The notes under the pieces were generated by a model. It was given only the letters and a program-made list of their open reading frames with translations, ran no database searches and was not told where the DNA came from. Shown here in pieces: positions 1-64,000 of a stretch of DNA of 64,000 nucleotides (the first letter of the stretch is position 1; every line of letters begins with the position of its first letter). Source of the DNA: Coemansia sp. RSA 487. Taxonomy: Eukaryota; Kickxellomycota; Kickxellomycetes; Kickxellales; Kickxellaceae. The translations under genes were made by a program, and so were the position numbers. The stretch is taken from assembly GCA_027577595.1 (NCBI GenBank), contig JANBRJ010000064.1, forward strand, positions 1-64,000. The letters run 5' to 3'.

Positions 1-131
1 ATGTCCACAACCAGTGGTTGCCCCAACCCATCTGTATGGAAATCAGCCCTGCATATGACAACACACTAGCGTGACAAGTGAGCTATACTACAGAAGCAAC
101 CAACACATTAAACAAGTTATTTTGCATAAGC

Positions 132-401
132 ATGTATAATTCATCGCAAGCCAGACGTAATGATGCAAAGGAAATGAGAAATTTAGCCACTAGCTCTGCA
201 AATGATGGAAACTACAAAATAGTATCAACTAATATCGGATCAGCTTATATTTATGCACAAGATGGAAAACGCATAGCAGGACCAATAAATGAGCAGGAGA
301 GATATTACTATGATACTAGATATGCCCAACTAACTGCAAATAAGGATAAGAAGAAGAAAAGAAAAGAACAACATATTTTACTTTTATTGACCTTCCCATG
401 A
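132..401 (+). CDS. Possible small ORF or terminal exon, unknown
   Basis: The frame is open from 75 (just after a stop) to 401. It has no ATG at its 5' end; the first in-frame ATG is at 132, giving 89 residues. The sequence is polar, with several Tyr and a Lys-rich tail (KDKKKKRKEQ) followed by a short hydrophobic end. I recognise no domain, signal peptide or membrane segment. It could be a chance frame in AT-rich DNA or the 3' exon of a gene to the left. Confidence is low. Confidence 0.15.
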   Translation: MYNSSQARRNDAKEMRNLATSSANDGNYKIVSTNIGSAYIYAQDGKRIAGPINEQERYYYDTRYAQLTANKDKKKKRKEQHILLLLTFP

Positions 402-650
402 AGCGCTTAGTAGCATTCAATTATCTGTAAGCGCTTATTTACATGTCTAGAGCATATGTGATAATGATTCAGCTCAGCAGCTTGCAAGCTGAATCACAAT
501 ATATGCTTACCAATTATCATAACCTTTTCTTTCTAATGTCTTGACAGCTATAAAAGCTGAGTTTTATTGAATATACAAAACAAAGAGCTTGAGTTCCACA
601 TACAAAATATCCTTGTAATACAGTGAGTATTATTGAAAGTTGAGGCAGAT

Positions 651-708
651 TGTCATGCCAGCTTTGAATACAATAACAAGATATATGATATTAAAAGCTG
701 GCATGACA
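651..708. repeat. 15-bp perfect inverted repeat (hairpin)
   Basis: The arms at 651-665 (TGTCATGCCAGCTTT) and 694-708 (AAAGCTGGCATGACA) are exact reverse complements separated by a 28-base AT-rich loop. A 16-bp palindrome begins two bases later. No gene overlaps it. It could be a hairpin or the terminal repeats of a tiny element, but no target-site duplication is evident. Confidence 0.6.
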
Positions 709-709
709 C

Positions 710-725
710 TCAGCTTGCAAGCTGA
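710..725. repeat. 16-bp palindrome, second copy nearby
   Basis: TCAGCTTGCAAGCTGA is its own reverse complement. A 14-bp core of the same palindrome (CAGCTTGCAAGCTG) also occurs at 478-491. Two copies within 250 bases of non-coding DNA suggest a binding site for a dimeric protein or a small repeat family; the sequence alone does not decide. Confidence 0.5.
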
Positions 726-957
726 TTATTATCACAAAATTTCTGAGTTGAAACTAATATCCTTACCTATCTTCATAGCTCAAATGAATATATCATTAAC
801 GAGCTTTTGAGTGAGCAGAAAAGGCATGTCTACAATACAAAGTAAAGTGCGCTCAACTGACTAAAAATAAGAAGAAAACTAAATTTATAGTTGGTTTGAT
901 GCTTACTAAAATGTCTATGAAATTCTTATTACAACATAAATTGAATGGGTGTACCTC

Positions 958-1143
958 ATGAAGCGGGTGTTATTCCAGAGTATTCTGTTAACAGCTGGTG
1001 TTTTGCCATTTGTTGCTGGTGTAGTTTTCAATTTTCACGAAGAAAATGCTAACATACTGAAATTCTCTCCGGAAAGTACCAACACTAGGTTAGAATTTAG
1101 TGTGTTGGGGAAGATGGCCGAGCGGTCTAAGGCGCCACGTTAA
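958..1143 (+). other. Signal-peptide-like frame running into tRNA-Leu
   Basis: From the ATG at 958 the frame reads MKRVLFQSILLTAGVLPFVA, which looks like a secretory signal peptide, and continues for about 40 residues into the tRNA gene, ending at 1143. The overlap with the tRNA argues against a present-day full gene. It may be the remains of a secreted-protein gene or its first exon, or chance. Confidence 0.15.
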
Positions 1144-1189
1144 GGCCGTGGTCTAGTAATAGGCGTGGGTTCGAATCCCACTCTTCTCA
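1108..1189 (+). tRNA. tRNA-Leu (anticodon AAG)
   Basis: An 82-nt cloverleaf can be folded by eye. The acceptor arm is GGGAAGA paired with TCTTCTC, discriminator A. The D-arm region carries the A box (TGGCCGAGCGG). The anticodon stem is CCACG/CGTGG with loop TTAAGGC, giving anticodon AAG, which reads the Leu codon CUU. There is a long variable arm, as expected for tRNA-Leu, and the B box GGTTCGAATCC lies in the T arm. No intron is present. The mature sequence is identical to the minus-strand tRNA at 33324-33405. Confidence 0.97.
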
Positions 1190-1190
1190 C

Positions 1191-1204
1191 TTTTTTGTTT
1201 TTTT
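1191..1204 (+). terminator. RNA polymerase III terminator
   Basis: Two T-runs (1191-1196 and 1198-1204) begin two bases after the tRNA discriminator base. This is the usual oligo-T stop signal of Pol III. Confidence 0.8.
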
Positions 1205-1375
1205 GCTGCCTTGTACTCACGCGTTTGGATCGCGTGTTGATAGCTTTATTTAAGGCTTGCTTTTACTATTTTCCATCTTTTTTTATTTTCTTGCTCTCAA
1301 ATTTAACATTCGTTCTTTTTCTTCTAAAATTAGTATAAAGGTTTTGTTTGGGTTATCGACAGTGAGTAAGCAAGA

Positions 1376-2515
1376 ATGGGAATTAAGGGGCTCAAGCAGG
1401 TAATTGCAGACCGTGCGCCAGCAGCATTGCGGACGGTAGAGCTGAAACATATGGTAGGTCGCAAGGTGGCGATAGACGCGTCAACATCACTTTACCAGTT
1501 CCTAGTAGCTGTGCGCAACGACGGACAGAACCTAACAACATCAGACGGCAGCACAACAAGCCATCTAATCGGACTGCTGTACCGAACTGCAAACATGATG
1601 GAAACAGGGCTGAAACCCTTGTACGTGTTCGATGGCAAACCGCCGGTGATGAAGGGCGGGGAGCTAGCAAAGCGGCATGAGAAGCGGGTCAAGGCCGAGG
1701 AAGAGCTGAAGGCGGCGGAAGAGGAAGGAAACCAAGAAGAAATGTACAAGCAAATGAAGCGGTTGACCAAAGTGACGCCGGAGATCAACGAGCAAGCGAA
1801 GCGGCTTCTCAAGTTGATGGGCGTGCCCTTTGTGACGGCCCCATGCGAGGCTGAAGCCGAGTGTGCGGCGCTGGCAAAAGCCGGCAAAGTGTGGGCGGCG
1901 GCGTCGCAGGATATGGATACACTGCTGTTCGGGGCGCCTGTGCTGTTGCGCAATCTAACGGTCCCGGCGGCACGCAAGCTGCCGATCGAGGAGATCCACC
2001 TGGACGAGGTGCTCAAGGGACTCGATTACAGCTTGGACCAGCTGATTGATCTAGGGATTGTCTTGGGCTGCGATTACTGCGACTCGATCCGTGGCGTAGG
2101 GCCCAAATCCGGGTTCGACCTCATCAAGGAGCATAAGAACATCGAGGCAGCCACGCAGGTCGAGAAGGTATCCAAAGGCGTGCCCGAGGAATGGCCATTT
2201 GACCAGGCACGCGAGCTGTTTAAGAGCGCAGAGGTCTCTGACTGCTCGGCAGACTTTGCATGGGAAAAGCCTGACACCGAGGGACTTGTGCAGTTCCTTG
2301 TCAACGAAATGGAGTTCAACGAGCAGCGCGTGCGGTCTGTTGCTGCGAAGCTTGAGAAGGCTGCGGGAAAGGGCCAGCAGGTGCGCATCGACTCTTTCTT
2401 CAAGGTGTCGGCCAAACGTGCACCAGCAAAGGGCGGCAGCGAGAAGAACGGTGCAGCTGGCAAGCGCAAGGGAACAGCAGCGGCCAACAGCAGCGCCAAA
2501 CGGTCCAAAAAATGA
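1376..2515 (+). CDS. FEN1: Flap endonuclease 1 (Rad27/FEN1)
   Basis: This 379-aa protein is a nuclear, structure-specific 5' flap endonuclease that trims Okazaki-fragment flaps and acts in long-patch base-excision repair. The N-terminal XPG domain starts MGIKGLKQ. The metal-binding acidic residues fall at the same positions as in human FEN1: D34, D86, E158, E160, D179, D181 and D233. A helix-two-turn-helix region follows (GVGPKSGFDLI). A PCNA-binding PIP box, QVRIDSFFK, is at 335-343, and a Lys-rich tail probably serves nuclear import. Length matches the family (about 380 aa). There is no intron. The next gene is DAHP synthase, 445 bases away on the same strand. Confidence 0.97.
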   Translation: MGIKGLKQVIADRAPAALRTVELKHMVGRKVAIDASTSLYQFLVAVRNDGQNLTTSDGSTTSHLIGLLYRTANMMETGLKPLYVFDGKPPVMKGGELAKRHEKRVKAEEELKAAEEEGNQEEMYKQMKRLTKVTPEINEQAKRLLKLMGVPFVTAPCEAEAECAALAKAGKVWAAASQDMDTLLFGAPVLLRNLTVPAARKLPIEEIHLDEVLKGLDYSLDQLIDLGIVLGCDYCDSIRGVGPKSGFDLIKEHKNIEAATQVEKVSKGVPEEWPFDQARELFKSAEVSDCSADFAWEKPDTEGLVQFLVNEMEFNEQRVRSVAAKLEKAAGKGQQVRIDSFFKVSAKRAPAKGGSEKNGAAGKRKGTAAANSSAKRSKK

Positions 2516-4061
<1,546 letters not shown>

Positions 4062-4342
4062 AACCAAAATCTCGCCAATTGTTTCTACTTGTGCAATAAA
4101 TAAAGGGTCCATATTTTTTAACCAATCTTCCATGGTTTCGGAGGGAAACCATTTCCGACTTGTTTAGAGCTTTTTTGTGCTGTTGTAGTGGCACGTGAAA
4201 CATGTTCGATAAGGATTTAATGGCAAGCTTGCTTTTCTCGTTTCTGGTCTTTTATCTCCATTTCGTCCTTATTTCTTTCTGAAAAGATATTTAACTATTT
4301 TACATCTTGTCGAACACGCAAAGGATAGCAGTGCTAAATACA

Positions 4343-5200
4343 ATGGTTAGTTTGCCCACGTTCCAAACAGTAAAGCTTGAATACCACGACCCTGGCGTCC
4401 TGGTGATGACGTTTAACCGGCCGGCGCGAATGAACTCGATGGTCCCTGCGTCCTACAGCGAGTGGAAGCAAGTCATGGAATACACGCGTACCGAGGCAGC
4501 CATCCGTGTCCTAATAATCACCGGCAGCGGCCGCGCATACACGGCCGGCCAAGACCTGAGCACACACAGTGCGCCAGACAACAACACTGGCACAAAAGAA
4601 GAGGAAGAGGAAGAGGAAGCCAAGAAACGAGATGTCCAAAGGAGAAACGAAGTAACACGCAACCTGACGCGGCTACTGATCACATCACCCATTCCGATCA
4701 TTGCTGCCGTCAATGGCCCAGCCATCGGGTACGGATGCACAACGCTTGCGCTCTGCGATCTTGTTCTTTCCGTCAGTTCCGCCGTGTTCCGCACCCCGTT
4801 TGCTGAGCTGGCCTTCTGCGCAGAGGGCTGCAGCTCAGTGACGTTTCCGCGCATCCTTGGCCCTATGCTAGCCAACGATATGATTCTGTTTGGCAAATCG
4901 GTGACTGCGAATGAAATGCACCAGAGAGGGTTTATTGCAAGGCTTGTTGACCCCGAGGATCTTATGCCTACTGCGCTTAGGTTGGCAAAGGAGCTTGCTG
5001 GACGATCGCATGAAGCCATTAAGGCATCAAGAGCGCTCATTCGTAACCAAGCATACGTTGACGAGCTTTTGCATGCAAACGATGCCGAAATGGACGAGCT
5101 TTACAGGCGTATGATCTCGGACGATGCTAAGCAGGCTATTGCTCGCATGTTTGCAATGCTACAAGCAAAGGCAAAAAAAGCGACAAAATCAAAGATCTAA
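4343..5200 (+). CDS. Peroxisomal delta3,delta2-enoyl-CoA isomerase (ECI/crotonase family)
   Basis: This 285-aa crotonase-fold enzyme probably shifts cis/trans-3 double bonds to trans-2 during beta-oxidation of unsaturated fatty acids. The fold signatures are FNRPARMNSM near the N-terminus, the oxyanion-hole segments GSGRAYTAGQDL and GPAIGYGCTTLAL, then FRTPFAELAFCAEGCSSVTF. That last motif matches peroxisomal ECI, and its Glu is the catalytic base of that family, which favours isomerase over hydratase. The C-terminus is SKI, a PTS1-like tripeptide, so peroxisomal import is plausible. A run of Glu (EEEEEEEE, encoded by a GAGGAA repeat) interrupts the region after the first motif. The ATG at 4343 is the first in frame. 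A plain enoyl-CoA hydratase is the alternative. Confidence 0.85.
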   Translation: MVSLPTFQTVKLEYHDPGVLVMTFNRPARMNSMVPASYSEWKQVMEYTRTEAAIRVLIITGSGRAYTAGQDLSTHSAPDNNTGTKEEEEEEEAKKRDVQRRNEVTRNLTRLLITSPIPIIAAVNGPAIGYGCTTLALCDLVLSVSSAVFRTPFAELAFCAEGCSSVTFPRILGPMLANDMILFGKSVTANEMHQRGFIARLVDPEDLMPTALRLAKELAGRSHEAIKASRALIRNQAYVDELLHANDAEMDELYRRMISDDAKQAIARMFAMLQAKAKKATKSKI

Positions 5201-5922
5201 AAAAAGCTTAATTATACCTTAAATAATCTCGGCCAATATTGAAACAACTAAATGCCACTAATGAATGTTCAATGTACGGCTGAGACTTGTTCAAACCTCC
5301 TCGAAATCTCCCCCTCACGTACATTAGACTTTAGGGGTTGTTTAGAAACTATTTCACCTTGGTTGAATATGTTGCAAAATGGCAAAAATAAATGACGGAT
5401 TTTTCATATATCCTAAATGGCTCGTGTGTATATCGCGTGCAATATTGTTTTTACATTTTTTTCTTGAACGGTTTGCCATGTTTTATCCATCTCTATTCAA
5501 TTGACATGAATCAAAAAATGTAAATGGTGCGGGATGGGGCTTGCATGAAGAATGGTGCTGTATCTTTTAGTTCTTGATTGTGGAAATGTGGCAAGGATGG
5601 GGAGTTCTTGGATGGTTGTATTTCCTTTTTTTACTGACTGAATGTAGCAAGAAAGAGAAAAGGAGGCGGTCACTGTGTTACTGAAGCTCCTCTATTGCCT
5701 TGCATGTGTTGCAGTTGTTGAAATTCTCCCTTATCGGAATGATAGTAAAAAAACATAGCAACTCGAAAATATAAATAAAAGTGTACTGTGATAGCATGTC
5801 TCTACACAACGAAGATGGTTTATAGCTTAGAATCTGGTTTCCTCTCTCTCCTTTCTCTTGTTTATTCACAAGTACAAAGCAATAATATATTATAAAGTCC
5901 CGCCCTGCAAGCAAAAACGACA
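5201..5922. other. Intergenic spacer
   Basis: The stretch of 722 AT-rich bases between the isomerase and the first MFS transporter shows no open frame or RNA gene that I can support. It contains T-rich tracts and presumably the 3' end of one gene and the promoter of the next. Confidence 0.5.
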
Positions 5923-7567
5923 ATGTTTAATGTCAAGCCGGGGATGGTCAAAATTAGCCGTATGAAAGAGTTACGAACGGCACCAGCCACAGTATTAACC
6001 GTAGCATGCTTGGCGGTCGCGATAGACAACATTGCGTATGCAATATCCTTTGCCTGCTTGCCACATCTATTCGAGGACATGCAGTTGGCATCCGAATCCA
6101 AAGTCGGCTTGGCATCGACAATGTTTGGTGTCGGATCTTTCGTTACCAGCATCATGTCCGGAATGATAAGCGACCATGTGCGGAGCCGCAAACTGCCCAT
6201 GATAGTTGGAGCCATTGGCTATTCGCTCTGTGGTGTGATCCTGTTCTTTTCCAGCAAGCTCCACCATGTCCTCTTGTATCGCCTAGTCAATGGCCTGGCA
6301 TCAGGATGCACATACCCTATTGCCACTGCCACAGTTGGCGATGTTTACCCAAGCAGACTGCTGGGGCTGCAAATGGCACTGGTTAATACTTTTGCCAGTG
6401 TCGGGTACACTATCGGCCCAGTGCTAGGAGGCACGCTCTATGACAGGGTTGGGATCCATGGGGTATCTGCAGTGCTAAGTAAGTAAATCAAATACAAGTT
6501 TAGTCTAAAGACGATTGTTCAAACAATATTTGTATTTCTTCTCCGGTATGGAACACTAAGCATCCGGGTAACGTACAAAAGCATTTAATTCTGTTGTAGT
6601 GTGCGTTGGCGGCATTCTCGGGATTGTGGTTATATTTGTAATCGCCGAACCGCTTAAAATACATTCGCAGGTTCTGGAAGAGCAAAAAGAAGCACATACA
6701 GGGGTATGCCAAGCTATAATTCCAAACATGTCGCAATATCAAGACAACAGCAGCACGAGCGATGTGTCTACATCAAAAAGCATAAGCAAGATAATATTAC
6801 TCGATCAAGAGGCCCAAGAATCGCCAAAATCAGATGGCTCTTTCTGGGAGACCAGCGAAAAGAATGAAAAGCAATCGCGGATCAATAGTATTGAAAGCAA
6901 CATCAGCAGCAGATACAGCCTAGACAGCGCAAGGAGCATGCCGTTTTGGAAGCTAGTGTTCCAGTGGCAAGTGCTTTCAGCTTCAATCACAACTCTTGCT
7001 ATGGGGATGCTTGTAGGATCGCTTGAAAATGTCCTTCCAATCTACGCAAAAGACAGGTTCAAAATATCGGCAAGCAAAACAGGACTGCTCTTTGTGGTGA
7101 ATGGAGGAATAGCCATTGCTCTGTCGACCCCCACAGGATGGATCGTCGACCGACAGATCCAGAAGCACGGCGAGAGTATGCGTGCGTACATAGAACTTGC
7201 GGGGCTTGGGCTGATAGGTGGAGCTGTTGTGCTGCTTGGATTCAGCACATCGTTCGCTATGATCACAGGTGCTGAGATATGGTTTGCCGCTTCGCTGCTT
7301 ATGGTAAATGTCCCAGTCATGAGCAGTTTCGGCGACTTTGTCAACGCCTTGGGCGTGAATTCGATGGCGCAGAGCTACGGCTTGTATAACTCGTTTTGGT
7401 CGCTCTCGTCAACCATTGCGCCGCCCATTGCTACGGCACTGTACACGCAGATCGGGTACAGGGCTACTGTTGTTGGTATTCTAACAGGGCTGTGCGTAGC
7501 CTGTGCGGCACTCATCCTTGCACACCCACTGTGGCAGCTTCTCCGCAGTTTCAACAAGAGAAGCTAG
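5923..7567 (+). CDS. MFS transporter, copy 1 (one intron)
   Basis: The gene has two exons, 5923-6478 and 6600-7567, separated by a 121-bp intron (GTAAGT...TTGTAG, phase 1). The spliced product is 507 aa. It is a 12-TM major facilitator of the drug:H+ antiporter-like (DHA1/VMAT-like) type: motif A reads GMISDHVRSRK after TM2, motif C-like GYTIGPVLGG lies in TM5, and a long polar loop (Ser/Gln/Glu-rich) separates the two six-TM halves. The splice join restores TM6 and aligns with the intronless paralogues at 13203 and 15873, which supports the intron. The substrate is unknown; export of small molecules at the plasma or vacuolar membrane is the usual role. It converges on the gene at 7598 with a 30-base gap. 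Confidence 0.87.
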
Positions 7568-7597
7568 ATGAATTCTGGATGTTTACCTCCTTTTTAT

Positions 7598-8317
7598 TTA
7601 GTTGGATTTCTGATGATCAAGCTTCTCCTCCTCAATAATCCCATCGATAGTAGACAAGACACGCGGAGCCACAATGAAAATGGCAGCAAAGATAACAACC
7701 ACCAACACAAGTATCAGCCACAGCGCCTGGACTGGGAGTCCAAGAACGTGCTTCTCCAGGGTCAGCATATAGGATACCTGTTGGTTTTCTAATCCTGGGA
7801 CCGTGGAGACGCCTGAATATAATGCTGTGACTCTCGAGTACATCACTGTATACGTGCTCTGCATCTCTTCGGAATTGGTAGCGCTACCTGACATTGTGAT
7901 TCTATTGATCTCACTCGGTGGCTTTCCGTAGTGCGCCAATAGCTCGTCAAAACTGAACAGCGTTATTTCAAAGTCCGAGGGCGTGGTGGCCGCATACGAC
8001 ACGCGAAGTTCGTAGGTCTTGCCGTATGCAAGGTCGCGGAGGCTGTACCACCGCTCCTTGTTTGTCGAATTGGTGCTCTGCTGGTAGGCAATCTTTTCGA
8101 ATTCAACCGTCTCGTAAGGCCCAGTCAGCGGAGTTAGATTTGGCACCAGAGAGACGGCTATTGCATCCTTTCCTGCCTGTGTCAGCGAGGTTTCTGTGCT
8201 TTTGATTGTCGTTGGCTCGCGTGTAGGCTTGAAATGCCTGATTTCAGTGTTTGCGCATGCTAGAGAACAAAATGCGGCCAGAAGCACGAGTATTCTGGAG
8301 GAAATAGGCCACTTCAT
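7598..8317 (-). CDS. Type I ER/secretory membrane protein, unknown
   Basis: From the ATG at 8317 the product is 239 aa: a signal peptide (MKWPISSRILVLLAAFCSLA), a lumenal domain of about 165 residues with an NST sequon, one C-terminal membrane segment (ALWLILVLVVVIFAAIFIV) and a short acidic/basic cytosolic tail. The lumenal part appears beta-rich (YGKTYELRVSYAATTPSDFE). I do not recognise the family. The topology resembles small ER accessory subunits (translocon-associated or GPI-mannosyltransferase subunits), but that is only a guess. It is divergent from DPH6, with 249 bases between start codons. Confidence 0.8.
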   Translation of the reverse strand: MKWPISSRILVLLAAFCSLACANTEIRHFKPTREPTTIKSTETSLTQAGKDAIAVSLVPNLTPLTGPYETVEFEKIAYQQSTNSTNKERWYSLRDLAYGKTYELRVSYAATTPSDFEITLFSFDELLAHYGKPPSEINRITMSGSATNSEEMQSTYTVMYSRVTALYSGVSTVPGLENQQVSYMLTLEKHVLGLPVQALWLILVLVVVIFAAIFIVAPRVLSTIDGIIEEEKLDHQKSN

Positions 8318-8566
8318 ATTGAAAGAAAATAACAAAGTATAGAGCACAAAGTTGCCAAACCAGAAACAATCAAGGGATAAGAGCCTTTTTCCTTTGGATC
8401 AGCTCAAAAAAACTGAACAAAAGCCATAAAGGCTGCAGTCTGCCCTGGAAAATTTTTCAATGACCTGGCTAGCCGTCGTGTGCACATGCCACAATGCAGC
8501 TTTCTTTTGCGTCTACTTTGATTAATATTTTAGTACCTTTTATCCATATACCGACATATACTGAAA
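8318..8566. promoter_or_regulatory. Divergent promoter region
   Basis: This 249-base gap separates the start codons of the minus-strand membrane protein and plus-strand DPH6, so it must hold both promoters. No specific factor site is evident. Confidence 0.5.
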
Positions 8567-9316
8567 ATGAAGGTCGTTGCTCTGGTAAGCGGTGGAAAGG
8601 ACAGCACATACAACATGATGAAGTGTGTCGAAGACGGGCACGAGATCATCGCACTCGCCCACGCACACCCGCCAGAGGATGCCGACAACGAGGAGATGGA
8701 CAGCTTTCTGTTCCAGACCGTCGGATCCAGCGCCGTCGGAACCATCGCCGAATGCATGGGCGTGCCGTTCTACCACGGAGAAATCAAAGGCACCGCAGTC
8801 ACCCAGACCCTTGACTACGAGCTGACGCAGGGCGACGAAACCGAAGATCTGTTCCTGTTGCTCAGCAAAGTCAAGGAGAGCCACCCTGATGTTGGCGCTG
8901 TGTCGGTGGGTGCCATCTTCTCCAGCTACCAAGCCAACCGCGTGCAGCATGTGTGCGACCGCCTGAGCCTAAAGATGCTTGCTTATTTGTGGCACCGTGA
9001 GCAGGTCGGGCTGCTACGCGAGATGGTCGGAAGCGGAGTAAAGGCTATACTGATCAAGGTTGCTGCTTACAAACTGGGCCAGGAAGACTTGGGCAAAACG
9101 CTGGAGGAGATGGAGCCAAAGCTCGTTTCCCTGAGCGAAAAGTACGGCATCCATGCGTGTGGCGAGGGTGGCGAATTCGAGTCGTTTACGCTAGACTGCC
9201 CGCTGTTCAAGAGGCGTATCGTCATTGACGAATGTCGCCCTGTTTTGCATTCGCACAGCGACGATGCGCCTGTGGTCTATCTGCGCATCACAAAGGTCCA
9301 CACCGAACCAAAGTAA
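8567..9316 (+). CDS. DPH6: Diphthine--ammonia ligase, short form (Dph6)
   Basis: This 249-aa cytosolic enzyme performs the last step of diphthamide synthesis on elongation factor 2, the ATP-dependent amidation of diphthine. The N-terminus MKVVALVSGGKDSTYNMMKC carries the PP-loop ATP-pyrophosphatase motif SGGKDS (residues 8-13). The family-specific GEGGEFESFTLDCPLF occurs near the C-terminus, and the segment GAIFSSYQANRVQ is also typical. Yeast Dph6 carries two extra YjgF/RidA domains; this one stops after the ATPase domain, like the human protein. There is no intron. Confidence 0.95.
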   Translation: MKVVALVSGGKDSTYNMMKCVEDGHEIIALAHAHPPEDADNEEMDSFLFQTVGSSAVGTIAECMGVPFYHGEIKGTAVTQTLDYELTQGDETEDLFLLLSKVKESHPDVGAVSVGAIFSSYQANRVQHVCDRLSLKMLAYLWHREQVGLLREMVGSGVKAILIKVAAYKLGQEDLGKTLEEMEPKLVSLSEKYGIHACGEGGEFESFTLDCPLFKRRIVIDECRPVLHSHSDDAPVVYLRITKVHTEPK

Positions 9317-9657
9317 ACCAACCCTTTCTTATGTTCTCCATTGATTGATACCACACTTGTATTGCTTTTTTTTATCTGTCTGCAAACATCGACACACCAA
9401 TGATCTATTGGCATTAGGAGAAAACAGTAGGCGCGAATGAAGGTTGCAAAATTTAGCATTCCAACGACTCTTTCCCCGCATTTTGCCCTTTGGCCTCTGG
9501 ACTTCTAGCCAGTTTTTTATACTTGGTAACAGTTTTGCCATCATTCTTTCGCTATTTTTCAAATAGCGCCTTGCATCACGAAATATAAAATTATAGCTTT
9601 TCTCTTAGTGCATCTTATAGTTTGCTTTAGTTTTATCCGACTACTTTTGTATTGGCA
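9317..9657. other. Intergenic spacer
   Basis: No gene is seen in 341 AT-rich bases. The stretch contains the DPH6 3' end and the presumed promoter of the glycosyltransferase gene. Confidence 0.5.
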
Positions 9658-10677
9658 ATGGTATCCATGCGAGGATCAGGCTCGGCTTGGTGGTACGGGC
9701 GCGCTATCCGCCTCTACTTTATATTTAGTATAACAATCTCGGCTCTGTGGATCGTCAAGATATTCTATATCAACCAACCAGTGGACCTGCTTCAGCAAGC
9801 CAACAGCAGGGAGGAGCCCCGCCCAGAGCACGAATTCAACAACCAGAAGCACCAACAGAAGCCAACACCAGTAATGTTTCCTGCTTACGACGGGACAGTT
9901 GACGAGGCATCTATGCAGCTGGCCAAACCATCAAACGAATATTCGCATGCGTATACAGACCACATTTATTGCATTAACGAGGAGAACAAGATGGGACGCA
10001 AGAGCCGGATGGCCGAGCTCTTGAGATATATGCATTTGCAAGGCGAGATTTTTAGCAAAAAACAGGCCAAGCACATCGATGTCTGGCGCGACATGATAAA
10101 CAACGGGCACAAGCGCGCGCTAGTTGTCGAAGACGACGTAGACTTTGAAATAGACGCTGTGGCGGTTATTGGAAAATCAATTGAGGCTCTCAATAAGACA
10201 AACACAGACTGGGATATCATCTATGTCGGTCACTGCTCCGTGGAGGAGAATAGCACGGGCTCTGGCAAATCGCCTGTATACTCTGGATTTGGCAGGCTGT
10301 ACAGATCCGTTCATCCTTTCTGTACATCCGGATACTTGCTCAGTATCAACGGTGCCAAAAAGCTCTACGCCTACTTTTCAAAAAACACCAGCCAAAAGCA
10401 TGCTCTGGACGTGCAGCTTGTTGCGCTTATAAAACGAAACCTGCTGAAGTCATATTCGCTCCATCCGCCAGTTGTCTACCAGAGACGCGACCTTTATCCG
10501 TCAGACGACGGCCTTGAGCTGAAGGTTGCACGCTTGTTCCAGAACTCCGCATGGGATGAAGCGGTATCTTTTGAATCAAGACTGGCCAACTGGTCCGACC
10601 CCCTAGACCGCGAATACATGGATCCCGTGTACAAGCAAATTCCAAGCTGGATGGAGAACAAGAACCAAGTTAGTTAG
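9658..10677 (+). CDS. Glycosyltransferase family 25-like, type II membrane protein
   Basis: The ATG at 9658 gives 339 aa. A short basic cytosolic end and one membrane anchor (YFIFSITISALWIVKIFYI) are followed by a polar stem and a lumenal catalytic domain, the layout of a Golgi glycosyltransferase. The domain begins HIYCINEENKMGRKSRM and includes KRALVVEDDVDF, matching the LEDD motif of GT25 (LPS/collagen galactosyltransferase-like) enzymes, and later DWDIIYVGHC and CTSGYLLSINGAKKL, also typical of the family. Donor and acceptor are unknown; wall or glycoprotein decoration is likely. It converges on RAB3GAP2. Confidence 0.85.
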   Translation: MVSMRGSGSAWWYGRAIRLYFIFSITISALWIVKIFYINQPVDLLQQANSREEPRPEHEFNNQKHQQKPTPVMFPAYDGTVDEASMQLAKPSNEYSHAYTDHIYCINEENKMGRKSRMAELLRYMHLQGEIFSKKQAKHIDVWRDMINNGHKRALVVEDDVDFEIDAVAVIGKSIEALNKTNTDWDIIYVGHCSVEENSTGSGKSPVYSGFGRLYRSVHPFCTSGYLLSINGAKKLYAYFSKNTSQKHALDVQLVALIKRNLLKSYSLHPPVVYQRRDLYPSDDGLELKVARLFQNSAWDEAVSFESRLANWSDPLDREYMDPVYKQIPSWMENKNQVS

Positions 10678-10756
10678 AATAAAGTAGCATCCATTTGGTT
10701 TAGCCCCCTATATAATTGGTTAGGTATTAGTGTATGAAGATCTCAAGCTTTCAAGT

Positions 10757-12493
10757 CTACTCGTTTATAGTCACACGCGCAATTTGACCAGAGTTGTTGA
10801 TCAGTATACATGTTGCTAGAGTTGGCAGCGCTGCTCGGCGAGCTCGCCAAGACGACCCGACAACAAGGCTTCCACCAAACGGCTGCGAAGGGCATTGTAC
10901 AAGCTTCCAACCCGCACCTACACTGACGCTAGCTATTGGTCGCTCCATTGCTCCTAGCTCAAACACTTCGACAGTCCCACGTCTTGCCGTGTATACGACC
11001 ACAAACATCCTGCGACTGACCGTCGATCCATCCTTTGCCGATGGATCGCTCTGGGCGGATTCTGTTTCTTTGGATCTTACAATCTCCAGCCATGCGCATT
11101 GGCTGCCGCGAAGCCCCTTGAGCATGTGGATGATCTCGCACGTTTCAAGGTCAAAAATAAGCACCCTACCAAGCGAGTCTGTCAGTGCAGCCAAATTGTA
11201 CTGCGCTGGTGCCAGCGAGATATCCAAGACCTTGCGGGCTCCGTCGCGGACTGCAAAAGCACAAGGAACCGTGGTCCCCGGCTCGCCTCGAGATGCTGGT
11301 GTTGCGTTTTGGCTTGCAGGATCCGAGTGTGTCAACGCAAGTGGATTTGCCCGCCAGAAATACGACTTCGCTATGCTTAGCACCGCGCCTGTGACCTTTG
11401 CTGCCACCCTTCCGGCAATGTCGACTGCCGAAAAAGACATTGCTGCGTCCTCGTTTGTCATAAACACTCCAAACACGGCATCGCCCTGCTGTGGCGCGAC
11501 TAGAAACCTCGCGGTGGCATCTGAAAGCATCGGACTGGACGTCAGTGTTCCCTTTGCAAGCAATGCCAATGGATCTCGGTGCGCAGCTGGACCGTAACTA
11601 ACGGCGTCCGAAACAAGCGGCGTGTTTAGCTCGAATTCCCATTTCTTATACTGGAAAATGGGCTCGTCGGCGCTGCCAAGCCCGTCAACTGCCTCATTCA
11701 GACACAGGCGCAATGCAAGGTACAGTGATTTCCCATCGATGCTAACCATCACGCCGTCTGCATAAGTAAGACATACTTCCTCTGCGTCCTCGCGCACCGG
11801 TCCCTGAAGTATGCTTGCTCCAGTGCCGTCGCCTCCTATAATACTATCACTGCTATGGCGATGGCCACTGCCGCTATACCCGCTGTTGGCGAGGTAGCGC
11901 ACCTCGCCTGCTGTCTGCTCGCTGTTGGCCTGAGACGGCATGCGTACTCGGATGCGCAGTAGCGGCTGTGAATGGAACTGGTGGGCGGTGAGAAGATGTC
12001 CGTACATGGAGAATATGCGCATATATCCGCTCGAGTACCCGACTATTACGCACATCGACTGTCCATCGCTCGAGGTCTGACTACTGGGCTGTTTGGGGCC
12101 ATAGTGTGCGGCGTATATGTCCATGCAATATAGCGCAGTTACCTTCTCCCCAGAAGCCGCACCCTCGTTGCCAACAGACATTAGCCGGTAGTTCAGCTCG
12201 TCCTTTTTCTTTGGGCTTTCAACCAACATGTATCTGTCAGTGTATCCAATAACAAGGTAGTTGCTGTCTATCGACGGTGCATATATGACATTGTGCAATA
12301 AAAAGCTTGTTGCTGGGATGTCGCGGGCAGCAGTACTGTTGCCAGAACCCTCCCCTACCGAATCAATGGAACTTTTGACCGTGCCATCATTATCGTCGCC
12401 AAAAAGAAGCTGCAGCAGTGATGGTGGTATCTGGGAATCAACAGCGATTGTTAGTCTCCTGTTCTTTGACGTAAACGACTGACTTGTGTTCAT
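10757..12493 (-). CDS. RAB3GAP2: Rab3GAP regulatory subunit (N-terminal domain protein)
   Basis: The product is 578 aa from the ATG at 12493. It matches the beta-propeller-like N-terminal domain of the Rab3 GTPase-activating protein non-catalytic subunit, which with RAB3GAP1 acts on Rab3/Rab18 in membrane traffic, lipid droplets and autophagy. Recognisable segments are CVIVGYSSGYMRIFSMYGHL, VSIDGKSLYLALRLC, QYKKWEFEL, LAALTDSLGRVLIFD and FVVVYTARRGTVEVFELG, all in the order of the human protein. Human RAB3GAP2 is more than twice as long; this one stops after the N-terminal domain, so it is a short form. No catalytic subunit is in the window. Confidence 0.88.
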   Translation of the reverse strand: MNTSQSFTSKNRRLTIAVDSQIPPSLLQLLFGDDNDGTVKSSIDSVGEGSGNSTAARDIPATSFLLHNVIYAPSIDSNYLVIGYTDRYMLVESPKKKDELNYRLMSVGNEGAASGEKVTALYCMDIYAAHYGPKQPSSQTSSDGQSMCVIVGYSSGYMRIFSMYGHLLTAHQFHSQPLLRIRVRMPSQANSEQTAGEVRYLANSGYSGSGHRHSSDSIIGGDGTGASILQGPVREDAEEVCLTYADGVMVSIDGKSLYLALRLCLNEAVDGLGSADEPIFQYKKWEFELNTPLVSDAVSYGPAAHRDPLALLAKGTLTSSPMLSDATARFLVAPQQGDAVFGVFMTNEDAAMSFSAVDIAGRVAAKVTGAVLSIAKSYFWRANPLALTHSDPASQNATPASRGEPGTTVPCAFAVRDGARKVLDISLAPAQYNLAALTDSLGRVLIFDLETCEIIHMLKGLRGSQCAWLEIVRSKETESAQSDPSAKDGSTVSRRMFVVVYTARRGTVEVFELGAMERPIASVSVGAGWKLVQCPSQPFGGSLVVGSSWRARRAALPTLATCILINNSGQIARVTINE

Positions 12494-13202
12494 CTCATAA
12501 CATATAAACAAATAATTCTAACTAGTAGCAGAAGGGAAAAGGAAAGGGAGATATTGACTGTGAACGATTATCTTGGCGTAGCCAGCCTTAAAGTCACGGC
12601 CCAGATCCAGCAAAAAAAGTCATGTTTACCAATTTTCTATCCACTTCAAGTGTATGGTGTTATGCACGTGCATATAATTTGTCCTATTTAGTCCTGCATA
12701 TAGTGTGGCCACTTTAACTTTACATTTAAAATTACGCTGTTACTACTCTTCAAACATTCTGCACAGCTCTAAAAAAAGTGCTCCCTTTGCTATAGATACT
12801 CAATGATGAAAGGGGGCGATATACCCGTGAAATTACTCCCTTATTCTCGCTTCCTTCCCCCAAAAAAAGAAAATTTTGTATACAAATGTCCTTGCTATCT
12901 GTGGCAGACTAATTGTTCTACAAGGCAAGCGTATTTACCCTGTCCCGCTCTTGCAAACCACTATTCTACTAGCTTTTTTCAATCGATATACGAGACGAAA
13001 TCCAAAAGCTAAAGTTATTCTTTTCTTTCCTTGGGTATTTATATTTTTTGGCACATATAGCCATCCTAACCTTATTTTTGCCATTAGTATATATATCAAA
13101 CAATATCATAGTTTTTTTGCACTAAAAACTGCTATTGCACCCAGCCATAAAAACCAAATACATGACGCATCGTGCATATCCTGACTCCCTGATATAAATA
13201 CA
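12494..13202. other. Intergenic spacer
   Basis: The stretch of 709 AT-rich bases between the divergent starts of RAB3GAP2 and the second MFS transporter shows only short open frames without recognisable content. A TATA-like TATATATA lies near 13090. Confidence 0.5.
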
Positions 13203-14699
13203 ATGCTTGGACGGAAAATGTTTTTCCTGGATTCAGCCCTGGACAGCATCACGGTGGTCCGTAAGCTAAAGGGCTCTCCAGCAACCATATGGGCCGCGTC
13301 GTCGCTGTTTCTGTTTATTGACACGTTCGTTTATTCGCTAACGGTGGCCAATCTCCCAGATATTCTCCAGGATAAAATGCACACGTCCGAGTCGGCTAAC
13401 GGAGTTATGACAGCCATGTTTGGTGTTGGCGCTATAGTTGGCGCTACGATTGTTATGCTGTTTAGCGATCGGCACAGCTTGCGCAGGCCCTTTCAGCTAC
13501 TGGGAGCGGTATTTTACATTGTTGCTGGCGTTGTGTTTTACTATGCCGAGCACTTTTACCAAATGATTCTTTTTAGACTAGTCAATGGTATAGCCTCAGG
13601 CGTTGCTTGCACTCTTTTGTATACGGCTGTCGGCGATGTCTATCCAGCCAACCTTTTAGGCTTTAAGGTAGCGATCATCTATTTTAGCAACAACATCTCG
13701 TACACAATTGGGCCGATTTGCGGTGAAAAGCTTTTTGACACAAGCGGCATTCCTGCTATTGCGTCCGTAGTCATTGCGCTTGGCGTGCTGGAGTTTGTCC
13801 TGGTATTTACCATTGTCGAAGATTCCCTAATTCTGAGAGAGCTGTTGCAGTACAGTACGCAAAAACCTCCTGAATATCCCGGTTCCAGCGCTTCCGATGA
13901 CGATGTTCCATTGCACACGCTAAACGCAGATATTAAAGATACACACCGCAATAGCGAGGCGCCTTTTGCACAGTCAGCGAACGTAAACAGCATGACCACA
14001 GTGTCGGAGGAATGCCAGCCACATGAGCAGCCACACACGGCCCCAACAATGGCTAGTTTAAGCAACGACACAAGCCCACAAAATATGACAGTGTGGCGGT
14101 TATTCTTCCACATTCATGTGCTAGTGCCTACTATATCGATTATCGTGTCTATCGGCATCCAGTGTATGCTTGAGGGCGTGGTGCCGTTGCATTTGAACGA
14201 CGCATTCGACGAGTCGAGCAGAAGCGGGATTACGTTTGTCGTATATGGGCTTGCGCTGACTGTACTCGTACCTGTGATCGGCAAAGTAAACGATGTAATC
14301 ATTGAGCGCTACGGTGACCAAATGCGGTACTACCTGATGCTTATCGGGTCTCTTTCTTCTATACTAACGATTACGCTCATGGCACTTGCCAAGAGTTACG
14401 GTGTGATGATCTTTGGGTATGTTCTATATGCAATTACCAACTTATGCATGTGCATTCCAGCTCAGAGTGCCTACGGCGACTTTGCAAACTATCTGGACTC
14501 CAACTCAATGGCTCGTAGCTATGGAATCGGAACAATCGCATGGGCTCTCGGAGCTATTGCGTTTCCGCCCATCGGTACTGCTCTGTATTCATCTGCTGGA
14601 TTTGCCAAGCCTCTAATTATCATTACGCTAGTTACATGTCTAGTTTGTGGTTTAGCTTGTTTGGTATACCCCTTGCATAAGCGCCGTGTGTCATATTAG
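13203..14699 (+). CDS. MFS transporter, copy 2
   Basis: This 498-aa, 12-TM major facilitator is paralogous to those at 5923 and 15873. The first half has VANLPDILQDKMHTSESANG, a motif A-like GATIVMLFSDRHSLRRP and the conserved FRLVNGIASGVACTLLYTAV and GDVYPANLLG. A hydrophilic central loop of about 80 residues follows, then the second half with QSAYGDFANYLDSNSMARSY. No intron is present, although copy 1 has one at the end of TM6. The substrate is unknown; the DHA1-like layout suggests an exporter. Confidence 0.9.
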   Translation: MLGRKMFFLDSALDSITVVRKLKGSPATIWAASSLFLFIDTFVYSLTVANLPDILQDKMHTSESANGVMTAMFGVGAIVGATIVMLFSDRHSLRRPFQLLGAVFYIVAGVVFYYAEHFYQMILFRLVNGIASGVACTLLYTAVGDVYPANLLGFKVAIIYFSNNISYTIGPICGEKLFDTSGIPAIASVVIALGVLEFVLVFTIVEDSLILRELLQYSTQKPPEYPGSSASDDDVPLHTLNADIKDTHRNSEAPFAQSANVNSMTTVSEECQPHEQPHTAPTMASLSNDTSPQNMTVWRLFFHIHVLVPTISIIVSIGIQCMLEGVVPLHLNDAFDESSRSGITFVVYGLALTVLVPVIGKVNDVIIERYGDQMRYYLMLIGSLSSILTITLMALAKSYGVMIFGYVLYAITNLCMCIPAQSAYGDFANYLDSNSMARSYGIGTIAWALGAIAFPPIGTALYSSAGFAKPLIIITLVTCLVCGLACLVYPLHKRRVSY

Positions 14700-15872
14700 A
14701 TGCTAAAATTTTACAAGCTTCTAGCTTGACAGATTTGATTTTAAGCGTGTAATCCAACAGATCGAATTCACTGGTAAAATTGCTACAGTCAAAAGCATGT
14801 TTGAAAATATTTCATTATATAGCATTGGGTATGTATTTAATATGCCACTAGACATGATTGGGCGCCACTCATAAAATCCACCGATAAGGAGGCGGTTAAA
14901 GGCATTGCATTTGAATATAGACTCCTTTTTATACACTTTCCATGCTTGGCACTGCTACTAGCATTGACTACAATCACATCTTGCGTAACCGAAAAAAAGC
15001 CCATGTGTATTCTACCAAACGCAAACTGACAGGTTAACAATTCAACCAAATGATGTAAACTAATTACAGTGGCGGTTAGCGCGTGAAAAAAACGATGATA
15101 CATAAAAGGCTCTTTCGCTAGTCTATTCTCCATTCTACACCTTTTTCGTATCTTGCAATAGTGCCCCCCCTCTACAATATATTAACCAAACTACATCGTC
15201 ATACCTGCCGTGTTTTCTCATTTGTATGCTATGCCACATTTGCCTCAAAAGAAGTGAGATTGAAGGAAGCTGGTCATATGGTTTTCCAGTGCTCAATCGT
15301 ATATGCGTGTGAGAAGAACCGGTTTTGAATAAAAAAACATTTTCTTTTGTTTAATATTGTTTGTTCGTTTGAGGTTGTGCGCCCTATAAAACTCACCTAA
15401 CAGTAAATATCACTTTTTTTGCTATTGCAACATACATAAAAGTAGTCTTGTCTAATCGTATCCTCCACTAGAAATAAAATACACGTTGCTTTTGTTTTAG
15501 TCTGCTGCAACAGAACAAAGTAATTAGCCGTGGATACGTCACAGACACTACTGTTATTTCGTTGTAGACCAGTCTCTTTATCCCAAACAACAATATACAC
15601 TATTGTCATTGCAAAACAGTGGTCCCTATTTTCTAATTTCTATTCCAAATCCAGGTCCAAAAACCCGCAACAAAAAAGAGGCGTTCTTTGTTGCTAGAAT
15701 CGTTTATTTCATCCAACGTTGTTTTATTCGTGTCTAAACAAAAACAAGAAAATTCCAAAGGAATATTCCCTTTCGGTCCTACTATTGAAATCTAACACGT
15801 CTTATTTACCATTTACATAGTAGCTGTTGCAGAAAACTATTTGACTTTTTCTTTACTTTAAGGTCAGACTCG
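14700..15872. other. Intergenic spacer
   Basis: The stretch of 1,173 AT-rich bases between the second and third MFS genes holds no gene or RNA I can support. The frames present are short and unlike any MFS sequence, so there is no sign of a decayed fourth copy here. Confidence 0.5.
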
Positions 15873-17357
15873 ATGCTAAAAATACCGCCAATATTGCAAG
15901 CTATCCGAAGTAGACCTTCGACTATATGGGCCACGTCTTCTATAATAGCACTTGTTAACAGGCTTGTGTACACGCTTACAATCGCATGTTTGCCGGATTT
16001 CCTCCAGAACACGTTGCACGTTTCACGCGCAAACAACGGGGTGGTGACAACCGCCTTTGGGATAGGGGGGCTTATTGGCGGTCTTTGTATTGGATATATC
16101 AGCGACCGTACACGTAACCGCCTCATTCCCCAGGCATCAGCAGCCTTGCTTTATATTGTGTCTGGCTGTATACTGTACTTTGCCAGCAGCTTTTACCAAG
16201 TCGTCATTTTCAGGATAGTTCTCGGAATCGCTTCAAGTACTGCAGATACCATGCTGTTTACGACTGTTGCCGATGTATACCCAGCCAATCTTCTTGGCCT
16301 AAAGATGTCTATTCTATTTGTTTTCGACAACGTTGGCAACATGCTTGGCCCGTGGTTGGGCGGAAAGGCATACGAGAAGATGGGCATCCAGGGCATTTCG
16401 ATCATATCTATGGGGTTGGGCGCTGCTGAGTTTGCAATGATTTTGGTCTTTGTGCAAAACTCGTTGGACATTCGTAAAGCATTGTCGCAGCTTGTTTCGC
16501 CGCAGACAGAAATCAGACACAAGCCAGTACCCGAATCCGCGATTGAATCAAACTGTTCGAGCAGCAACAGTCTTGGCGAGTCGAATTTCTCGCAGGGGTT
16601 CAGTCAATCGCATTCGATCTGTTCTTTGGAAACTGGGAGCACAAAGGGCAACCCTTGCATAGCTATGAGCACCAGGTCCGTGGAACGTACCAACAAAACC
16701 AAAACTCACAAGGAAACTGCATGTACGCATATTTGGAAGCTTGTCTTGAAGCTGCCTGTAATCGGTCCAGCAGTAACAATATTTGTTGCAACGGGAATGC
16801 AAAGTGTAGTTGAAACAACCATTCCGCTGCGTCTGTACGACAAATTTGGGTATTCGCCAGAGACAATAGGGATAGCCTTTCTGATAGTCGGTGGCGTGCT
16901 TATAGTGGCTATGCCTTTGGTGGGCTATATCAACGACACAATTATTGTAAAGTATGGCGAAAACATGCGGTACTACGCAATAGCGCTGGGTGCAATGACG
17001 ATGTTCCTGTCGCTCTTGCTGACAGGAGTTGCATCCACGTACACAGTGTTAATATTCGGCTATGCGCTATTTGCAATAACAGCTATGGTGGCAATTGTGC
17101 CAGCGCAAAGTGCATTTGGCGATTTTATTAACTCATCAGAGTCCGAGGCAATGGCGCAGTGCTATTCTTTGGCGTGGATCGCTGAAGGGCTTGCAAACAT
17201 TTCGCTGCCTCCGCTTGCCTCTGGATTATACGCTGCTGTTGGCTTCCTTTCTATGCTCATGTCAATAGGTTCTGTGCTGTGTACTTTTTGCGCCCTTGCT
17301 GTGCTGGCATTTCCATTAAAGTTGTATTGGGACTCTCGAAAACAAACAGTAGTTTAG
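15873..17357 (+). CDS. MFS transporter, copy 3
   Basis: This 494-aa, 12-TM major facilitator is closest in layout to copy 2. It shares the TIWA(S/T)SS..L N-terminal opening and IACLPDFLQNTLHVSRANNG, and has motif A as IGYISDRTRNRLIP. The domain ADVYPANLLGLKMSILF corresponds to GDVYPANLLGFKVAI of copy 2. A Ser/Asn-rich central loop is followed by PAQSAFGDFINSSESEAMAQ. It is intronless. With the other two it forms a dispersed tandem family on one strand. The substrate is unknown. Confidence 0.9.
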   Translation: MLKIPPILQAIRSRPSTIWATSSIIALVNRLVYTLTIACLPDFLQNTLHVSRANNGVVTTAFGIGGLIGGLCIGYISDRTRNRLIPQASAALLYIVSGCILYFASSFYQVVIFRIVLGIASSTADTMLFTTVADVYPANLLGLKMSILFVFDNVGNMLGPWLGGKAYEKMGIQGISIISMGLGAAEFAMILVFVQNSLDIRKALSQLVSPQTEIRHKPVPESAIESNCSSSNSLGESNFSQGFSQSHSICSLETGSTKGNPCIAMSTRSVERTNKTKTHKETACTHIWKLVLKLPVIGPAVTIFVATGMQSVVETTIPLRLYDKFGYSPETIGIAFLIVGGVLIVAMPLVGYINDTIIVKYGENMRYYAIALGAMTMFLSLLLTGVASTYTVLIFGYALFAITAMVAIVPAQSAFGDFINSSESEAMAQCYSLAWIAEGLANISLPPLASGLYAAVGFLSMLMSIGSVLCTFCALAVLAFPLKLYWDSRKQTVV

Positions 17358-17966
17358 CTATTTTCCATTTTACATTATTCTACCTAAAGAACAAGACAAA
17401 GACAAATTTTGTTGTGCTGAAAACGACATGACATACACATAGAATGCTGATGAATGTAAGTCGACCGTTCAAAGATATCAGTATAGATGCGTAATCATTT
17501 TCTCCTAGTATTAATTGAGTTTCTAAAAAAAAGCGATGGTGGCAGGTTAAACAAGACTCTACTCTCAGACAGCATAGAGGCAATAACTTTGCTGTAGCTA
17601 TGAAACACGTAAGCAGACAAAGAAGTGATTGACAATTGTAAACTGGACATCTGAATAAGCCAGTATAGCGCTAGGGACAACTTGTCATAGGGCCCTCCTA
17701 TTAGCACCTTATATTAATGAATAGTTTTAGTTGGAACATTATTTGTAGGACGAAATTTTGCCGTGTTTTTCTAGTTGCATATGGTTGGTGCTAGTATAGC
17801 AGCTGAGTGGTCTGCTCACGCGCATCTAGCCCATACCAATATTGTCCTCATCAAGAGATTTGATACAAGCAACTTTAAATCATTCTGCCATATTTTTTTT
17901 AGCTTATTCATCAACTTGTTTGTCAAAATACCTTGCTTATTTAAATAACCAATTGTGTTGCAAAGT
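17358..17966. other. Intergenic spacer
   Basis: No gene is seen in 609 AT-rich bases. The right end is the promoter and leader of the NSRP1 homologue. Confidence 0.5.
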
Positions 17967-19022
17967 ATGAGAAAATCAACATCGCTCAAGCCTGGGCTCA
18001 ATTTGCGAAAGCCAAAGCCATCAATTAACGGGCCTTCCAAGATCTTCAAAGAAACTACGCAAAGTCAGAGGGCATCAGTGTTCCTGGACTCTAACGACGA
18101 TATACTCGAGGAAGAAGCAGCGGAAACAGTTACAACAAAACCTATTTTCTCTGGAGGATCGCAAAGCAGGGAATCCGCAAAGCTGGCCAAAGAACTTGAA
18201 GAAACAAATCCCTCAGTCTATGAATACGATGAAGTATATGACAGCATAAGCGCAGCACGTAGTAGGATCAACGAAGTACGAAAGAAAAAGGACAATAGTA
18301 AGCCAAAGTACATGGAAAAGCTGCTTGAAACAGCCAAACGCCGGCAGATGCAGCAGGAGGTGGTGAAGGAAAGGATATTGGAAAAGGAGCGTCAACGAGA
18401 AGGAGATATGTATGCGAACAAAGAGACGTTTGTCACTTCGGCATATAAGGAGCTGAAAGACCAGCGCCAGCAGCTTGTAAAGGAAGAGGAAAGGCAAGAA
18501 GAGGAAGACGATTGCAAATCGGCGGCAAACAGCAAAGCAAAGCAATTGTTTGGCGCGTCTGCTGGGTTTTACCGCGAGTTCTTGGACCAGGTCGATCGGG
18601 ACGACGTGAGCAAAGCTGCAACATCTCTCGATATCGGAGATAAAGGATTCAGCATTCCAGAGGATCAATTTGCTACTGCAAAGACCGACAGTCTTGGTGC
18701 AGGACTAAACCTAGTTAGCAAGCGCGTTCTGCAACGTAAAAGTGCAAACATTGAGCCACGAACAGCAATCAGAGACAGCTCTTTAGACCAAGAACGCGCC
18801 AGCAAACACAAACCAACTGGCCAGGAGCGAACAGCACGTCGCTTATATCAACACGGAGACAACGGCCTTCAGGAACATGAACGAAACAAGATCGAGTCAA
18901 GTATCCAAGAAAGAAAGGAAATGATAAGGAAATACGCTCGTCGCAACGATGACGCTGCAATCGAAGCAGCTCGACAGCGGTACTTTCTCCGCGTATCATC
19001 GAAAGCCCAGCAGGCATCTTAG
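17967..19022 (+). CDS. NSRP1: Nuclear speckle splicing regulatory protein 1-like (CCDC55)
   Basis: The ATG at 17967 gives 351 aa. The diagnostic block is NPSVYEYDEVYDSI, then a long charged coiled coil with KPKYMEKLLETAKRRQ and EREGDMYANKETFVTSAYK-like sequence, the conserved N-terminal domain of NSRP1/CCDC55. In animals this protein binds RNA and influences alternative splice-site choice in nuclear speckles. The tail is Arg/Lys/Glu-rich with a second block, KEMIRKYARRNDDAAIEAAR, that recurs at the C-terminus of the family. The frame upstream of the ATG has only non-ATG starts. Its function in a fungus is inferred. Confidence 0.85.
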   Translation: MRKSTSLKPGLNLRKPKPSINGPSKIFKETTQSQRASVFLDSNDDILEEEAAETVTTKPIFSGGSQSRESAKLAKELEETNPSVYEYDEVYDSISAARSRINEVRKKKDNSKPKYMEKLLETAKRRQMQQEVVKERILEKERQREGDMYANKETFVTSAYKELKDQRQQLVKEEERQEEEDDCKSAANSKAKQLFGASAGFYREFLDQVDRDDVSKAATSLDIGDKGFSIPEDQFATAKTDSLGAGLNLVSKRVLQRKSANIEPRTAIRDSSLDQERASKHKPTGQERTARRLYQHGDNGLQEHERNKIESSIQERKEMIRKYARRNDDAAIEAARQRYFLRVSSKAQQAS

Positions 19023-19258
19023 CTTATATTTATGTTGTACATTTGTGTGCTGTTTTGATTCTGGTGGATACAATAGAATTAGAGCAGCTTGGGCTCATGC
19101 GTTCACGTGATTATACGTATTATCCAATTAGTTTGAGCTGTTTTGTTTTTTTTTTAATGGATGAGGCGCATCAAAGCAAGAGCCTTTCTACTTTTACTTG
19201 TGCATTTCAAATTAGTTCTAATTTTAATATAGTAGCAACACCTCTTTAAAAATAAAAC

Positions 19259-21244
19259 ATGAAGGTAGTTCCATTGGGCGCAGGACAGGATGTCGGCAGG
19301 TCATGCGTATTAGTGACGCTTGGCGGCAAGACGATTATGTTTGACTGTGGAATGCACATGGGATACAATGACGAGCGGCGGTTCCCAGACTTTAACTACA
19401 TCACAACGGAGGGCGACTTTACGTCACGCATAGATGCTGTGGTGATAACGCACTTTCACCTGGACCACTGTGGAGCGCTACCACATTTCACAGAGCAGCG
19501 CGGGTACCACGGACCGATATATATGACGCCGCCCACCAAGGCGATCTGCCCAATTCTGCTGGAAGACTACCGGAAGATCACGGTTGAACGGAAAGGCGAG
19601 ACCGGGTTCTTTACATCGCAGCATATCAAGGACTGCATGAAGAAGGTGGTTCCGCTGCATTTGCACGAGACCGTGTGGGTAGATGATGAGCTTGAGCTGC
19701 GTGCGTACTATGCGGGCCACGTGCTGGGAGCAGCAATGGTTTATGCACGGTGTGGCAGCGAGAGCGTCGTGTACACCGGTGATTACAACATGACACCCGA
19801 CAGGCACCTTGGAGCAGCATGGATTGACAAGGTCCGTCCCGACGTCCTCATCACAGAGACCACGTACGGGACAACGATCCGCGACTCGAAGCGGGCGCGT
19901 GAGCGAGACTTTCTCGAGAAGGTGCACAGCTGCGTTACGCGCGGCGGAAAAGTGCTGATCCCATGCTTTGCGCTGGGCCGCGCGCAAGAGCTGTGCATTC
20001 TGATCGAGACGTACTGGGAGCGCATGGGACTTACGGTGCCCGTTTACTTTTCGGCTGGCTTGACCGAGAAGGCAAACAGGTATTACAAGCTGTTTATCAA
20101 CTGGACCAACCAAAAGGTCAAGGAATCCTTTGTGGATCGCAATCCGTTTGACTTCAAATATATCAAGCCATGGAACCGCGATTACGTTGATCTTCCTGGG
20201 CCCATGGTTCTTTTTGCAACCCCCGGTATGCTGCACATTGGCACATCGCTAGAGGTCTTTCGCAAGTGGGCGCCCGACGAGCGCAACATGCTTATCATGC
20301 CCGGGTACTGCGTGGCGGGCACTGTTGGCGCCAAGGTGCTGAGCGGAATGAAGGTTGTTGACATCGACCAGTATACGAAGGTTTCTGTCAATATCGATGT
20401 GCAGAACCTTTCATTCTCAGCCCATGCGGACGCCAAGGGCATTATGGAACTTATCCGCCAGGCATCGCCGCGGAACGTTGTTCTTGTCCACGGCGAGAAG
20501 AGTAGGATGACGTACCTGAAGTCAAAGATCATGAGCGAGTTCGGATGCCCGTGCTACGATCCGGCCAACGGCGAGCTTCTGGAGATCCAAACTGGCCAGG
20601 ATGTACGTGCACTGATGTCAGATCAGCTGTTCCGGACCTCATGGGAAAAAGAGCAGAAAAGACGCCAGGACAGCAACAGTGCGCAAGGGGAGGCTTCTGC
20701 ACCTATTACGCAGATGCCTGTACGTGGCGTTCTGTTGCTTGGCGATGGAAAGCGGATGACAAGGCTTTTAGATCCATCAGAATTTGACTTGGATGCTGTG
20801 CCGGTGGTTGTCGCTGGCAATGGATCAAGCAGCAAGGAAGACGCAAGCAGCGCTGTCAAAAAAGAGGACGGATCGTCATCTGTAGCGGCTATACCAGAGC
20901 GAGCATCGGGCAGCATCGTTTTTAATACACGCAAAATATTTGATGGATCGAGCTTGGCAAAGCGCCTGGGGCTATCAAGCGAAGCTGCTGATAGCGAAGT
21001 ATCCAGAGCGGTACTCGCAGCAATCAGGGAGTTGCTTGTTCTGGATCCCAAAACAAGCCCTGCAAACGGCGACAACGACAGCTCTGCAGACAGCCTTTCA
21101 ATCGTGGTGGGGGACAGCGTAAGGATCGGTGTTCTGCAAGAGAAGGATGACTGCGAGCTGCCGATGCTGAACATCTCCTGGGCCTGGGAGGAAGAGATGC
21201 TAGCGACACAAACACTTGCTGTCATTAATCGTGTGCTTGGTTAA
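19259..21244 (+). CDS. INTS11: Integrator complex subunit 11 (RNA endonuclease)
   Basis: This 661-aa metallo-beta-lactamase/beta-CASP nuclease is the catalytic subunit of Integrator, which cleaves nascent snRNA and promoter-proximal transcripts. The zinc ligands are visible: HFHLDH (65-70), GHVLG (153-157), YTGDYN (172-177), FSAHAD (386-391) and HGEK (411-414). The opening [19 protein letters not shown] and the block [13 protein letters not shown] are typical of INTS11 rather than CPSF73. The C-terminal third has a low-complexity Ser/Asp insertion, making it somewhat longer than the human protein (about 600 aa). Yeasts and most Dikarya lack Integrator. It converges on the gene at 21306 with a 61-base gap. 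Confidence 0.93.
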
Positions 21245-21305
21245 AGTTCAAACTGCTTTTGATTGTCTAGTAATGGAAAGAGAAAATGGAAAGTATTAAA
21301 TGGCC

Positions 21306-22811
21306 CTACGAAGACGAGGAGTATGTAATGACGGACAAGCCCAAAAGAGCATCGATAGCGTCCGTGCCAAGGGTTGTCGTTTGCGGAGATCCTGTAGGAG
21401 CAGGAACCTCGCCAGCAATGTTGTTCGCATTGCCCTGGTCGGTGGGGACCGGTGCCCTGTTGATCATACTCAAGATGAGAGCCGGGTCAATATGCCCAAG
21501 CGCAGACATGTCGATGTGGCTGAGATCCGGAAGCTTGAGCTTTGCGAGATCGTCGAAAGTAACGCCGGCCTGGCTCATGATGCTCTCGATGTAAGTGAAG
21601 TGTGTCAAGCTGGCAGGGTTTAGTGGCGGAATGGTGATGGACGGCAGTGGGATGGCAGTAAGCGCAATTCCGTCAAATGTAAGGTCTGGGAGGTGCACGG
21701 TTGCTAGGTCGATTGCAGGAAGATCTAGGTTGGGCAGGGAGAACGGGAGCTGCACACCATTGTTGAGCAGCATCTCGAGACCGCTGGATATGACGGGACC
21801 GGTCAGCCCATTTGTTGGTGTTGGCGCAGGGTTTCCAGCGGAAGCTTCATTAGCACTGGAAATGCTTGCGTTGCTGCTGGTTTCGCTAGGGCCAGCGGTG
21901 CTTGGTGCTTCAGCTGAGGATGCCTGTGGTACTGGCTCTGATGATGCTTCTATGCCTATGCTGGTGGATTCACCTGGCATTGATTCCATAGCCGGAGTTG
22001 TTTCTGATGAGCTGGAAATAGCTGGGAGTGATTCCCCGCTTGTTGCAAAGCCATCGCTGCTACTGCTGCTACTGGAGGTAGTTGCATCTGTGAAGAGTGG
22101 CGGAAGGTCGTCAAACCATCCGCTACTAGATGAAGATCCAGATGAGGCAATTTCATAAGTGTCAGTAGCGCCAATGGAAGACCCCGTTTCTATATCTATC
22201 TCTGACGATAGAGCAGGAGGCATTGGTGGCATTGATGGCATTGATGGCATTGCATCGGATGATGCTGACTGAGCGGGAGGTTCTGGCACCTCCATGCTCG
22301 ACATGCCAGTGCCTATGGATCCGGCGCCTGCAGAAGAAGCGCCCGCCGCAATGGCACCATCCCACTGACCACAGAACATATTCTGGCCCTCAGTTTTGTG
22401 GCAGGCGGTTCCTGGCGGACACGGGAAATGGACAAAGGTGCCCGAAAGGCAGCGCAAATAGTAGTTGTGCTGGCCGTTGGACCCAGGGCACATGTATTCG
22501 TCCAACGGCGACATAAAGTTACACTGTGCGCCAGCCACAAGCGACCCGCTGGCTGGCGGAGGCCCGTTTGCTGTGTCTACCGGGTAGCTGCACAAAATTG
22601 AATCACTTCCTTGGGCATAGCAGACAGTGCCTGGTGCGCAGGATTTCAGGACCTCTGTGCCACTAGCGTCGCATTGGAGAAAAGCGGCGCCCTTGCCGAT
22701 TGCATCATGGCATCTGTATGCACCTGGATTGCAATTGGTGGAATGAGGTCCGTTGTGTGCGGCAACATAGCCCATATATGCTATTGCCAACACGCAAATG
22801 CTGCTTTTCAT
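21306..22811 (-). CDS. Secreted chitin-binding (CBM19-like) Ser-rich protein
   Basis: This 501-aa protein starts with a signal peptide (MKSSICVLAIAYMGYVAA). Two Cys-rich modules of about 55 residues follow. Each has the CBM19 pattern seen in fungal chitinases and chitin-binding proteins: C..GAYRCHDAIG...LKSCAPGTVC and C..DEYMCPGSN...HFPCPPGTACHK. The middle is rich in Ser, Pro, Met and Thr (probably O-glycosylated); the C-terminal part is a Leu/Ile/Pro-rich region with a repeated LPDL/LPSI pattern. No catalytic domain and no GPI signal are visible. It probably sits in the cell wall or is secreted to bind chitin. Confidence 0.85.
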   Translation of the reverse strand: MKSSICVLAIAYMGYVAAHNGPHSTNCNPGAYRCHDAIGKGAAFLQCDASGTEVLKSCAPGTVCYAQGSDSILCSYPVDTANGPPPASGSLVAGAQCNFMSPLDEYMCPGSNGQHNYYLRCLSGTFVHFPCPPGTACHKTEGQNMFCGQWDGAIAAGASSAGAGSIGTGMSSMEVPEPPAQSASSDAMPSMPSMPPMPPALSSEIDIETGSSIGATDTYEIASSGSSSSSGWFDDLPPLFTDATTSSSSSSSDGFATSGESLPAISSSSETTPAMESMPGESTSIGIEASSEPVPQASSAEAPSTAGPSETSSNASISSANEASAGNPAPTPTNGLTGPVISSGLEMLLNNGVQLPFSLPNLDLPAIDLATVHLPDLTFDGIALTAIPLPSITIPPLNPASLTHFTYIESIMSQAGVTFDDLAKLKLPDLSHIDMSALGHIDPALILSMINRAPVPTDQGNANNIAGEVPAPTGSPQTTTLGTDAIDALLGLSVITYSSSS

Positions 22812-24078
22812 TTTTGTAAATTTTACTCAACGGTTTCAGACTTTGAAGAACAAAACTTTTGATATTTGGAGAGGATGGGACGCTGCTGTGAATTTAAAAT
22901 AATTGGAAAATGGCCAAGTCAAAACTGAATAAGAAGGAAAGAGGTGGATGTTTTCTCGAGAGATGTTTTTTTTGCAAAAATTTCCGTCGATTTCTGACGA
23001 CCTGCCAGGCAACAGCTATATGCAAGCCAGAGGAACGCCATCGTATGCAGGACTTGTTGGTTAGGCTTCGACATGGGGGAGGGTGTTGCCACCGCAGCAT
23101 CAATTAGTTAGCATGTAAACGGACGGATGGCTTCGGCTTACACAAGGCCGATGAAAGGGGGGACTTTCTTGTCGCACTGCACCAGCCGGAAAAGCTCTTG
23201 AAGATAGAAGGGCGCATCGCGCAAATGATAAAATGCCCGAATCCCACTTCCATATGCAACATGTATTATACAAATATAACGACTCCTCCCTGCAGCCGTA
23301 GCAACTAATAAATAACAGAATAAACGACATGCAGGTCCGGGTAATAGGCGGTGCTAGAAGTAGGCTGTGCTGCCAGAAGAGGCAATACTGAGCGTTGCTG
23401 CGCTGTGCTGCTGCCGCCGCCGCATTCCTGAACGCAGTCACACAATAAAGGGAAGAATAACTAAATATCGAGATCACGTGCATTGCTTACAGCTTTGCTT
23501 TGATGGCCATGCATTTCCTGCCAGCCAAAATCCAAGCTCGGAATTCGGTCTCAGAAACGGTTCCTGAGGATGGATTGCGCCGAAATCCCGAATACTGAGT
23601 GAATCTGTTATTTCCATTCGTGGCTTTTCGCGCCTAAAAGCAGAGATTGTATTTTTTATGATACGCTAAGCTGTGACAGTCACATGCTTGATCCGTGGGG
23701 TTTGAACGCTTTTATCTGCGGTTGCACATGCTGCTTCAGGCTTTACGGCCAGCTTGTGAGGGCCGCACTTTGATCTTTAGCCCGGATTCTTTTTGCTCCA
23801 AAGAATATCCATATTCCCATTTAAACCACTTGCATTTGCTTTCTTTTTCTTTCCTTTGTTTTTCTCTTGGCCATTATTATTGTATCCTTCTTGCCTCGTC
23901 TGCCATTCCTTTATTGTATTTTTAAAGCCCCTCCTCTATTTCTCTCGCTCTCCCGCTCTCCCCATACGGTCGCTCCATTGTTTGTCTGACAAAAGGCAGA
24001 GCAGCATAGAATACACAGGTCTCTACTGAGCAAAGTAACCGCAGGACACATACCCAACGAGAACAGGGATCAACCGCC
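22812..24078. other. Intergenic spacer
   Basis: The stretch of 1,267 bases between divergent genes (CBM19-like protein and peroxisomal carrier) shows no gene I can support. It contains a CT-rich block at about 23840-23960, just upstream of the carrier start, which is a common leader feature. Confidence 0.5.
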
Positions 24079-25399
24079 ATGTCGCTTTCAAAGGACTCGT
24101 TGCCGCCGCTGGGCCACGCCATATCTGGTGCAGGAAGCTCAGCTCTTGCGCTCTTCCTCATATACCCACTTGACACGTAAGTTCTTTTTAAATGAATAGT
24201 CTCACATGAAAAAGGAAAGGAGTTTGGAAGGTAATTGTTTTGCCTGTCTGCTCTTTCGTCACCTGAGAAAAAAGCTTACTTGTGGTGATGTTTTTTTTTT
24301 TCGCTTTACCACCACCGGAGAATGACTTTTATGAAGGCTGATCTCGTGCTGGTTTCGGAAAATACAGCTGCCCGCTTTCGATTGGCCATTCTATCTCCAT
24401 GCTTGCTAGCTTCGTTTTCGCAGCTTTGCACATGAAAGCAGCAAAAAAAAAGTATTTTTTTGGTAATACTAAATCCACAGATCTTTTATATTTTCCGCGA
24501 TTGGGATGGTGTGTAGAATAAAGACGCGGCTGCAAGTGCAAACACGTCCAGCAAGCGATAACGACAATGATAAAGATAATAGTGGTAGCAGCCAGACGCT
24601 ACGGAGTCCAGCGGATGCGGTGCGCAAGATATTAGTCAACGAAGGCATCGAAGGACTGTACGCAGGGCTAGCAACCAACCTGGCAAACCAGCTGATCAAC
24701 GGGTTTGTTTATTTCTATGCATACAGCGCAGTGCGCACATTTGCACTGCGTGCGTCATCGCGGGACGGCAAATCGCTATCGACTGCTGTGGAGCTGGGCG
24801 TCGGCGCACTTGCTGGTATGGTCAACCAGATCATCACGCTGCCGATCGGCGTAGTCGCCACGCGCCAGCAAACCGCCCACCACACAGAGCGCGTCCCATG
24901 GTACCGCACAGTATCGGAGATCGTTGGCAGTGAAGGCGTGGCGGGTCTGTGGGCTGGCTTCCGACCAGCCATGCTTCTGTGCACCAATCCGGCAATCACG
25001 TATGGTGTCTTTGAGAAGGTGAAAAGCGTGTTGCTGAAGGACAGAGTGAACCCGTATCTGTCGTCGGCCGAGGCATTCTGGGTCGGGGCGCTTGCTAAGA
25101 CTCTGGCTACGGTGATCACATACCCGTATATCATGGCCAAAGTCAGACTCCAGTGGCGACCGAGCAAGGAGGAGCTGGCAGCAAGTGGCGACGATGTCAT
25201 TTACAAAAGCTCAGCCGACGTGCTCAGGAAGGTGCTGCGGAAGGAGGGCATTGCTGGCTGGTACCGTGGAATGCAGACCCAGATCATCAAGGCCGTGATC
25301 ACACAGGCGTTGATGTTGATGATCAAGGAATCCTTTACTTTGCAGGTCATCAGGGTGTTTGCTTTGCTCCGTTCTAGCCGCAGGGTCAAGGCAGCGTAG
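24079..25399 (+). CDS. ANT1: Peroxisomal adenine-nucleotide carrier (PMP47/ANT1 type)
   Basis: The gene has two exons, 24079-24176 and 24517-25399, with a 340-bp intron (GTAAGT...TGTGTAG, phase 2) that splits the first carrier signature PLDT|IKTR. The product is 326 aa, a six-TM mitochondrial-carrier-family protein with three repeats: PLDTIKTRLQ; the degenerate PIGVVATRQQ; and PYIMAKVRLQ. The segment NPAITYGVFEKVK and the third-repeat TYPYIMAKVR match peroxisomal PMP47/ANT1/SLC25A17, which imports ATP for fatty-acid activation inside the peroxisome. This fits the acyl-CoA synthetases and the ECI enzyme in the window. The exon join rests on splice consensus and restoration of the signature. 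Confidence 0.88.
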
Positions 25400-25585
25400 G
25401 CTTTATACAAGGGGAAGTGCTGTCTAAAGTGGTCCCGCTGAGGAAGTGGATATTGAGTAGATAGCGAATTTACATTATAGACTGTTTGTGCTTTCATCTA
25501 TACGACCTCGAGTAAAGAAACTATTCGTGTAATGCTTTTTTTTATACGAGTTGACAAATCTCCCCTCCCCCATCTTTAGGCAATA

Positions 25586-26746
25586 TCAACAGATATGCGA
25601 AGAGATCTCTTGTGACAGCAACCGGATGACATCCGATGCTGCTTGGTCCGATAAAGGTTCTCCAACAGCAGCAGCACCATCCCGATCGCCTATCCACTCG
25701 CATTCCGCGTGCTGCGATCCAGCATCGATACTTGAGACACGCAGCCCAAGCATAATAGAATTGTGATCTGACAAGAGAACAAACACAGATCCAACGTCGA
25801 TTCCGTCGACAGGAGGCACTGAAAAGGCGTTTCGCAAGTACGCAAGGTCGATAGTAATACTTGGCCCTGGACTATCCATCAACCGTGGTACTTTAATGCT
25901 ATGGTCTTCTAGCTTTCTGGCTACGTCCTTTGCCGCGCAAAAGTAGCGCTGGTTGGTGCCGCCGATAAGGTGCATTAGGTGGACTCCGAACCGATGGTTG
26001 ACAGACAAGGGGGTTCCTGTGCCTGGGCTGATAAAAGTGACTGTTATTTGCCCATCCAACTGCTTCAATGCATCGACTGATATACAAACAGCGGATTCTG
26101 CAGTGGCACCGGTGCCAATATTCGTTGGTTTTGACTCTTGCTGCACAGCAGAAGAGCCACCTTCGTCTTGGGCACCGGCGTCCACAGGCAGAAGAGTGGT
26201 TGTCTCGAGTGGCTCAAACTCTATAACCGGGTTTATCTTGACATTTGCACTTGTCTCCTGCTCACTAGAAGCAGGCATGCAAACAGGGGAGCTTGCGATC
26301 CTTACACTCTGCTTGCTCTGTGCCGCGTCACTGTTGCTATTGCGTTGAGCAAAGTGCAACGATGCCTTCAGATTGACCAAAGGGATGGGCGAGTTGTTGG
26401 TAACGGATATGCGTAGCACTGACGAGTACAGGCTGCCAACGCTCTCTTCGGCCTCTGGAGCCTGTGGTGCGCTGGCTTTGGCAAAGACGCCAATACTAAT
26501 AGCCCGTCTGACCATCTCCTCCATCATCGTGTTCATCGACAGCGTCATTTGGGCTACCTGCTGCATGTTGCCCAAAAGAATCTGTTGCATGTTCTGCAGC
26601 GATGCTCCAATGGCGACGGTCGAATCCGAGAGCGCATTTACATACGTGTTGTTGCCGGTGTCAGTCTCAGTGTTAGTCTCAGTGGTCTGCTCGTTTTGTT
26701 GGCTATCTGACGTCTTGTCAGTGTCAGCTGTCTGTAAGTTCTCCAT
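25586..26746 (-). CDS. Unknown protein with helical N-part and beta-rich domain
   Basis: The preferred ATG at 26746 gives 386 aa. An ATG at 26890 would add 48 residues with a hydrophobic stretch, but it lies only 60 bases from the divergent ARL2 start in leader-like AT-rich DNA. The protein begins with a Gln/Thr/Asp-rich tail. A Met/Gln-rich amphipathic helix follows (NMQQILLGNMQQVAQMTLSM), then a domain with strand-like segments (YSSVLRISVTNNSPIPLVNL; GQITVTFISPGTGTPLSVNH) resembling an Ig-like or adaptin-ear fold. I recognise no named family. It converges on the carrier. Confidence 0.7.
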   Translation of the reverse strand: MENLQTADTDKTSDSQQNEQTTETNTETDTGNNTYVNALSDSTVAIGASLQNMQQILLGNMQQVAQMTLSMNTMMEEMVRRAISIGVFAKASAPQAPEAEESVGSLYSSVLRISVTNNSPIPLVNLKASLHFAQRNSNSDAAQSKQSVRIASSPVCMPASSEQETSANVKINPVIEFEPLETTTLLPVDAGAQDEGGSSAVQQESKPTNIGTGATAESAVCISVDALKQLDGQITVTFISPGTGTPLSVNHRFGVHLMHLIGGTNQRYFCAAKDVARKLEDHSIKVPRLMDSPGPSITIDLAYLRNAFSVPPVDGIDVGSVFVLLSDHNSIMLGLRVSSIDAGSQHAECEWIGDRDGAAAVGEPLSDQAASDVIRLLSQEISSHIC

Positions 26747-26950
26747 TCCTTGGCTTTGTAAGAGGGAGATATTCAGGTTTCGAGTGTAAAAGGCGAATCC
26801 GAAAAGCATAAAAAAAGAAAAGAAAAATACATGAACTTGGAACGAAAAAGCTTTGCTTTGTTTTTCTCGCTTAAAACAGCCGATTATCATCTTTCCCCTT
26901 TTCAGTATTTCTGTTTACTCTAATTCAGCTCCTTTCACTGTACGGACGAA

Positions 26951-27511
26951 ATGGGCCTCCAGTCAATAATTAAAAAGCTTCGCGAGAAGGAGAAGGAGGT
27001 GCGGATACTTGTCCTGGGACTCGACAATGCAGGCAAGACGACGATAATGAAGCGGGTCAACGGAGAGCCGATCGACACGATATCGCCTACGCTTGGGTTC
27101 AACATCACAACGCTGGAGCTCGACGGATACAAGGTCAACTTTTGGGACGTAGGCGGGCAAAAGACGATCCGTGCGTACTGGCGGAACTACTTTGAACAAA
27201 CAGATGGCATCATTTGGGTTGTTGACTCGGCCGACCGCCAGCGAATCGACGTGTGTCGGGAGGAGCTCTCCGCGCTGTTGAAGCAGGATCGGCTGGCTGG
27301 CGCATCGCTCTTGGTTTTTGCGAATAAGCAGGATATCCAGGGTGCGATGACGGAGAATGAGATACGGAATGCCCTAGGCTTGGACTCGATGACTACACAC
27401 CACTGGTCCATCCGTGCATGCAGTGCAGTCACTGGCAACAACCTGCTGGACGGGATCACGTGGATTGTTAACGACATTGCTTCACATATATACATGTTTG
27501 CATCGAAATAG
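26951..27511 (+). CDS. ARL2: Arl2 GTPase (Cin4/alp41)
   Basis: This 186-aa small GTPase of the Arf-like family regulates tubulin folding with cofactor D and hence microtubule assembly. It begins [20 protein letters not shown]. The P-loop is GLDNAGKTT, switch I PTLGFNI, switch II WDVGGQ, and the base-recognition motif NKQD. The [13 protein letters not shown] segment is characteristic of Arl2 rather than Arl3. Length is typical. It ends 12 bases from the stop codon of the convergent Zwilch gene, so the 3' UTRs must overlap. Confidence 0.95.
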
Positions 27512-27523
27512 TTTTATTATTGT

Positions 27524-29782
27524 TTAAAAAAGCTTTGCCTCGAAAACAGCATATTCATCGCTGTGACGTTCGCTATCGAAAACCTCCTCCACATCTTGGT
27601 CAGCTGCAAAGTGCATGTCGACAAGCCCCGGCGTTTTCGTAAAGTACAGCATCCTATGCTTTGGTGCCAGCATTGTGCTAGCACCGCTTTCCTCAGCATC
27701 TGACTGCCAGCCCGACGTTGCAGCCGCGATGAAGCGCGCTGGCGGAAACCCGTCTGCAATCGACGTTGCAAACTCTTGGACATCGGTCGAGTACATCGGC
27801 AAATACAGCGTCAGCTTGAGCGGGTCCAAGTAAGGTGCCACAAGATCGGAAGCGCTGCTGCTGCTGCTGTTGTTGTTGTTGTTGTTGTTGTTGTTGTCGC
27901 TACACTGCTTCTGTACATTGTGGTCGATTGCTTCAAGGTAGTTTGAAAAATATGATAAAACGGCGCCCACCGTCTGGCGCATGAATTGCTGCGGCATTCC
28001 AGGAACCGCCTGCTGAACAAGCCACCAGACCTCAATCACGCGCAGGAGGAGCCAGAATCGGGGCACAATGCGCTCAGGCTCGATCTCCGTAGCCACAAAG
28101 GGCTCAAGCTGTCTTGGTGTGGCCAGGTGGCCGCCAACAAAGTAAAACCAAAAGTCGGCACGCAGCTTGTGTACACCAACATGAACAAAGGCGTCCAGCG
28201 GACGCTTATCTATCCACACGTCCAGCTGTCCTGCCAGCCGCTCCTTCTCGGCCTCATCATCAACAAGTGTCTTTAGATGCGCAACCTGCAAGGCATCGCG
28301 GATCAGCTGGCCTAGCGGTGTCCTGTTGTTCTGATGTATGTAGGGCTGTAGCTTTTTCGTTTCCAGCCCTTCTGCAACGGCAGCGACTATTTCCGATAAG
28401 TCGCTGTCGTCGTGCGCATCGTGCGACAAATTCCACAGTCGCTCGGTAAAATCAAGATCTTCGCGCACCGGAAACCCGGCAAGTGCGTGGATATCGCGTG
28501 TCCGCCCCAGACGCCCGAGCGTTGTGCTTCCAGATGTATCGTAGATCGACGTATCCATGAAGTCGTCGATTTTTTTCCCAAACGTCTCGCGATGCTCCTC
28601 CAGCGACTGCTGCTTCTTGGGATGCTCGCTACCGCTTTCCATCACATCAGGCTGCTTTCTGCTGCTTTGCCACGCATGTGCTGTGAATGTTTTTGATTCG
28701 TCCTCGATCCATTTCGTGCTGCTGATCCAGCTATGGCACCATGCGTCTAACCGTTTGATCTCCATATGAAGCGCCCAAAGCGACCTGCTTGCATCAGGCT
28801 CCTGGGCCAACGGCATGCTTACCATCTCCAGAATCCACTGGGTTGCTGGAGGCGGCATAGGCGGCAATTCTATCTTGCAATTACCGCCGCCAGCCACGGG
28901 CTCTGATGTCCACACACCATGCAACGACACATACGACAGCGATAGAGGAGGGATGTCTGCATGTCCAAAGGATGTGGAATTCCCTTCGCTTGCACTGTGC
29001 ATGCTAACATCGTCGCCGCTATCTGGCACAGGGATCGCACTTGGTTGTAAGGCTTCTTCTAGAGAAGATTCAGATGAATCTGGCGACCCCAGTAAATCGT
29101 ACTCTGTCCAGCACTGTATCTGGGCTCTTTCGCCCTTGCCTTGCTCCAATACTTCGACGACCCCTGAACTCTGCAGTACGTCCGTCTTTCTAATGGCAAT
29201 GACGTTTGCAAAAGCGGAGGAGCAACTAGGCGGGAACACGGTTAGGTAAAAGCATTTCGGATATGCAACAGCCTCAACTTCACTGGTAAGCACAAGCATG
29301 GGCAAGGCCAATTGCCTCAAAGAGGATTCGCCCTCAATAGCGCCACCGAACGAGAGCTGTGGTAGAATTTGTGCATACTGGGCGGTCAGCATCCTTGCAT
29401 TGTTCCTCTCCAAAGGCATCTGCTTATGGCAACCCCAGTCATGCGAATACCTGGATCCCCATTGCACATTGTCGTCGGACTGCGTAGACAAGCACCGCCA
29501 CGTTTCCAGTGGATCTGCGCCACACGCAATGTTTTGGATATGGCGCAAAGCTATGTGTTCCTTCTTTGATGGCTCTGTTAGCCCAGTTATTAGGATAAAA
29601 GGCGTGGATAGTCCGATGGCGCGCCTTAGCGGATGGTTTACTGTTGCTGGGATAAGCCATAGCAGCGCATTGTTGGCGAAAACAAATGGTGTCAGACTGC
29701 TGCTGTTTGAGAGCGTTTGTTGTGCTTTGGTTGTGGCGTCCTCAATAAACGTCGAAAGAAGCTCCTTGGTCAATTGCAGCAT
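27524..29782 (-). CDS. ZWILCH: Zwilch homologue (kinetochore RZZ complex)
   Basis: From the ATG at 29782 the product is 752 aa (human Zwilch is about 590). With Rod and Zw10, Zwilch forms the RZZ complex that brings dynein and the spindle checkpoint to unattached kinetochores. The match rests on several blocks in the order known from human Zwilch: REDLDFTERLW (440-450; human RSDLDFAEQLW), LQPYIHQNNRTPLGQLIRD (human IQPWLHSGSNSLLSKLIHQ), GVHKLRADFWFYFVGGHLA (536-554; human GLDKLKKDYISFFIGQELA) and LEPFVA (human LEYFIA). A shorter N-terminal block, PFVFANNALLWLI, also fits. Insertions include an Asn/Ser run near 630-643. Alignment was from memory. No intron is evident. Confidence 0.83.
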   Translation of the reverse strand: MLQLTKELLSTFIEDATTKAQQTLSNSSSLTPFVFANNALLWLIPATVNHPLRRAIGLSTPFILITGLTEPSKKEHIALRHIQNIACGADPLETWRCLSTQSDDNVQWGSRYSHDWGCHKQMPLERNNARMLTAQYAQILPQLSFGGAIEGESSLRQLALPMLVLTSEVEAVAYPKCFYLTVFPPSCSSAFANVIAIRKTDVLQSSGVVEVLEQGKGERAQIQCWTEYDLLGSPDSSESSLEEALQPSAIPVPDSGDDVSMHSASEGNSTSFGHADIPPLSLSYVSLHGVWTSEPVAGGGNCKIELPPMPPPATQWILEMVSMPLAQEPDASRSLWALHMEIKRLDAWCHSWISSTKWIEDESKTFTAHAWQSSRKQPDVMESGSEHPKKQQSLEEHRETFGKKIDDFMDTSIYDTSGSTTLGRLGRTRDIHALAGFPVREDLDFTERLWNLSHDAHDDSDLSEIVAAVAEGLETKKLQPYIHQNNRTPLGQLIRDALQVAHLKTLVDDEAEKERLAGQLDVWIDKRPLDAFVHVGVHKLRADFWFYFVGGHLATPRQLEPFVATEIEPERIVPRFWLLLRVIEVWWLVQQAVPGMPQQFMRQTVGAVLSYFSNYLEAIDHNVQKQCSDNNNNNNNNNSSSSSASDLVAPYLDPLKLTLYLPMYSTDVQEFATSIADGFPPARFIAAATSGWQSDAEESGASTMLAPKHRMLYFTKTPGLVDMHFAADQDVEEVFDSERHSDEYAVFEAKLF
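27855..27897. repeat. Trinucleotide repeat in Zwilch
   Basis: A run of CTG then TTG units on the plus strand encodes consecutive Asn then Ser residues in the minus-strand Zwilch protein. It is a probable length-variable microsatellite inside a non-conserved insertion. Confidence 0.85.
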
Positions 29783-31116
29783 CTTTTTAACGGCCGCGCC
29801 TGGCAATGATATGGAAGAAGGCAAATACTACAGCGACTATATACAAGCAGCGCTAGGAAGGATTGGAAAACTTTGAAAGTAAACAAGTAAGGGAATATGA
29901 TCCTCATTTTAAAAAAACACTTCAAGTGGCCAAAGGTGATGTCAGTGAGTATAGATTTAATATCCAGTGGAAAGTTAGGGGAACAGATCAGTTTTTTTTT
30001 CTTTCTAGAGCTTCTTTTATGGTTATACTCGATCCCCCCGTTAAAGATGTCAAAATAGCTGCTGAATTAAGTTGAAAGCTAGATCAGGAAATAGTGACAT
30101 CAGAATCTCGATCCCCGCAAGCCACAGAGAGAAATGTTGAGGGGTATTTTATTTTGAAAGCCGGTTACCTTACGAGCCACACTCTTTCAAGGGCCAAAAA
30201 AAAGGAAACTTTTGTTTGTCGCGCCAAACAGGCGAATAGGAAAAAAAAGAAAGCAAAAGTCAAATGCTTTGACATCCAATCCCTAATTAATTAAATGAAG
30301 GCACAAGGATGTCATTTTTCCATGTAAACAGACAGCATAACACACGCCAAGAAACGGCAATCGGATATTTATTACTTGTTTTAAAGCGACTGTATGCAAA
30401 CATTAATGATTTTCTTCGCGCTTGTAGGGTTTTCATTCCATAGCAGTGTGAAATAAAGTTTAAGGTGGTTCTTGGAAAGAAAAGATTTGCATGAGGATGT
30501 TTATTTTTAAAACTTTGTTTTTAACTGACCACTTTGCACTCCAGAAAGCGAGTGGAATAAACGAGGCGCAATGATACCAAGAGGGAGCAACAACAAGTGG
30601 CGGAGAACCTGTGGGAAATCCAAAAAGGAGGTGCTGGTTGTTATTGATGAGTGCAATGCTTCTCAATCAAAATCTTTTCTCGCGAGGCTCTCGCATTTAT
30701 TTATGCATGTCAAACAATTGCCAAAGAAAATATTGCACCCGTTCTTGGCTTTGCAGTGGGTGGACGGTACGTATAAATTAAAGCCCATTTTCTTCCGGTT
30801 TCCCACTTCTCTGAGGGAATAAAAGTTTTTTCTTTTGCATTCGCACCTACTCACTCTGTTTCTTTATTTGGACATTGGTCATTAAATTGCAACCTATCGT
30901 TATTATAATATTTCTCCGACACGCAAAGTTACAACCAAGTACGTCGGCTGCTCTAGATTGTACATATATTGTTTTGCTGTCGGTTACTGTTAACACATGT
31001 TCCTTTCTTTGTTTTACCAGCTATGCAACTAATATTTTCATTTTCGACAACCTAATGTATATTTTAAAGTATAGCTTAATTTTTATATTTATTACACCGT
31101 AGCTCATCAGATAATC
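29783..31116. other. Intergenic spacer
   Basis: The stretch of 1,334 AT-rich bases between the divergent starts of Zwilch and the first acyl-CoA synthetase has several short open frames (up to about 80 codons) that are Lys-rich or T-rich translations with no recognisable content. No RNA gene is seen. Confidence 0.5.
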
Positions 31117-33229
31117 ATGTCACTTAGCTCAATTGAAGTTCCAAATGCTCCTTCAGTTCCCGGCGAAACAAAGGTAAGGCATTTTTCGTCTACTGGGCGT
31201 TTGCTGAAGTGTCTTTCCGCATTCCAACACGCATACAAAATAGATTGCTGAGCTTTTATTACAACGGTTTTCATTGATATAGCCACGTATCGCTGCTACG
31301 TGCCCAGATGGCGTAATGACACGGAACTTGGAGGGCGTCAACAATATGCACGACAACTTTATGAACGGAATGAAACATGCTGGCGAAGATGCGCCATGTT
31401 TTGGATACAGACCGATTGGCACCGATGGAGGTGTAGAGGGATACAGATGGTTTTCGTTCAAACAGGTCAAAGAGACGGCATCTGCCATTGGATCGGGCCT
31501 ATCCAAACTGGGCATCAACACAAAGGACTGTATAGGAATATTCTCGCCCAACCGTATCGAGTGGTCGTACATAGAGCATGCTTCCTATATTTACAACTTT
31601 ATCTCCGTGCCCATGTACGATACACTGGGCATCGATGCCGTCAAATTCATGGCCGAGGAGACAGAGATGACTGCTGTTGCTATTGCGCCCGAAAAGCTCT
31701 CTACATTTGCTAGCTTGTGGAAATATTTGCCGCATGTCAAGGTAGCGGTTCTGTTTGGTTCTAGTCAAGAAACCGGCAGCGTGGAAGTTCCAGAAGGCGC
31801 GCAGCTTATTTCGCTGGATGAGTTGGTTGTGCTTGGAAGCAACGGTGGTTTGGCACCGCTCCCCAAGACCCCGGCCAGCCCAGACGATCCTTGCACAATA
31901 TGTTACACCTCGGGGACAACTGGTACGCCAAAGGGCGCCATACTCACGCACATGTGTCTTATATCTAACGTTAATAGCGCAGGCCAGAGGATAGCACACG
32001 GATATATCCCATCCATCGACAAAACAGATACATATATTTCGATCCTCCCGCTTGCACATTGTCTCGAACGCTGCATCCATGCAATTATAACCGGGCGTGG
32101 TGGAGCTATTGGCTTTAACCAGGGTGATATTCGCAAAGTAATTGACGACATTTTCGAGCTAAAGCCAACGATCATTGTCGGCGTTCCTCGGATATTCAAC
32201 CGCATCAATGACCAAGTCTGGGCTCAAGTCAACACAAAAGGTGGGCTTGTCGGTGCGTTGTTCAGATACGCCTACGATGTAAAGAAAGCAAACCTCGCCT
32301 ACAACAGCAGCCAGCACTGGCTGTGGGACAGAGTTGTTTTCAAAGCGGTTCGACAAAAGCTTGGAGGAAGATTGCGCTTGGTAATATCAGGTTCTGCGCC
32401 TATATCGGGCGAGGTGTTGGATTTCTTGCGCATCACACTCTCTGCCACTGTTCTCGAGGGCTATGGCCTGACCGAAACTACTGGCCCTTGCGGTGTCTCG
32501 CTAAGCACGGATATGAAGGCTGGAAACGTTGGCTGTTCCCTCGGAAACTGCATTTACAAGCTCGTCAGCGTCCCCGAAATGGGATACACCGTCGACGACA
32601 AGCCATACCCTCGTGGAGAATTATACGTCAAGGGAAACAATGTCTTCGCAGGGTATCATAAAAACCCCAAGCTCACTGCAGAGGCGAAAACACCTGACGG
32701 CTGGCTTATAACCGGCGACATTGGCATGTTTGATGCCCAAGGCAGTCTTGTTATTATCGACCGGAAAAAGAACATGTTCAAGCTAGCACAAGGCGAGTAT
32801 GTGACTCCAGAGCGCATCGAGATCATCTACACCAGTAGCGCACTCATTGACCAGGCGTACATACATGGTGACTCGCTGGAAAGCCAGCTCGTGGCTGTCA
32901 TTGTCCCTAACGAGGAATTTTTGCGCAGTCATCTTGCTGAGACCTCCGAGCTTGCTCACTGGGCAGCAAAGGAAAGCTTTGCTGACATTTGCCAAAGCGT
33001 AGATGTTACCAACAACATCCTCGAGTTTATCGATAGCTGGGGTCGCACTAACGGTTTAAAGGGATTTGAAATTCCAAAGAACATCCACCTGGAAAGCGCT
33101 CCTTTCACTATTGAAAATAGCATACTGACGCCAACACTCAAAGTCAAGCGTCCTGCTGCTAAAACTATGTACAGCGATACACTTGGCCGTTTATACAATG
33201 AGCTAAAATCGAAGGGATTAGCCAAGTAA
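31117..33229 (+). CDS. Long-chain acyl-CoA synthetase, copy 1
   Basis: The gene has two exons, 31117-31173 and 31283-33229, with a 109-bp phase-0 intron (GTAAGG...GATATAG). The product is 667 aa and starts MSLSSIEVPNAPSVPGETK|PRI; the joined PGETKP is also found uninterrupted in copy 2, which supports the splice. It is an ANL-superfamily enzyme that makes acyl-CoA from fatty acid, ATP and CoA. The P-loop is canonical, YTSGTTGTPKG (about 227-237). Other motifs: EGYGLTET, the linker IDRKKNMFKL with the YVTPERIE segment, and the C-terminal LTPTLKVKR carrying the catalytic Lys. No targeting signal is clear (C-terminus LAK). Of the three copies, it has the most regular motifs. Confidence 0.93.
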
Positions 33230-33306
33230 ATAAAGTCCACATTGCACCAAACGCTTATTTTTAAATACCTCCCCAATCAATGCTCTTATTCGGAAAATGT
33301 AGATTC

Positions 33307-33322
33307 AAAAAAAAACGAAAAA
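33307..33322 (-). terminator. RNA polymerase III terminator
   Basis: Read on the minus strand, T-runs begin just after the tRNA-Leu 3' end (A-runs on the plus strand). The first strong run is 33307-33315, the usual Pol III stop signal. Confidence 0.7.
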
Positions 33323-33323
33323 G

Positions 33324-33405
33324 TGAGAAGAGTGGGATTCGAACCCACGCCTATTACTAGACCACGGCCTTAACGTGGCGCCTTAGACCGCTCGGCCATC
33401 TTCCC
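33324..33405 (-). tRNA. tRNA-Leu (anticodon AAG), second copy
   Basis: This 82-nt tRNA is identical to the one at 1108-1189 over its full length, on the opposite strand. It has the same GGGAAGA acceptor, A and B boxes and AAG anticodon, and no intron. The 5' flank also resembles that of the first copy: CTAGGTTGGAATTCAGT here against CTAGGTTAGAATTTAGT there. This suggests duplication of gene plus upstream flank, or a shared upstream signal. Confidence 0.97.
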
Positions 33406-34469
33406 AAACTGAATTCCAACCTAGATTCAATTCTGGTTTCCAGGCTTATAATTAAATAGCCACTTTTTATCTTCAAAAAGGAAAAGAAAAATGATGTTAT
33501 ACTTTAATAATCGTAAGCTAATCCTGGTAAAGACTGAAAGTAATGAAAATAGGTTCGTGAAGCAAGGAAACACTCTAATGACCAAGTGGATAGCTCGATA
33601 TTACCTACGGTAATAATTGTTACATTCCTTTCTGTAATAGTAACCCTCATCAGCTCTAAGCTGGATCACATCATCTTTAGAGATCTAGTATTTTCCTATA
33701 TTGGCCATTATAACCACTACAAGTACCATCTTTTTCCTTGGCAAACGAATACCTATTTCTACTTCTGGCTGAAGTCTGTGCATATGAGCCCTTGGCATAT
33801 TTTCATGGGCAATATTTTGCTTTGATGAAGTAAACACATTCTTTCAGCTAAACCAAACAGATATATGGCTCCAAGCTGCAATTGATATAATAGGGAGGTA
33901 GCTGGAATCAAAGGCTGTGATGGAATATTGGCCAAAAAGCTTGGGCAAAATTGCTTCTTTTTATGACAGCTGAACAGTGTACATTCCACATTTGAAATCT
34001 TGCTACTTGTTTCTAAAATCAGCGATATTGTGGTGGAATGGGAAAGGCACATGCTAATGTAGTGTTTTTTTTGCTTGGAAGTGTTTTCATGTTGCCCTCC
34101 TTAGGTTCACCAATGCTTGTTAAAGAGATTAAAAGAGACACTGTCGATTTATTAAACTAATTGTAGTCTCTAACCTTTGCTAATGGGATCAGGTGAATTT
34201 GAATTTGTGAGAATGAAAAGGCACAGCATAGCAACAGCCTTGCCTATGCAGCTATTTGGGGAGGGGGTGATTGGTAAAGGACTTCCAATATATTGAGTAG
34301 ACCTGATTATGTCCTCATCAGCACAAGTGATAAATCTAAAGTCTCATTCTAACAAAAAAGCACCTCATCTTCCTTCCTTTTGAAATTACACCATGGGAAT
34401 TTCCCTTGCACAGGTTGTACTATGTTTTGAAAAGTGGCTGGATAAGATATCTATCTATGCGATGTTTTG
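33406..34469. other. Intergenic spacer
   Basis: The stretch of about 1.06 kb of AT-rich DNA between the second tRNA-Leu and the GST shows no gene I recognise. Short open frames on both strands (up to about 97 codons) are without recognisable domains. Confidence 0.5.
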
Positions 34470-35114
34470 TCATTTTTCAAGTGATTTAATGTAAGGGGCA
34501 AAGGTTGGGTCTTTGGATAGAATTTCGACAGCGTTATTTATCTCTGGTGCATTATCATTACTAAATGGCTCAAGCAACTCAGGCATGGAATTGATAAACG
34601 TTTTACGCAACGTCAGCAGGCTAGCGAGAGCGGAAACATCTATGTATGTGGTTTTGTCGCCAAAATAATGACCATTCGAGCCATTTTCTCTGAGAACTTT
34701 CTCATGGTTTCTAACTACGGAGCGTGTAAGGATGTTGTACTTATTAATGAAGAACTGTCGGGCAGGCTCGGGAGCATGGATAATTAGCGCAGACATTTCG
34801 TATATATCGTTCATGTGTGCGCGGACCTCGTGTTGTCGAGCCATCAGCTGGATGTCATTGGGCTTGTAGAACAGATCGTACTTGGTAGCCAAATACTTTT
34901 CGATGGCACGCGAATCGCCCAGAATAAAAGGCGCTGTGGAGTTTGATTCAACTTTCACAACAAGAACTGGGAGGTTGCCGACAGGCTGGGAATCTTTTTC
35001 TTTAGGCCACTCGGGGAACTCCAGCGTCCAGTTTGCTCCAACAAAGGTAAGAAGGGCTTTGCATATTTCTGCGCGTGCAGGAACAGGAAAATAACGCAAA
35101 ATATAAGACGCCAT
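34470..35114 (-). CDS. Glutathione S-transferase, copy 1 (sigma-like)
   Basis: This 214-aa cytosolic GST probably conjugates glutathione to electrophiles. The thioredoxin-like N-domain opens MASYILRYFPVPARAEICK with the Tyr and Arg typical of the sigma/alpha-like G-site. It continues to VGNLPVLVV (cis-Pro) and LGDSRAIEKYLA (the D/ES-R-AI motif). The helical C-domain includes HEKVLRENGSNGHYFGDKTTYIDV, the N-capping/hydrophobic staple region. It is paralogous to the GST at 63060 with near-identical blocks (HEKVL.ENGSNGHYFG). It is separate from, but lies between, the acyl-CoA synthetases. Confidence 0.92.
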   Translation of the reverse strand: MASYILRYFPVPARAEICKALLTFVGANWTLEFPEWPKEKDSQPVGNLPVLVVKVESNSTAPFILGDSRAIEKYLATKYDLFYKPNDIQLMARQHEVRAHMNDIYEMSALIIHAPEPARQFFINKYNILTRSVVRNHEKVLRENGSNGHYFGDKTTYIDVSALASLLTLRKTFINSMPELLEPFSNDNAPEINNAVEILSKDPTFAPYIKSLEK

Positions 35115-35423
35115 TCTTTATGTTTATGATGAAAATGTCCTGTCACAAATAAATAATAAAATCAGTCGGAGCTAAAACGAAAAAAAGAAAATTTATAACC
35201 ATCTAAAAAAAAAAGCTAAATGCACGCAAATGGCATTTTGACAAATAAAATGTCAACAAAAGCCTACGCGCACAATTGAAAGACTCGGAAATATTTTGCG
35301 TTTACGGATAACACACAATGGAAGGGGCAGGATTTACTGCGTGTTTTCCCGAGCAATCTGGAAATGATATCGTGACATTATCTAATTTATAAATAACAAA
35401 GTAACCATTCCTAGAAACATGAG
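35115..35423. other. Short intergenic spacer
   Basis: These 309 AT-rich bases hold the GST promoter and the 3' end of the second acyl-CoA synthetase, both on the minus strand. Nothing else is seen. Confidence 0.5.
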
Positions 35424-37466
35424 TTAATTCAACTCCTTGTAGAGGTCGTCAAGCATGCTTGCAAAATAAGCTTTGGCTTCGCGGCGCTTCAGCTTGAGGG
35501 TTGGTGTAAGAAGGCCAGTCTTATCGAACGGAACAGGCAGCAAGTAAATGTTCTTTGGGACCTCGTAACCGCAAAGATCGTGTGTTTTGCACCACATCGA
35601 AAGCTCGCTGAGGATCTCCTGTCGCGCTCTAACATCGTTGCACAGGTCGCTGAACGCGTCATCTGCGCCGCTGACATAATGGGGCGGCAATGCTCCCTTT
35701 GATCTCAGAAACATTGGCAGCAACGTTTCGTCGGGAACCACAATGGCCACTAGAGCGCTCTTTAGCGGGTCACCGTAGACAAACGCTTGGCTAACGGCAA
35801 AGTGGTCCATGAGCGTGTTTTCGATTTTTTCAGGGGCAATGAATTCACCTTGCGCCAGCTTGAACAGATTGTTCTTGCGGTCGATGATGTGGAGGCGGTT
35901 GCGGGAGTCGAGGAAGCCGATGTCGCTGGTGCACAGCCACCCGTCGTCGGTATACACCTGGCGCGTGAGCTCAGGCTGCCCGTAGTATTCTCTGGCCGTG
36001 TGTCCACCTTTGATCATAATCTCGCCCCGAGGGTATGGCATATCGTCGACGGTGTATCCGAGATCGGGAACGCTTCTGAGCTTCATCATTGCGCATGGAA
36101 TTGGGGCGCCTACGTTGCCAGACTCGGTGTCGTCCATTTGTGTGACAGTCGTTGGGCCAATTGTTTCCGATAGGCCGTAGCCTTCGAGGACTTTGCACGA
36201 GAAGCAGCACCGCAGGAACTCGAGGGTCTCCGGGGAAATAGGCGCCGATCCAGAGATAATGAGCTTTAACTTGCCGCCGAACTTGTCGCGAAGCGGCTTA
36301 AAGATAATGCGGTCCCATAGCCAGTGCCTTGCCTGGCCACGGCTGGAAAGGTTGCTTCTTTTCGTCGAGTACGCGTACTGGAAGAGCGCCGACGGAAGCC
36401 CGCCCTTTACCTTGACGGCCGACAGGATCTTGTCCTGGATGCGGTTGAAAATGCGTGGCACGCCAACAAACATTGTGGGCTGCAGCTCCTTGAGATCCTC
36501 GACGAGCTTGGCGGGATCGCTTCGCGGAAATGCGGTTTTGGTGCCAAACGCGAGCGAGACGTGCAAAGTCATGCGGCCGAGGCAGTGAGCCAGTGGAAGA
36601 AATCCCATCGAGCAGTCGTCTGGCGAGAACGGGTACATGTCGCCATGCTCCACCTGCGCAGCCGTCGACGAGATCGTGGCAAGAATGTTTGCGTGCGTAA
36701 GGACCACGCCCTTGTATGTGCCCGATGTTCCCGACGTGTACACTATGGTAGCGACGTCGTCAGGAGCAGGAAGTGTCTCTGGCTCGACGGGTTGGCGCGC
36801 GCCCGAGTCTTCGACTACCCGCAGCGGCGTTATAGCAAGTCCGTGCGTGATGCCTGCCTGCAAAAGGCCGCTTGGCGGCATGCTGGCTTCGTCAACCATG
36901 ATCATTGTTTGCAGGCACGGGATGGTCTCGATCATACCAAGGACAATCCGTGCGTACTTGCTGGTGCAGACAATGACCTTCATGTCGACCTCATTTATTA
37001 TATGCCTGAGCGCCGCCGCGCCAAAAGACACGTACATGGGGACCGAGACAAGGCGGTGGTAGTATGATGCAAACTCGGTTAGTACCCATTCGACCGAGTT
37101 GTCCATCAGGATGCCGATCCTGTCGCCTGGGTGCATCCCGAGGAGCCGCAGCCCCGAGGCCAGGTTGACGAACCGCTCGTGAAACAGATCCCATGTGATC
37201 CACCGGTACGCACCGACGTTACCCATGCCGTCGACGGTCGGCCGGTACCCAAAGACTGGTGCATTCCGGCCTGCGCGTGCGCGTCCACGCAAGTAATTGT
37301 CGTACAGCGAGTGCACGCCCTGTGTGTGCTGGATCAGCTTACCGGTCGTGTTGATATAGTTTACATATGGTTTGGTTTCTCCTGGGACTGCGGCGGATCC
37401 CGGAACCTCGATGGCACAAAGCGGTGGAGTTTTATTGGAGCTCTTGCTTGGAAGAATCATCAACAT
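35424..37466 (-). CDS. Long-chain acyl-CoA synthetase, copy 2
   Basis: The ATG at 37466 gives 680 aa (a second in-frame ATG lies two codons later). It aligns with copy 1 from AVPGETKP onward, but without the intron found there. It has all ANL segments: EGYGLSETIGP, DMPYPRGE, the linker IDRKNNLFKLAQGE and C-terminal LLTPTLKLKRRE with the catalytic Lys. The ATP-binding P-loop reads YTSGTSGTYKGVVLTH, so the usual Pro before the Lys-Gly is Tyr. The Lys and the Thr-Ser-Gly-Thr are kept, and activity is likely. No PTS1 is present (C-terminus ELN). An N-terminal hydrophobic open stretch upstream of the ATG is probably leader. Confidence 0.92.
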   Translation of the reverse strand: MLMILPSKSSNKTPPLCAIEVPGSAAVPGETKPYVNYINTTGKLIQHTQGVHSLYDNYLRGRARAGRNAPVFGYRPTVDGMGNVGAYRWITWDLFHERFVNLASGLRLLGMHPGDRIGILMDNSVEWVLTEFASYYHRLVSVPMYVSFGAAALRHIINEVDMKVIVCTSKYARIVLGMIETIPCLQTMIMVDEASMPPSGLLQAGITHGLAITPLRVVEDSGARQPVEPETLPAPDDVATIVYTSGTSGTYKGVVLTHANILATISSTAAQVEHGDMYPFSPDDCSMGFLPLAHCLGRMTLHVSLAFGTKTAFPRSDPAKLVEDLKELQPTMFVGVPRIFNRIQDKILSAVKVKGGLPSALFQYAYSTKRSNLSSRGQARHWLWDRIIFKPLRDKFGGKLKLIISGSAPISPETLEFLRCCFSCKVLEGYGLSETIGPTTVTQMDDTESGNVGAPIPCAMMKLRSVPDLGYTVDDMPYPRGEIMIKGGHTAREYYGQPELTRQVYTDDGWLCTSDIGFLDSRNRLHIIDRKNNLFKLAQGEFIAPEKIENTLMDHFAVSQAFVYGDPLKSALVAIVVPDETLLPMFLRSKGALPPHYVSGADDAFSDLCNDVRARQEILSELSMWCKTHDLCGYEVPKNIYLLPVPFDKTGLLTPTLKLKRREAKAYFASMLDDLYKELN

Positions 37467-37993
37467 AAAAGTAGAGTTAAAAGAGAGCACATGAAAGACT
37501 TTGTTGGAATAAATATTTGTGAAAAAAAATGAAAGAAGAGAGGAAAACGGACGCATCAAAGATTGCCAGCAGCGTCCACACCCATCTAGAGAAATCAAAG
37601 AGCGTGAACGCGCTTATGAGAAACAAATATTCTGATCAACCAGAGCGAAAAAAAAAAAAAAAGTTCCATGGAAGTGGCTCTTCGTCGATCGTCATGTGTC
37701 TCTTGTTAGCCATTTTGCGCACAAACCACACATCATCATCTTTCAGATGACTATGCTTGTTCATTTGCTTTTCTCAGCTTCTTTTCAAAAAGTGCATGGC
37801 AGTGCATATATCAAATCATAATGGATGAGCACTCGATGATCTGATCCGTAAATAATAAATCAGTGACTGGGAGCTGCAGAATCATGGATCTTCAAAACAT
37901 CACGCTTGAATGCGGATCACCCCAACATTTGCTTTTTTGTCCTTTACCTTTTTTTATGTTTAGAATTTCGTTAAAATCTGTTTAGCTATAAGA
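37467..37993. other. Divergent promoter region and spacer
   Basis: This 527-base gap separates the start codons of acyl-CoA synthetase copy 2 (minus) and the UMP-CMP kinase (plus). It includes a run of about 14 A at 37650. No gene is seen. Confidence 0.5.
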
Positions 37994-38983
37994 ATGTTCG
38001 TGTTTGCTAGAACCAAAGTGCTCAGAAGCGCCTTGCAAAGGGCAGCCATCACGCCACTGCGCACGGCCAAACCACACGGGTACCAAGGATCCTGGTACTC
38101 AAGCAAGCCGAGCAGCAAGCTTGACCAGCTGGGGATGGGGCAGAGCGACAAGGGGCGGAAGGACCAAAGCAAGGGACTCATATTGGGCGTGCACCCAGTG
38201 GCGTTGATTTCGGCGATAACCATCGTATTCTGTGGGTACCACTTGCTTATCAAGCCGGCGTTTGAAGCAAAGGCGAGCCAGCCAGATCGACCCAAAATCG
38301 TGGAAAGGAAAATAGAGTTCAGCGATGCGGAGATCGCCCGCTTCCCGTTCGACCAAAAGACCGTGGTCTTTGTGCTTGGTGGTCCGGGGTCCGGAAAGGG
38401 CACCAATTCGGCTAAGCTCGTGGACGACTTTGGGTTCGTCCATCTTTCAGCTGGCGACCTCCTGCGCGAGGAGCAAGCGCGCCCGGCGGCCCAGTTCGGC
38501 GAGCTTATCGAGTACTACATCCGCGAGGGCAAGATTGTACCGCACGAAGTCACCATAGGGCTGCTGAGAAATGCGATGATGAAGCACCCCGAGTGCGACC
38601 GCTTCCTGATCGACGGGTTCCCAAGGAACCTGAAGCAAGCAAAGGCGTTCGAGGACACCGTTTGCGTGGCCAAGAAGGTGCTGTACTTTGAGTGCCCCGA
38701 GTCTGTGCTCCTCGAAAGGCTCCTGGACCGTGGCAAGACAAGCGGGCGGTCCGACGATAACATCGAGTCGATTAAGAAGAGGTTCAGGACCTATGTCAAC
38801 GACAGCAAGCCCGTGATCGACGACTATGACAAGCAGGGCAAGGTCATTACTGTCTCGTGCAAGGGAACCATGGATAGCGTCTACGACATCACGAAGAAGC
38901 AGATGGCGGCCTTTCTTGAAGAAGCGGAGAAGGAGCAGACACAGCAGCAGCAGAAAGAGCAGCAGCAGCCCATCGCAGGATAG
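37994..38983 (+). CDS. URA6: UMP-CMP kinase with membrane-anchored N-terminal extension
   Basis: This 329-aa protein carries a kinase domain for phosphorylating UMP and CMP (pyrimidine nucleotide synthesis) in its C-terminal two-thirds. The domain shows VVFVLGGPGSGKGTNSAKLV (P-loop), HLSAGDLLREE, REGKIVPHEVTI, FLIDGFPRN and the lid segment RGKTSGRSDDN. The first about 120 residues are extra: an Arg-rich, Ser/Thr-rich start resembling a mitochondrial presequence (MFVFARTKVLRSALQRAA), then a membrane segment (VALISAITIVFCGYHLLI). Yeast Ura6 lacks this anchor. The P-loop has Asn where most family members have Gln (GKGTQ). The tail is Gln-rich. Confidence 0.9.
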   Translation: MFVFARTKVLRSALQRAAITPLRTAKPHGYQGSWYSSKPSSKLDQLGMGQSDKGRKDQSKGLILGVHPVALISAITIVFCGYHLLIKPAFEAKASQPDRPKIVERKIEFSDAEIARFPFDQKTVVFVLGGPGSGKGTNSAKLVDDFGFVHLSAGDLLREEQARPAAQFGELIEYYIREGKIVPHEVTIGLLRNAMMKHPECDRFLIDGFPRNLKQAKAFEDTVCVAKKVLYFECPESVLLERLLDRGKTSGRSDDNIESIKKRFRTYVNDSKPVIDDYDKQGKVITVSCKGTMDSVYDITKKQMAAFLEEAEKEQTQQQQKEQQQPIAG

Positions 38984-39074
38984 CGGAACGCCATCTTTAC
39001 CAAATGCATAGTTTAGCTATTAAAAATAAACATTGAAGCTCGAGTACCAGAATAGAAATAGAATAACAACGGGG

Positions 39075-41375
39075 TTACATTTTCTTTGACGATGCCTTGC
39101 TCATCTTCCAGTTGCTGATGCCGGCCATCTGGCTCTGGTCGATGCCGGCGCTCTCGATCTCCTCATACAGGCGGTTGATGGTGACCTGGTAGTGGCGGAT
39201 GGCTTCGTAGCGCTTGATCTTCAGCGTCGGCGTCAGCAGGCCATAGACATCCAGGCCATACGGCTCGAGATAGATGTTGCTGAGCAGCTCGTAGTAGCTG
39301 AGGTCGCGCTCAACGCTGTGGTTGTTGAGCTCGTTGAGCACAGCGCTGCGCACCATCGTGTCGATGCACAGCATCTGGTGGTGCGGTGGCTCCGCCCCCT
39401 CCTTGATGATCTTCTTCTTCGACAGGAAGACGCGCAGAAACTCGGGGTCCAGCACAACGATGCCCACGAGGGCGCCACGCTCGCGGTCTCCATACACGAA
39501 CGCCTGGGTCACCAGGTCGCAGTCGCAGTACACGTACTCAATGCGCTCGGGCTCGATCAGGTGCCCTGTGTTGAGCTTGAAGATGTTGCATTTGCGGTCG
39601 ATGATCTTGAGCCGGCCCTGGTCGTCGAACATGCCCAGATCGCCCGTGCGGAACCACCCGTCGTGGGACAGCACCTCGGCCGTCAGCTCAGGCTGGCGGA
39701 AGTACCCGCGGAACACGTTGGCGCCGCGCACCATGACCTCTCCCCGGGGGTACGGCTTGTCGTCGACGGTGTAGCCGAGCTCCTTGACGCTGGCCAGCTT
39801 GATCATGTTTGTCGGGAACGGCGTGCCGACAGAGCCGGGCGCTGCGTCGTCATGCGTGGTGATGCTTGCCGGCCCGCACGTCTCGGTCATTCCGTAGCCC
39901 TCGTTGACCTCGCACGAGAACGTGCACTTGAGGAACGCCATCGCCTCGTGCGAAATCGACGACGTTCCCGAGATTATCAGGCGGATGCGGCCGCCCAGCG
40001 TCTCGCTCAGAGGCTTGAAGATCACGTGGTCCCACAGCCAATGGCCAGCCTGCCCGTGCTTGATGTTGCGCAGCTTGGCCTTGACAGCGTGGCGGAAGAT
40101 GGATCCGGCCAGCCCGTTCTTGCCCTTGATGACGGCCATCGCCTTGTCTTGCACGCGGTTGATGAACTTTGGCACGCCGATGATGACGGTGGGCTTGACT
40201 GCGCCCAAGTCCTCCAGCATGTGGTCCGGCTGCGTGCGCGGAAACGCCGTGCGGCACCCCACAGCCACCATCACGTGCATCGCCAGCCGCCCCAGGATGT
40301 GCGACAGTGGCAGGATCGATGCGCTGCAGTCCCTGGCCGTCACGTGCGGAAGGTCCCTGTTCTCCATCACAAAGTTTGTGCCAGCAATCGACGACACCAG
40401 GTTTCCGTGCGTCAGGATTGCGCCCTTGGGCACGTCAATTGTCCCCGACGTAAACACAATCGTCGCCACGTCGTCGTACTTTGGCAGCTTGAACCTCTCC
40501 TCGGTGCTCTCGCGCCCGTACGCCTCGACATCGGCCATGTTGAACACCGAGAACCCTTTTTCTATCAGCCGGTCCACCAGCGCCTGCGGCGGCGGCTGCT
40601 GCATCAGCACAATGTTTTTGACCTTTGTGATGTGGTCACGCATGTCCAGCAGCTTTTTTGCGCATATCGTTGTTGCAAACACCGTAGTCATCTCCGTCAG
40701 GTTGATTATGTACTCGATGTGCGCTCGGCTCTGCGTCTCGTGGATGGCTATCGACACGAACCCTTGGTAGTATGTGGCGAACTCGACCATGGGCCACTCC
40801 AGACAGTTCCCGCCAAACAGCCCGACGTTGTCGCCGGGCCGCAGCCCGAGCCCCTGGAACCCCTTCGACAGGTTGCGGAACCGGTCGTGGAACGATCCGT
40901 ACGATATCCACTTTATGGCGCCTGGCTGCCCGCTCCTTTGATCCCTGTCTCTGTGTCCAAAAACAGGCACCGACGCTACAAGTGATGCAGACAAGCGATT
41001 TGCACAAAGCATCGCGGTTTCCTTTAGCAAATGCTCGCTTTATGCATAGCGCCTTGGTGGTCTAATAATGGCCAACCTGGCAAACAAAGAGATACTTACG
41101 GCCACCTGCGGTCTTCATCCCATGCAGAAAGCTTTCGTATACGGTTGATATGTTGTCGGCGCTGAATAAAAGCTTGTTGTTTGCTGCATTGCGGTTCAGC
41201 ACAGGCTACAAACCAGATAAAAAACAAACAAACACAATTAAGTCTGTGTGCATATTGACAAGGCCATTCATTGTCTCAACCACCACAGTCTTGGATGAGA
41301 TGCACTTACTATTGTTTCGTTTTCAATGTCGGGTGCATTGAGCACTGGTATCGAGTATGTGTTTCTTCTGTACAT
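39075..41375 (-). CDS. Long-chain acyl-CoA synthetase, copy 3 (three exons, altered P-loop)
   Basis: Reconstructed minus-strand exons are 41310-41375, 41100-41205 and 39075-40975, with introns of 104 bp (GTAAGT...TTGTAG, phase 0) and 124 bp (GTAAGT...TTGTAG, phase 1). The product is 690 aa. Exon 1 gives MYRRNTYSIPVLNAPDIENE, parallel to copy 1's start, and intron 1 sits where copy 1 has its intron. Exon 2 gives the family's TVYESFLHGMKTAGG; intron 2 joins to PSVPVFGHR. The ANL motifs EGYGMTETCGP, DDKPYPRGE and LLTPTLKIKR (catalytic Lys) are kept. The P-loop is TSGTIDVPKG instead of TSGTTGTPKG, which may weaken ATP binding. The C-terminus is KKM. The upstream exons are inferred. Confidence 0.88.
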
Positions 41376-42087
41376 TGCTTTGGGACGTTTTTTTTATTTC
41401 GTTAGCCAGCAAGATAGGGGAGGGGGAGGCGCGCTTTTGAAAGAGGAGGTTCTGCCTTTGTCTATTGCAAGCAAAACTGAGCTGTTGTAAGGCCTCTAGC
41501 TTAGTGAAAGAAAGTACAGTGCAAAAAAGAAAGATGGCGGCGAGCGAACCTCTTCTGCCGTGGATGAGGAGTGCGTAATAACTAAATAAGTAGATAAAAC
41601 AGGAGGTGTCCAAAAAGAAAGACGAAGGCAAAAAAGGAAGAAAGTTTTGGCCAGGTGTTGAGGTTGTTGGTAGGAGAGGGGCAATCTTGCGTGCCTTGCC
41701 AAAGAGATAAACTTTCCTCTTTGCGCATTTATGCGGGGCCTTTTATTTTTTCCTCTCCTCAGCATATATGCTTTTTTTTTACAAAGACTTGGTTCTGGTA
41801 CACGCGATTGAAGGGGAGGGAAAATAAAAGTCGATCCATGCCTTTATGTTCTTTGCTCTCTTTACGCCATTCTGAGAACTCTCCGAACCTTCACATCCTC
41901 TCCCCCTCCTTCCCACGCGCTGAGTCTGTTCCTTGCTTTCCCTGCGTCGGCTTCTGCTTGGAAATTAATCAATGTTATCTCTGAAATTCTGTCACTACAT
42001 TAACCCGTTGTACGCTAGAAAGGTAAATAAATACATCCCGCCCATTATAAAAAGGAATAGCGGAATACTTTGCTATACCGCTTCTCT
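41376..42087. other. Intergenic spacer
   Basis: The stretch of 712 bases upstream of acyl-CoA synthetase copy 3 and downstream of the 2H phosphoesterase shows no gene. It contains T-runs and a CT-rich tract. Confidence 0.5.
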
Positions 42088-42753
42088 TCATGGAAGCGAC
42101 AGAAAGCCATCATAGGCGTACGCCCCGCTCTCGGCGAACCGAAAGCGCCTTGCCACCTGTATCTGCTCGACCCGGCACGTCCCAAACGTGCCTTCCCCAA
42201 ATTCACCCAGCAGCTCGCGTGCATCGACTGAAAACCGAGGACGCCCCTTGTTGCCTGCAGTGCCAGTCGCACATTCTGCATACTTTGACTTGTTGGCCCG
42301 AACAACAGTCATGTGTATCTTGAGCTCGCGCTTCTCGTCAATGTACCCGGCCTTATCGAATGACCCGCGCACAAACTCACACATGCGCTGCAATCTCCCG
42401 GGGGTCTCTGTGTCTTCGACCCGTGCGTACAGAATGCGCGCAGCACTTGGGTCCTGCTCCATCGTCTCCAGCCCACATACGCGTATCTCGAGCGGTCGTC
42501 CGTCCAGTATCTTGTTGATATCTTTGTCTAGCGACTGGAGAAATGCTACGGCACGACGTATTTCAACAGGAGTCTGCAGCCGAAGCATCCCTAGTGTGAC
42601 GTGCATGCTTGCGGGGCTCACAAAACTTGAACTAGCGGCTTGTTGGAGGGACGCACTGCGCTGCGCCCTGCTCTGAAAGTTGCTCACTCTGCGCTGGATC
42701 TCGATGCCTGTGATCGGCAGGCTTATAAAATGCGTATAGGGTATGTTTGGCAT
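42088..42753 (-). CDS. 2H phosphoesterase, AKAP7/ASCC1-like
   Basis: This 221-aa protein has the two HxT motifs of the 2H phosphoesterase superfamily, SMHVTLGML and LKIHMTVVRA, spaced as in the AKAP7/ASCC1 NLS-type domain. The opening PYTHFISLPIT and the C-terminal blocks FGEGTFGTCRVEQIQVARR also match that group. Relatives hydrolyse 2',3'-cyclic or 2',5'-linked nucleotides; ASCC1 acts in alkylation repair and RNA processing. No KH domain is present, so it resembles AKAP7 in layout. It is not known which substrate this copy uses. Confidence 0.88.
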   Translation of the reverse strand: MPNIPYTHFISLPITGIEIQRRVSNFQSRAQRSASLQQAASSSFVSPASMHVTLGMLRLQTPVEIRRAVAFLQSLDKDINKILDGRPLEIRVCGLETMEQDPSAARILYARVEDTETPGRLQRMCEFVRGSFDKAGYIDEKRELKIHMTVVRANKSKYAECATGTAGNKGRPRFSVDARELLGEFGEGTFGTCRVEQIQVARRFRFAESGAYAYDGFLSLP

Positions 42754-43026
42754 CTCTTTGCTCTTTACTCCTTACTCTTTACGAAAAAAAACTTTTGAAC
42801 TAGCTAACAAAAATAAAGGAGACGGCCAATATTTGAATTTAAAAATCGCAAGAAATCAACGTACAGACTGCGTAGAAAAACTGATTCTTTAATTAACCTT
42901 TATGCATTGTGCCACTGTTTTCTTGTGTCTCTTATTTTAGCAAAACCATGCACAGCAAAATAAAACAATCCAACATTTTGAATAATGAAAGCTTGGCTTA
43001 ATAAGTGAAAAGGCAGCTAACTATAC

Positions 43027-43527
43027 TTACTTCTTGTCAATTAGCACAATTGAAATTGCATCCTTGCTGTCCATCTTGTGTTTTATATATGTGTCTCTGG
43101 GCTTGATCAGCGTCGATCCATAGGTCGCTTTGATGGTCTTTCCAGAGGAAACGTTCACTTGCATTATATCCAACATATATTTGACATCCCTCATTATGTT
43201 GTCGTTGATAAATGTGTGAAGGTTTTCAACTTTGCCATTACATTTAAATTTGACATCAACAATATTGCACCATAGAACTAGCGTTTTTCCATTTCCAAAC
43301 TCATTAAGTCGCTTGTTAGGCAACGCCTTCACGGGTTTCCTGTAGCTGGATTCCGTATATATTTTAATCTTTCCAGCGTTTAAACACGTCTCAGCCTCTA
43401 CCAATCTTGTTAAATAACTAATGTTCCTTTCAGTACTAGGATTAGGAATTATAATATCCAATGCCGGCTTTCTGTTGGTCTTTAAAAGAACGCTTTCAAA
43501 CACATTGTGTTTCCTCGTAATAGACAT
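43027..43527 (-). CDS. Tandem ubiquitin-like-domain protein, family copy A
   Basis: This 166-aa protein is of a family I do not recognise; four relatives lie in this window. I read it as two beta-grasp domains. Domain 1 (about 8-88) runs from VLLKTNRKPALDIIIPNPS to KTLVLWCNI. Domain 2 (about 90-163) ends KATYGSTLIKPRDTYIKHK then MDSKDAISIVL, parallel to the ubiquitin stretch [20 protein letters not shown]. The C-terminus is IDKK, not Gly-Gly, so it is probably not conjugated. No signal peptide or membrane segment is present. Codons are AT-rich compared with housekeeping neighbours. Function is unknown. An alternative for domain 1 is a Crinkler-like header, also ubiquitin-like. Confidence 0.72.
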   Translation of the reverse strand: MSITRKHNVFESVLLKTNRKPALDIIIPNPSTERNISYLTRLVEAETCLNAGKIKIYTESSYRKPVKALPNKRLNEFGNGKTLVLWCNIVDVKFKCNGKVENLHTFINDNIMRDVKYMLDIMQVNVSSGKTIKATYGSTLIKPRDTYIKHKMDSKDAISIVLIDKK

Positions 43528-43979
43528 TCGTACTAGCGTTTAAATGTTCCTAAAATTGCAAATATATAGCAGAACTAAATAACTAGGAAGGAATGAATGG
43601 TTGAAACATGAAAAGTGGGGCGAATAGGAAATTCAAGGCATTTTATAGTGTCATTATCATCTTACATTTGCCTTTATTTATGTTATGTGTATTATGTATT
43701 ACCTGGCTTGCTTTCCTTGGGTTGTCACCGACATCTAACATATTAAAGTCATCAATGCACAAAGAAGTACAAATAGCAACCAAGAAGTCATTGCTGATGA
43801 AAATTTACAGATCCCGCCCAACTTCTTGTCCGCAGAAAGGACAAACAGCACATATTGTATATAGAAGCCTCGGATAATTTGCTAACAATTATTTAATTAA
43901 AAGATACTTTGTATATAAGAAATAGTTTACTTTTTTTTTAAAAAACTACGCTTTACTGATGCATTATGCTATAAGCAGT
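43528..43979. other. Spacer inside the small-family cluster
   Basis: These 452 AT-rich bases contain a plus-strand open frame (43608-43877, 89 codons) with one hydrophobic stretch and a Lys-rich end. I cannot relate it to any family, and it may be chance. Confidence 0.4.
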
Positions 43980-44478
43980 TTATTCCTTGTTGACAAGCTC
44001 AATAGTAATAGCTGCATTGCTGTCTATCGTATGTTTCACGCAATTGTAACAACATTTGATTTGCTTTAATCCATACATAACTTTAATGGCTTTTCCGAAT
44101 GCAGCTTTTGCATTCGTTAAAACAAGCGAAAGCTCAGCACCCTTAATCATGCTATCCCTAAGCAGAGTATACACTTTTTTGTGCTTGTCTTTGTATTTAT
44201 GCTTGACACAAACTATATTGCATTGCAGTATCAAGGTATTTCCATTGCTACAATTGTTAAGACGCAAGACTGGTAGCTCTTTTACACGTTCCTCGAATTC
44301 TGTCTCTGTATAAAGCTTAATTTTGAAAGTGCTTATCCCTCTAATATCCTTTATTAGAACTTTTAAATCGGCAAGTATTTTCAACGCTTGGTTCTGGAAT
44401 TCTATTATTTAACACTAGCTTTCTCTGTGTCTCAAGGGCAACCATTTGAAGTACTGTGTGGTTCTCACTAGAACTCAT
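43980..44478 (-). pseudogene. Tandem ubiquitin-like family, copy B (one frameshift)
   Basis: The start codon at 44478 opens MSSSENHTVLQMVALETQRK, homologous to copies A and C, and the frame stops soon after the IPEPSVEN segment. The remainder of the family sequence continues in a second frame to 43980: ILADLKVLIKDI, IKLYTETEFE, GNTLILQCNIV, and a C-terminal KHTIDSNAAITIELVNKE. A single one-base slip near 44,395 accounts for this. Otherwise the copy is full length (about 165 residues), so it is either a recent pseudogene or a sequencing error. Confidence 0.7.
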
Positions 44479-44595
44479 TGGGTTTAATGCCAAAATAATA
44501 TTCCAAACAGCAAGTATATTGTGGCACGAGATTCAATTACCGGATGTATTTTTACCATTATTTAACAGTATACTACGCCAACATATGTGGGCCTG

Positions 44596-44620
44596 TCTTT
44601 TCCTTTTCCTTTTCCTTTTT
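44596..44620. repeat. TTTTCC hexamer repeat
   Basis: A short run of CCTTTT units in AT-rich DNA between copies B and C, the 3'-flanking side of copy C. It is simple sequence with no evident function. Confidence 0.6.
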
Positions 44621-44771
44621 TAGTTTTACGTAAGATGTTTTATTCATGTTAAACAGATAGTAAATTTAATAACCATTAATATACTATAACAGCTAGTGCA
44701 AAATAAATGCCAAATTCCACTATATGAATCATTGTTAAACTTCATAAATGTACAGAGTTATATAGTCGGCT

Positions 44772-45278
44772 TTATTTTTTGGGAACTATCTTGACAATGA
44801 TAGTTGAGCCACTATCAATCTTATATTTACTATATGTGCCACCGGGACCAATATCTTTTGTTCCACATATTACTTTGAGCTCCTTGCCTTCTGATATATT
44901 CTTTTTTGATATACCCAAAGTATCCTTGATATCATCATATACTTTTTCGGTAATCAAGCTGTATATTTTGTGAGTCTGCATGTGAAAAGTTAATGTTACC
45001 TTTATTATGTTGCACCAAATAGTCAATGATGTATTTCCAGTAACCCCATTTAAACGCTTGCTTAGCTGAATTGGTGTTTGTTTGGATTTAATGTAAGGCG
45101 AAACATAAAACAGCTTTATATCTCTTTCATCCACAGGCGTTTTGTCAGAAATAATATTGGTAATCTGATCAAAGTTCATAGCTGCATTGGGATTTGGTAT
45201 TGCAAATTTAAGTGCTACTTTGTTATGTGTTTTTAGCACAATTGACTTTATAACTACATATTCTCTACGTGCCGACAT
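44772..45278 (-). CDS. Tandem ubiquitin-like-domain protein, family copy C
   Basis: This 168-aa protein shows the ubiquitin likeness most clearly. The C-terminal stretch KVICGTKDIGPGGTYSKYKI then DSGSTIIVKIVPKK lines up without gaps with the last strands of ubiquitin ([20 protein letters not shown] then QKESTLHLVL). Domain 1 (about 8-88) starts VVIKSIVLKTHNKVALKFAI and ends SLTIWCNII, the conserved joint of the family. Domain 2 is about 90-165. The C-terminus is PKK without Gly-Gly. It is intact from ATG to stop, without introns, and its codons are AT-rich. It is the most upstream of three copies on the minus strand. Confidence 0.75.
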   Translation of the reverse strand: MSARREYVVIKSIVLKTHNKVALKFAIPNPNAAMNFDQITNIISDKTPVDERDIKLFYVSPYIKSKQTPIQLSKRLNGVTGNTSLTIWCNIIKVTLTFHMQTHKIYSLITEKVYDDIKDTLGISKKNISEGKELKVICGTKDIGPGGTYSKYKIDSGSTIIVKIVPKK

Positions 45279-46563
45279 TGGTTCAAATAGTTTAATAATA
45301 AATCTCTGAAGGAAATAAAACTAAAAGTAGAAAAGAAAGCTTCAAACATTGTGGAATATATTTATGTTCTTATAGCCATGATTTTTCCATCCTTTTGCTT
45401 TGGCTAATGGCTAATAATATGGTTACGTAGTGCTTTAATGTTGCAGTCCACAAATTTGTCTGGCCTAGGCTGATTAAAATAGAAAAAGTCCCTCCCCAAA
45501 AAGATATTTTCATTTAACAAAAGCTTTGTAGCAAGCTAGAAAGCACAAAAAGGGGAAACCTAACTAACAGACCTTGAGATGCATTCCTTTCACATCTACT
45601 GGGTTGCCATACCGTGCAACATGCGTCAAACCAATGTCAATTGTTAAAAACATGTGTATTTGTGAATAAGTGTAAAATACACTTTTTTGTCTAGATACTA
45701 GATTTGAGCAAAGGTCAAGTGAAAAGACATGTCCTAAAGAGAGCTCAATTAATTTATCATTTGTTTGTGAAATTATGATTGAGTTGATAAATACAATTAG
45801 CAACCTGGCCTAAAAGCACACAAACATATAATCATGAATATGCTATTTTTATTGGCGCATTTACTTGATACCTGCAGTTTTCTACTATGTATATTTCAAT
45901 GGCTCTTCTGTTGTTGGAACCATCAATGATGACCTTGATCCTATATATGTACTTGCCGCAAACAAGACAGCACCATAACAAACGAACTATACAATTTAGA
46001 ATGAAGCAATCAAAAAGACAGACAATCCATTTGAAGGCCATTTCTTTAAGTAGTGACATTGCCATGTGAGTATAGCTTTTGGGCGTTGAATCCTTCCATT
46101 GCCTACCAGATTTCCTTTACATGCTCAACAAGAAAAGGTTGTCGCAATGTCTGGTTCTTTCAACACAATACCAAGCCATTCAACTGGAAGCATGTTGTGG
46201 TCTCTATCCGTATCTCAGTTTGCGCTTATTTTCCTTCCTCTCTTTTTACTCAATAGAAAGGGCTTTTGTCATGCAGAAAAGGATATTGCTGATCAAGATG
46301 TTGGGTTTTCTTTTTATTTTGGATTAGTGTGTTTCTCTATCCAAATGTTGACTTTTTTCTTGTTCGCTGGATAAAACAGCTCTTTTATTTATTCAGCTCT
46401 TGAAGAAGCAAGAGAAATCGGATCCACCTCTTTCTTTTTTTCTTTTCGCCCTAGTTATTATTGTATTACAGTTTTTTTGCTTTCTTTTCTTTAATTATAA
46501 TTTAAAGTTTGCAAGCAGAGTTTTTATATTTTTAAAGCAGGCTACTCAAGTGTAACATTAACA
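45279..46563. other. AT-rich spacer, possible decayed sequence
   Basis: These 1,285 AT-rich bases have short overlapping open frames on both strands at 45832-46374, including Cys-rich stretches on the minus strand. I looked for transposase or polymerase motifs and found none convincing. A long T/A-rich tract (46430-46560) precedes the next gene. Confidence 0.4.
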
Positions 46564-47556
46564 ATGCATCTAAAGCTGTCCAACAGGATGGGGTTTCTAT
46601 CTCTAGTGGCAGTGTCTGCACGCCTGGGTAGCGCAACCATTCAACCTATGGCAAAGATTGGAGACAACCAACTTTATGCATCCAACTCGCCAGATGATAC
46701 TTACTGGGGCTTGACTACAGCTGGTCTGTCAGTCAGCGGCCATGATTCCGCCTTTCCTCTTGACCGTACTTCTACAGTTACTGTTGTTAGGGATATATCA
46801 GTGTGGACAGAGGTTGGTGGGAAGGATCCCAAGCCTTGGCTTGAAACACTGACACCAGATCCTGATATGGCAGACACTGTCGAGAAACCAACACCTACTC
46901 CAGCAGATCCTGCAACTGTTACTACGACATTTCAGTCACTATCTGCAGCCACCGTTACAGCCGAACCCCCGGTACAGCAGCCCCAGGTCACACAAGGACA
47001 GGGACCACAGCAACAACAAACTGCTACAGTCACCACGACACAAGTTTCAACAGTATCAGTAGTGACAACGGTTGTATCAACAATTATGCAAGATGTAACC
47101 CAGACTGTGACCCAAGCAGTAACTGGAATGCTGCAGCAACAGCCGAACATCCAGATGATCATGAACCAGCCCACACAGGCTGCAGTGACCGTGACTGTGA
47201 CACAGACAGAACAAGCAGCTGCTATGCCCCAATACATGCCTCAATACATGCCACAGTATATGCAGCCATATATACAACCAGTACCGCAGCCATATGTGTT
47301 TGTTATTGGCCAAAACGGAGGTGAAGGCCAAGGGTACCAGCAAGATAATGGCGGCTATGGCCAGCAAACGGCTACTCAGCCACCTGAGACAATGCAAGAG
47401 CGACAGCCCACATCGTCGGCTCCTCCAACAATGGATCAGTTGGAACCTACTGCCACGGATATGTCTACTGAGGATCTTGGTACACTTACCGTCTGGGTCA
47501 GCGTTACACACACTGTTGATGTTGATGGCACTACTGTAATGACTGCCGGCTATTAG
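46564..47556 (+). CDS. Secreted Thr/Gln-rich low-complexity protein
   Basis: This 330-aa protein has an N-terminal hydrophobic segment (MGFLSLVAVSARLGSATIQ, with Met-9 as a possible alternative start) that looks like a signal peptide. The rest is low-complexity: Thr/Val-rich tracts (TVSVVTTVVSTIMQDVTQTV), Gln runs and a Met-Pro-Gln-Tyr repeat (MPQYMPQYMPQYMQPYIQ). It ends DVDGTTVMTAGY. There is no catalytic domain and no GPI or membrane anchor. It is likely a cell-wall or secreted O-glycosylated protein. I do not recognise a family. Confidence 0.75.
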   Translation: MHLKLSNRMGFLSLVAVSARLGSATIQPMAKIGDNQLYASNSPDDTYWGLTTAGLSVSGHDSAFPLDRTSTVTVVRDISVWTEVGGKDPKPWLETLTPDPDMADTVEKPTPTPADPATVTTTFQSLSAATVTAEPPVQQPQVTQGQGPQQQQTATVTTTQVSTVSVVTTVVSTIMQDVTQTVTQAVTGMLQQQPNIQMIMNQPTQAAVTVTVTQTEQAAAMPQYMPQYMPQYMQPYIQPVPQPYVFVIGQNGGEGQGYQQDNGGYGQQTATQPPETMQERQPTSSAPPTMDQLEPTATDMSTEDLGTLTVWVSVTHTVDVDGTTVMTAGY

Positions 47557-47864
47557 ATTTATAGCTGAACATTGGTTTTGGTATCAATTTAACTGAGACT
47601 TAAACCAGCTTTGATGCAATGGTTTATGTAGAAGGGCGTTCATATCAACTCATTTTTACCTTTTTTACTTTATTTATATTTCTCATTGACATTTTGGCAT
47701 ATAGCTCAAGGTTTATACACTATGTAGGAGATGATCCACAGTAATTTAGCAACACAAAATCATAACTGCAAACATATGTTAACAAGGCATGAAAGCAAGA
47801 GAGAACAAAAGAACAAAAGAACGAAAGAAAGAAAGAAAGAAAGAAAGGGGAAAACCACAGTCGT
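47557..47864. other. Convergent 3' spacer with GAAA microsatellite
   Basis: These 308 bases lie between the convergent ends of the T/Q-rich protein and GH81 genes. No gene is seen; a GAAA microsatellite (listed separately) lies at its right end. Confidence 0.5.
47803..47847. repeat. GAAA/GAACA microsatellite
   Basis: Imperfect AGAACAAA units pass into at least five GAAA units just beyond the 3' end of the GH81 gene. It is simple sequence and likely length-variable. Confidence 0.8.
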
Positions 47865-50120
47865 TTATTCTTCAGGCGCAGTGGCTACCCAGTAGTATGA
47901 GTTGGACGCCGAGTTCCCATCGTCATGGGCATTGATGTCCTTAATACGTTCAAACGCAGCCTGCTTGTCAACAACCGCCAAAGAAAGGTCAATAATCTCG
48001 CGCCACTCTTGGGACTGCGAACCCTGCGACACGGCAGCCAGAAAGCGTGGCCAGATATCCGCAATCCATGCGCGCTTGAGAATCAAAGCCGATGCAGGCG
48101 TGTATGGAAGAAGCTGGATACCGTAGATGAACTCTGGGTTTGCGCCAAAGAAAGTGGCATAATCGACCTTGGTTGACCATAGGATCCCGACAATAGCTTT
48201 ATCGTGCGCATACCTTGCAGGGTACAGCAGCGACTCGAGGTCGCCCAGATGCCAATAAGTACGTGTTGCGCGGGCTTCGAGCTGCAGCACCGCACGCATG
48301 TACTGGGCAAGCTGTGGACGGTCGGTGACCTGGGCGTACAGATAAGCGCCGTAGTATGCATTGATGGCCTCGGATGTTGACTCTTGGTTGCGCGAGTCGG
48401 CAAAGGCAAACAGTCCGGCGGCCCACGAGTGGCCGTCAAACATGTCAAAGCACCGCATTGGCGGGAACGACATATCAGCCGTAGCTTGTGCGGTTGGCGT
48501 GCAGTAATCGCGCGCAAGAAGGTCAATGAAGGCGCGGCGGCGCTTGTCTAGCCATTGTGGACGCAGCCATGTAAGAACTGCTGCAGCGTAGACAAAGTAG
48601 CCATAGTGGAAGTGGTGGTCGTTGTACCGGCCCTGGCCAAAATCAGCACCTGGGTCGTGGAGCCCCGCACGGGTCACAATTCCACGCCATTCGGTGTCAT
48701 ACATAAGCTCGTTGCTGTTAGAGCCGCAAATCCAGGGCTCAACCCAGGCAGTCGCGCAATCCACTGCGTACTGGCAGCTTGCGTGGTCACCGACTTCATC
48801 GGCAATAAGCGCAATACGTGCCGCACGAGCCAAGGCTTTGCCAAAGAAATACGGATCCGGAGGAAGCACCGACGGATCTTCAGGCAATGCCGCAGCATCT
48901 TTTGCTACAAGCTCGCGTAGTCGGTTGATGTGTGTAGGATCGGTGAGCGGCGTCGAACCAGAAAACCCAAGGCGCTCTATGCTCTCGATGAGGCGCCACT
49001 TGCGTCCCTGAACGGCATGCATCGGTCCCTTGGACGACCAAAACGGCCCCACTGCATCTTTACGCTGAATTCCGTCGTTGGCTATAGACTGTCGGTGGTG
49101 CGGCAGTGTGCACATCAGTGGGTCTCCGTGCCCGATGGTGGCCCAATTGAACTCGAACACCGCCTCATCGTCCAAAGTTTGCACATCGACACTTCCGCCA
49201 ACAGGAACTGCATATCTAGCTGAGAGCAACACGCTGATCGCCTCATGCTTATTGTTGTTTTCAGGAACCATGGCAAGACGCATAGGGCCGTGGATAGGCT
49301 CGCTCGACTCGATGCGACTGCCATCGCACTGACGGAGAACAGTATTGCCTTCGTAGCAGATTAGCCATGTTGCGCCATTGTTGAGCTCAACGACAGCAGT
49401 GCCAGGCCCATAGGTAGCGCAATCGACTTGCAGAACGGCGTGCACGGATGCCAAGTCAAGTACAATTGGGCGATTGAAGATGACAGTCGCAAAACACGAG
49501 CCCTTGACCAGTGGCACTGTAGCTGTGGCACTCTCATGGCTAATTGCAAGATCGTCGACAAAATCAACGGTGACCGATAGGGTGTCGAATGCGGCAACTC
49601 TACGGTATGGACAAGTGGAGACACGAACCGTCCAGTCGTCATGCCAGACGGACGCCACAAAGCGTTCCTCCTCCAGCGGCGTCGGCGCGCACACGACTAC
49701 GGCTCCTGCCAGACATTTGACCATGTATGGCGCTACGAGCACTGGCTGGTCGCCGTTCTCTACAATCAAATTCTCCCACCACGCGTTCGTTGGCACAGCG
49801 TGCGAAAGCAGCCGTGCATCGATAAGATCTCGTTTCACTTTATACGTGTTTGCGGCTACACGGCCGGTCGAAGGGTCTATGGTAGCGCATGGATCCTCGG
49901 AAGACCACAGCAGACTTATCGCATTCGTTTCGTGTGCCTCTTTACTGCCGGATTCACCAGTGTTGTCTGGACGTGGCGGAAGCTGGGGCGGCTTATAGCT
50001 TGGTATGACTGGCTGTGGCTCAACAGCATTGCTCTGATACTGCTGCTCAACAGAGCTGTTCTGGTGCTGTGGCGCAGAGAACTTTTCTGCGAGTCTGCGG
50101 ATGCGGTCAGACAGCGGCAT
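47865..50120 (-). CDS. Endo-1,3-beta-glucanase, GH81 (Eng2/Acf2-like)
   Basis: The ATG at 50120 gives 751 aa. It hydrolyses beta-1,3-glucan. The family blocks are visible: PTNAWWENLIV near the start of the domain; the catalytic core DFGQGRYNDHHFHYGYFVY with its Asp; SWAAGLFAFADSRNQESTSEA with the catalytic Glu; and AYYGAYLYAQ. The first about 110 residues are Pro/Gln/Ser-rich. No signal peptide is present, as in the cytosolic yeast Acf2/Eng2, so release of wall glucan may depend on lysis or non-classical export. The role may be in cell separation, wall turnover or mycoparasitism. Confidence 0.94.
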   Translation of the reverse strand: MPLSDRIRRLAEKFSAPQHQNSSVEQQYQSNAVEPQPVIPSYKPPQLPPRPDNTGESGSKEAHETNAISLLWSSEDPCATIDPSTGRVAANTYKVKRDLIDARLLSHAVPTNAWWENLIVENGDQPVLVAPYMVKCLAGAVVVCAPTPLEEERFVASVWHDDWTVRVSTCPYRRVAAFDTLSVTVDFVDDLAISHESATATVPLVKGSCFATVIFNRPIVLDLASVHAVLQVDCATYGPGTAVVELNNGATWLICYEGNTVLRQCDGSRIESSEPIHGPMRLAMVPENNNKHEAISVLLSARYAVPVGGSVDVQTLDDEAVFEFNWATIGHGDPLMCTLPHHRQSIANDGIQRKDAVGPFWSSKGPMHAVQGRKWRLIESIERLGFSGSTPLTDPTHINRLRELVAKDAAALPEDPSVLPPDPYFFGKALARAARIALIADEVGDHASCQYAVDCATAWVEPWICGSNSNELMYDTEWRGIVTRAGLHDPGADFGQGRYNDHHFHYGYFVYAAAVLTWLRPQWLDKRRRAFIDLLARDYCTPTAQATADMSFPPMRCFDMFDGHSWAAGLFAFADSRNQESTSEAINAYYGAYLYAQVTDRPQLAQYMRAVLQLEARATRTYWHLGDLESLLYPARYAHDKAIVGILWSTKVDYATFFGANPEFIYGIQLLPYTPASALILKRAWIADIWPRFLAAVSQGSQSQEWREIIDLSLAVVDKQAAFERIKDINAHDDGNSASNSYYWVATAPEE

Positions 50121-50443
50121 TGGCTGTTGAGTTGCGGAATATATAGGGGAAATGTTTGGAGTAAAAGGAAGCCTATTATACAAATTAAAAGTCGTAAATA
50201 TCGTTTAATGAAGAGTAAAGAAGAAAACAGGAGTAGAGCTGGTGGTACACAGAAACACCCACAAGCGATCTGAGCTTTTCATCTGCGTGCGCCAAGACCC
50301 AAATATACGCGGACGAGGGGAGCGGCAGTTTCCGCCCAATGCCTTTCATAGAAAATCCCCCACACAATAGACGCGAACCAAAGCAAGACACATTAGGAAA
50401 AATAGAAAAGGATTATGTTGAAAAATACAAAAAAAAGCTAATT
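50121..50443. other. Intergenic spacer
   Basis: These 323 bases hold the GH81 promoter and the 3' end of the kinesin gene, both on the minus strand. No gene is seen. Confidence 0.5.
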
Positions 50444-53332
50444 CTAAGCAAACGTTGAAAGGATATCCATGATGATTTTGTTCTTAAAGTGTAGCCTGCC
50501 TTGGAGCTCCGAGATGTGCTTGAGTGGGCCGTCAGCCTGGATGGACGCCTGGATCTGCTCGGCGCGACGCTTGCCTATGCCCTGCAGTTTGGTGATCTTC
50601 TTGACTTCGGCCGAGTTGATCATTTGCAGTGCGCTGGCCAGACAGATATCGTTGAACTTCCCAAGCTCCAGTTTCTCCTCTGTTGCTGTTGTGCTGCCTG
50701 ATCCTCTGCGAGACTTGGCCGACCCCGTCGATGCATCCGACAACCGGCCTATGCGTGCTTTGGGTTTTGTGGCAGCTGCAACATCAACATTCTCTTTGGT
50801 TTGCGCCATCATTCGCTGCTCAAGGAGCCCACGCACGCTGAGCGCCCCAGGCAAACGGCGCTGCTGTTGCTGGCTGCTGTTTTGCCTGAGCTTGCTGTCC
50901 TGCGGCAACGCTGCAGCAGTCGTTTGTTTGCGCACCCCATTCTTCTGCTTTCCCGTGGCAGCCAAGTCCGCAAAATCGTTATCGGGATCAGAGTCATCGC
51001 TGCTGTGCGGAACATAGTCGCCGTCCCTGGCGCGATCGTCAGGAGTGGGCGGGACAGCCAGGCGCTTCTGCAGACGTGCGGCCGCTGAGCTCTTCGCCAG
51101 AATCCGGTCTGTGCATAGCGCGCGTGGCTGCTGTGTCTTGTGGTCCAGGCGCTCCTGAAGATCGGCGTCGAATTCGTCACCTCCGACAACAAACGGGTTG
51201 TTTGCGCCTGTACCGAAACTAATGCGTCGGTAGTCGTGAACTGAGCCCTCAGTCACATGCGCAACAGTGCGTTGCTGCTTTTTATTGCCTGCCAAGCCTG
51301 CAACGGCATTCTTGCTTGCGTTGGCTTGCAGCTTGATCCGTTTCTGCTCCTTTAGCTTCAGCTCCTTTTGCTTCAGTTCATCTTGTTTCTGTTCCAGTTG
51401 GAGCTGTAGCGGTTTCTGCTCCCTTTGCTTCTGCTTCAGCAGCGGCGCTTTGCCATTAGAAGCCGCTAGCTTCTTGCTGTTGGCCGTTGCAGCCCTGCGC
51501 TTGGCCTTGTCAGCGCCAGGCGACTCCGCCAGCCCATCCGGCATCCACAAGGGGCCTAAATCCTCATCCTCTTCATTGTCGCCGTTCCCAGACCTTTTTC
51601 CGCCATGCTTACCGTTCGAACGCGACTCATCATGGCCGGTGTCCTGCACAGTCCACGCGGCCTCACCATGGGACTCGATCGACGACCTGCGGTTCCGCCT
51701 GCGGATACGCGCACGCAAGCGCGCTATATGTGTCTCTAGCTTATTGAGCTCTGGTGCGTACCTCAGGGCCTCCTCGTAGTGCAACAGGGCCTTGTCCAAG
51801 TCACCGCGGGCCTCAAGCTCGCGCGCATGCTTGAGCCATCCGCGACTAGTCTTCAGTTTTGTTGTTGGCGTGAACATATCGATAACCATGTTGGAGTCTA
51901 GCCGTGATTCGCTAAGCTGCTTCTCGATACGCATCACGCGCTGCATGATCTCATTGTTCCCGGTGCTTGGCTTGCCACTACGATCTGTACCTTTTGCTGT
52001 GTTGGTAGAGGAGGGTCCTTGGGCGGATGGTCTTTTGGTTGTCGGTGCTGCGCCTGCAGAATGCCGTGTAGGGGCAATTGCCCTTCGCTTCTTGGAGGAT
52101 GAATCCCCGTTTTCGTCGGTGCCCAAAGTATCAAGCGACCTGCGTGCTTTTGGTGCGACAGTGTCGCCATCACTATCCTCATCGCTGTGCGACCTGCGTC
52201 TCTTGACTCCATTGGAATTGGAAGCACTTGCTGCTGCCACAACCTGCGTCCGTGCCATGCGCGTGGCATTGGATGCCCTGTGGTGCTGCAAGCGGTCGGC
52301 CGCGGACCATTTTTGCTCGACGACTTCGTGGGCCACCGGTCTGTTAACGACCTCGCGTGACCTTGTGGCAAAGCTCAAAGTATTGTGCGTATCATGTAAG
52401 AGATTGATGCCAGGCGCAACATTGACGATCATCATGCCCAGACACTCGCCGCCCAGCGAGTCCTGCAGTATCCGCGTCATCTTCGAGTCTCTGTACGGTA
52501 CACGCGAAGCACCCGTGTTGAGGGCCTCGACGACTTGGCCAAGCACAAAGAGACTACGGTTGATTGCACTGCTTTCAGCCATGCGGTCGCGCCCATTTTC
52601 AGTCCTCCTGTTGTCTTCGCTGCCGGCCAAATCAATCAGATGAAGCTTGCCGCACCACGTCTTACCCTTGTCGCCAATGTCGTCGGTCCATTGCACGTTG
52701 ACAGTGAGAATAGCATGCGACCGTGACGACTGGTCGTTTAGCTTTGTGCTGGCTGTGCGTCGCCGGCCGCTGGCCTTTTCAAAGGCGGCCTCGAATTGCT
52801 CGTATGTTTGGACGCGTCGTTCGGTGAGGCCAGCCACGAAAATGCGCCTGTTTGCGTCCTCGCGGATCGGCAGTCCACTTGTAGCTGTTGCATTTTCCTG
52901 AGGTCTGCTGAACAAGTCAAACACAGCCTCCTTGTATATCTCGTAGTAACTGACACGGATATCATAATCAAATGCATCGCGTTCCTTGCGTTTGAACACG
53001 TGGGCCAGGGCACGCGGAATGATGCCAGGATCATCGTGGCTTCCTTCCATCGTGTGCGTCTTACCGGCTCCTGTCACGCCGTAGCAGAACACTGTGGCTG
53101 ACATTCCGGTGAATATCGTCTCCACCAACGGCCGTACATCGTTTCCATAGATCGTTTGCTGCTGGCTGCCGGCCCCGTAGCACGCGTCAAAGCTGAAACG
53201 CACATCCTTGCTGCTGTCTCGAGGATTGGTCACACGTAGCTGTGTGCTTGTCTCTACTGATACAGTGTCATCGGCCGTTTCCTTTGGTAGAAACGGTCGT
53301 ACGCGGCAAACGACCTTGATTTTGTTTGACAT
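50444..53332 (-). CDS. KIF22: Kinesin-10 (Kid/KIF22-like) with HhH tail
   Basis: The ATG at 53332 gives 962 aa. The N-terminal motor (about 1-340) has MSNKIKVVCRVRPF, P-loop GVTGAGKTHT (85-94), SSRSHA (202-207) and DLAGSE (234-239). A basic, low-complexity middle with a Lys/Gln/Leu coiled coil follows. A short helical segment (ARELEARGDLDKALLHYEEA) resembles a TPR. The C-terminus has a helix-hairpin-helix DNA-binding motif, ITKLQGIGKRRAEQI, then ISELQG. Motor plus C-terminal HhH is the architecture of the chromokinesin Kid, which pushes chromosome arms outward in mitosis. It is divergent from TRAX with 449 bases between starts. Confidence 0.88.
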   Translation of the reverse strand: MSNKIKVVCRVRPFLPKETADDTVSVETSTQLRVTNPRDSSKDVRFSFDACYGAGSQQQTIYGNDVRPLVETIFTGMSATVFCYGVTGAGKTHTMEGSHDDPGIIPRALAHVFKRKERDAFDYDIRVSYYEIYKEAVFDLFSRPQENATATSGLPIREDANRRIFVAGLTERRVQTYEQFEAAFEKASGRRRTASTKLNDQSSRSHAILTVNVQWTDDIGDKGKTWCGKLHLIDLAGSEDNRRTENGRDRMAESSAINRSLFVLGQVVEALNTGASRVPYRDSKMTRILQDSLGGECLGMMIVNVAPGINLLHDTHNTLSFATRSREVVNRPVAHEVVEQKWSAADRLQHHRASNATRMARTQVVAAASASNSNGVKRRRSHSDEDSDGDTVAPKARRSLDTLGTDENGDSSSKKRRAIAPTRHSAGAAPTTKRPSAQGPSSTNTAKGTDRSGKPSTGNNEIMQRVMRIEKQLSESRLDSNMVIDMFTPTTKLKTSRGWLKHARELEARGDLDKALLHYEEALRYAPELNKLETHIARLRARIRRRNRRSSIESHGEAAWTVQDTGHDESRSNGKHGGKRSGNGDNEEDEDLGPLWMPDGLAESPGADKAKRRAATANSKKLAASNGKAPLLKQKQREQKPLQLQLEQKQDELKQKELKLKEQKRIKLQANASKNAVAGLAGNKKQQRTVAHVTEGSVHDYRRISFGTGANNPFVVGGDEFDADLQERLDHKTQQPRALCTDRILAKSSAAARLQKRLAVPPTPDDRARDGDYVPHSSDDSDPDNDFADLAATGKQKNGVRKQTTAAALPQDSKLRQNSSQQQQRRLPGALSVRGLLEQRMMAQTKENVDVAAATKPKARIGRLSDASTGSAKSRRGSGSTTATEEKLELGKFNDICLASALQMINSAEVKKITKLQGIGKRRAEQIQASIQADGPLKHISELQGRLHFKNKIIMDILSTFA

Positions 53333-53781
53333 GTGAAAGGAACAGTAGAAACTAAGAAAAAAAAATAACAAGGATGATTAATGTTGAAACAAGAATTTAT
53401 CAAGGAGCTGATAAAGTAAGGGAAATAATAAAACAAGGAAACACTAAATAAAAAAGGGAGAAGTAAGAAAGTGACGAAAAGGTAAACAATGGAATCCCAC
53501 CGCTTTTTCAGCATATTTGCAAATCAGTGATAAATGCTATAGCTGATCAAGAAAAGTAAATACATTGAAAAAATTTTGTTTACTTTTAATTAAGCGCTGA
53601 TCAAATGCCAATCAAAAATACACGTGCTTTACCTCTGCCAACACCCAAACGTTGCCATATACACCTTAATTCAAAATGCAAGTATATTAGGAAGTGGTTA
53701 TGTGGCTGTCTTCAGCTACTCACTTTGCTTTCTCTTTGTTTTCATTCGACAGAAATCCAAATACTATTTTTTTGGAAATAA
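53333..53781. promoter_or_regulatory. Divergent promoter region, kinesin-10/TRAX
   Basis: The 449 AT-rich bases between the two start codons hold both promoters. No specific site is evident. Confidence 0.5.
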
Positions 53782-54624
53782 ATGGACCAGAACGCTGACG
53801 ACCAGCGCGAAACCAAGCGTCCGCGTATTTATAACAACAAGCAGCGGGGCAAGGCAGTCAACAAGCAGCCCATCGAAGATACCACAAACACAAGCATCAC
53901 AAAGCAAGCGATTCTCAGCAGCTTCAAATCGTACCGTGATACACTGGACGCACACTACGACCAGCGCGAACGAGTAATCAAATGTTCACGGGACATTACA
54001 GCGCTAAGCAAAAAGATCGTGTTCACATTGCTTCGTATTACGCAAGACGGTCAGACACAAGTATTTGATGAGGCCGAGCGCAAACACAAGCAGGTGGTTG
54101 AATTGTTTGTCAAGATATCAAGTGATCTTCGGGGCACCGATGCCTACAAGTACAATGGACAAGCTACCCATGGAATCCAAGAATATATCGAGGCCTTGGG
54201 GCTATGGACGTTTTTGAAAGACAATAGACTGATTACTCGTGAGCAAGTGCTGGAGCGGTTGACTCCAGAAGGTGCTCAGGAGCCGCTGGTCAATGTTACT
54301 GAGTCGGATTATGTCTTGGGTATCTGTGACTTGCCCGGCGAGGTTAATAGGTTTTGCATCAACTCGATTGGGAAAGGCGACAGGGAGGCGGTTAAGCGGT
54401 GCGTGGCGTTCTTGCGTGTGATGAAGGAAGGTGTGGCCTTGCTTCTGTGCAGCGGAAAGATCAAGGACTTGGACAAGAAGTTCGAGGTTCTTGACAGCAG
54501 TCTAAGCAAAACGGAAGCGGCATACTACTCGATGTCGATCAGGGAAGGCGAGATGAGCGCAATGGATGTTGACGCACCACCACCACCCAGCAGTGGCAAT
54601 CAGGCGGTAGCTGCAGCAGAATAG
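53782..54624 (+). CDS. TSNAX: Translin-associated factor X (TRAX)
   Basis: This 280-aa protein has a basic N-terminal nuclear-localisation-like segment (ETKRPRIYNNKQRGK), then the all-helical translin/TRAX domain. Typical blocks are YRDTLDAHYDQRERVIKCSR, RDITALSKKIVF, QEYIEA with acidic catalytic residues and GICDLPGEVNRFCIN. With translin it forms C3PO, an endoribonuclease complex in small-RNA and tRNA processing. The C-terminus is Ala/Pro-rich. Budding yeast lacks it, but fission yeast and animals have it. Translin itself is not in the window. Confidence 0.92.
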   Translation: MDQNADDQRETKRPRIYNNKQRGKAVNKQPIEDTTNTSITKQAILSSFKSYRDTLDAHYDQRERVIKCSRDITALSKKIVFTLLRITQDGQTQVFDEAERKHKQVVELFVKISSDLRGTDAYKYNGQATHGIQEYIEALGLWTFLKDNRLITREQVLERLTPEGAQEPLVNVTESDYVLGICDLPGEVNRFCINSIGKGDREAVKRCVAFLRVMKEGVALLLCSGKIKDLDKKFEVLDSSLSKTEAAYYSMSIREGEMSAMDVDAPPPPSSGNQAVAAAE

Positions 54625-54682
54625 AGATTTATTTTACCTGGCGGATAACAAAATATAAATTTGTGAGTGAGAGATAAGGGGT

Positions 54683-56227
54683 TTAGAGTTTGTATCGGAA
54701 ATCTGGGTGGTTGTCGGCCAGATCGAGCACCTGTTCAGGCGTCAAGAGCGAGATGTCGGCGGGCGAGCGATCGCGCCTGGCGTTCTCCGAGCGCAAGATA
54801 ATGTAGAGAACCAGCGTCGCAACGGCAGCCACCACCGTCATACCGAGACAGACCGAGTGGCCAAGCACAAACTTTGGACTGTCCTTGTCGCGGTACACAA
54901 AAGCTGTAGCCAACGGACCAAGTCCACCGACAGCAGACGAGAATGCGGCAGCCATGGCGGGCTTTGTGTTGCCTTGTAGGTTGGCCAGCATCCACGCAGG
55001 TGCATGGGCAGCTGGCTGCGGCGACGCAAAGCTGAACAAGAAAAGAGCGACCATGCGCGCAGCATTCGACTGCGACGCCAGCGCCAGAACAAAGCCAACG
55101 GCGGTAATTGCGTTGGAGAGCCACAGAGCGCGCGCAGAGCCGCCGGTCAAGCGTGCCACATACGCGATGCTTGCCATACCGGAGGTTGACATCAGGTTGG
55201 TCAGCGACGTCATTGCTTGCGCAGCCACCGGCGAAAACCCTTGGCTTGCGATGATTGTCGGTCCAAACATGCCGTTGACTTGCGTGGCTCCGTTCGCGCA
55301 GAAGGCAATAGCCGCCCAGAGCCATACTTTATGGTCGGCTACCGCCATTCCTATTTGCCGCAGGCTGACCGACTGCGTGCTGGCCACTGTGTTCTGCCGC
55401 ACCATGATGCGTGTTATCAGGAGCCGCTCCTCATCGGTGATAAAGGTAGCAGTGTCTGGGTAGTCTTGCAGGACGCGCGGGCCAAGCGTCGACCAGACAG
55501 CGCTGCACGCTCCGGCGACAATGAATATCAGCTGCCACGATGCAATGTGGCTGCTGTGGATGGCTGACAGCCCGGAGCACAGCGGACCGACGAGGATCCC
55601 GCCGACGCCGGAGCTTGCAAAGAACCACCCGGTGCGCCGGCGCACGAGGTTCCGCGGATACCAGTATGAGATGTAGTACAGGCTTCCCGTCAGATACCCT
55701 GCTTGCACGGCGCCGAAGGCAAAGCGTAAGCCGGCCAGGTCGCCAGGCGTCCTTGACAGAGCCATAAACATAACCACTGCTGACCACGCCGCCATAGATG
55801 CGCTGAGCCACCAGCGCGGCTGTGTCCGCTTGAGAATTATATTCGATGGCAGCTGGAAAAGGAAGCTTCCGATGTAGTAGGCACCCAGAGCTACATTGAT
55901 GTCGTATCCGCTGAGCCCCAAGTCGTCCGTCAACCCCGCTACCTTGGCGTACGATAGTGCCATCTTGTTGATCGAGTCCAGTGCGTAGCCGATGCACAGG
56001 TACAGCAGCAGTCGTCGGTCGCACTTGCGTACATACGAGGCAAGAACTCCCTTGTCCTTTTCCGTCAGCTCCAGAGGCTTGTTGACATCGCCTGCTTCGC
56101 TCTCTCTGCATTCTCTACTTTCGCTAGCTGACATGCTTGCGATTGCTGGTCTGCGGTTAAGCGGCTGGCGTTCATCCATGCTTCTGGTTGAGTATTGGTG
56201 TTGATCGGATGGCGGGGGTGGCGGCAT
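54683..56227 (-). CDS. MFS transporter, ACS (allantoate permease/TNA1-like) family
   Basis: The ATG at 56227 gives 514 aa. It belongs to the anion:cation symporter branch of the major facilitators, distinct from the three at 5.9-17.4 kb. After a cytosolic N-tail come ALDSINKMALSYAKVAGLTD and GAYYIGSFLFQLPSNIILKR, then FAFGAVQAGYLTGSLYYISY. These are the motifs of the Dal5/Tna1 family. Typical substrates are organic anions such as nicotinate, pantothenate, allantoate or biotin precursors; which one is not evident. It converges on TRAX with 58 bases between stops. Confidence 0.9.
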   Translation of the reverse strand: MPPPPPSDQHQYSTRSMDERQPLNRRPAIASMSASESRECRESEAGDVNKPLELTEKDKGVLASYVRKCDRRLLLYLCIGYALDSINKMALSYAKVAGLTDDLGLSGYDINVALGAYYIGSFLFQLPSNIILKRTQPRWWLSASMAAWSAVVMFMALSRTPGDLAGLRFAFGAVQAGYLTGSLYYISYWYPRNLVRRRTGWFFASSGVGGILVGPLCSGLSAIHSSHIASWQLIFIVAGACSAVWSTLGPRVLQDYPDTATFITDEERLLITRIMVRQNTVASTQSVSLRQIGMAVADHKVWLWAAIAFCANGATQVNGMFGPTIIASQGFSPVAAQAMTSLTNLMSTSGMASIAYVARLTGGSARALWLSNAITAVGFVLALASQSNAARMVALFLFSFASPQPAAHAPAWMLANLQGNTKPAMAAAFSSAVGGLGPLATAFVYRDKDSPKFVLGHSVCLGMTVVAAVATLVLYIILRSENARRDRSPADISLLTPEQVLDLADNHPDFRYKL

Positions 56228-56823
56228 CTTTGCACTTATAACAGATTGATGCAAAAGGCAGTAAACAGCCAATAAGTGCAATTATGTATGAAATGTAGAT
56301 AAGCAATGGATAATATATCTCTATCAAGTGCTAAAGTGATAAAAAAGAATATACAGAATGCATTGGAATGGGCAATAGGAGAGAGAAAGATGAAGGTTGG
56401 CACTGTGACACACTCCCTCTTTCTATGTTGCCATCTCCTTCACATCTCAAATCTCCACGTAACATCATCTAGCCAAGAGCTTTTTGACAGATAGGGTAAA
56501 AAAAAATAATGATGCTGAGAAGCCAGGTGCTGGACGACACGTGTCCTATGTGTCTTCTGAGAGCTAATTAATTTGAACTGCGTCAATAACGAGTCAAGCG
56601 ATGTTGATTCTTGTTCAAGGATAAGGGGGAAGGCGATCTTTTAGAAATACAAATATAATCGAAAGCGCATTGCATTTGCTGCAATCAAAACGAGAATCTC
56701 AAGCTTCCCCCTCCTCTATCTCTCTCTTCACGCTTGCTCAAATAGCCTCCTATCTTTCTTGTTCATCCACTTTTCTGTATATATCCTCTCCTCCAAGCGA
56801 AATCCATTCGACATTCAAAACAA
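56228..56823. other. Divergent promoter region and spacer
   Basis: These 596 bases lie between the ACS-family transporter (minus) and the DM9 gene (plus). A long pyrimidine-rich tract (56700-56800) precedes the DM9 start. No gene is seen. Confidence 0.5.
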
Positions 56824-57321
56824 ATGAGCAACCAACTGAACACCGAGGACAACGGAGGTTTGCGGTGGGTCGATGCAAGCAACGGCCAGATCCCACAGGG
56901 CGCACTTGCCCAAGGCGTCGACAATACAGGCCAGCTCCTGTTCATTGCCCGCGGCGCATACAAGGGCGGAATACACCCAGGAAAAGCAGCACCGCATGTA
57001 CCGGACGGCGGGTTCCAGCTGAGCTGGGGCGGGCGGGCGCACTCGCTCAACAAATACCAAGTATTGTGCGGCGACATTGAGCGCACTCGCTGGGTGCCTG
57101 TGCGAGGGTCCGTGCAAAGCCTGCTAGATAGGAAAATTCATCTGGTGCATGGCGGGAATGAGGCTGACGGCTCGACGCCGCTGTTTGTCGCCAAGACGCA
57201 AGTGGGCGGTGCGGTGACTCTGGGCAAAAGCGGCTCACATATTTGTGCTGGCATGAGCTATCCAGACGCTACTGGTGCTGAGCAGAACGAATCGAAATAC
57301 TTGGTGCTGGCATACGCGTAG
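56824..57321 (+). CDS. DM9/DUF3421 domain protein
   Basis: This 165-aa protein consists of two DM9 repeats. Repeat 1 has LRWVDASNGQIPQGALAQGV, then LLFIARGAYKGGIHPGKAAP and YQVLCG. Repeat 2 starts RWVPV, has PLFVAKTQVGG and ends KYLVLAYA. This matches DUF3421/DM9 proteins, some of which are mannose-binding lectins in molluscs and insects. No signal peptide is present. In a fungus the role is unknown; sugar binding is an inference from the family. Confidence 0.9.
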   Translation: MSNQLNTEDNGGLRWVDASNGQIPQGALAQGVDNTGQLLFIARGAYKGGIHPGKAAPHVPDGGFQLSWGGRAHSLNKYQVLCGDIERTRWVPVRGSVQSLLDRKIHLVHGGNEADGSTPLFVAKTQVGGAVTLGKSGSHICAGMSYPDATGAEQNESKYLVLAYA

Positions 57322-57415
57322 TTTCTCTGGTTTCATATTAAATAAAGAAAAGAAAAAAGAAAGTGACTACAATAATAATGGATGTTGTGTTTTGAGCAGT
57401 GGTGCTATGTCTGCT

Positions 57416-58339
57416 TCATGTTTGCCCGCCCAGGTGCTGTGACCACCATTGTCTGAACGGCACGTAGCCTACGTTTATCCCGGCTCTCTCAAGCGCTCCA
57501 GTTGACATTTGGGCGTTCTTCGGACGCTCCACACCATCGCTCTTTTGCTGCTCCGTCAGCGGCACCAGTGTGACGTCGCTGATTTTGAGGATGTCGGCCA
57601 GAACCACACACATATCGTACCTGGTCAGCATCTCCGTTGGCGCAAACTGGAACACACCTGCAATATCTGCACGCTTATCGCTGCAGCTCTTTGCTGTCAT
57701 GTCCACAAGCACCCTGGCGACATCGTCGATACACACGGGGAACCTGTGCTGCCACGCATCGACCTCGACAGTCTTGCCACGACTCTGGTCAAGCATCTTG
57801 ATTATCCCGCCAAACGTGGACTCTGCAGGATCCACAGTCTTGCCATACAACAGAGGCACACGCAAGACCGCCGCTGCAGCGGGGCACGCGTCCAGAACAG
57901 CACGCTCTCCGTCAAGCTTTGTCTGTCCGTAAAAGTTCAGCGGATTCGGCTCGCTTTCCTCTGTGTACGGCGGGTTGCGTCCGTCAAACACGTATTCTGT
58001 CGATACATACATAAAGAACGCCCCTGCTTCGCGTGCCAAGCGTGCAAGTTGTCCAGACACGGTTACGTTGAGCAGCTCGGCGCTCGCGCGGTTGGCTGCG
58101 GCTGCTTGCGGGTTCTTTTCAACCGCACAGTGGATTATAGCGTTTGGTCGTTCGCTGGCTATAAATTCCTTGGTTGCCTCGTAGTTGGTCAGATCCAGCG
58201 CAACCAGGCCACCGGCAGCTCTTCGGAACGCTGTGCCAATGACATTGTATCCACAGCGTTTGGCTTCCTTGACCACGGCGCGACCCAGCAGCCCGGATGC
58301 GCCAGTCACAACTACCTTTATCTGACTGTTTTGGCTCAT
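57416..58339 (-). CDS. MAT2B: Methionine adenosyltransferase regulatory subunit beta-like (MAT2B/RmlD)
   Basis: This 307-aa short-chain dehydrogenase of the dTDP-4-dehydrorhamnose reductase type has the Rossmann GASGLLG motif, VSTEYVFDG, YGQTKLDGE (the YxxxK motif) and the MAT2B-typical end VERPKNAQMSTGALE. MAT2B binds the catalytic subunit of methionine adenosyltransferase and tunes SAM synthesis. Yeasts lack this subunit. It is divergent from LCMT1, a SAM-using enzyme. A plain sugar-nucleotide reductase is the alternative, but the C-terminal motif favours MAT2B. Confidence 0.88.
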   Translation of the reverse strand: MSQNSQIKVVVTGASGLLGRAVVKEAKRCGYNVIGTAFRRAAGGLVALDLTNYEATKEFIASERPNAIIHCAVEKNPQAAAANRASAELLNVTVSGQLARLAREAGAFFMYVSTEYVFDGRNPPYTEESEPNPLNFYGQTKLDGERAVLDACPAAAAVLRVPLLYGKTVDPAESTFGGIIKMLDQSRGKTVEVDAWQHRFPVCIDDVARVLVDMTAKSCSDKRADIAGVFQFAPTEMLTRYDMCVVLADILKISDVTLVPLTEQQKSDGVERPKNAQMSTGALERAGINVGYVPFRQWWSQHLGGQT

Positions 58340-58675
58340 TTGTCGATATTTAACGAATAGGTAAACCTGCTGTAGTAAGAGCTGGGGATCCCTGGCAAAA
58401 GAAATAAAAGGCGCAGAAACAAAGAGCTGAAAGACGGATGGATGAACGAACGCTTTGCTGGCTCTTCAGACGAACGCTTTCATACCCTAATCCGCATCCA
58501 CCATCATCTTTGCATTGGCTCAAAGCTGACTTTTGGCTGGCAAAAGTCTTTTTTGCTTCCCTTCAGCTCCGTCGTCTGCACTGGTACTGCACGTTTACTG
58601 TATTATTCACTTGTTTAAGAAGACGAGAAAAGGCCAAAACTGATAGCCACTACAACAGAATTATCAAGACCTTGC
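58340..58675. promoter_or_regulatory. Divergent promoter region, MAT2B/LCMT1
   Basis: The 336 bases between the start codons of MAT2B (minus) and LCMT1 (plus) must contain both promoters. No specific site is evident. Confidence 0.5.
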
Positions 58676-59695
58676 ATGGAGAACAGAGCGCCGGGACGCC
58701 GTAGCCCAAATAACAACAGCGACGCAGCAGTCCAGGAAACTAGCAACGACGCCGCAGTCAGCAGAGAGTCAGCAGCGCGACTCGGGTACATCGACGACCC
58801 GTGGATTGGGTCGTTTGTCAAGTATCCGCAGCGGCGCGCCCCGCTGATCAACCGTGGCACGTACAGCCGGTTCCACGGCATTCAATGTGCGCTTAAGCGG
58901 TTTGCCGAGGCGATCCACTCGACCCAGGAGCCGCAAACAGCAGGCGACGCTTCAGTGATCGGCCAAGTAGTTGTGCTTGGCGCAGGGATGGATACCTCAT
59001 TCTTTTTGCTGCCTGAGAAGCAGCGGACGGCCGTTCGGTTCTTTGAAATCGACTTTCCAGACATTACCGCAAAAAAGGCAGCAACCATTTGGCGCAAACG
59101 CGCCTTGCGCTCGATGCTCCCCGCTGACACCGCAGTAGTCGCTGGCGGAACCGAATTGCACTCGAATACATTCAACTTGCTAGCGGCTGATCTGCGCGAC
59201 TTTGAATCAACTGTTGTCCCCAAACTGCACAGCCGTGGGTTCGATAGCTCCCGTCCTACTTTATTCATCAGCGAATGCGTGCTCATATATCTGGACCCTG
59301 AGCACTCGGATGCCATCCTCGACTGGATTACGCACAATGTGCCCAGCGCCGGAATCATCACATACGAGCAAATTCTGCCTGATGACCGGTTTGGCCAGAT
59401 GATGATCGAGAATCTACGGTCCCGCGGCCTGGAGCTCCGCGGTTTGCATGCGTACCCTACGCTCGAGTCCACAGCCCAACGGTTTCTATCCCGCGGCTGG
59501 CACACGGCACGCGCTGTTGATTTGGCCGACTACCACGATACTTGCGTCGAGCCCAGCGAGCGTGAGCGTCTCGCGCGCATTGAATTCCTGGACGAGTGGG
59601 AGGAGTTCAGGCTGCTCGCCCGTCACTATGCCTTCACATTTGCATGCACTAGCGACTCGCATCCATTTACTACTGCCTTAAAATATCTTTTATAA
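58676..59695 (+). CDS. PPM1: Leucine carboxyl methyltransferase 1 (Ppm1)
   Basis: This 339-aa protein methylates the C-terminal Leu of the protein phosphatase 2A catalytic subunit, controlling PP2A holoenzyme assembly. Conserved blocks: GYIDDPWIGSFVKYPQRRAP, INRGTYSRFHGI, the SAM-binding motif VVVLGAGMDTSFF, FEIDFPDITAKKA and FISECVLIYLDPEHSDAIL. Length fits the family (about 330 aa). It has no intron. It is divergent from MAT2B. Confidence 0.95.
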   Translation: MENRAPGRRSPNNNSDAAVQETSNDAAVSRESAARLGYIDDPWIGSFVKYPQRRAPLINRGTYSRFHGIQCALKRFAEAIHSTQEPQTAGDASVIGQVVVLGAGMDTSFFLLPEKQRTAVRFFEIDFPDITAKKAATIWRKRALRSMLPADTAVVAGGTELHSNTFNLLAADLRDFESTVVPKLHSRGFDSSRPTLFISECVLIYLDPEHSDAILDWITHNVPSAGIITYEQILPDDRFGQMMIENLRSRGLELRGLHAYPTLESTAQRFLSRGWHTARAVDLADYHDTCVEPSERERLARIEFLDEWEEFRLLARHYAFTFACTSDSHPFTTALKYLL

Positions 59696-59783
59696 AAGCC
59701 GCTAAGTCTGTATTCATGTTGATGCAAATAAATATAATATTTAAAAAACAACTAACTTGTAATGAGGTTGCCTATTTTTCTCT

Positions 59784-60329
59784 CTACACGAGGAAAGCAA
59801 AAACAAGGAATGCTACGCCTATACCTCCCGTGAAAGCATTAAATATTGTGACAACGAGAAACGCAGTATGACCGGAAATATTCGGCGTCTTCCGCGTACC
59901 CTGGATCTCGATGTCATTGCCGTACTGGTTTTTGTACAGAGCTTCCAACACAGAGTCCGAAAACAAGAAGCACATCATGACAATGTACAGGATACCAATG
60001 CAAAAGAACGTAACAGGATTGCTGTCAGGAAACTTGAAGTGCCATACCCACCGATTTCCAGGCTGAAAGCACCACGCAACACAAAGAGCCCAGAACAGGC
60101 AGCACACATGCTTGGCTATCTGTGCGTTATATGAAAACTCTCCAAGCCACGTACACACATATACGCCAATTATACATGTTGACGCTAGCGTCATGAGAAA
60201 CACAAGCCAAGCAGCTACAACGAACGCTGTTTTTCGTGGTGGTGCTACCGGGTCTGTGCTCGCTGGCGCTGGATCTCCAGCCTCCTCAACCACTGGTGCC
60301 TCATTTCCTTCCACATCTTCGCTTGGCAT
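59784..60329 (-). CDS. Four-TM membrane protein, unknown
   Basis: This 181-aa protein has an acidic Pro/Ala-rich N-tail (about 30 residues) followed by four membrane segments: VVAAWLVFLMTLASTCIIG, HVCCLFWALCVAWCF, PVTFFCIGILYIVMMCFLF and GHTAFLVVTIFNAFTGGIG. The layout suggests a MARVEL-like or tetraspan protein, but I see no diagnostic motif. It converges on LCMT1, with 88 bases between stop codons. Confidence 0.8.
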   Translation of the reverse strand: MPSEDVEGNEAPVVEEAGDPAPASTDPVAPPRKTAFVVAAWLVFLMTLASTCIIGVYVCTWLGEFSYNAQIAKHVCCLFWALCVAWCFQPGNRWVWHFKFPDSNPVTFFCIGILYIVMMCFLFSDSVLEALYKNQYGNDIEIQGTRKTPNISGHTAFLVVTIFNAFTGGIGVAFLVFAFLV

Positions 60330-61589
60330 TTTATTATTATTCTACCTTGTTGGCTTTAAATATTCGGGGCGGTTATTCGCTTTTTATGTAGCCGTGCTCC
60401 TTTATCCGCTTTTTATTTTGACTGTATCTTGTTGTACTAGTAAAGAATTTGTACAGTAATAAATAGCCTAGCTACTAACTGAATATCTTCTATAGAAGTA
60501 TAAACTATAAATATGCAAATAGCTAGACTGTAAAAGTAAAGACAAAAGATGAAAGAAAACACATGTTTGCTCTAACCACAACTGTCCTATTCCTCCATTC
60601 TGTTCTTAATAAAGTTGTACATTTAGAATATGTGTGTCTCTTTGAACTCCGCCTTTATACAAAATGTACAGGCTTATAAAGAAAATGTCCATTTGACACA
60701 ACAAATAGCCAAAAGAAAAAAGATTTATAGAAATAAAAAGAACACTTTATTCAAATGAGCGCACGCAATCCATAAAGAATCGCTGTTTTTTGCACATGTG
60801 GATATTTACACTCTATTGCTTAATCGAGTAAAAAAAAGAACAGATAGCACAGCATTTAATATGGCTTTTTGCCAGCTTGTTTTTATGAAAACCCTGCTAT
60901 TTAGTGCTTGGTTTAAACATTTTGCATTTTAGTGTTCTCTTTCACTGTGAAAAACAGCAAAAAGTTGGAAATATCAGCGCCTTCTCCCCTCAAGCAATTG
61001 TACATTTTGGCGTATTTTTTATTTCACAGTTAATATGTAGTAATTGCTAAACATGTTTGTTGGAACCTATGCACATGCTTACCTGCCTTCAACTTCTAAT
61101 CTACCAACGGTAATAACTATACCTCTTGAAAACGTGTAAAAAGGGAAAAACGCACCCTCAAACTTTGTACACGTATGTGTTTGTAAGGAGCCTTTCTATT
61201 TCATATTGCTTTTGCTCGATTTAGCCTTTGATCCACATGTCAGCGGATTCCTCCAGCTTGTTTTCCATTTTAATCGCCCTTATACTCTATATGTAAAGGA
61301 GGTGTTGCTAATGACAAAATCCCCTTTGAAAATATATACGTGCCCCATCTCTATCTGCGAACATGCGTGTTTTCAAAGTAAGCATGTATAAATTGGTTTG
61401 ACCTCAATACAGTGCTGACCATTTACAAATAATAGGATGGTTGAGATTTGTGACTATAAAGACACACGAGTTTTTCATTAAGAAACTAATATTTTACTAC
61501 AATTATTCTTCCTATTCTGCTCTTGAATAAATAAAAAACCCATCAAACACTTGCACAAATGATTACTACCGATAGCCAACTTATGGTCA
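60330..61589. other. AT-rich intergenic spacer
   Basis: About 1.26 kb of very AT-rich DNA without a supportable gene or RNA. Open frames are short and of AT-rich composition. Confidence 0.5.
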
Positions 61590-62030
61590 ATACTATTAAC
61601 TTGATAGCCTGTAAGAAAGTCGTGCTTTCAATAAAGTATCAATGACATTAAAGTACACATTAGCCAGTAAACAGGGAAGATGAAAGACATAGAACTGTAT
61701 TGTCTTCCTCGTAAGGTAGCTTCCAAAAAGATGAAAATAGATCCAACGAAAAAACTTTACGCAATTGTAAACAAAGGGGCTTTGGCATTCTTTTAATATT
61801 ACCAAAGCAAATCTTAGCTATGAAAAGAATATTGTGTCTGCTTATGTATTTATTGATGGCAAAATCTATGGAAATGTCAACGATGCATTTTCATTTTCCC
61901 CATATACAATTTCTAAATCTAGAAAGCCCTGTATAAGCTACGGCAAAATTTCTATTAGTCCCAAGCATACATATTTGCAATTTAATATTGACAGTGATTC
62001 CACTATTGTTGTCAAGATTCTTCCCGGCAT
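61590..62030 (+). pseudogene. Tandem ubiquitin-like family, copy E (degenerate)
   Basis: Pieces of the family appear in order in more than one frame: KKVVLSIKY, then MKDIELYCLPRK with LYAIVNKGALAFF, then NITKANLSYEKNIVSAYVFI, and finally GKISISPKHTYLQFNI with DSDSTIVVKIL. At least two frameshifts, one in a T-run near 61,793, separate them, and no clean start codon is seen. The last block is very close to copy C. It is a decayed copy on the same strand as, and 470 bases upstream of, intact copy D. Confidence 0.65.
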
Positions 62031-62500
62031 TCAGGATTGTAATTATTCAGGTATATTATTGCATTCAATTTCGCATATTTTCAAACGAGTACCATGCATT
62101 TTTTTCGCAGATGGGCACTACTTTAAGACCCGATACTAGAAATAAAATAATAATGGTTACTTCTTTCTTTGATGGGGACACAAAGCAGACATTTTCTTTA
62201 TAGTTCTCTTTGAAAAAAGCAAACAAATTTAAACAAATAAGGATTTTTTTACAGTCAAACCTACCCAGTCAATTGCGTCAGAAATTCTTTCAAACAATAC
62301 AAATAAAAATAACCAACTGTTTTTTTACGTTTTCATCAAGCATTCCATAGACAACCTATCCTGCTCGCGCAGGGAAAAGCTATAAAACCTTGAAGTGTTT
62401 CCATTCAAAATTGCATCTAACAATGCATTGACAATATTGTTTTACCTAAGGATATTTGCATATTTAATTGTTTAATTATTAGCAATACCACAAGCTAAAA
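62031..62500. other. Spacer upstream of copy D
   Basis: These 470 AT-rich bases contain the presumed promoter of copy D. No other gene is seen. Confidence 0.5.
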
Positions 62501-62989
62501 ATGAGCAAGGTCGTTGTCAGGACGGTTAGTGTTAAAACCAAGAACAAAGTCATCTTCAGCTTTGACCTAACTAACCCTAGTAACGATACAAAAATTGATG
62601 ACGTGAAGAAACTGATGCTTAGCAAGACAAGCTTGGATAAGGAGGACATTGATCTTTACCATGTTTCCTTTTACAGCAAACGAACAAAGCCATTACCAAA
62701 TATGCGGCTTAACGAGCTTGCAAAAGCCAAGCATTTGACCCTATGGTGCAACATTATAAAAGTAAAGTATCGATTTGGTTCCGCATCTAGTACATTATAT
62801 TCTTTCATCGATGACAAGGTAATGGATGATGTTGAGGAATTCCTATTCATAAAGCATATCAAGGTTCCATCTGGTAAGAAAACCAAGGCTGCCTGCAACA
62901 GTAAAGTGTTTAAACCATCCGATACATTTTTATCCTGTGGATTGGACAGTGAAATTACCATTAATGCTGAACTTGAAGACACAAAGTAA
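62501..62989 (+). CDS. Tandem ubiquitin-like-domain protein, family copy D
   Basis: This intact 162-aa protein has the same two-domain layout as copies A and C. Domain 1 (about 3-82) has RTVSVKTKNKVIFSFDLTNP, KIDDVKKLMLSKTSLD, DIDLYHVSF and the joint HLTLWCNII. Domain 2 (about 85-158) has KVKYRFG, VMDDVEEFL, then PSGKKTKAACNSKVFKPSDT and GLDSEITINAEL. The C-terminus is EDTK; there is no Gly-Gly. No signal peptide is present. It ends 70 bases from the convergent GST copy 2. Function is unknown. Confidence 0.75.
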   Translation: MSKVVVRTVSVKTKNKVIFSFDLTNPSNDTKIDDVKKLMLSKTSLDKEDIDLYHVSFYSKRTKPLPNMRLNELAKAKHLTLWCNIIKVKYRFGSASSTLYSFIDDKVMDDVEEFLFIKHIKVPSGKKTKAACNSKVFKPSDTFLSCGLDSEITINAELEDTK

Positions 62990-63059
62990 TATTTATCGTG
63001 TAGTAGCGTTTTCAGTATAATAAAAAGCTGTGTCTGGAAAACTAAACAATAAAACCACT

Positions 63060-63701
63060 TTACTCGGCAGAATACGATGCAAGAGAGGGGTTGGCCAGCA
63101 TTTTCTTGTACACCTTGTTTATTCCCGGTGTGTTTTCCTCGCTAAAGAGCTCGAGCAATTCGGGAGCCACGCTGTAAAAGGTAGAACGCATCGAGTAGAC
63201 GCCTGCAAAGGCGGCAATATCAACATACGTGGTTTCTGAGCCAAAATAGTGGCCATTGGATCCATTCTCTTTCAGCACCTTTTCGTGCATTCTGGTTACG
63301 TACCCGGCGACTGATTTAAGCTTATTCTGAAGCGCATCCTTGGCTTCTTCGTTTGCAGCAAACTTTATTTGTCCGCAAAGGTCGTTTATGTCTTTAATGT
63401 GTGAACGTAGCTCATTCTGGCGAGCCACAGCCTTTAAATCGTCTGGCTTGAAGTAAAACCCATGCTTTGCCGCTAGGTACTGCTCAATAGCCAAAGATTC
63501 GCCTAGAACAAACGGCTCATCGCTCGAAGCGCTGCTTGAGCTTTCAATAAGCACTGGGACCTTGCCGACTGGCTGTGCGTCCTTTTCTTGGGGCCAGGCT
63601 GGTGACTCCAGCTTCCAGTCAGCACCGCTTAAAGTAAGGAGCACTTTGGTTGTCTCGGCACGGGCGGCAATGGGGAAGTAGCGTAGAGTGTACGAAGACA
63701 T
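63060..63701 (-). CDS. Glutathione S-transferase, copy 2 (sigma-like)
   Basis: This 213-aa GST is paralogous to that at 34470. It opens MSSYTLRYFPIAARAETTK and has VGKVPVLIE (cis-Pro), LGESLAIEQYLA (the ES motif) and HEKVLKENGSNGHYFGSETT. Compared with copy 1 it carries a Ser-rich insertion (SSSSASSDEP) after the cis-Pro strand. It is complete and intronless, and converges on copy D of the small family. Confidence 0.92.
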   Translation of the reverse strand: MSSYTLRYFPIAARAETTKVLLTLSGADWKLESPAWPQEKDAQPVGKVPVLIESSSSASSDEPFVLGESLAIEQYLAAKHGFYFKPDDLKAVARQNELRSHIKDINDLCGQIKFAANEEAKDALQNKLKSVAGYVTRMHEKVLKENGSNGHYFGSETTYVDIAAFAGVYSMRSTFYSVAPELLELFSEENTPGINKVYKKMLANPSLASYSAE

Positions 63702-64000
63702 AGTTTGCTTTAATTGAGCAGAAATACGGCTAGTTTATTTTGAAAGAAATAGGGACAATTACTACTTTGTAGAAAACCAAAAAGAGGATATGGATAGCTT
63801 TTTCGAAACAACATTGGCGTGTCCTATGGGCTTTTTATAAGGCTAGCATTATATATTTCGGAATCAATATCACTGCCAGGAAGCTCCAAAATGGTGATGA
63901 CGTCGGCATGTTTTCCTTTTTGAAATTGCACATGTATTGTTTGGCTATGCCAAATCCTATTTTCTCTTTATCCTTCTGAAAGAAACCCCCCATTGTCCAA
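63702..64000. other. GST copy 2 promoter and window end
   Basis: 299 bases upstream of the GST start. No further gene is seen before the window ends. Confidence 0.4.

Follow-up and report, generated by a model that had tools for sequence, protein, structure and literature searches.

The window analysed here, which is the whole stretch of 64,000 nucleotides (64 kb), contains a small gene family of five loci, A to E, in which two copies are broken and in which the Gly-Gly of ubiquitin-type modifiers is missing. On balance, we consider it probable that three of the loci, A, C and D, contain working genes whose coding part is free of introns, and that B and E are decaying copies. Each of the working genes would encode a soluble product, roughly 165 aa long and composed solely of two directly joined ubiquitin-like domains, that would stay unconjugated and bind a partner non-covalently near the joint between them. 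The reading of these proteins as two ubiquitin-like domains in tandem had been put forward in a preliminary description of this DNA, and it is now supported by a structural model of copy C, by profile matches of the second half and by a core pattern found in both halves.

Five loci, three intact genes

Intact open reading frames (ORFs) are present at three of the loci, namely copy A (43027..43527, minus strand; 166 aa, ending in DKK), copy C (44772..45278, minus strand; 168 aa, ending in PKK) and copy D (62501..62989, plus strand; 162 aa, ending in DTK). These three align from end to end at 34-38% identity, copy A being 38% identical to D and 34% to C, and tblastn within the window links them at E-values of 7e-26 to 6e-30 (D with A, 7e-30). 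Copy B is frameshifted. Its main ORF (43980..44384, minus strand; 134 aa, ending in NKE) holds the later part of domain 1 together with domain 2 and shares 40% identity with A across 114 aa, and its N-terminal piece (44365..44478, minus strand; delimited as a separate part at 44386..44478), recognised by three-frame translation and tblastn, lies in a different frame from the main ORF. Copy E is a remnant. Its domain 2 portion (61795..62025, plus strand) matches C in tblastn with 35% identity over 77 aa (E 8e-10), has no start and reads past the position of the family's stop, and a possible domain 1 remnant (61683..61793, plus strand), in another frame, is placed there by its position, its tblastn match with C having an E-value of 1.4.

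A six-frame profile search of the window returned only the five reported copies above background, the scores of A, B, C and D following by construction from the use of these four copies to build the profile. The second half of copy E was found at E 6e-11 and the N-terminal piece of copy B at E 0.011; the next segment stood at E 1.4, and reversed proteins scored as well as E 2.1. The first-half piece of copy E, at E 4.7, is not above this background, and no sixth copy exceeded the level of reversed proteins in the 64-kb window. Copies A, B, C and D share the start MS and their ends coincide in place (KK, KE, KK and TK, respectively), so that the limits assigned to the genes are likely right. 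The five loci of the preliminary description are thus all present, although full-length genes occur only at A, C and D; its treatment of B as a full-length-type copy and of E as a comparable one does not hold, and the length of about 165 aa that it gave for each copy is valid for three of the five, given the frameshift in B and the reduction of E to a remnant.

Predicted structure of copy C

The best AlphaFold2 model of copy C, computed with seven alignment rows, has a pLDDT of 73.1 and a pTM of 0.56, the other four models ranging from 58.5 to 44.6 in pLDDT. In this model each half consists of strand, strand and helix plus a last strand, which is the order of ubiquitin given twice. A Foldseek search of the PDB with the model produced 1670 matches, 109 of them at E <= 0.001. 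Linear diubiquitin was the top match (3b08, E 9.6e-8, with 165 columns aligned), and FAT10, which is a stand-alone protein of two ubiquitin-like domains, appeared at rank 12 (7pyv, E 1.2e-6). When the best 50 of the 1670 matches were classed by entry title, one group was formed by linear ubiquitin chains and by complexes that contain them, two rows of a diubiquitin-derived binder being included here. The other titles among these 50 comprise seven of ISG15, one of FAT10, two of OASL and eleven of talin heads, the first domains of which are ubiquitin-like, and two titles are ambiguous (6kbe, "Deubiquitinase", and 3rt3, which names an influenza protein together with a "host anti-viral factor"). 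The TM-scores given by Foldseek by query length are low (0.32-0.38), probably owing to a different angle between the domains.

For copy D, AlphaFold2 with four alignment rows reached a pLDDT of 45.1, and a fold search with this low-confidence model gave 51 matches, none of them at E 0.001. Structure prediction followed by fold comparison supports the proposed fold for C, whose model aligns along its entire length with linear diubiquitin, FAT10 and ISG15, the model of D being unusable, and with a single usable model the fold assignment rests on that model together with the sequence tests described below. A fold search of a library of viral structures obtained 355 matches, 15 of them at E 0.001; the best 50 of the 355 are largely giant-virus ubiquitin-like proteins and pestivirus polyprotein fragments, which reflect a shared fold and are no evidence of descent.

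The second domain

The second ubiquitin-like domain of copy C (about aa 92-168; 44775..45005, minus strand) comprises, in the model, strands at 91-98 and 101-108, a helix at 113-120 and strands at 132-138, 141-143 and 159-166, so that every element of ubiquitin is represented. When a profile of the second halves of all five copies was compared with the PDB, counting sequences at E up to 10, seven of the eight matches were ubiquitin or ubiquitin-like (E 0.32-1.7): four FAT10 entries, one ubiquitin-like-domain protein, one putative ubiquitin and one redesigned ubiquitin, the eighth being a lactate dehydrogenase. Three alignments were printed, and the register fits in each. The reversed profile, used as a control, had a sole match, a DUF2280 protein, and no ubiquitin-like one. 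Each of the second-half matches is insignificant singly, and their weight therefore lies in their agreement in kind. With a full-length profile of four rows, FAT10 accounted for three of the four PDB matches, the top one being ribosomal protein bL28m.

A further line of evidence comes from the hydrophobic core. When ubiquitin is aligned without gaps to the second half, seven positions, which we take to be core positions of its fold, are occupied in 35 of 35 cells by hydrophobic residues (A, V, I, L, M, F, W, Y or C), compared with at most 20 of 35 when the sequences are slid by 1-4 columns. Taken together, the model, the profile matches and the core pattern make a ubiquitin-like (beta-grasp) fold of the second domain well supported.

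The resemblance to ubiquitin is a property of profiles and of the core pattern, and it is not visible in each copy singly. In copy C it can be seen directly: the gapless alignment with the last strands of ubiquitin printed in the preliminary description had its register displaced by one residue, with one identity in 20 positions, and moving it by one residue raises the count to 7 of 20. Against ubiquitin, the highest ungapped score of C is equalled in 3 of 300 shuffles and comes from an alignment in this moved register. The ungapped scores of A, B and D lie within those of shuffled sequences (229, 167 and 187 of 300 as good, respectively), that of the second half of copy E is weak (24 of 300), and a gapped score of copy A equalled by 8 of 300 shuffles comes with a register that misfits the fold. 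Single-copy searches of the PDB yielded no ubiquitin-like protein among the three matches of C, the seven of D and the two of A. At the level of profiles, hhalign against ubiquitin and NEDD8 aligned both halves in the expected register, at very low probabilities of 0.5 and 1.4% and E-values of 0.11 and 0.037, and column shuffles did equally well in 8 of 200 cases for the first half, 3 of 200 for the second and 5 of 200 for the whole. A comparison of the two halves with each other gave no sign of internal duplication, 71 of 200 shuffles being as good.

The first domain

For the first domain of copy C (aa 11-89; 45012..45248, minus strand) the model gives strands at 12-17 and 20-26, a helix at 36-46 and a last strand at 84-88, with the middle strands present only as two-residue bridges (57-58 and 68-69). 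The Foldseek alignments of this model cover both halves. Neither of the two PDB matches of a first-half profile was ubiquitin-like. Three gapless segments of the domain were aligned with ubiquitin at offsets picked by eye, and at the positions presumed to form its core the cells are hydrophobic in 19 of 20, 19 of 19 and 12 of 12 cases (50 of 51), against maxima of 14 of 20, 12 of 20 and 7 of 11 when the segments are slid by 1-5 columns. A ubiquitin-like (beta-grasp) fold is accordingly supported more weakly for the first domain than for the second.

In the region of its third strand, domain 1 has the sequence IKLFYV in C, IKIYTE in A, IDLYHV in D and IKLYTE in B, which is near the LxL(F/W) of Crinkler (CRN) proteins, and helix 1 of copy B contains LKVLI, comparable to the CRN stretch LKxxI. 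Domain 1 might be a divergent header of the CRN type, which occurs in fungi and oomycetes, and the family a header-only offshoot of that group, an origin that we regard as unlikely. CRN N-termini are predicted to be ubiquitin-like and to resemble the N-terminal region of fungal SSK1/Mcs4, according to an excerpt of the published work (PMC5289972), the motif in Rhizophagus being LxLWKV with LKxxI as a further conserved stretch (PMC6131194, likewise in excerpt). However, the likeness of the motifs is loose, inspection by eye shows no HVLxxP motif, which CRN proteins carry, in A, B, C or D, and the intact copies A, C and D end with domain 2, where CRN proteins would continue into a C-terminal effector region. 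In addition, Pfam, whose library includes a Crinkler model, returned no Crinkler match for the five copies or for the eight halves and the four trimmed pieces that were also submitted to it, although the filters of HMMER drop weak matches.

Selection, base composition and duplication history

Third codon positions diverge more than first and second positions in each of the six pairwise comparisons among A, B, C and D; between A and D the differences at positions 1, 2 and 3 are 0.45, 0.36 and 0.65, respectively. This excess, together with the survival of three frames at about 35% identity, fits selection on the protein. It bears on a reading in which these are drifting ubiquitin-like copies that have lost their job and have no present function. 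With two of the five copies broken, the family may indeed be drifting, and such a fate would also suit the strong divergence (34-38% identity) and the location of the copies within low-GC stretches, the kilobases that hold them having a GC content of 0.33-0.35 compared with 0.477 for the whole window. Nevertheless, A, C and D have kept frame, start, end and core at this level of identity, and the excess at third positions in six of six pairs fits long selection, which makes a general loss of function quite unlikely.

The copies themselves are AT-rich, with a GC content of 0.33-0.38, whereas eight further ORFs in the window lie at 0.48-0.59, and low-GC stretches also occur elsewhere in it, e.g., at positions 1-1000 (0.348). 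The gene content of the window, which includes Pga1, Zwilch and GH81, suggests a fungal origin. In a tree of the second halves, which has five rows and two long branches, C and E form a group (97/93) separate from A, B and D. Read along the direction of transcription, the order of the copies is C-B-A in one cluster and E-D in the other, which would fit the duplication of a pair made of a C-type and an A-type copy. Against such a pair duplication, D is over its whole length about equally near to C (37%) and to A (38%). In a repeat search around each cluster the longest repeats were a direct repeat of 37 nt at 70% and inverted arms of 28 nt.

The joint, the C-terminal ends and the surface

The two domains meet in a short conserved joint, which in copy C (LTIWCNI; 45006..45026, minus strand) leads, by the alignment and the strands of the model, from the last strand of domain 1 into the first strand of domain 2. 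By sequence and alignment, the joint is LVLWCNI in copy A (43261..43281, minus strand) and LTLWCNI in copy D (62735..62755, plus strand), and in copy B it aligns as LILQCNI. A, B, C and D all keep the C-N-I of the joint and an R-L-N ahead of it. In a hand-made register the linker between the domains measures two residues, compared with the five of RLRGG in linear diubiquitin, which suggests a stiff domain pair.

The ends are KK (A and C), KE (B) and TK (D), as had been claimed, with no Gly-Gly in any of these four readable ends, and the proteins terminate with K or E at ubiquitin position 75. Gly-Gly is also absent at the joint of A, B, C and D, which separates them from a linear polyubiquitin precursor. 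As both places lack Gly-Gly, the proteins are not expected to be conjugated, or to be cleaved into units, by known routes. That these proteins are modifiers conjugated after all, via an unusual route or through another residue, would find some encouragement in a ubiquitin-type second domain that ends at position 75, but the lack of Gly-Gly at all readable ends and at the joint, and the terminal KK, KE and TK, render it very improbable.

Many ubiquitin readers use positions 44, 68 and 70 of ubiquitin. In the second domain of A, C, D, B and E, respectively, the residues are T, I, A, M and S at position 44 and V, K, E, E and K at position 70, and position 68 varies likewise among the copies. Since the Ile44 patch differs between copies, general mimicry of ubiquitin is unlikely. 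D62-S63 (ubiquitin numbering), on the other hand, is conserved in all five copies, and this pair, the conserved joint and the R-L-N together would suggest a specific non-covalent partner at or near the joint.

Relation to known families

No Pfam or NCBIfam model matched at its curated cut-off, the only NCBIfam match of A, C and D having an E-value of 0.062, and the best PHROGs match of the same three copies one of 0.11. Weak and mutually inconsistent Pfam matches were set aside, both in the first half (USP7_ICP0_bdg in C, E 0.14; HAUS2 in D, E 0.066) and in the second (HAD_SAK_1 in B, E 0.032; TcaA_3rd_4th in copy E, E 0.2). Membership of the second half in the lipocalin/fatty-acid-binding family has hardly any likelihood: Lipocalin_7 gives the best family E-value of any copy (0.0014 for the whole of C, 0.00035 for its second half and 0.00089 for a longer piece) and gastrotropin appears in the PDB search of C (E 0.74 and 0.78), but the score of 20.9 bits lies under the curated cut-off of 25.4, the match is confined to C among the five copies and covers 53 of 128 profile positions, and the model of C is a beta-grasp, for which reasons we reject it.

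Among known proteins with two ubiquitin-like domains, FAT10 is the commonest profile match (three of four with the full profile and four of eight with the second half), no single sequence match being significant. FAT10 is covalently conjugated, as stated in an excerpt of the literature (PMC10442930), unlike the present family with its missing Gly-Gly. ISG15 is similar in having two ubiquitin-like domains in one small protein; it ends in LRLRGG and, in the excerpted source, is reported only in vertebrates (PMC9722776). The family may resemble the binding-only parts of ISG15 and FAT10 biology, its lack of Gly-Gly placing it outside that group of modifiers. A likeness in this respect is offered by mammalian OASL, the tandem domains of which also lack LRLRGG, so that any function they have is not by conjugation; on RIG-I these domains are believed to imitate poly-ubiquitin (PMC8764230, in excerpt). 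The tandem of chicken OASL is among the Foldseek matches listed. OASL differs in having an OAS domain ahead of the tandem, and chicken OASL retains LRLRGG (PMC8764230, same excerpt).

In fungi, among other organisms, two successive ubiquitin-fold domains are described for the RENi family (Rad60, Esc2 and NIP45), in which a polar low-complexity N-terminal region precedes two SUMO-like domains and whose Rad60-type members are proposed to act non-covalently, according to excerpts of two reports (PMC549199, PMC2946365). Such a region is absent in the present proteins, the first strand of C beginning at residue 12 and A, C and D aligning from their start. The Pfam library includes a Rad60/SUMO-like model, and no match to it was obtained with the copies, halves or trimmed pieces. 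Membership in RENi was rejected on both grounds.

Scans of sequence collections confirmed no relative among viral contigs (69 pattern matches, none confirmed) or among bacterial and archaeal genome contigs (32 pattern matches, none confirmed), fungal collections being outside the scope of these scans. The titles and abstract openings among the literature matches listed mention no fungal stand-alone family with two ubiquitin-like domains, which does not imply its absence from print. The family would represent a two-domain ubiquitin-like layout that is already known, here without Gly-Gly, and it may sit in fungal collections as hypothetical proteins, so that the label 'undescribed' in the preliminary description is unproven.

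Proposed role and implications

In the reading that we prefer, the product of the working genes could not be attached to targets in the manner of ubiquitin, as it lacks Gly-Gly. It would instead be a non-covalent binding module on which one partner docks near the joint, and it might act as an adaptor or as a competitor, much as is proposed for the paired domains of Rad60 and of mammalian OASL. A bolder version of this proposal, which we hold to be rather unlikely, is that of a fungus-specific, stand-alone, conjugation-free di-ubiquitin-like family with turnover by duplication and decay, whose members would serve as non-covalent adaptors or decoys in a conflict with a virus, a mobile element or a host, the joint replacing the Ile44 patch.

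Tandem ubiquitin-like proteins are best known as Gly-Gly-dependent immune modifiers of vertebrates or as parts of larger proteins. If the bolder version were true, the family would be a fungal counterpart, in form, of the tandem modifiers of vertebrate immunity. If such a pair occurs by itself and lacks Gly-Gly in what is probably a fungus, this would show that a layout of two domains can be retained for non-covalent binding alone, and the turnover of the copies would be a hint of a role in conflict.

Base Composition and Neighboring Genes

The two clusters of copies of the gene family, which encodes proteins most likely of two tandem ubiquitin-like domains, without Gly-Gly, lie in DNA of low GC content (0.33-0.38 per kb at both 43000-46000 and 60000-63000, versus 0.477 for the whole window), and similarly low values occur in a few further kilobases of the window outside both clusters. 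In the Pfam search, the ORFs at 21306-22811 (501 aa), 25586-26890 (434 aa) and 46564-47556 (330 aa) had no match at E 0.001, and the last of these had none at E 1 either. Three AMP-binding enzyme genes, in all of which Pfam PF00501 was found, are located near one another in the window (31316-33229, 35424-37598 and 39075-41030), and a short DM9-repeat protein (PF11901, E 3e-21) is encoded at 56824-57321. There are also two GST-like ORFs, one at 34470-35114, whose GST_C_3 match falls slightly below the cut-off (21.4 versus 21.6 bits), and one with a GST_C_3 match at 63060-63701, which is convergently oriented with copy D, an intact member of the family.
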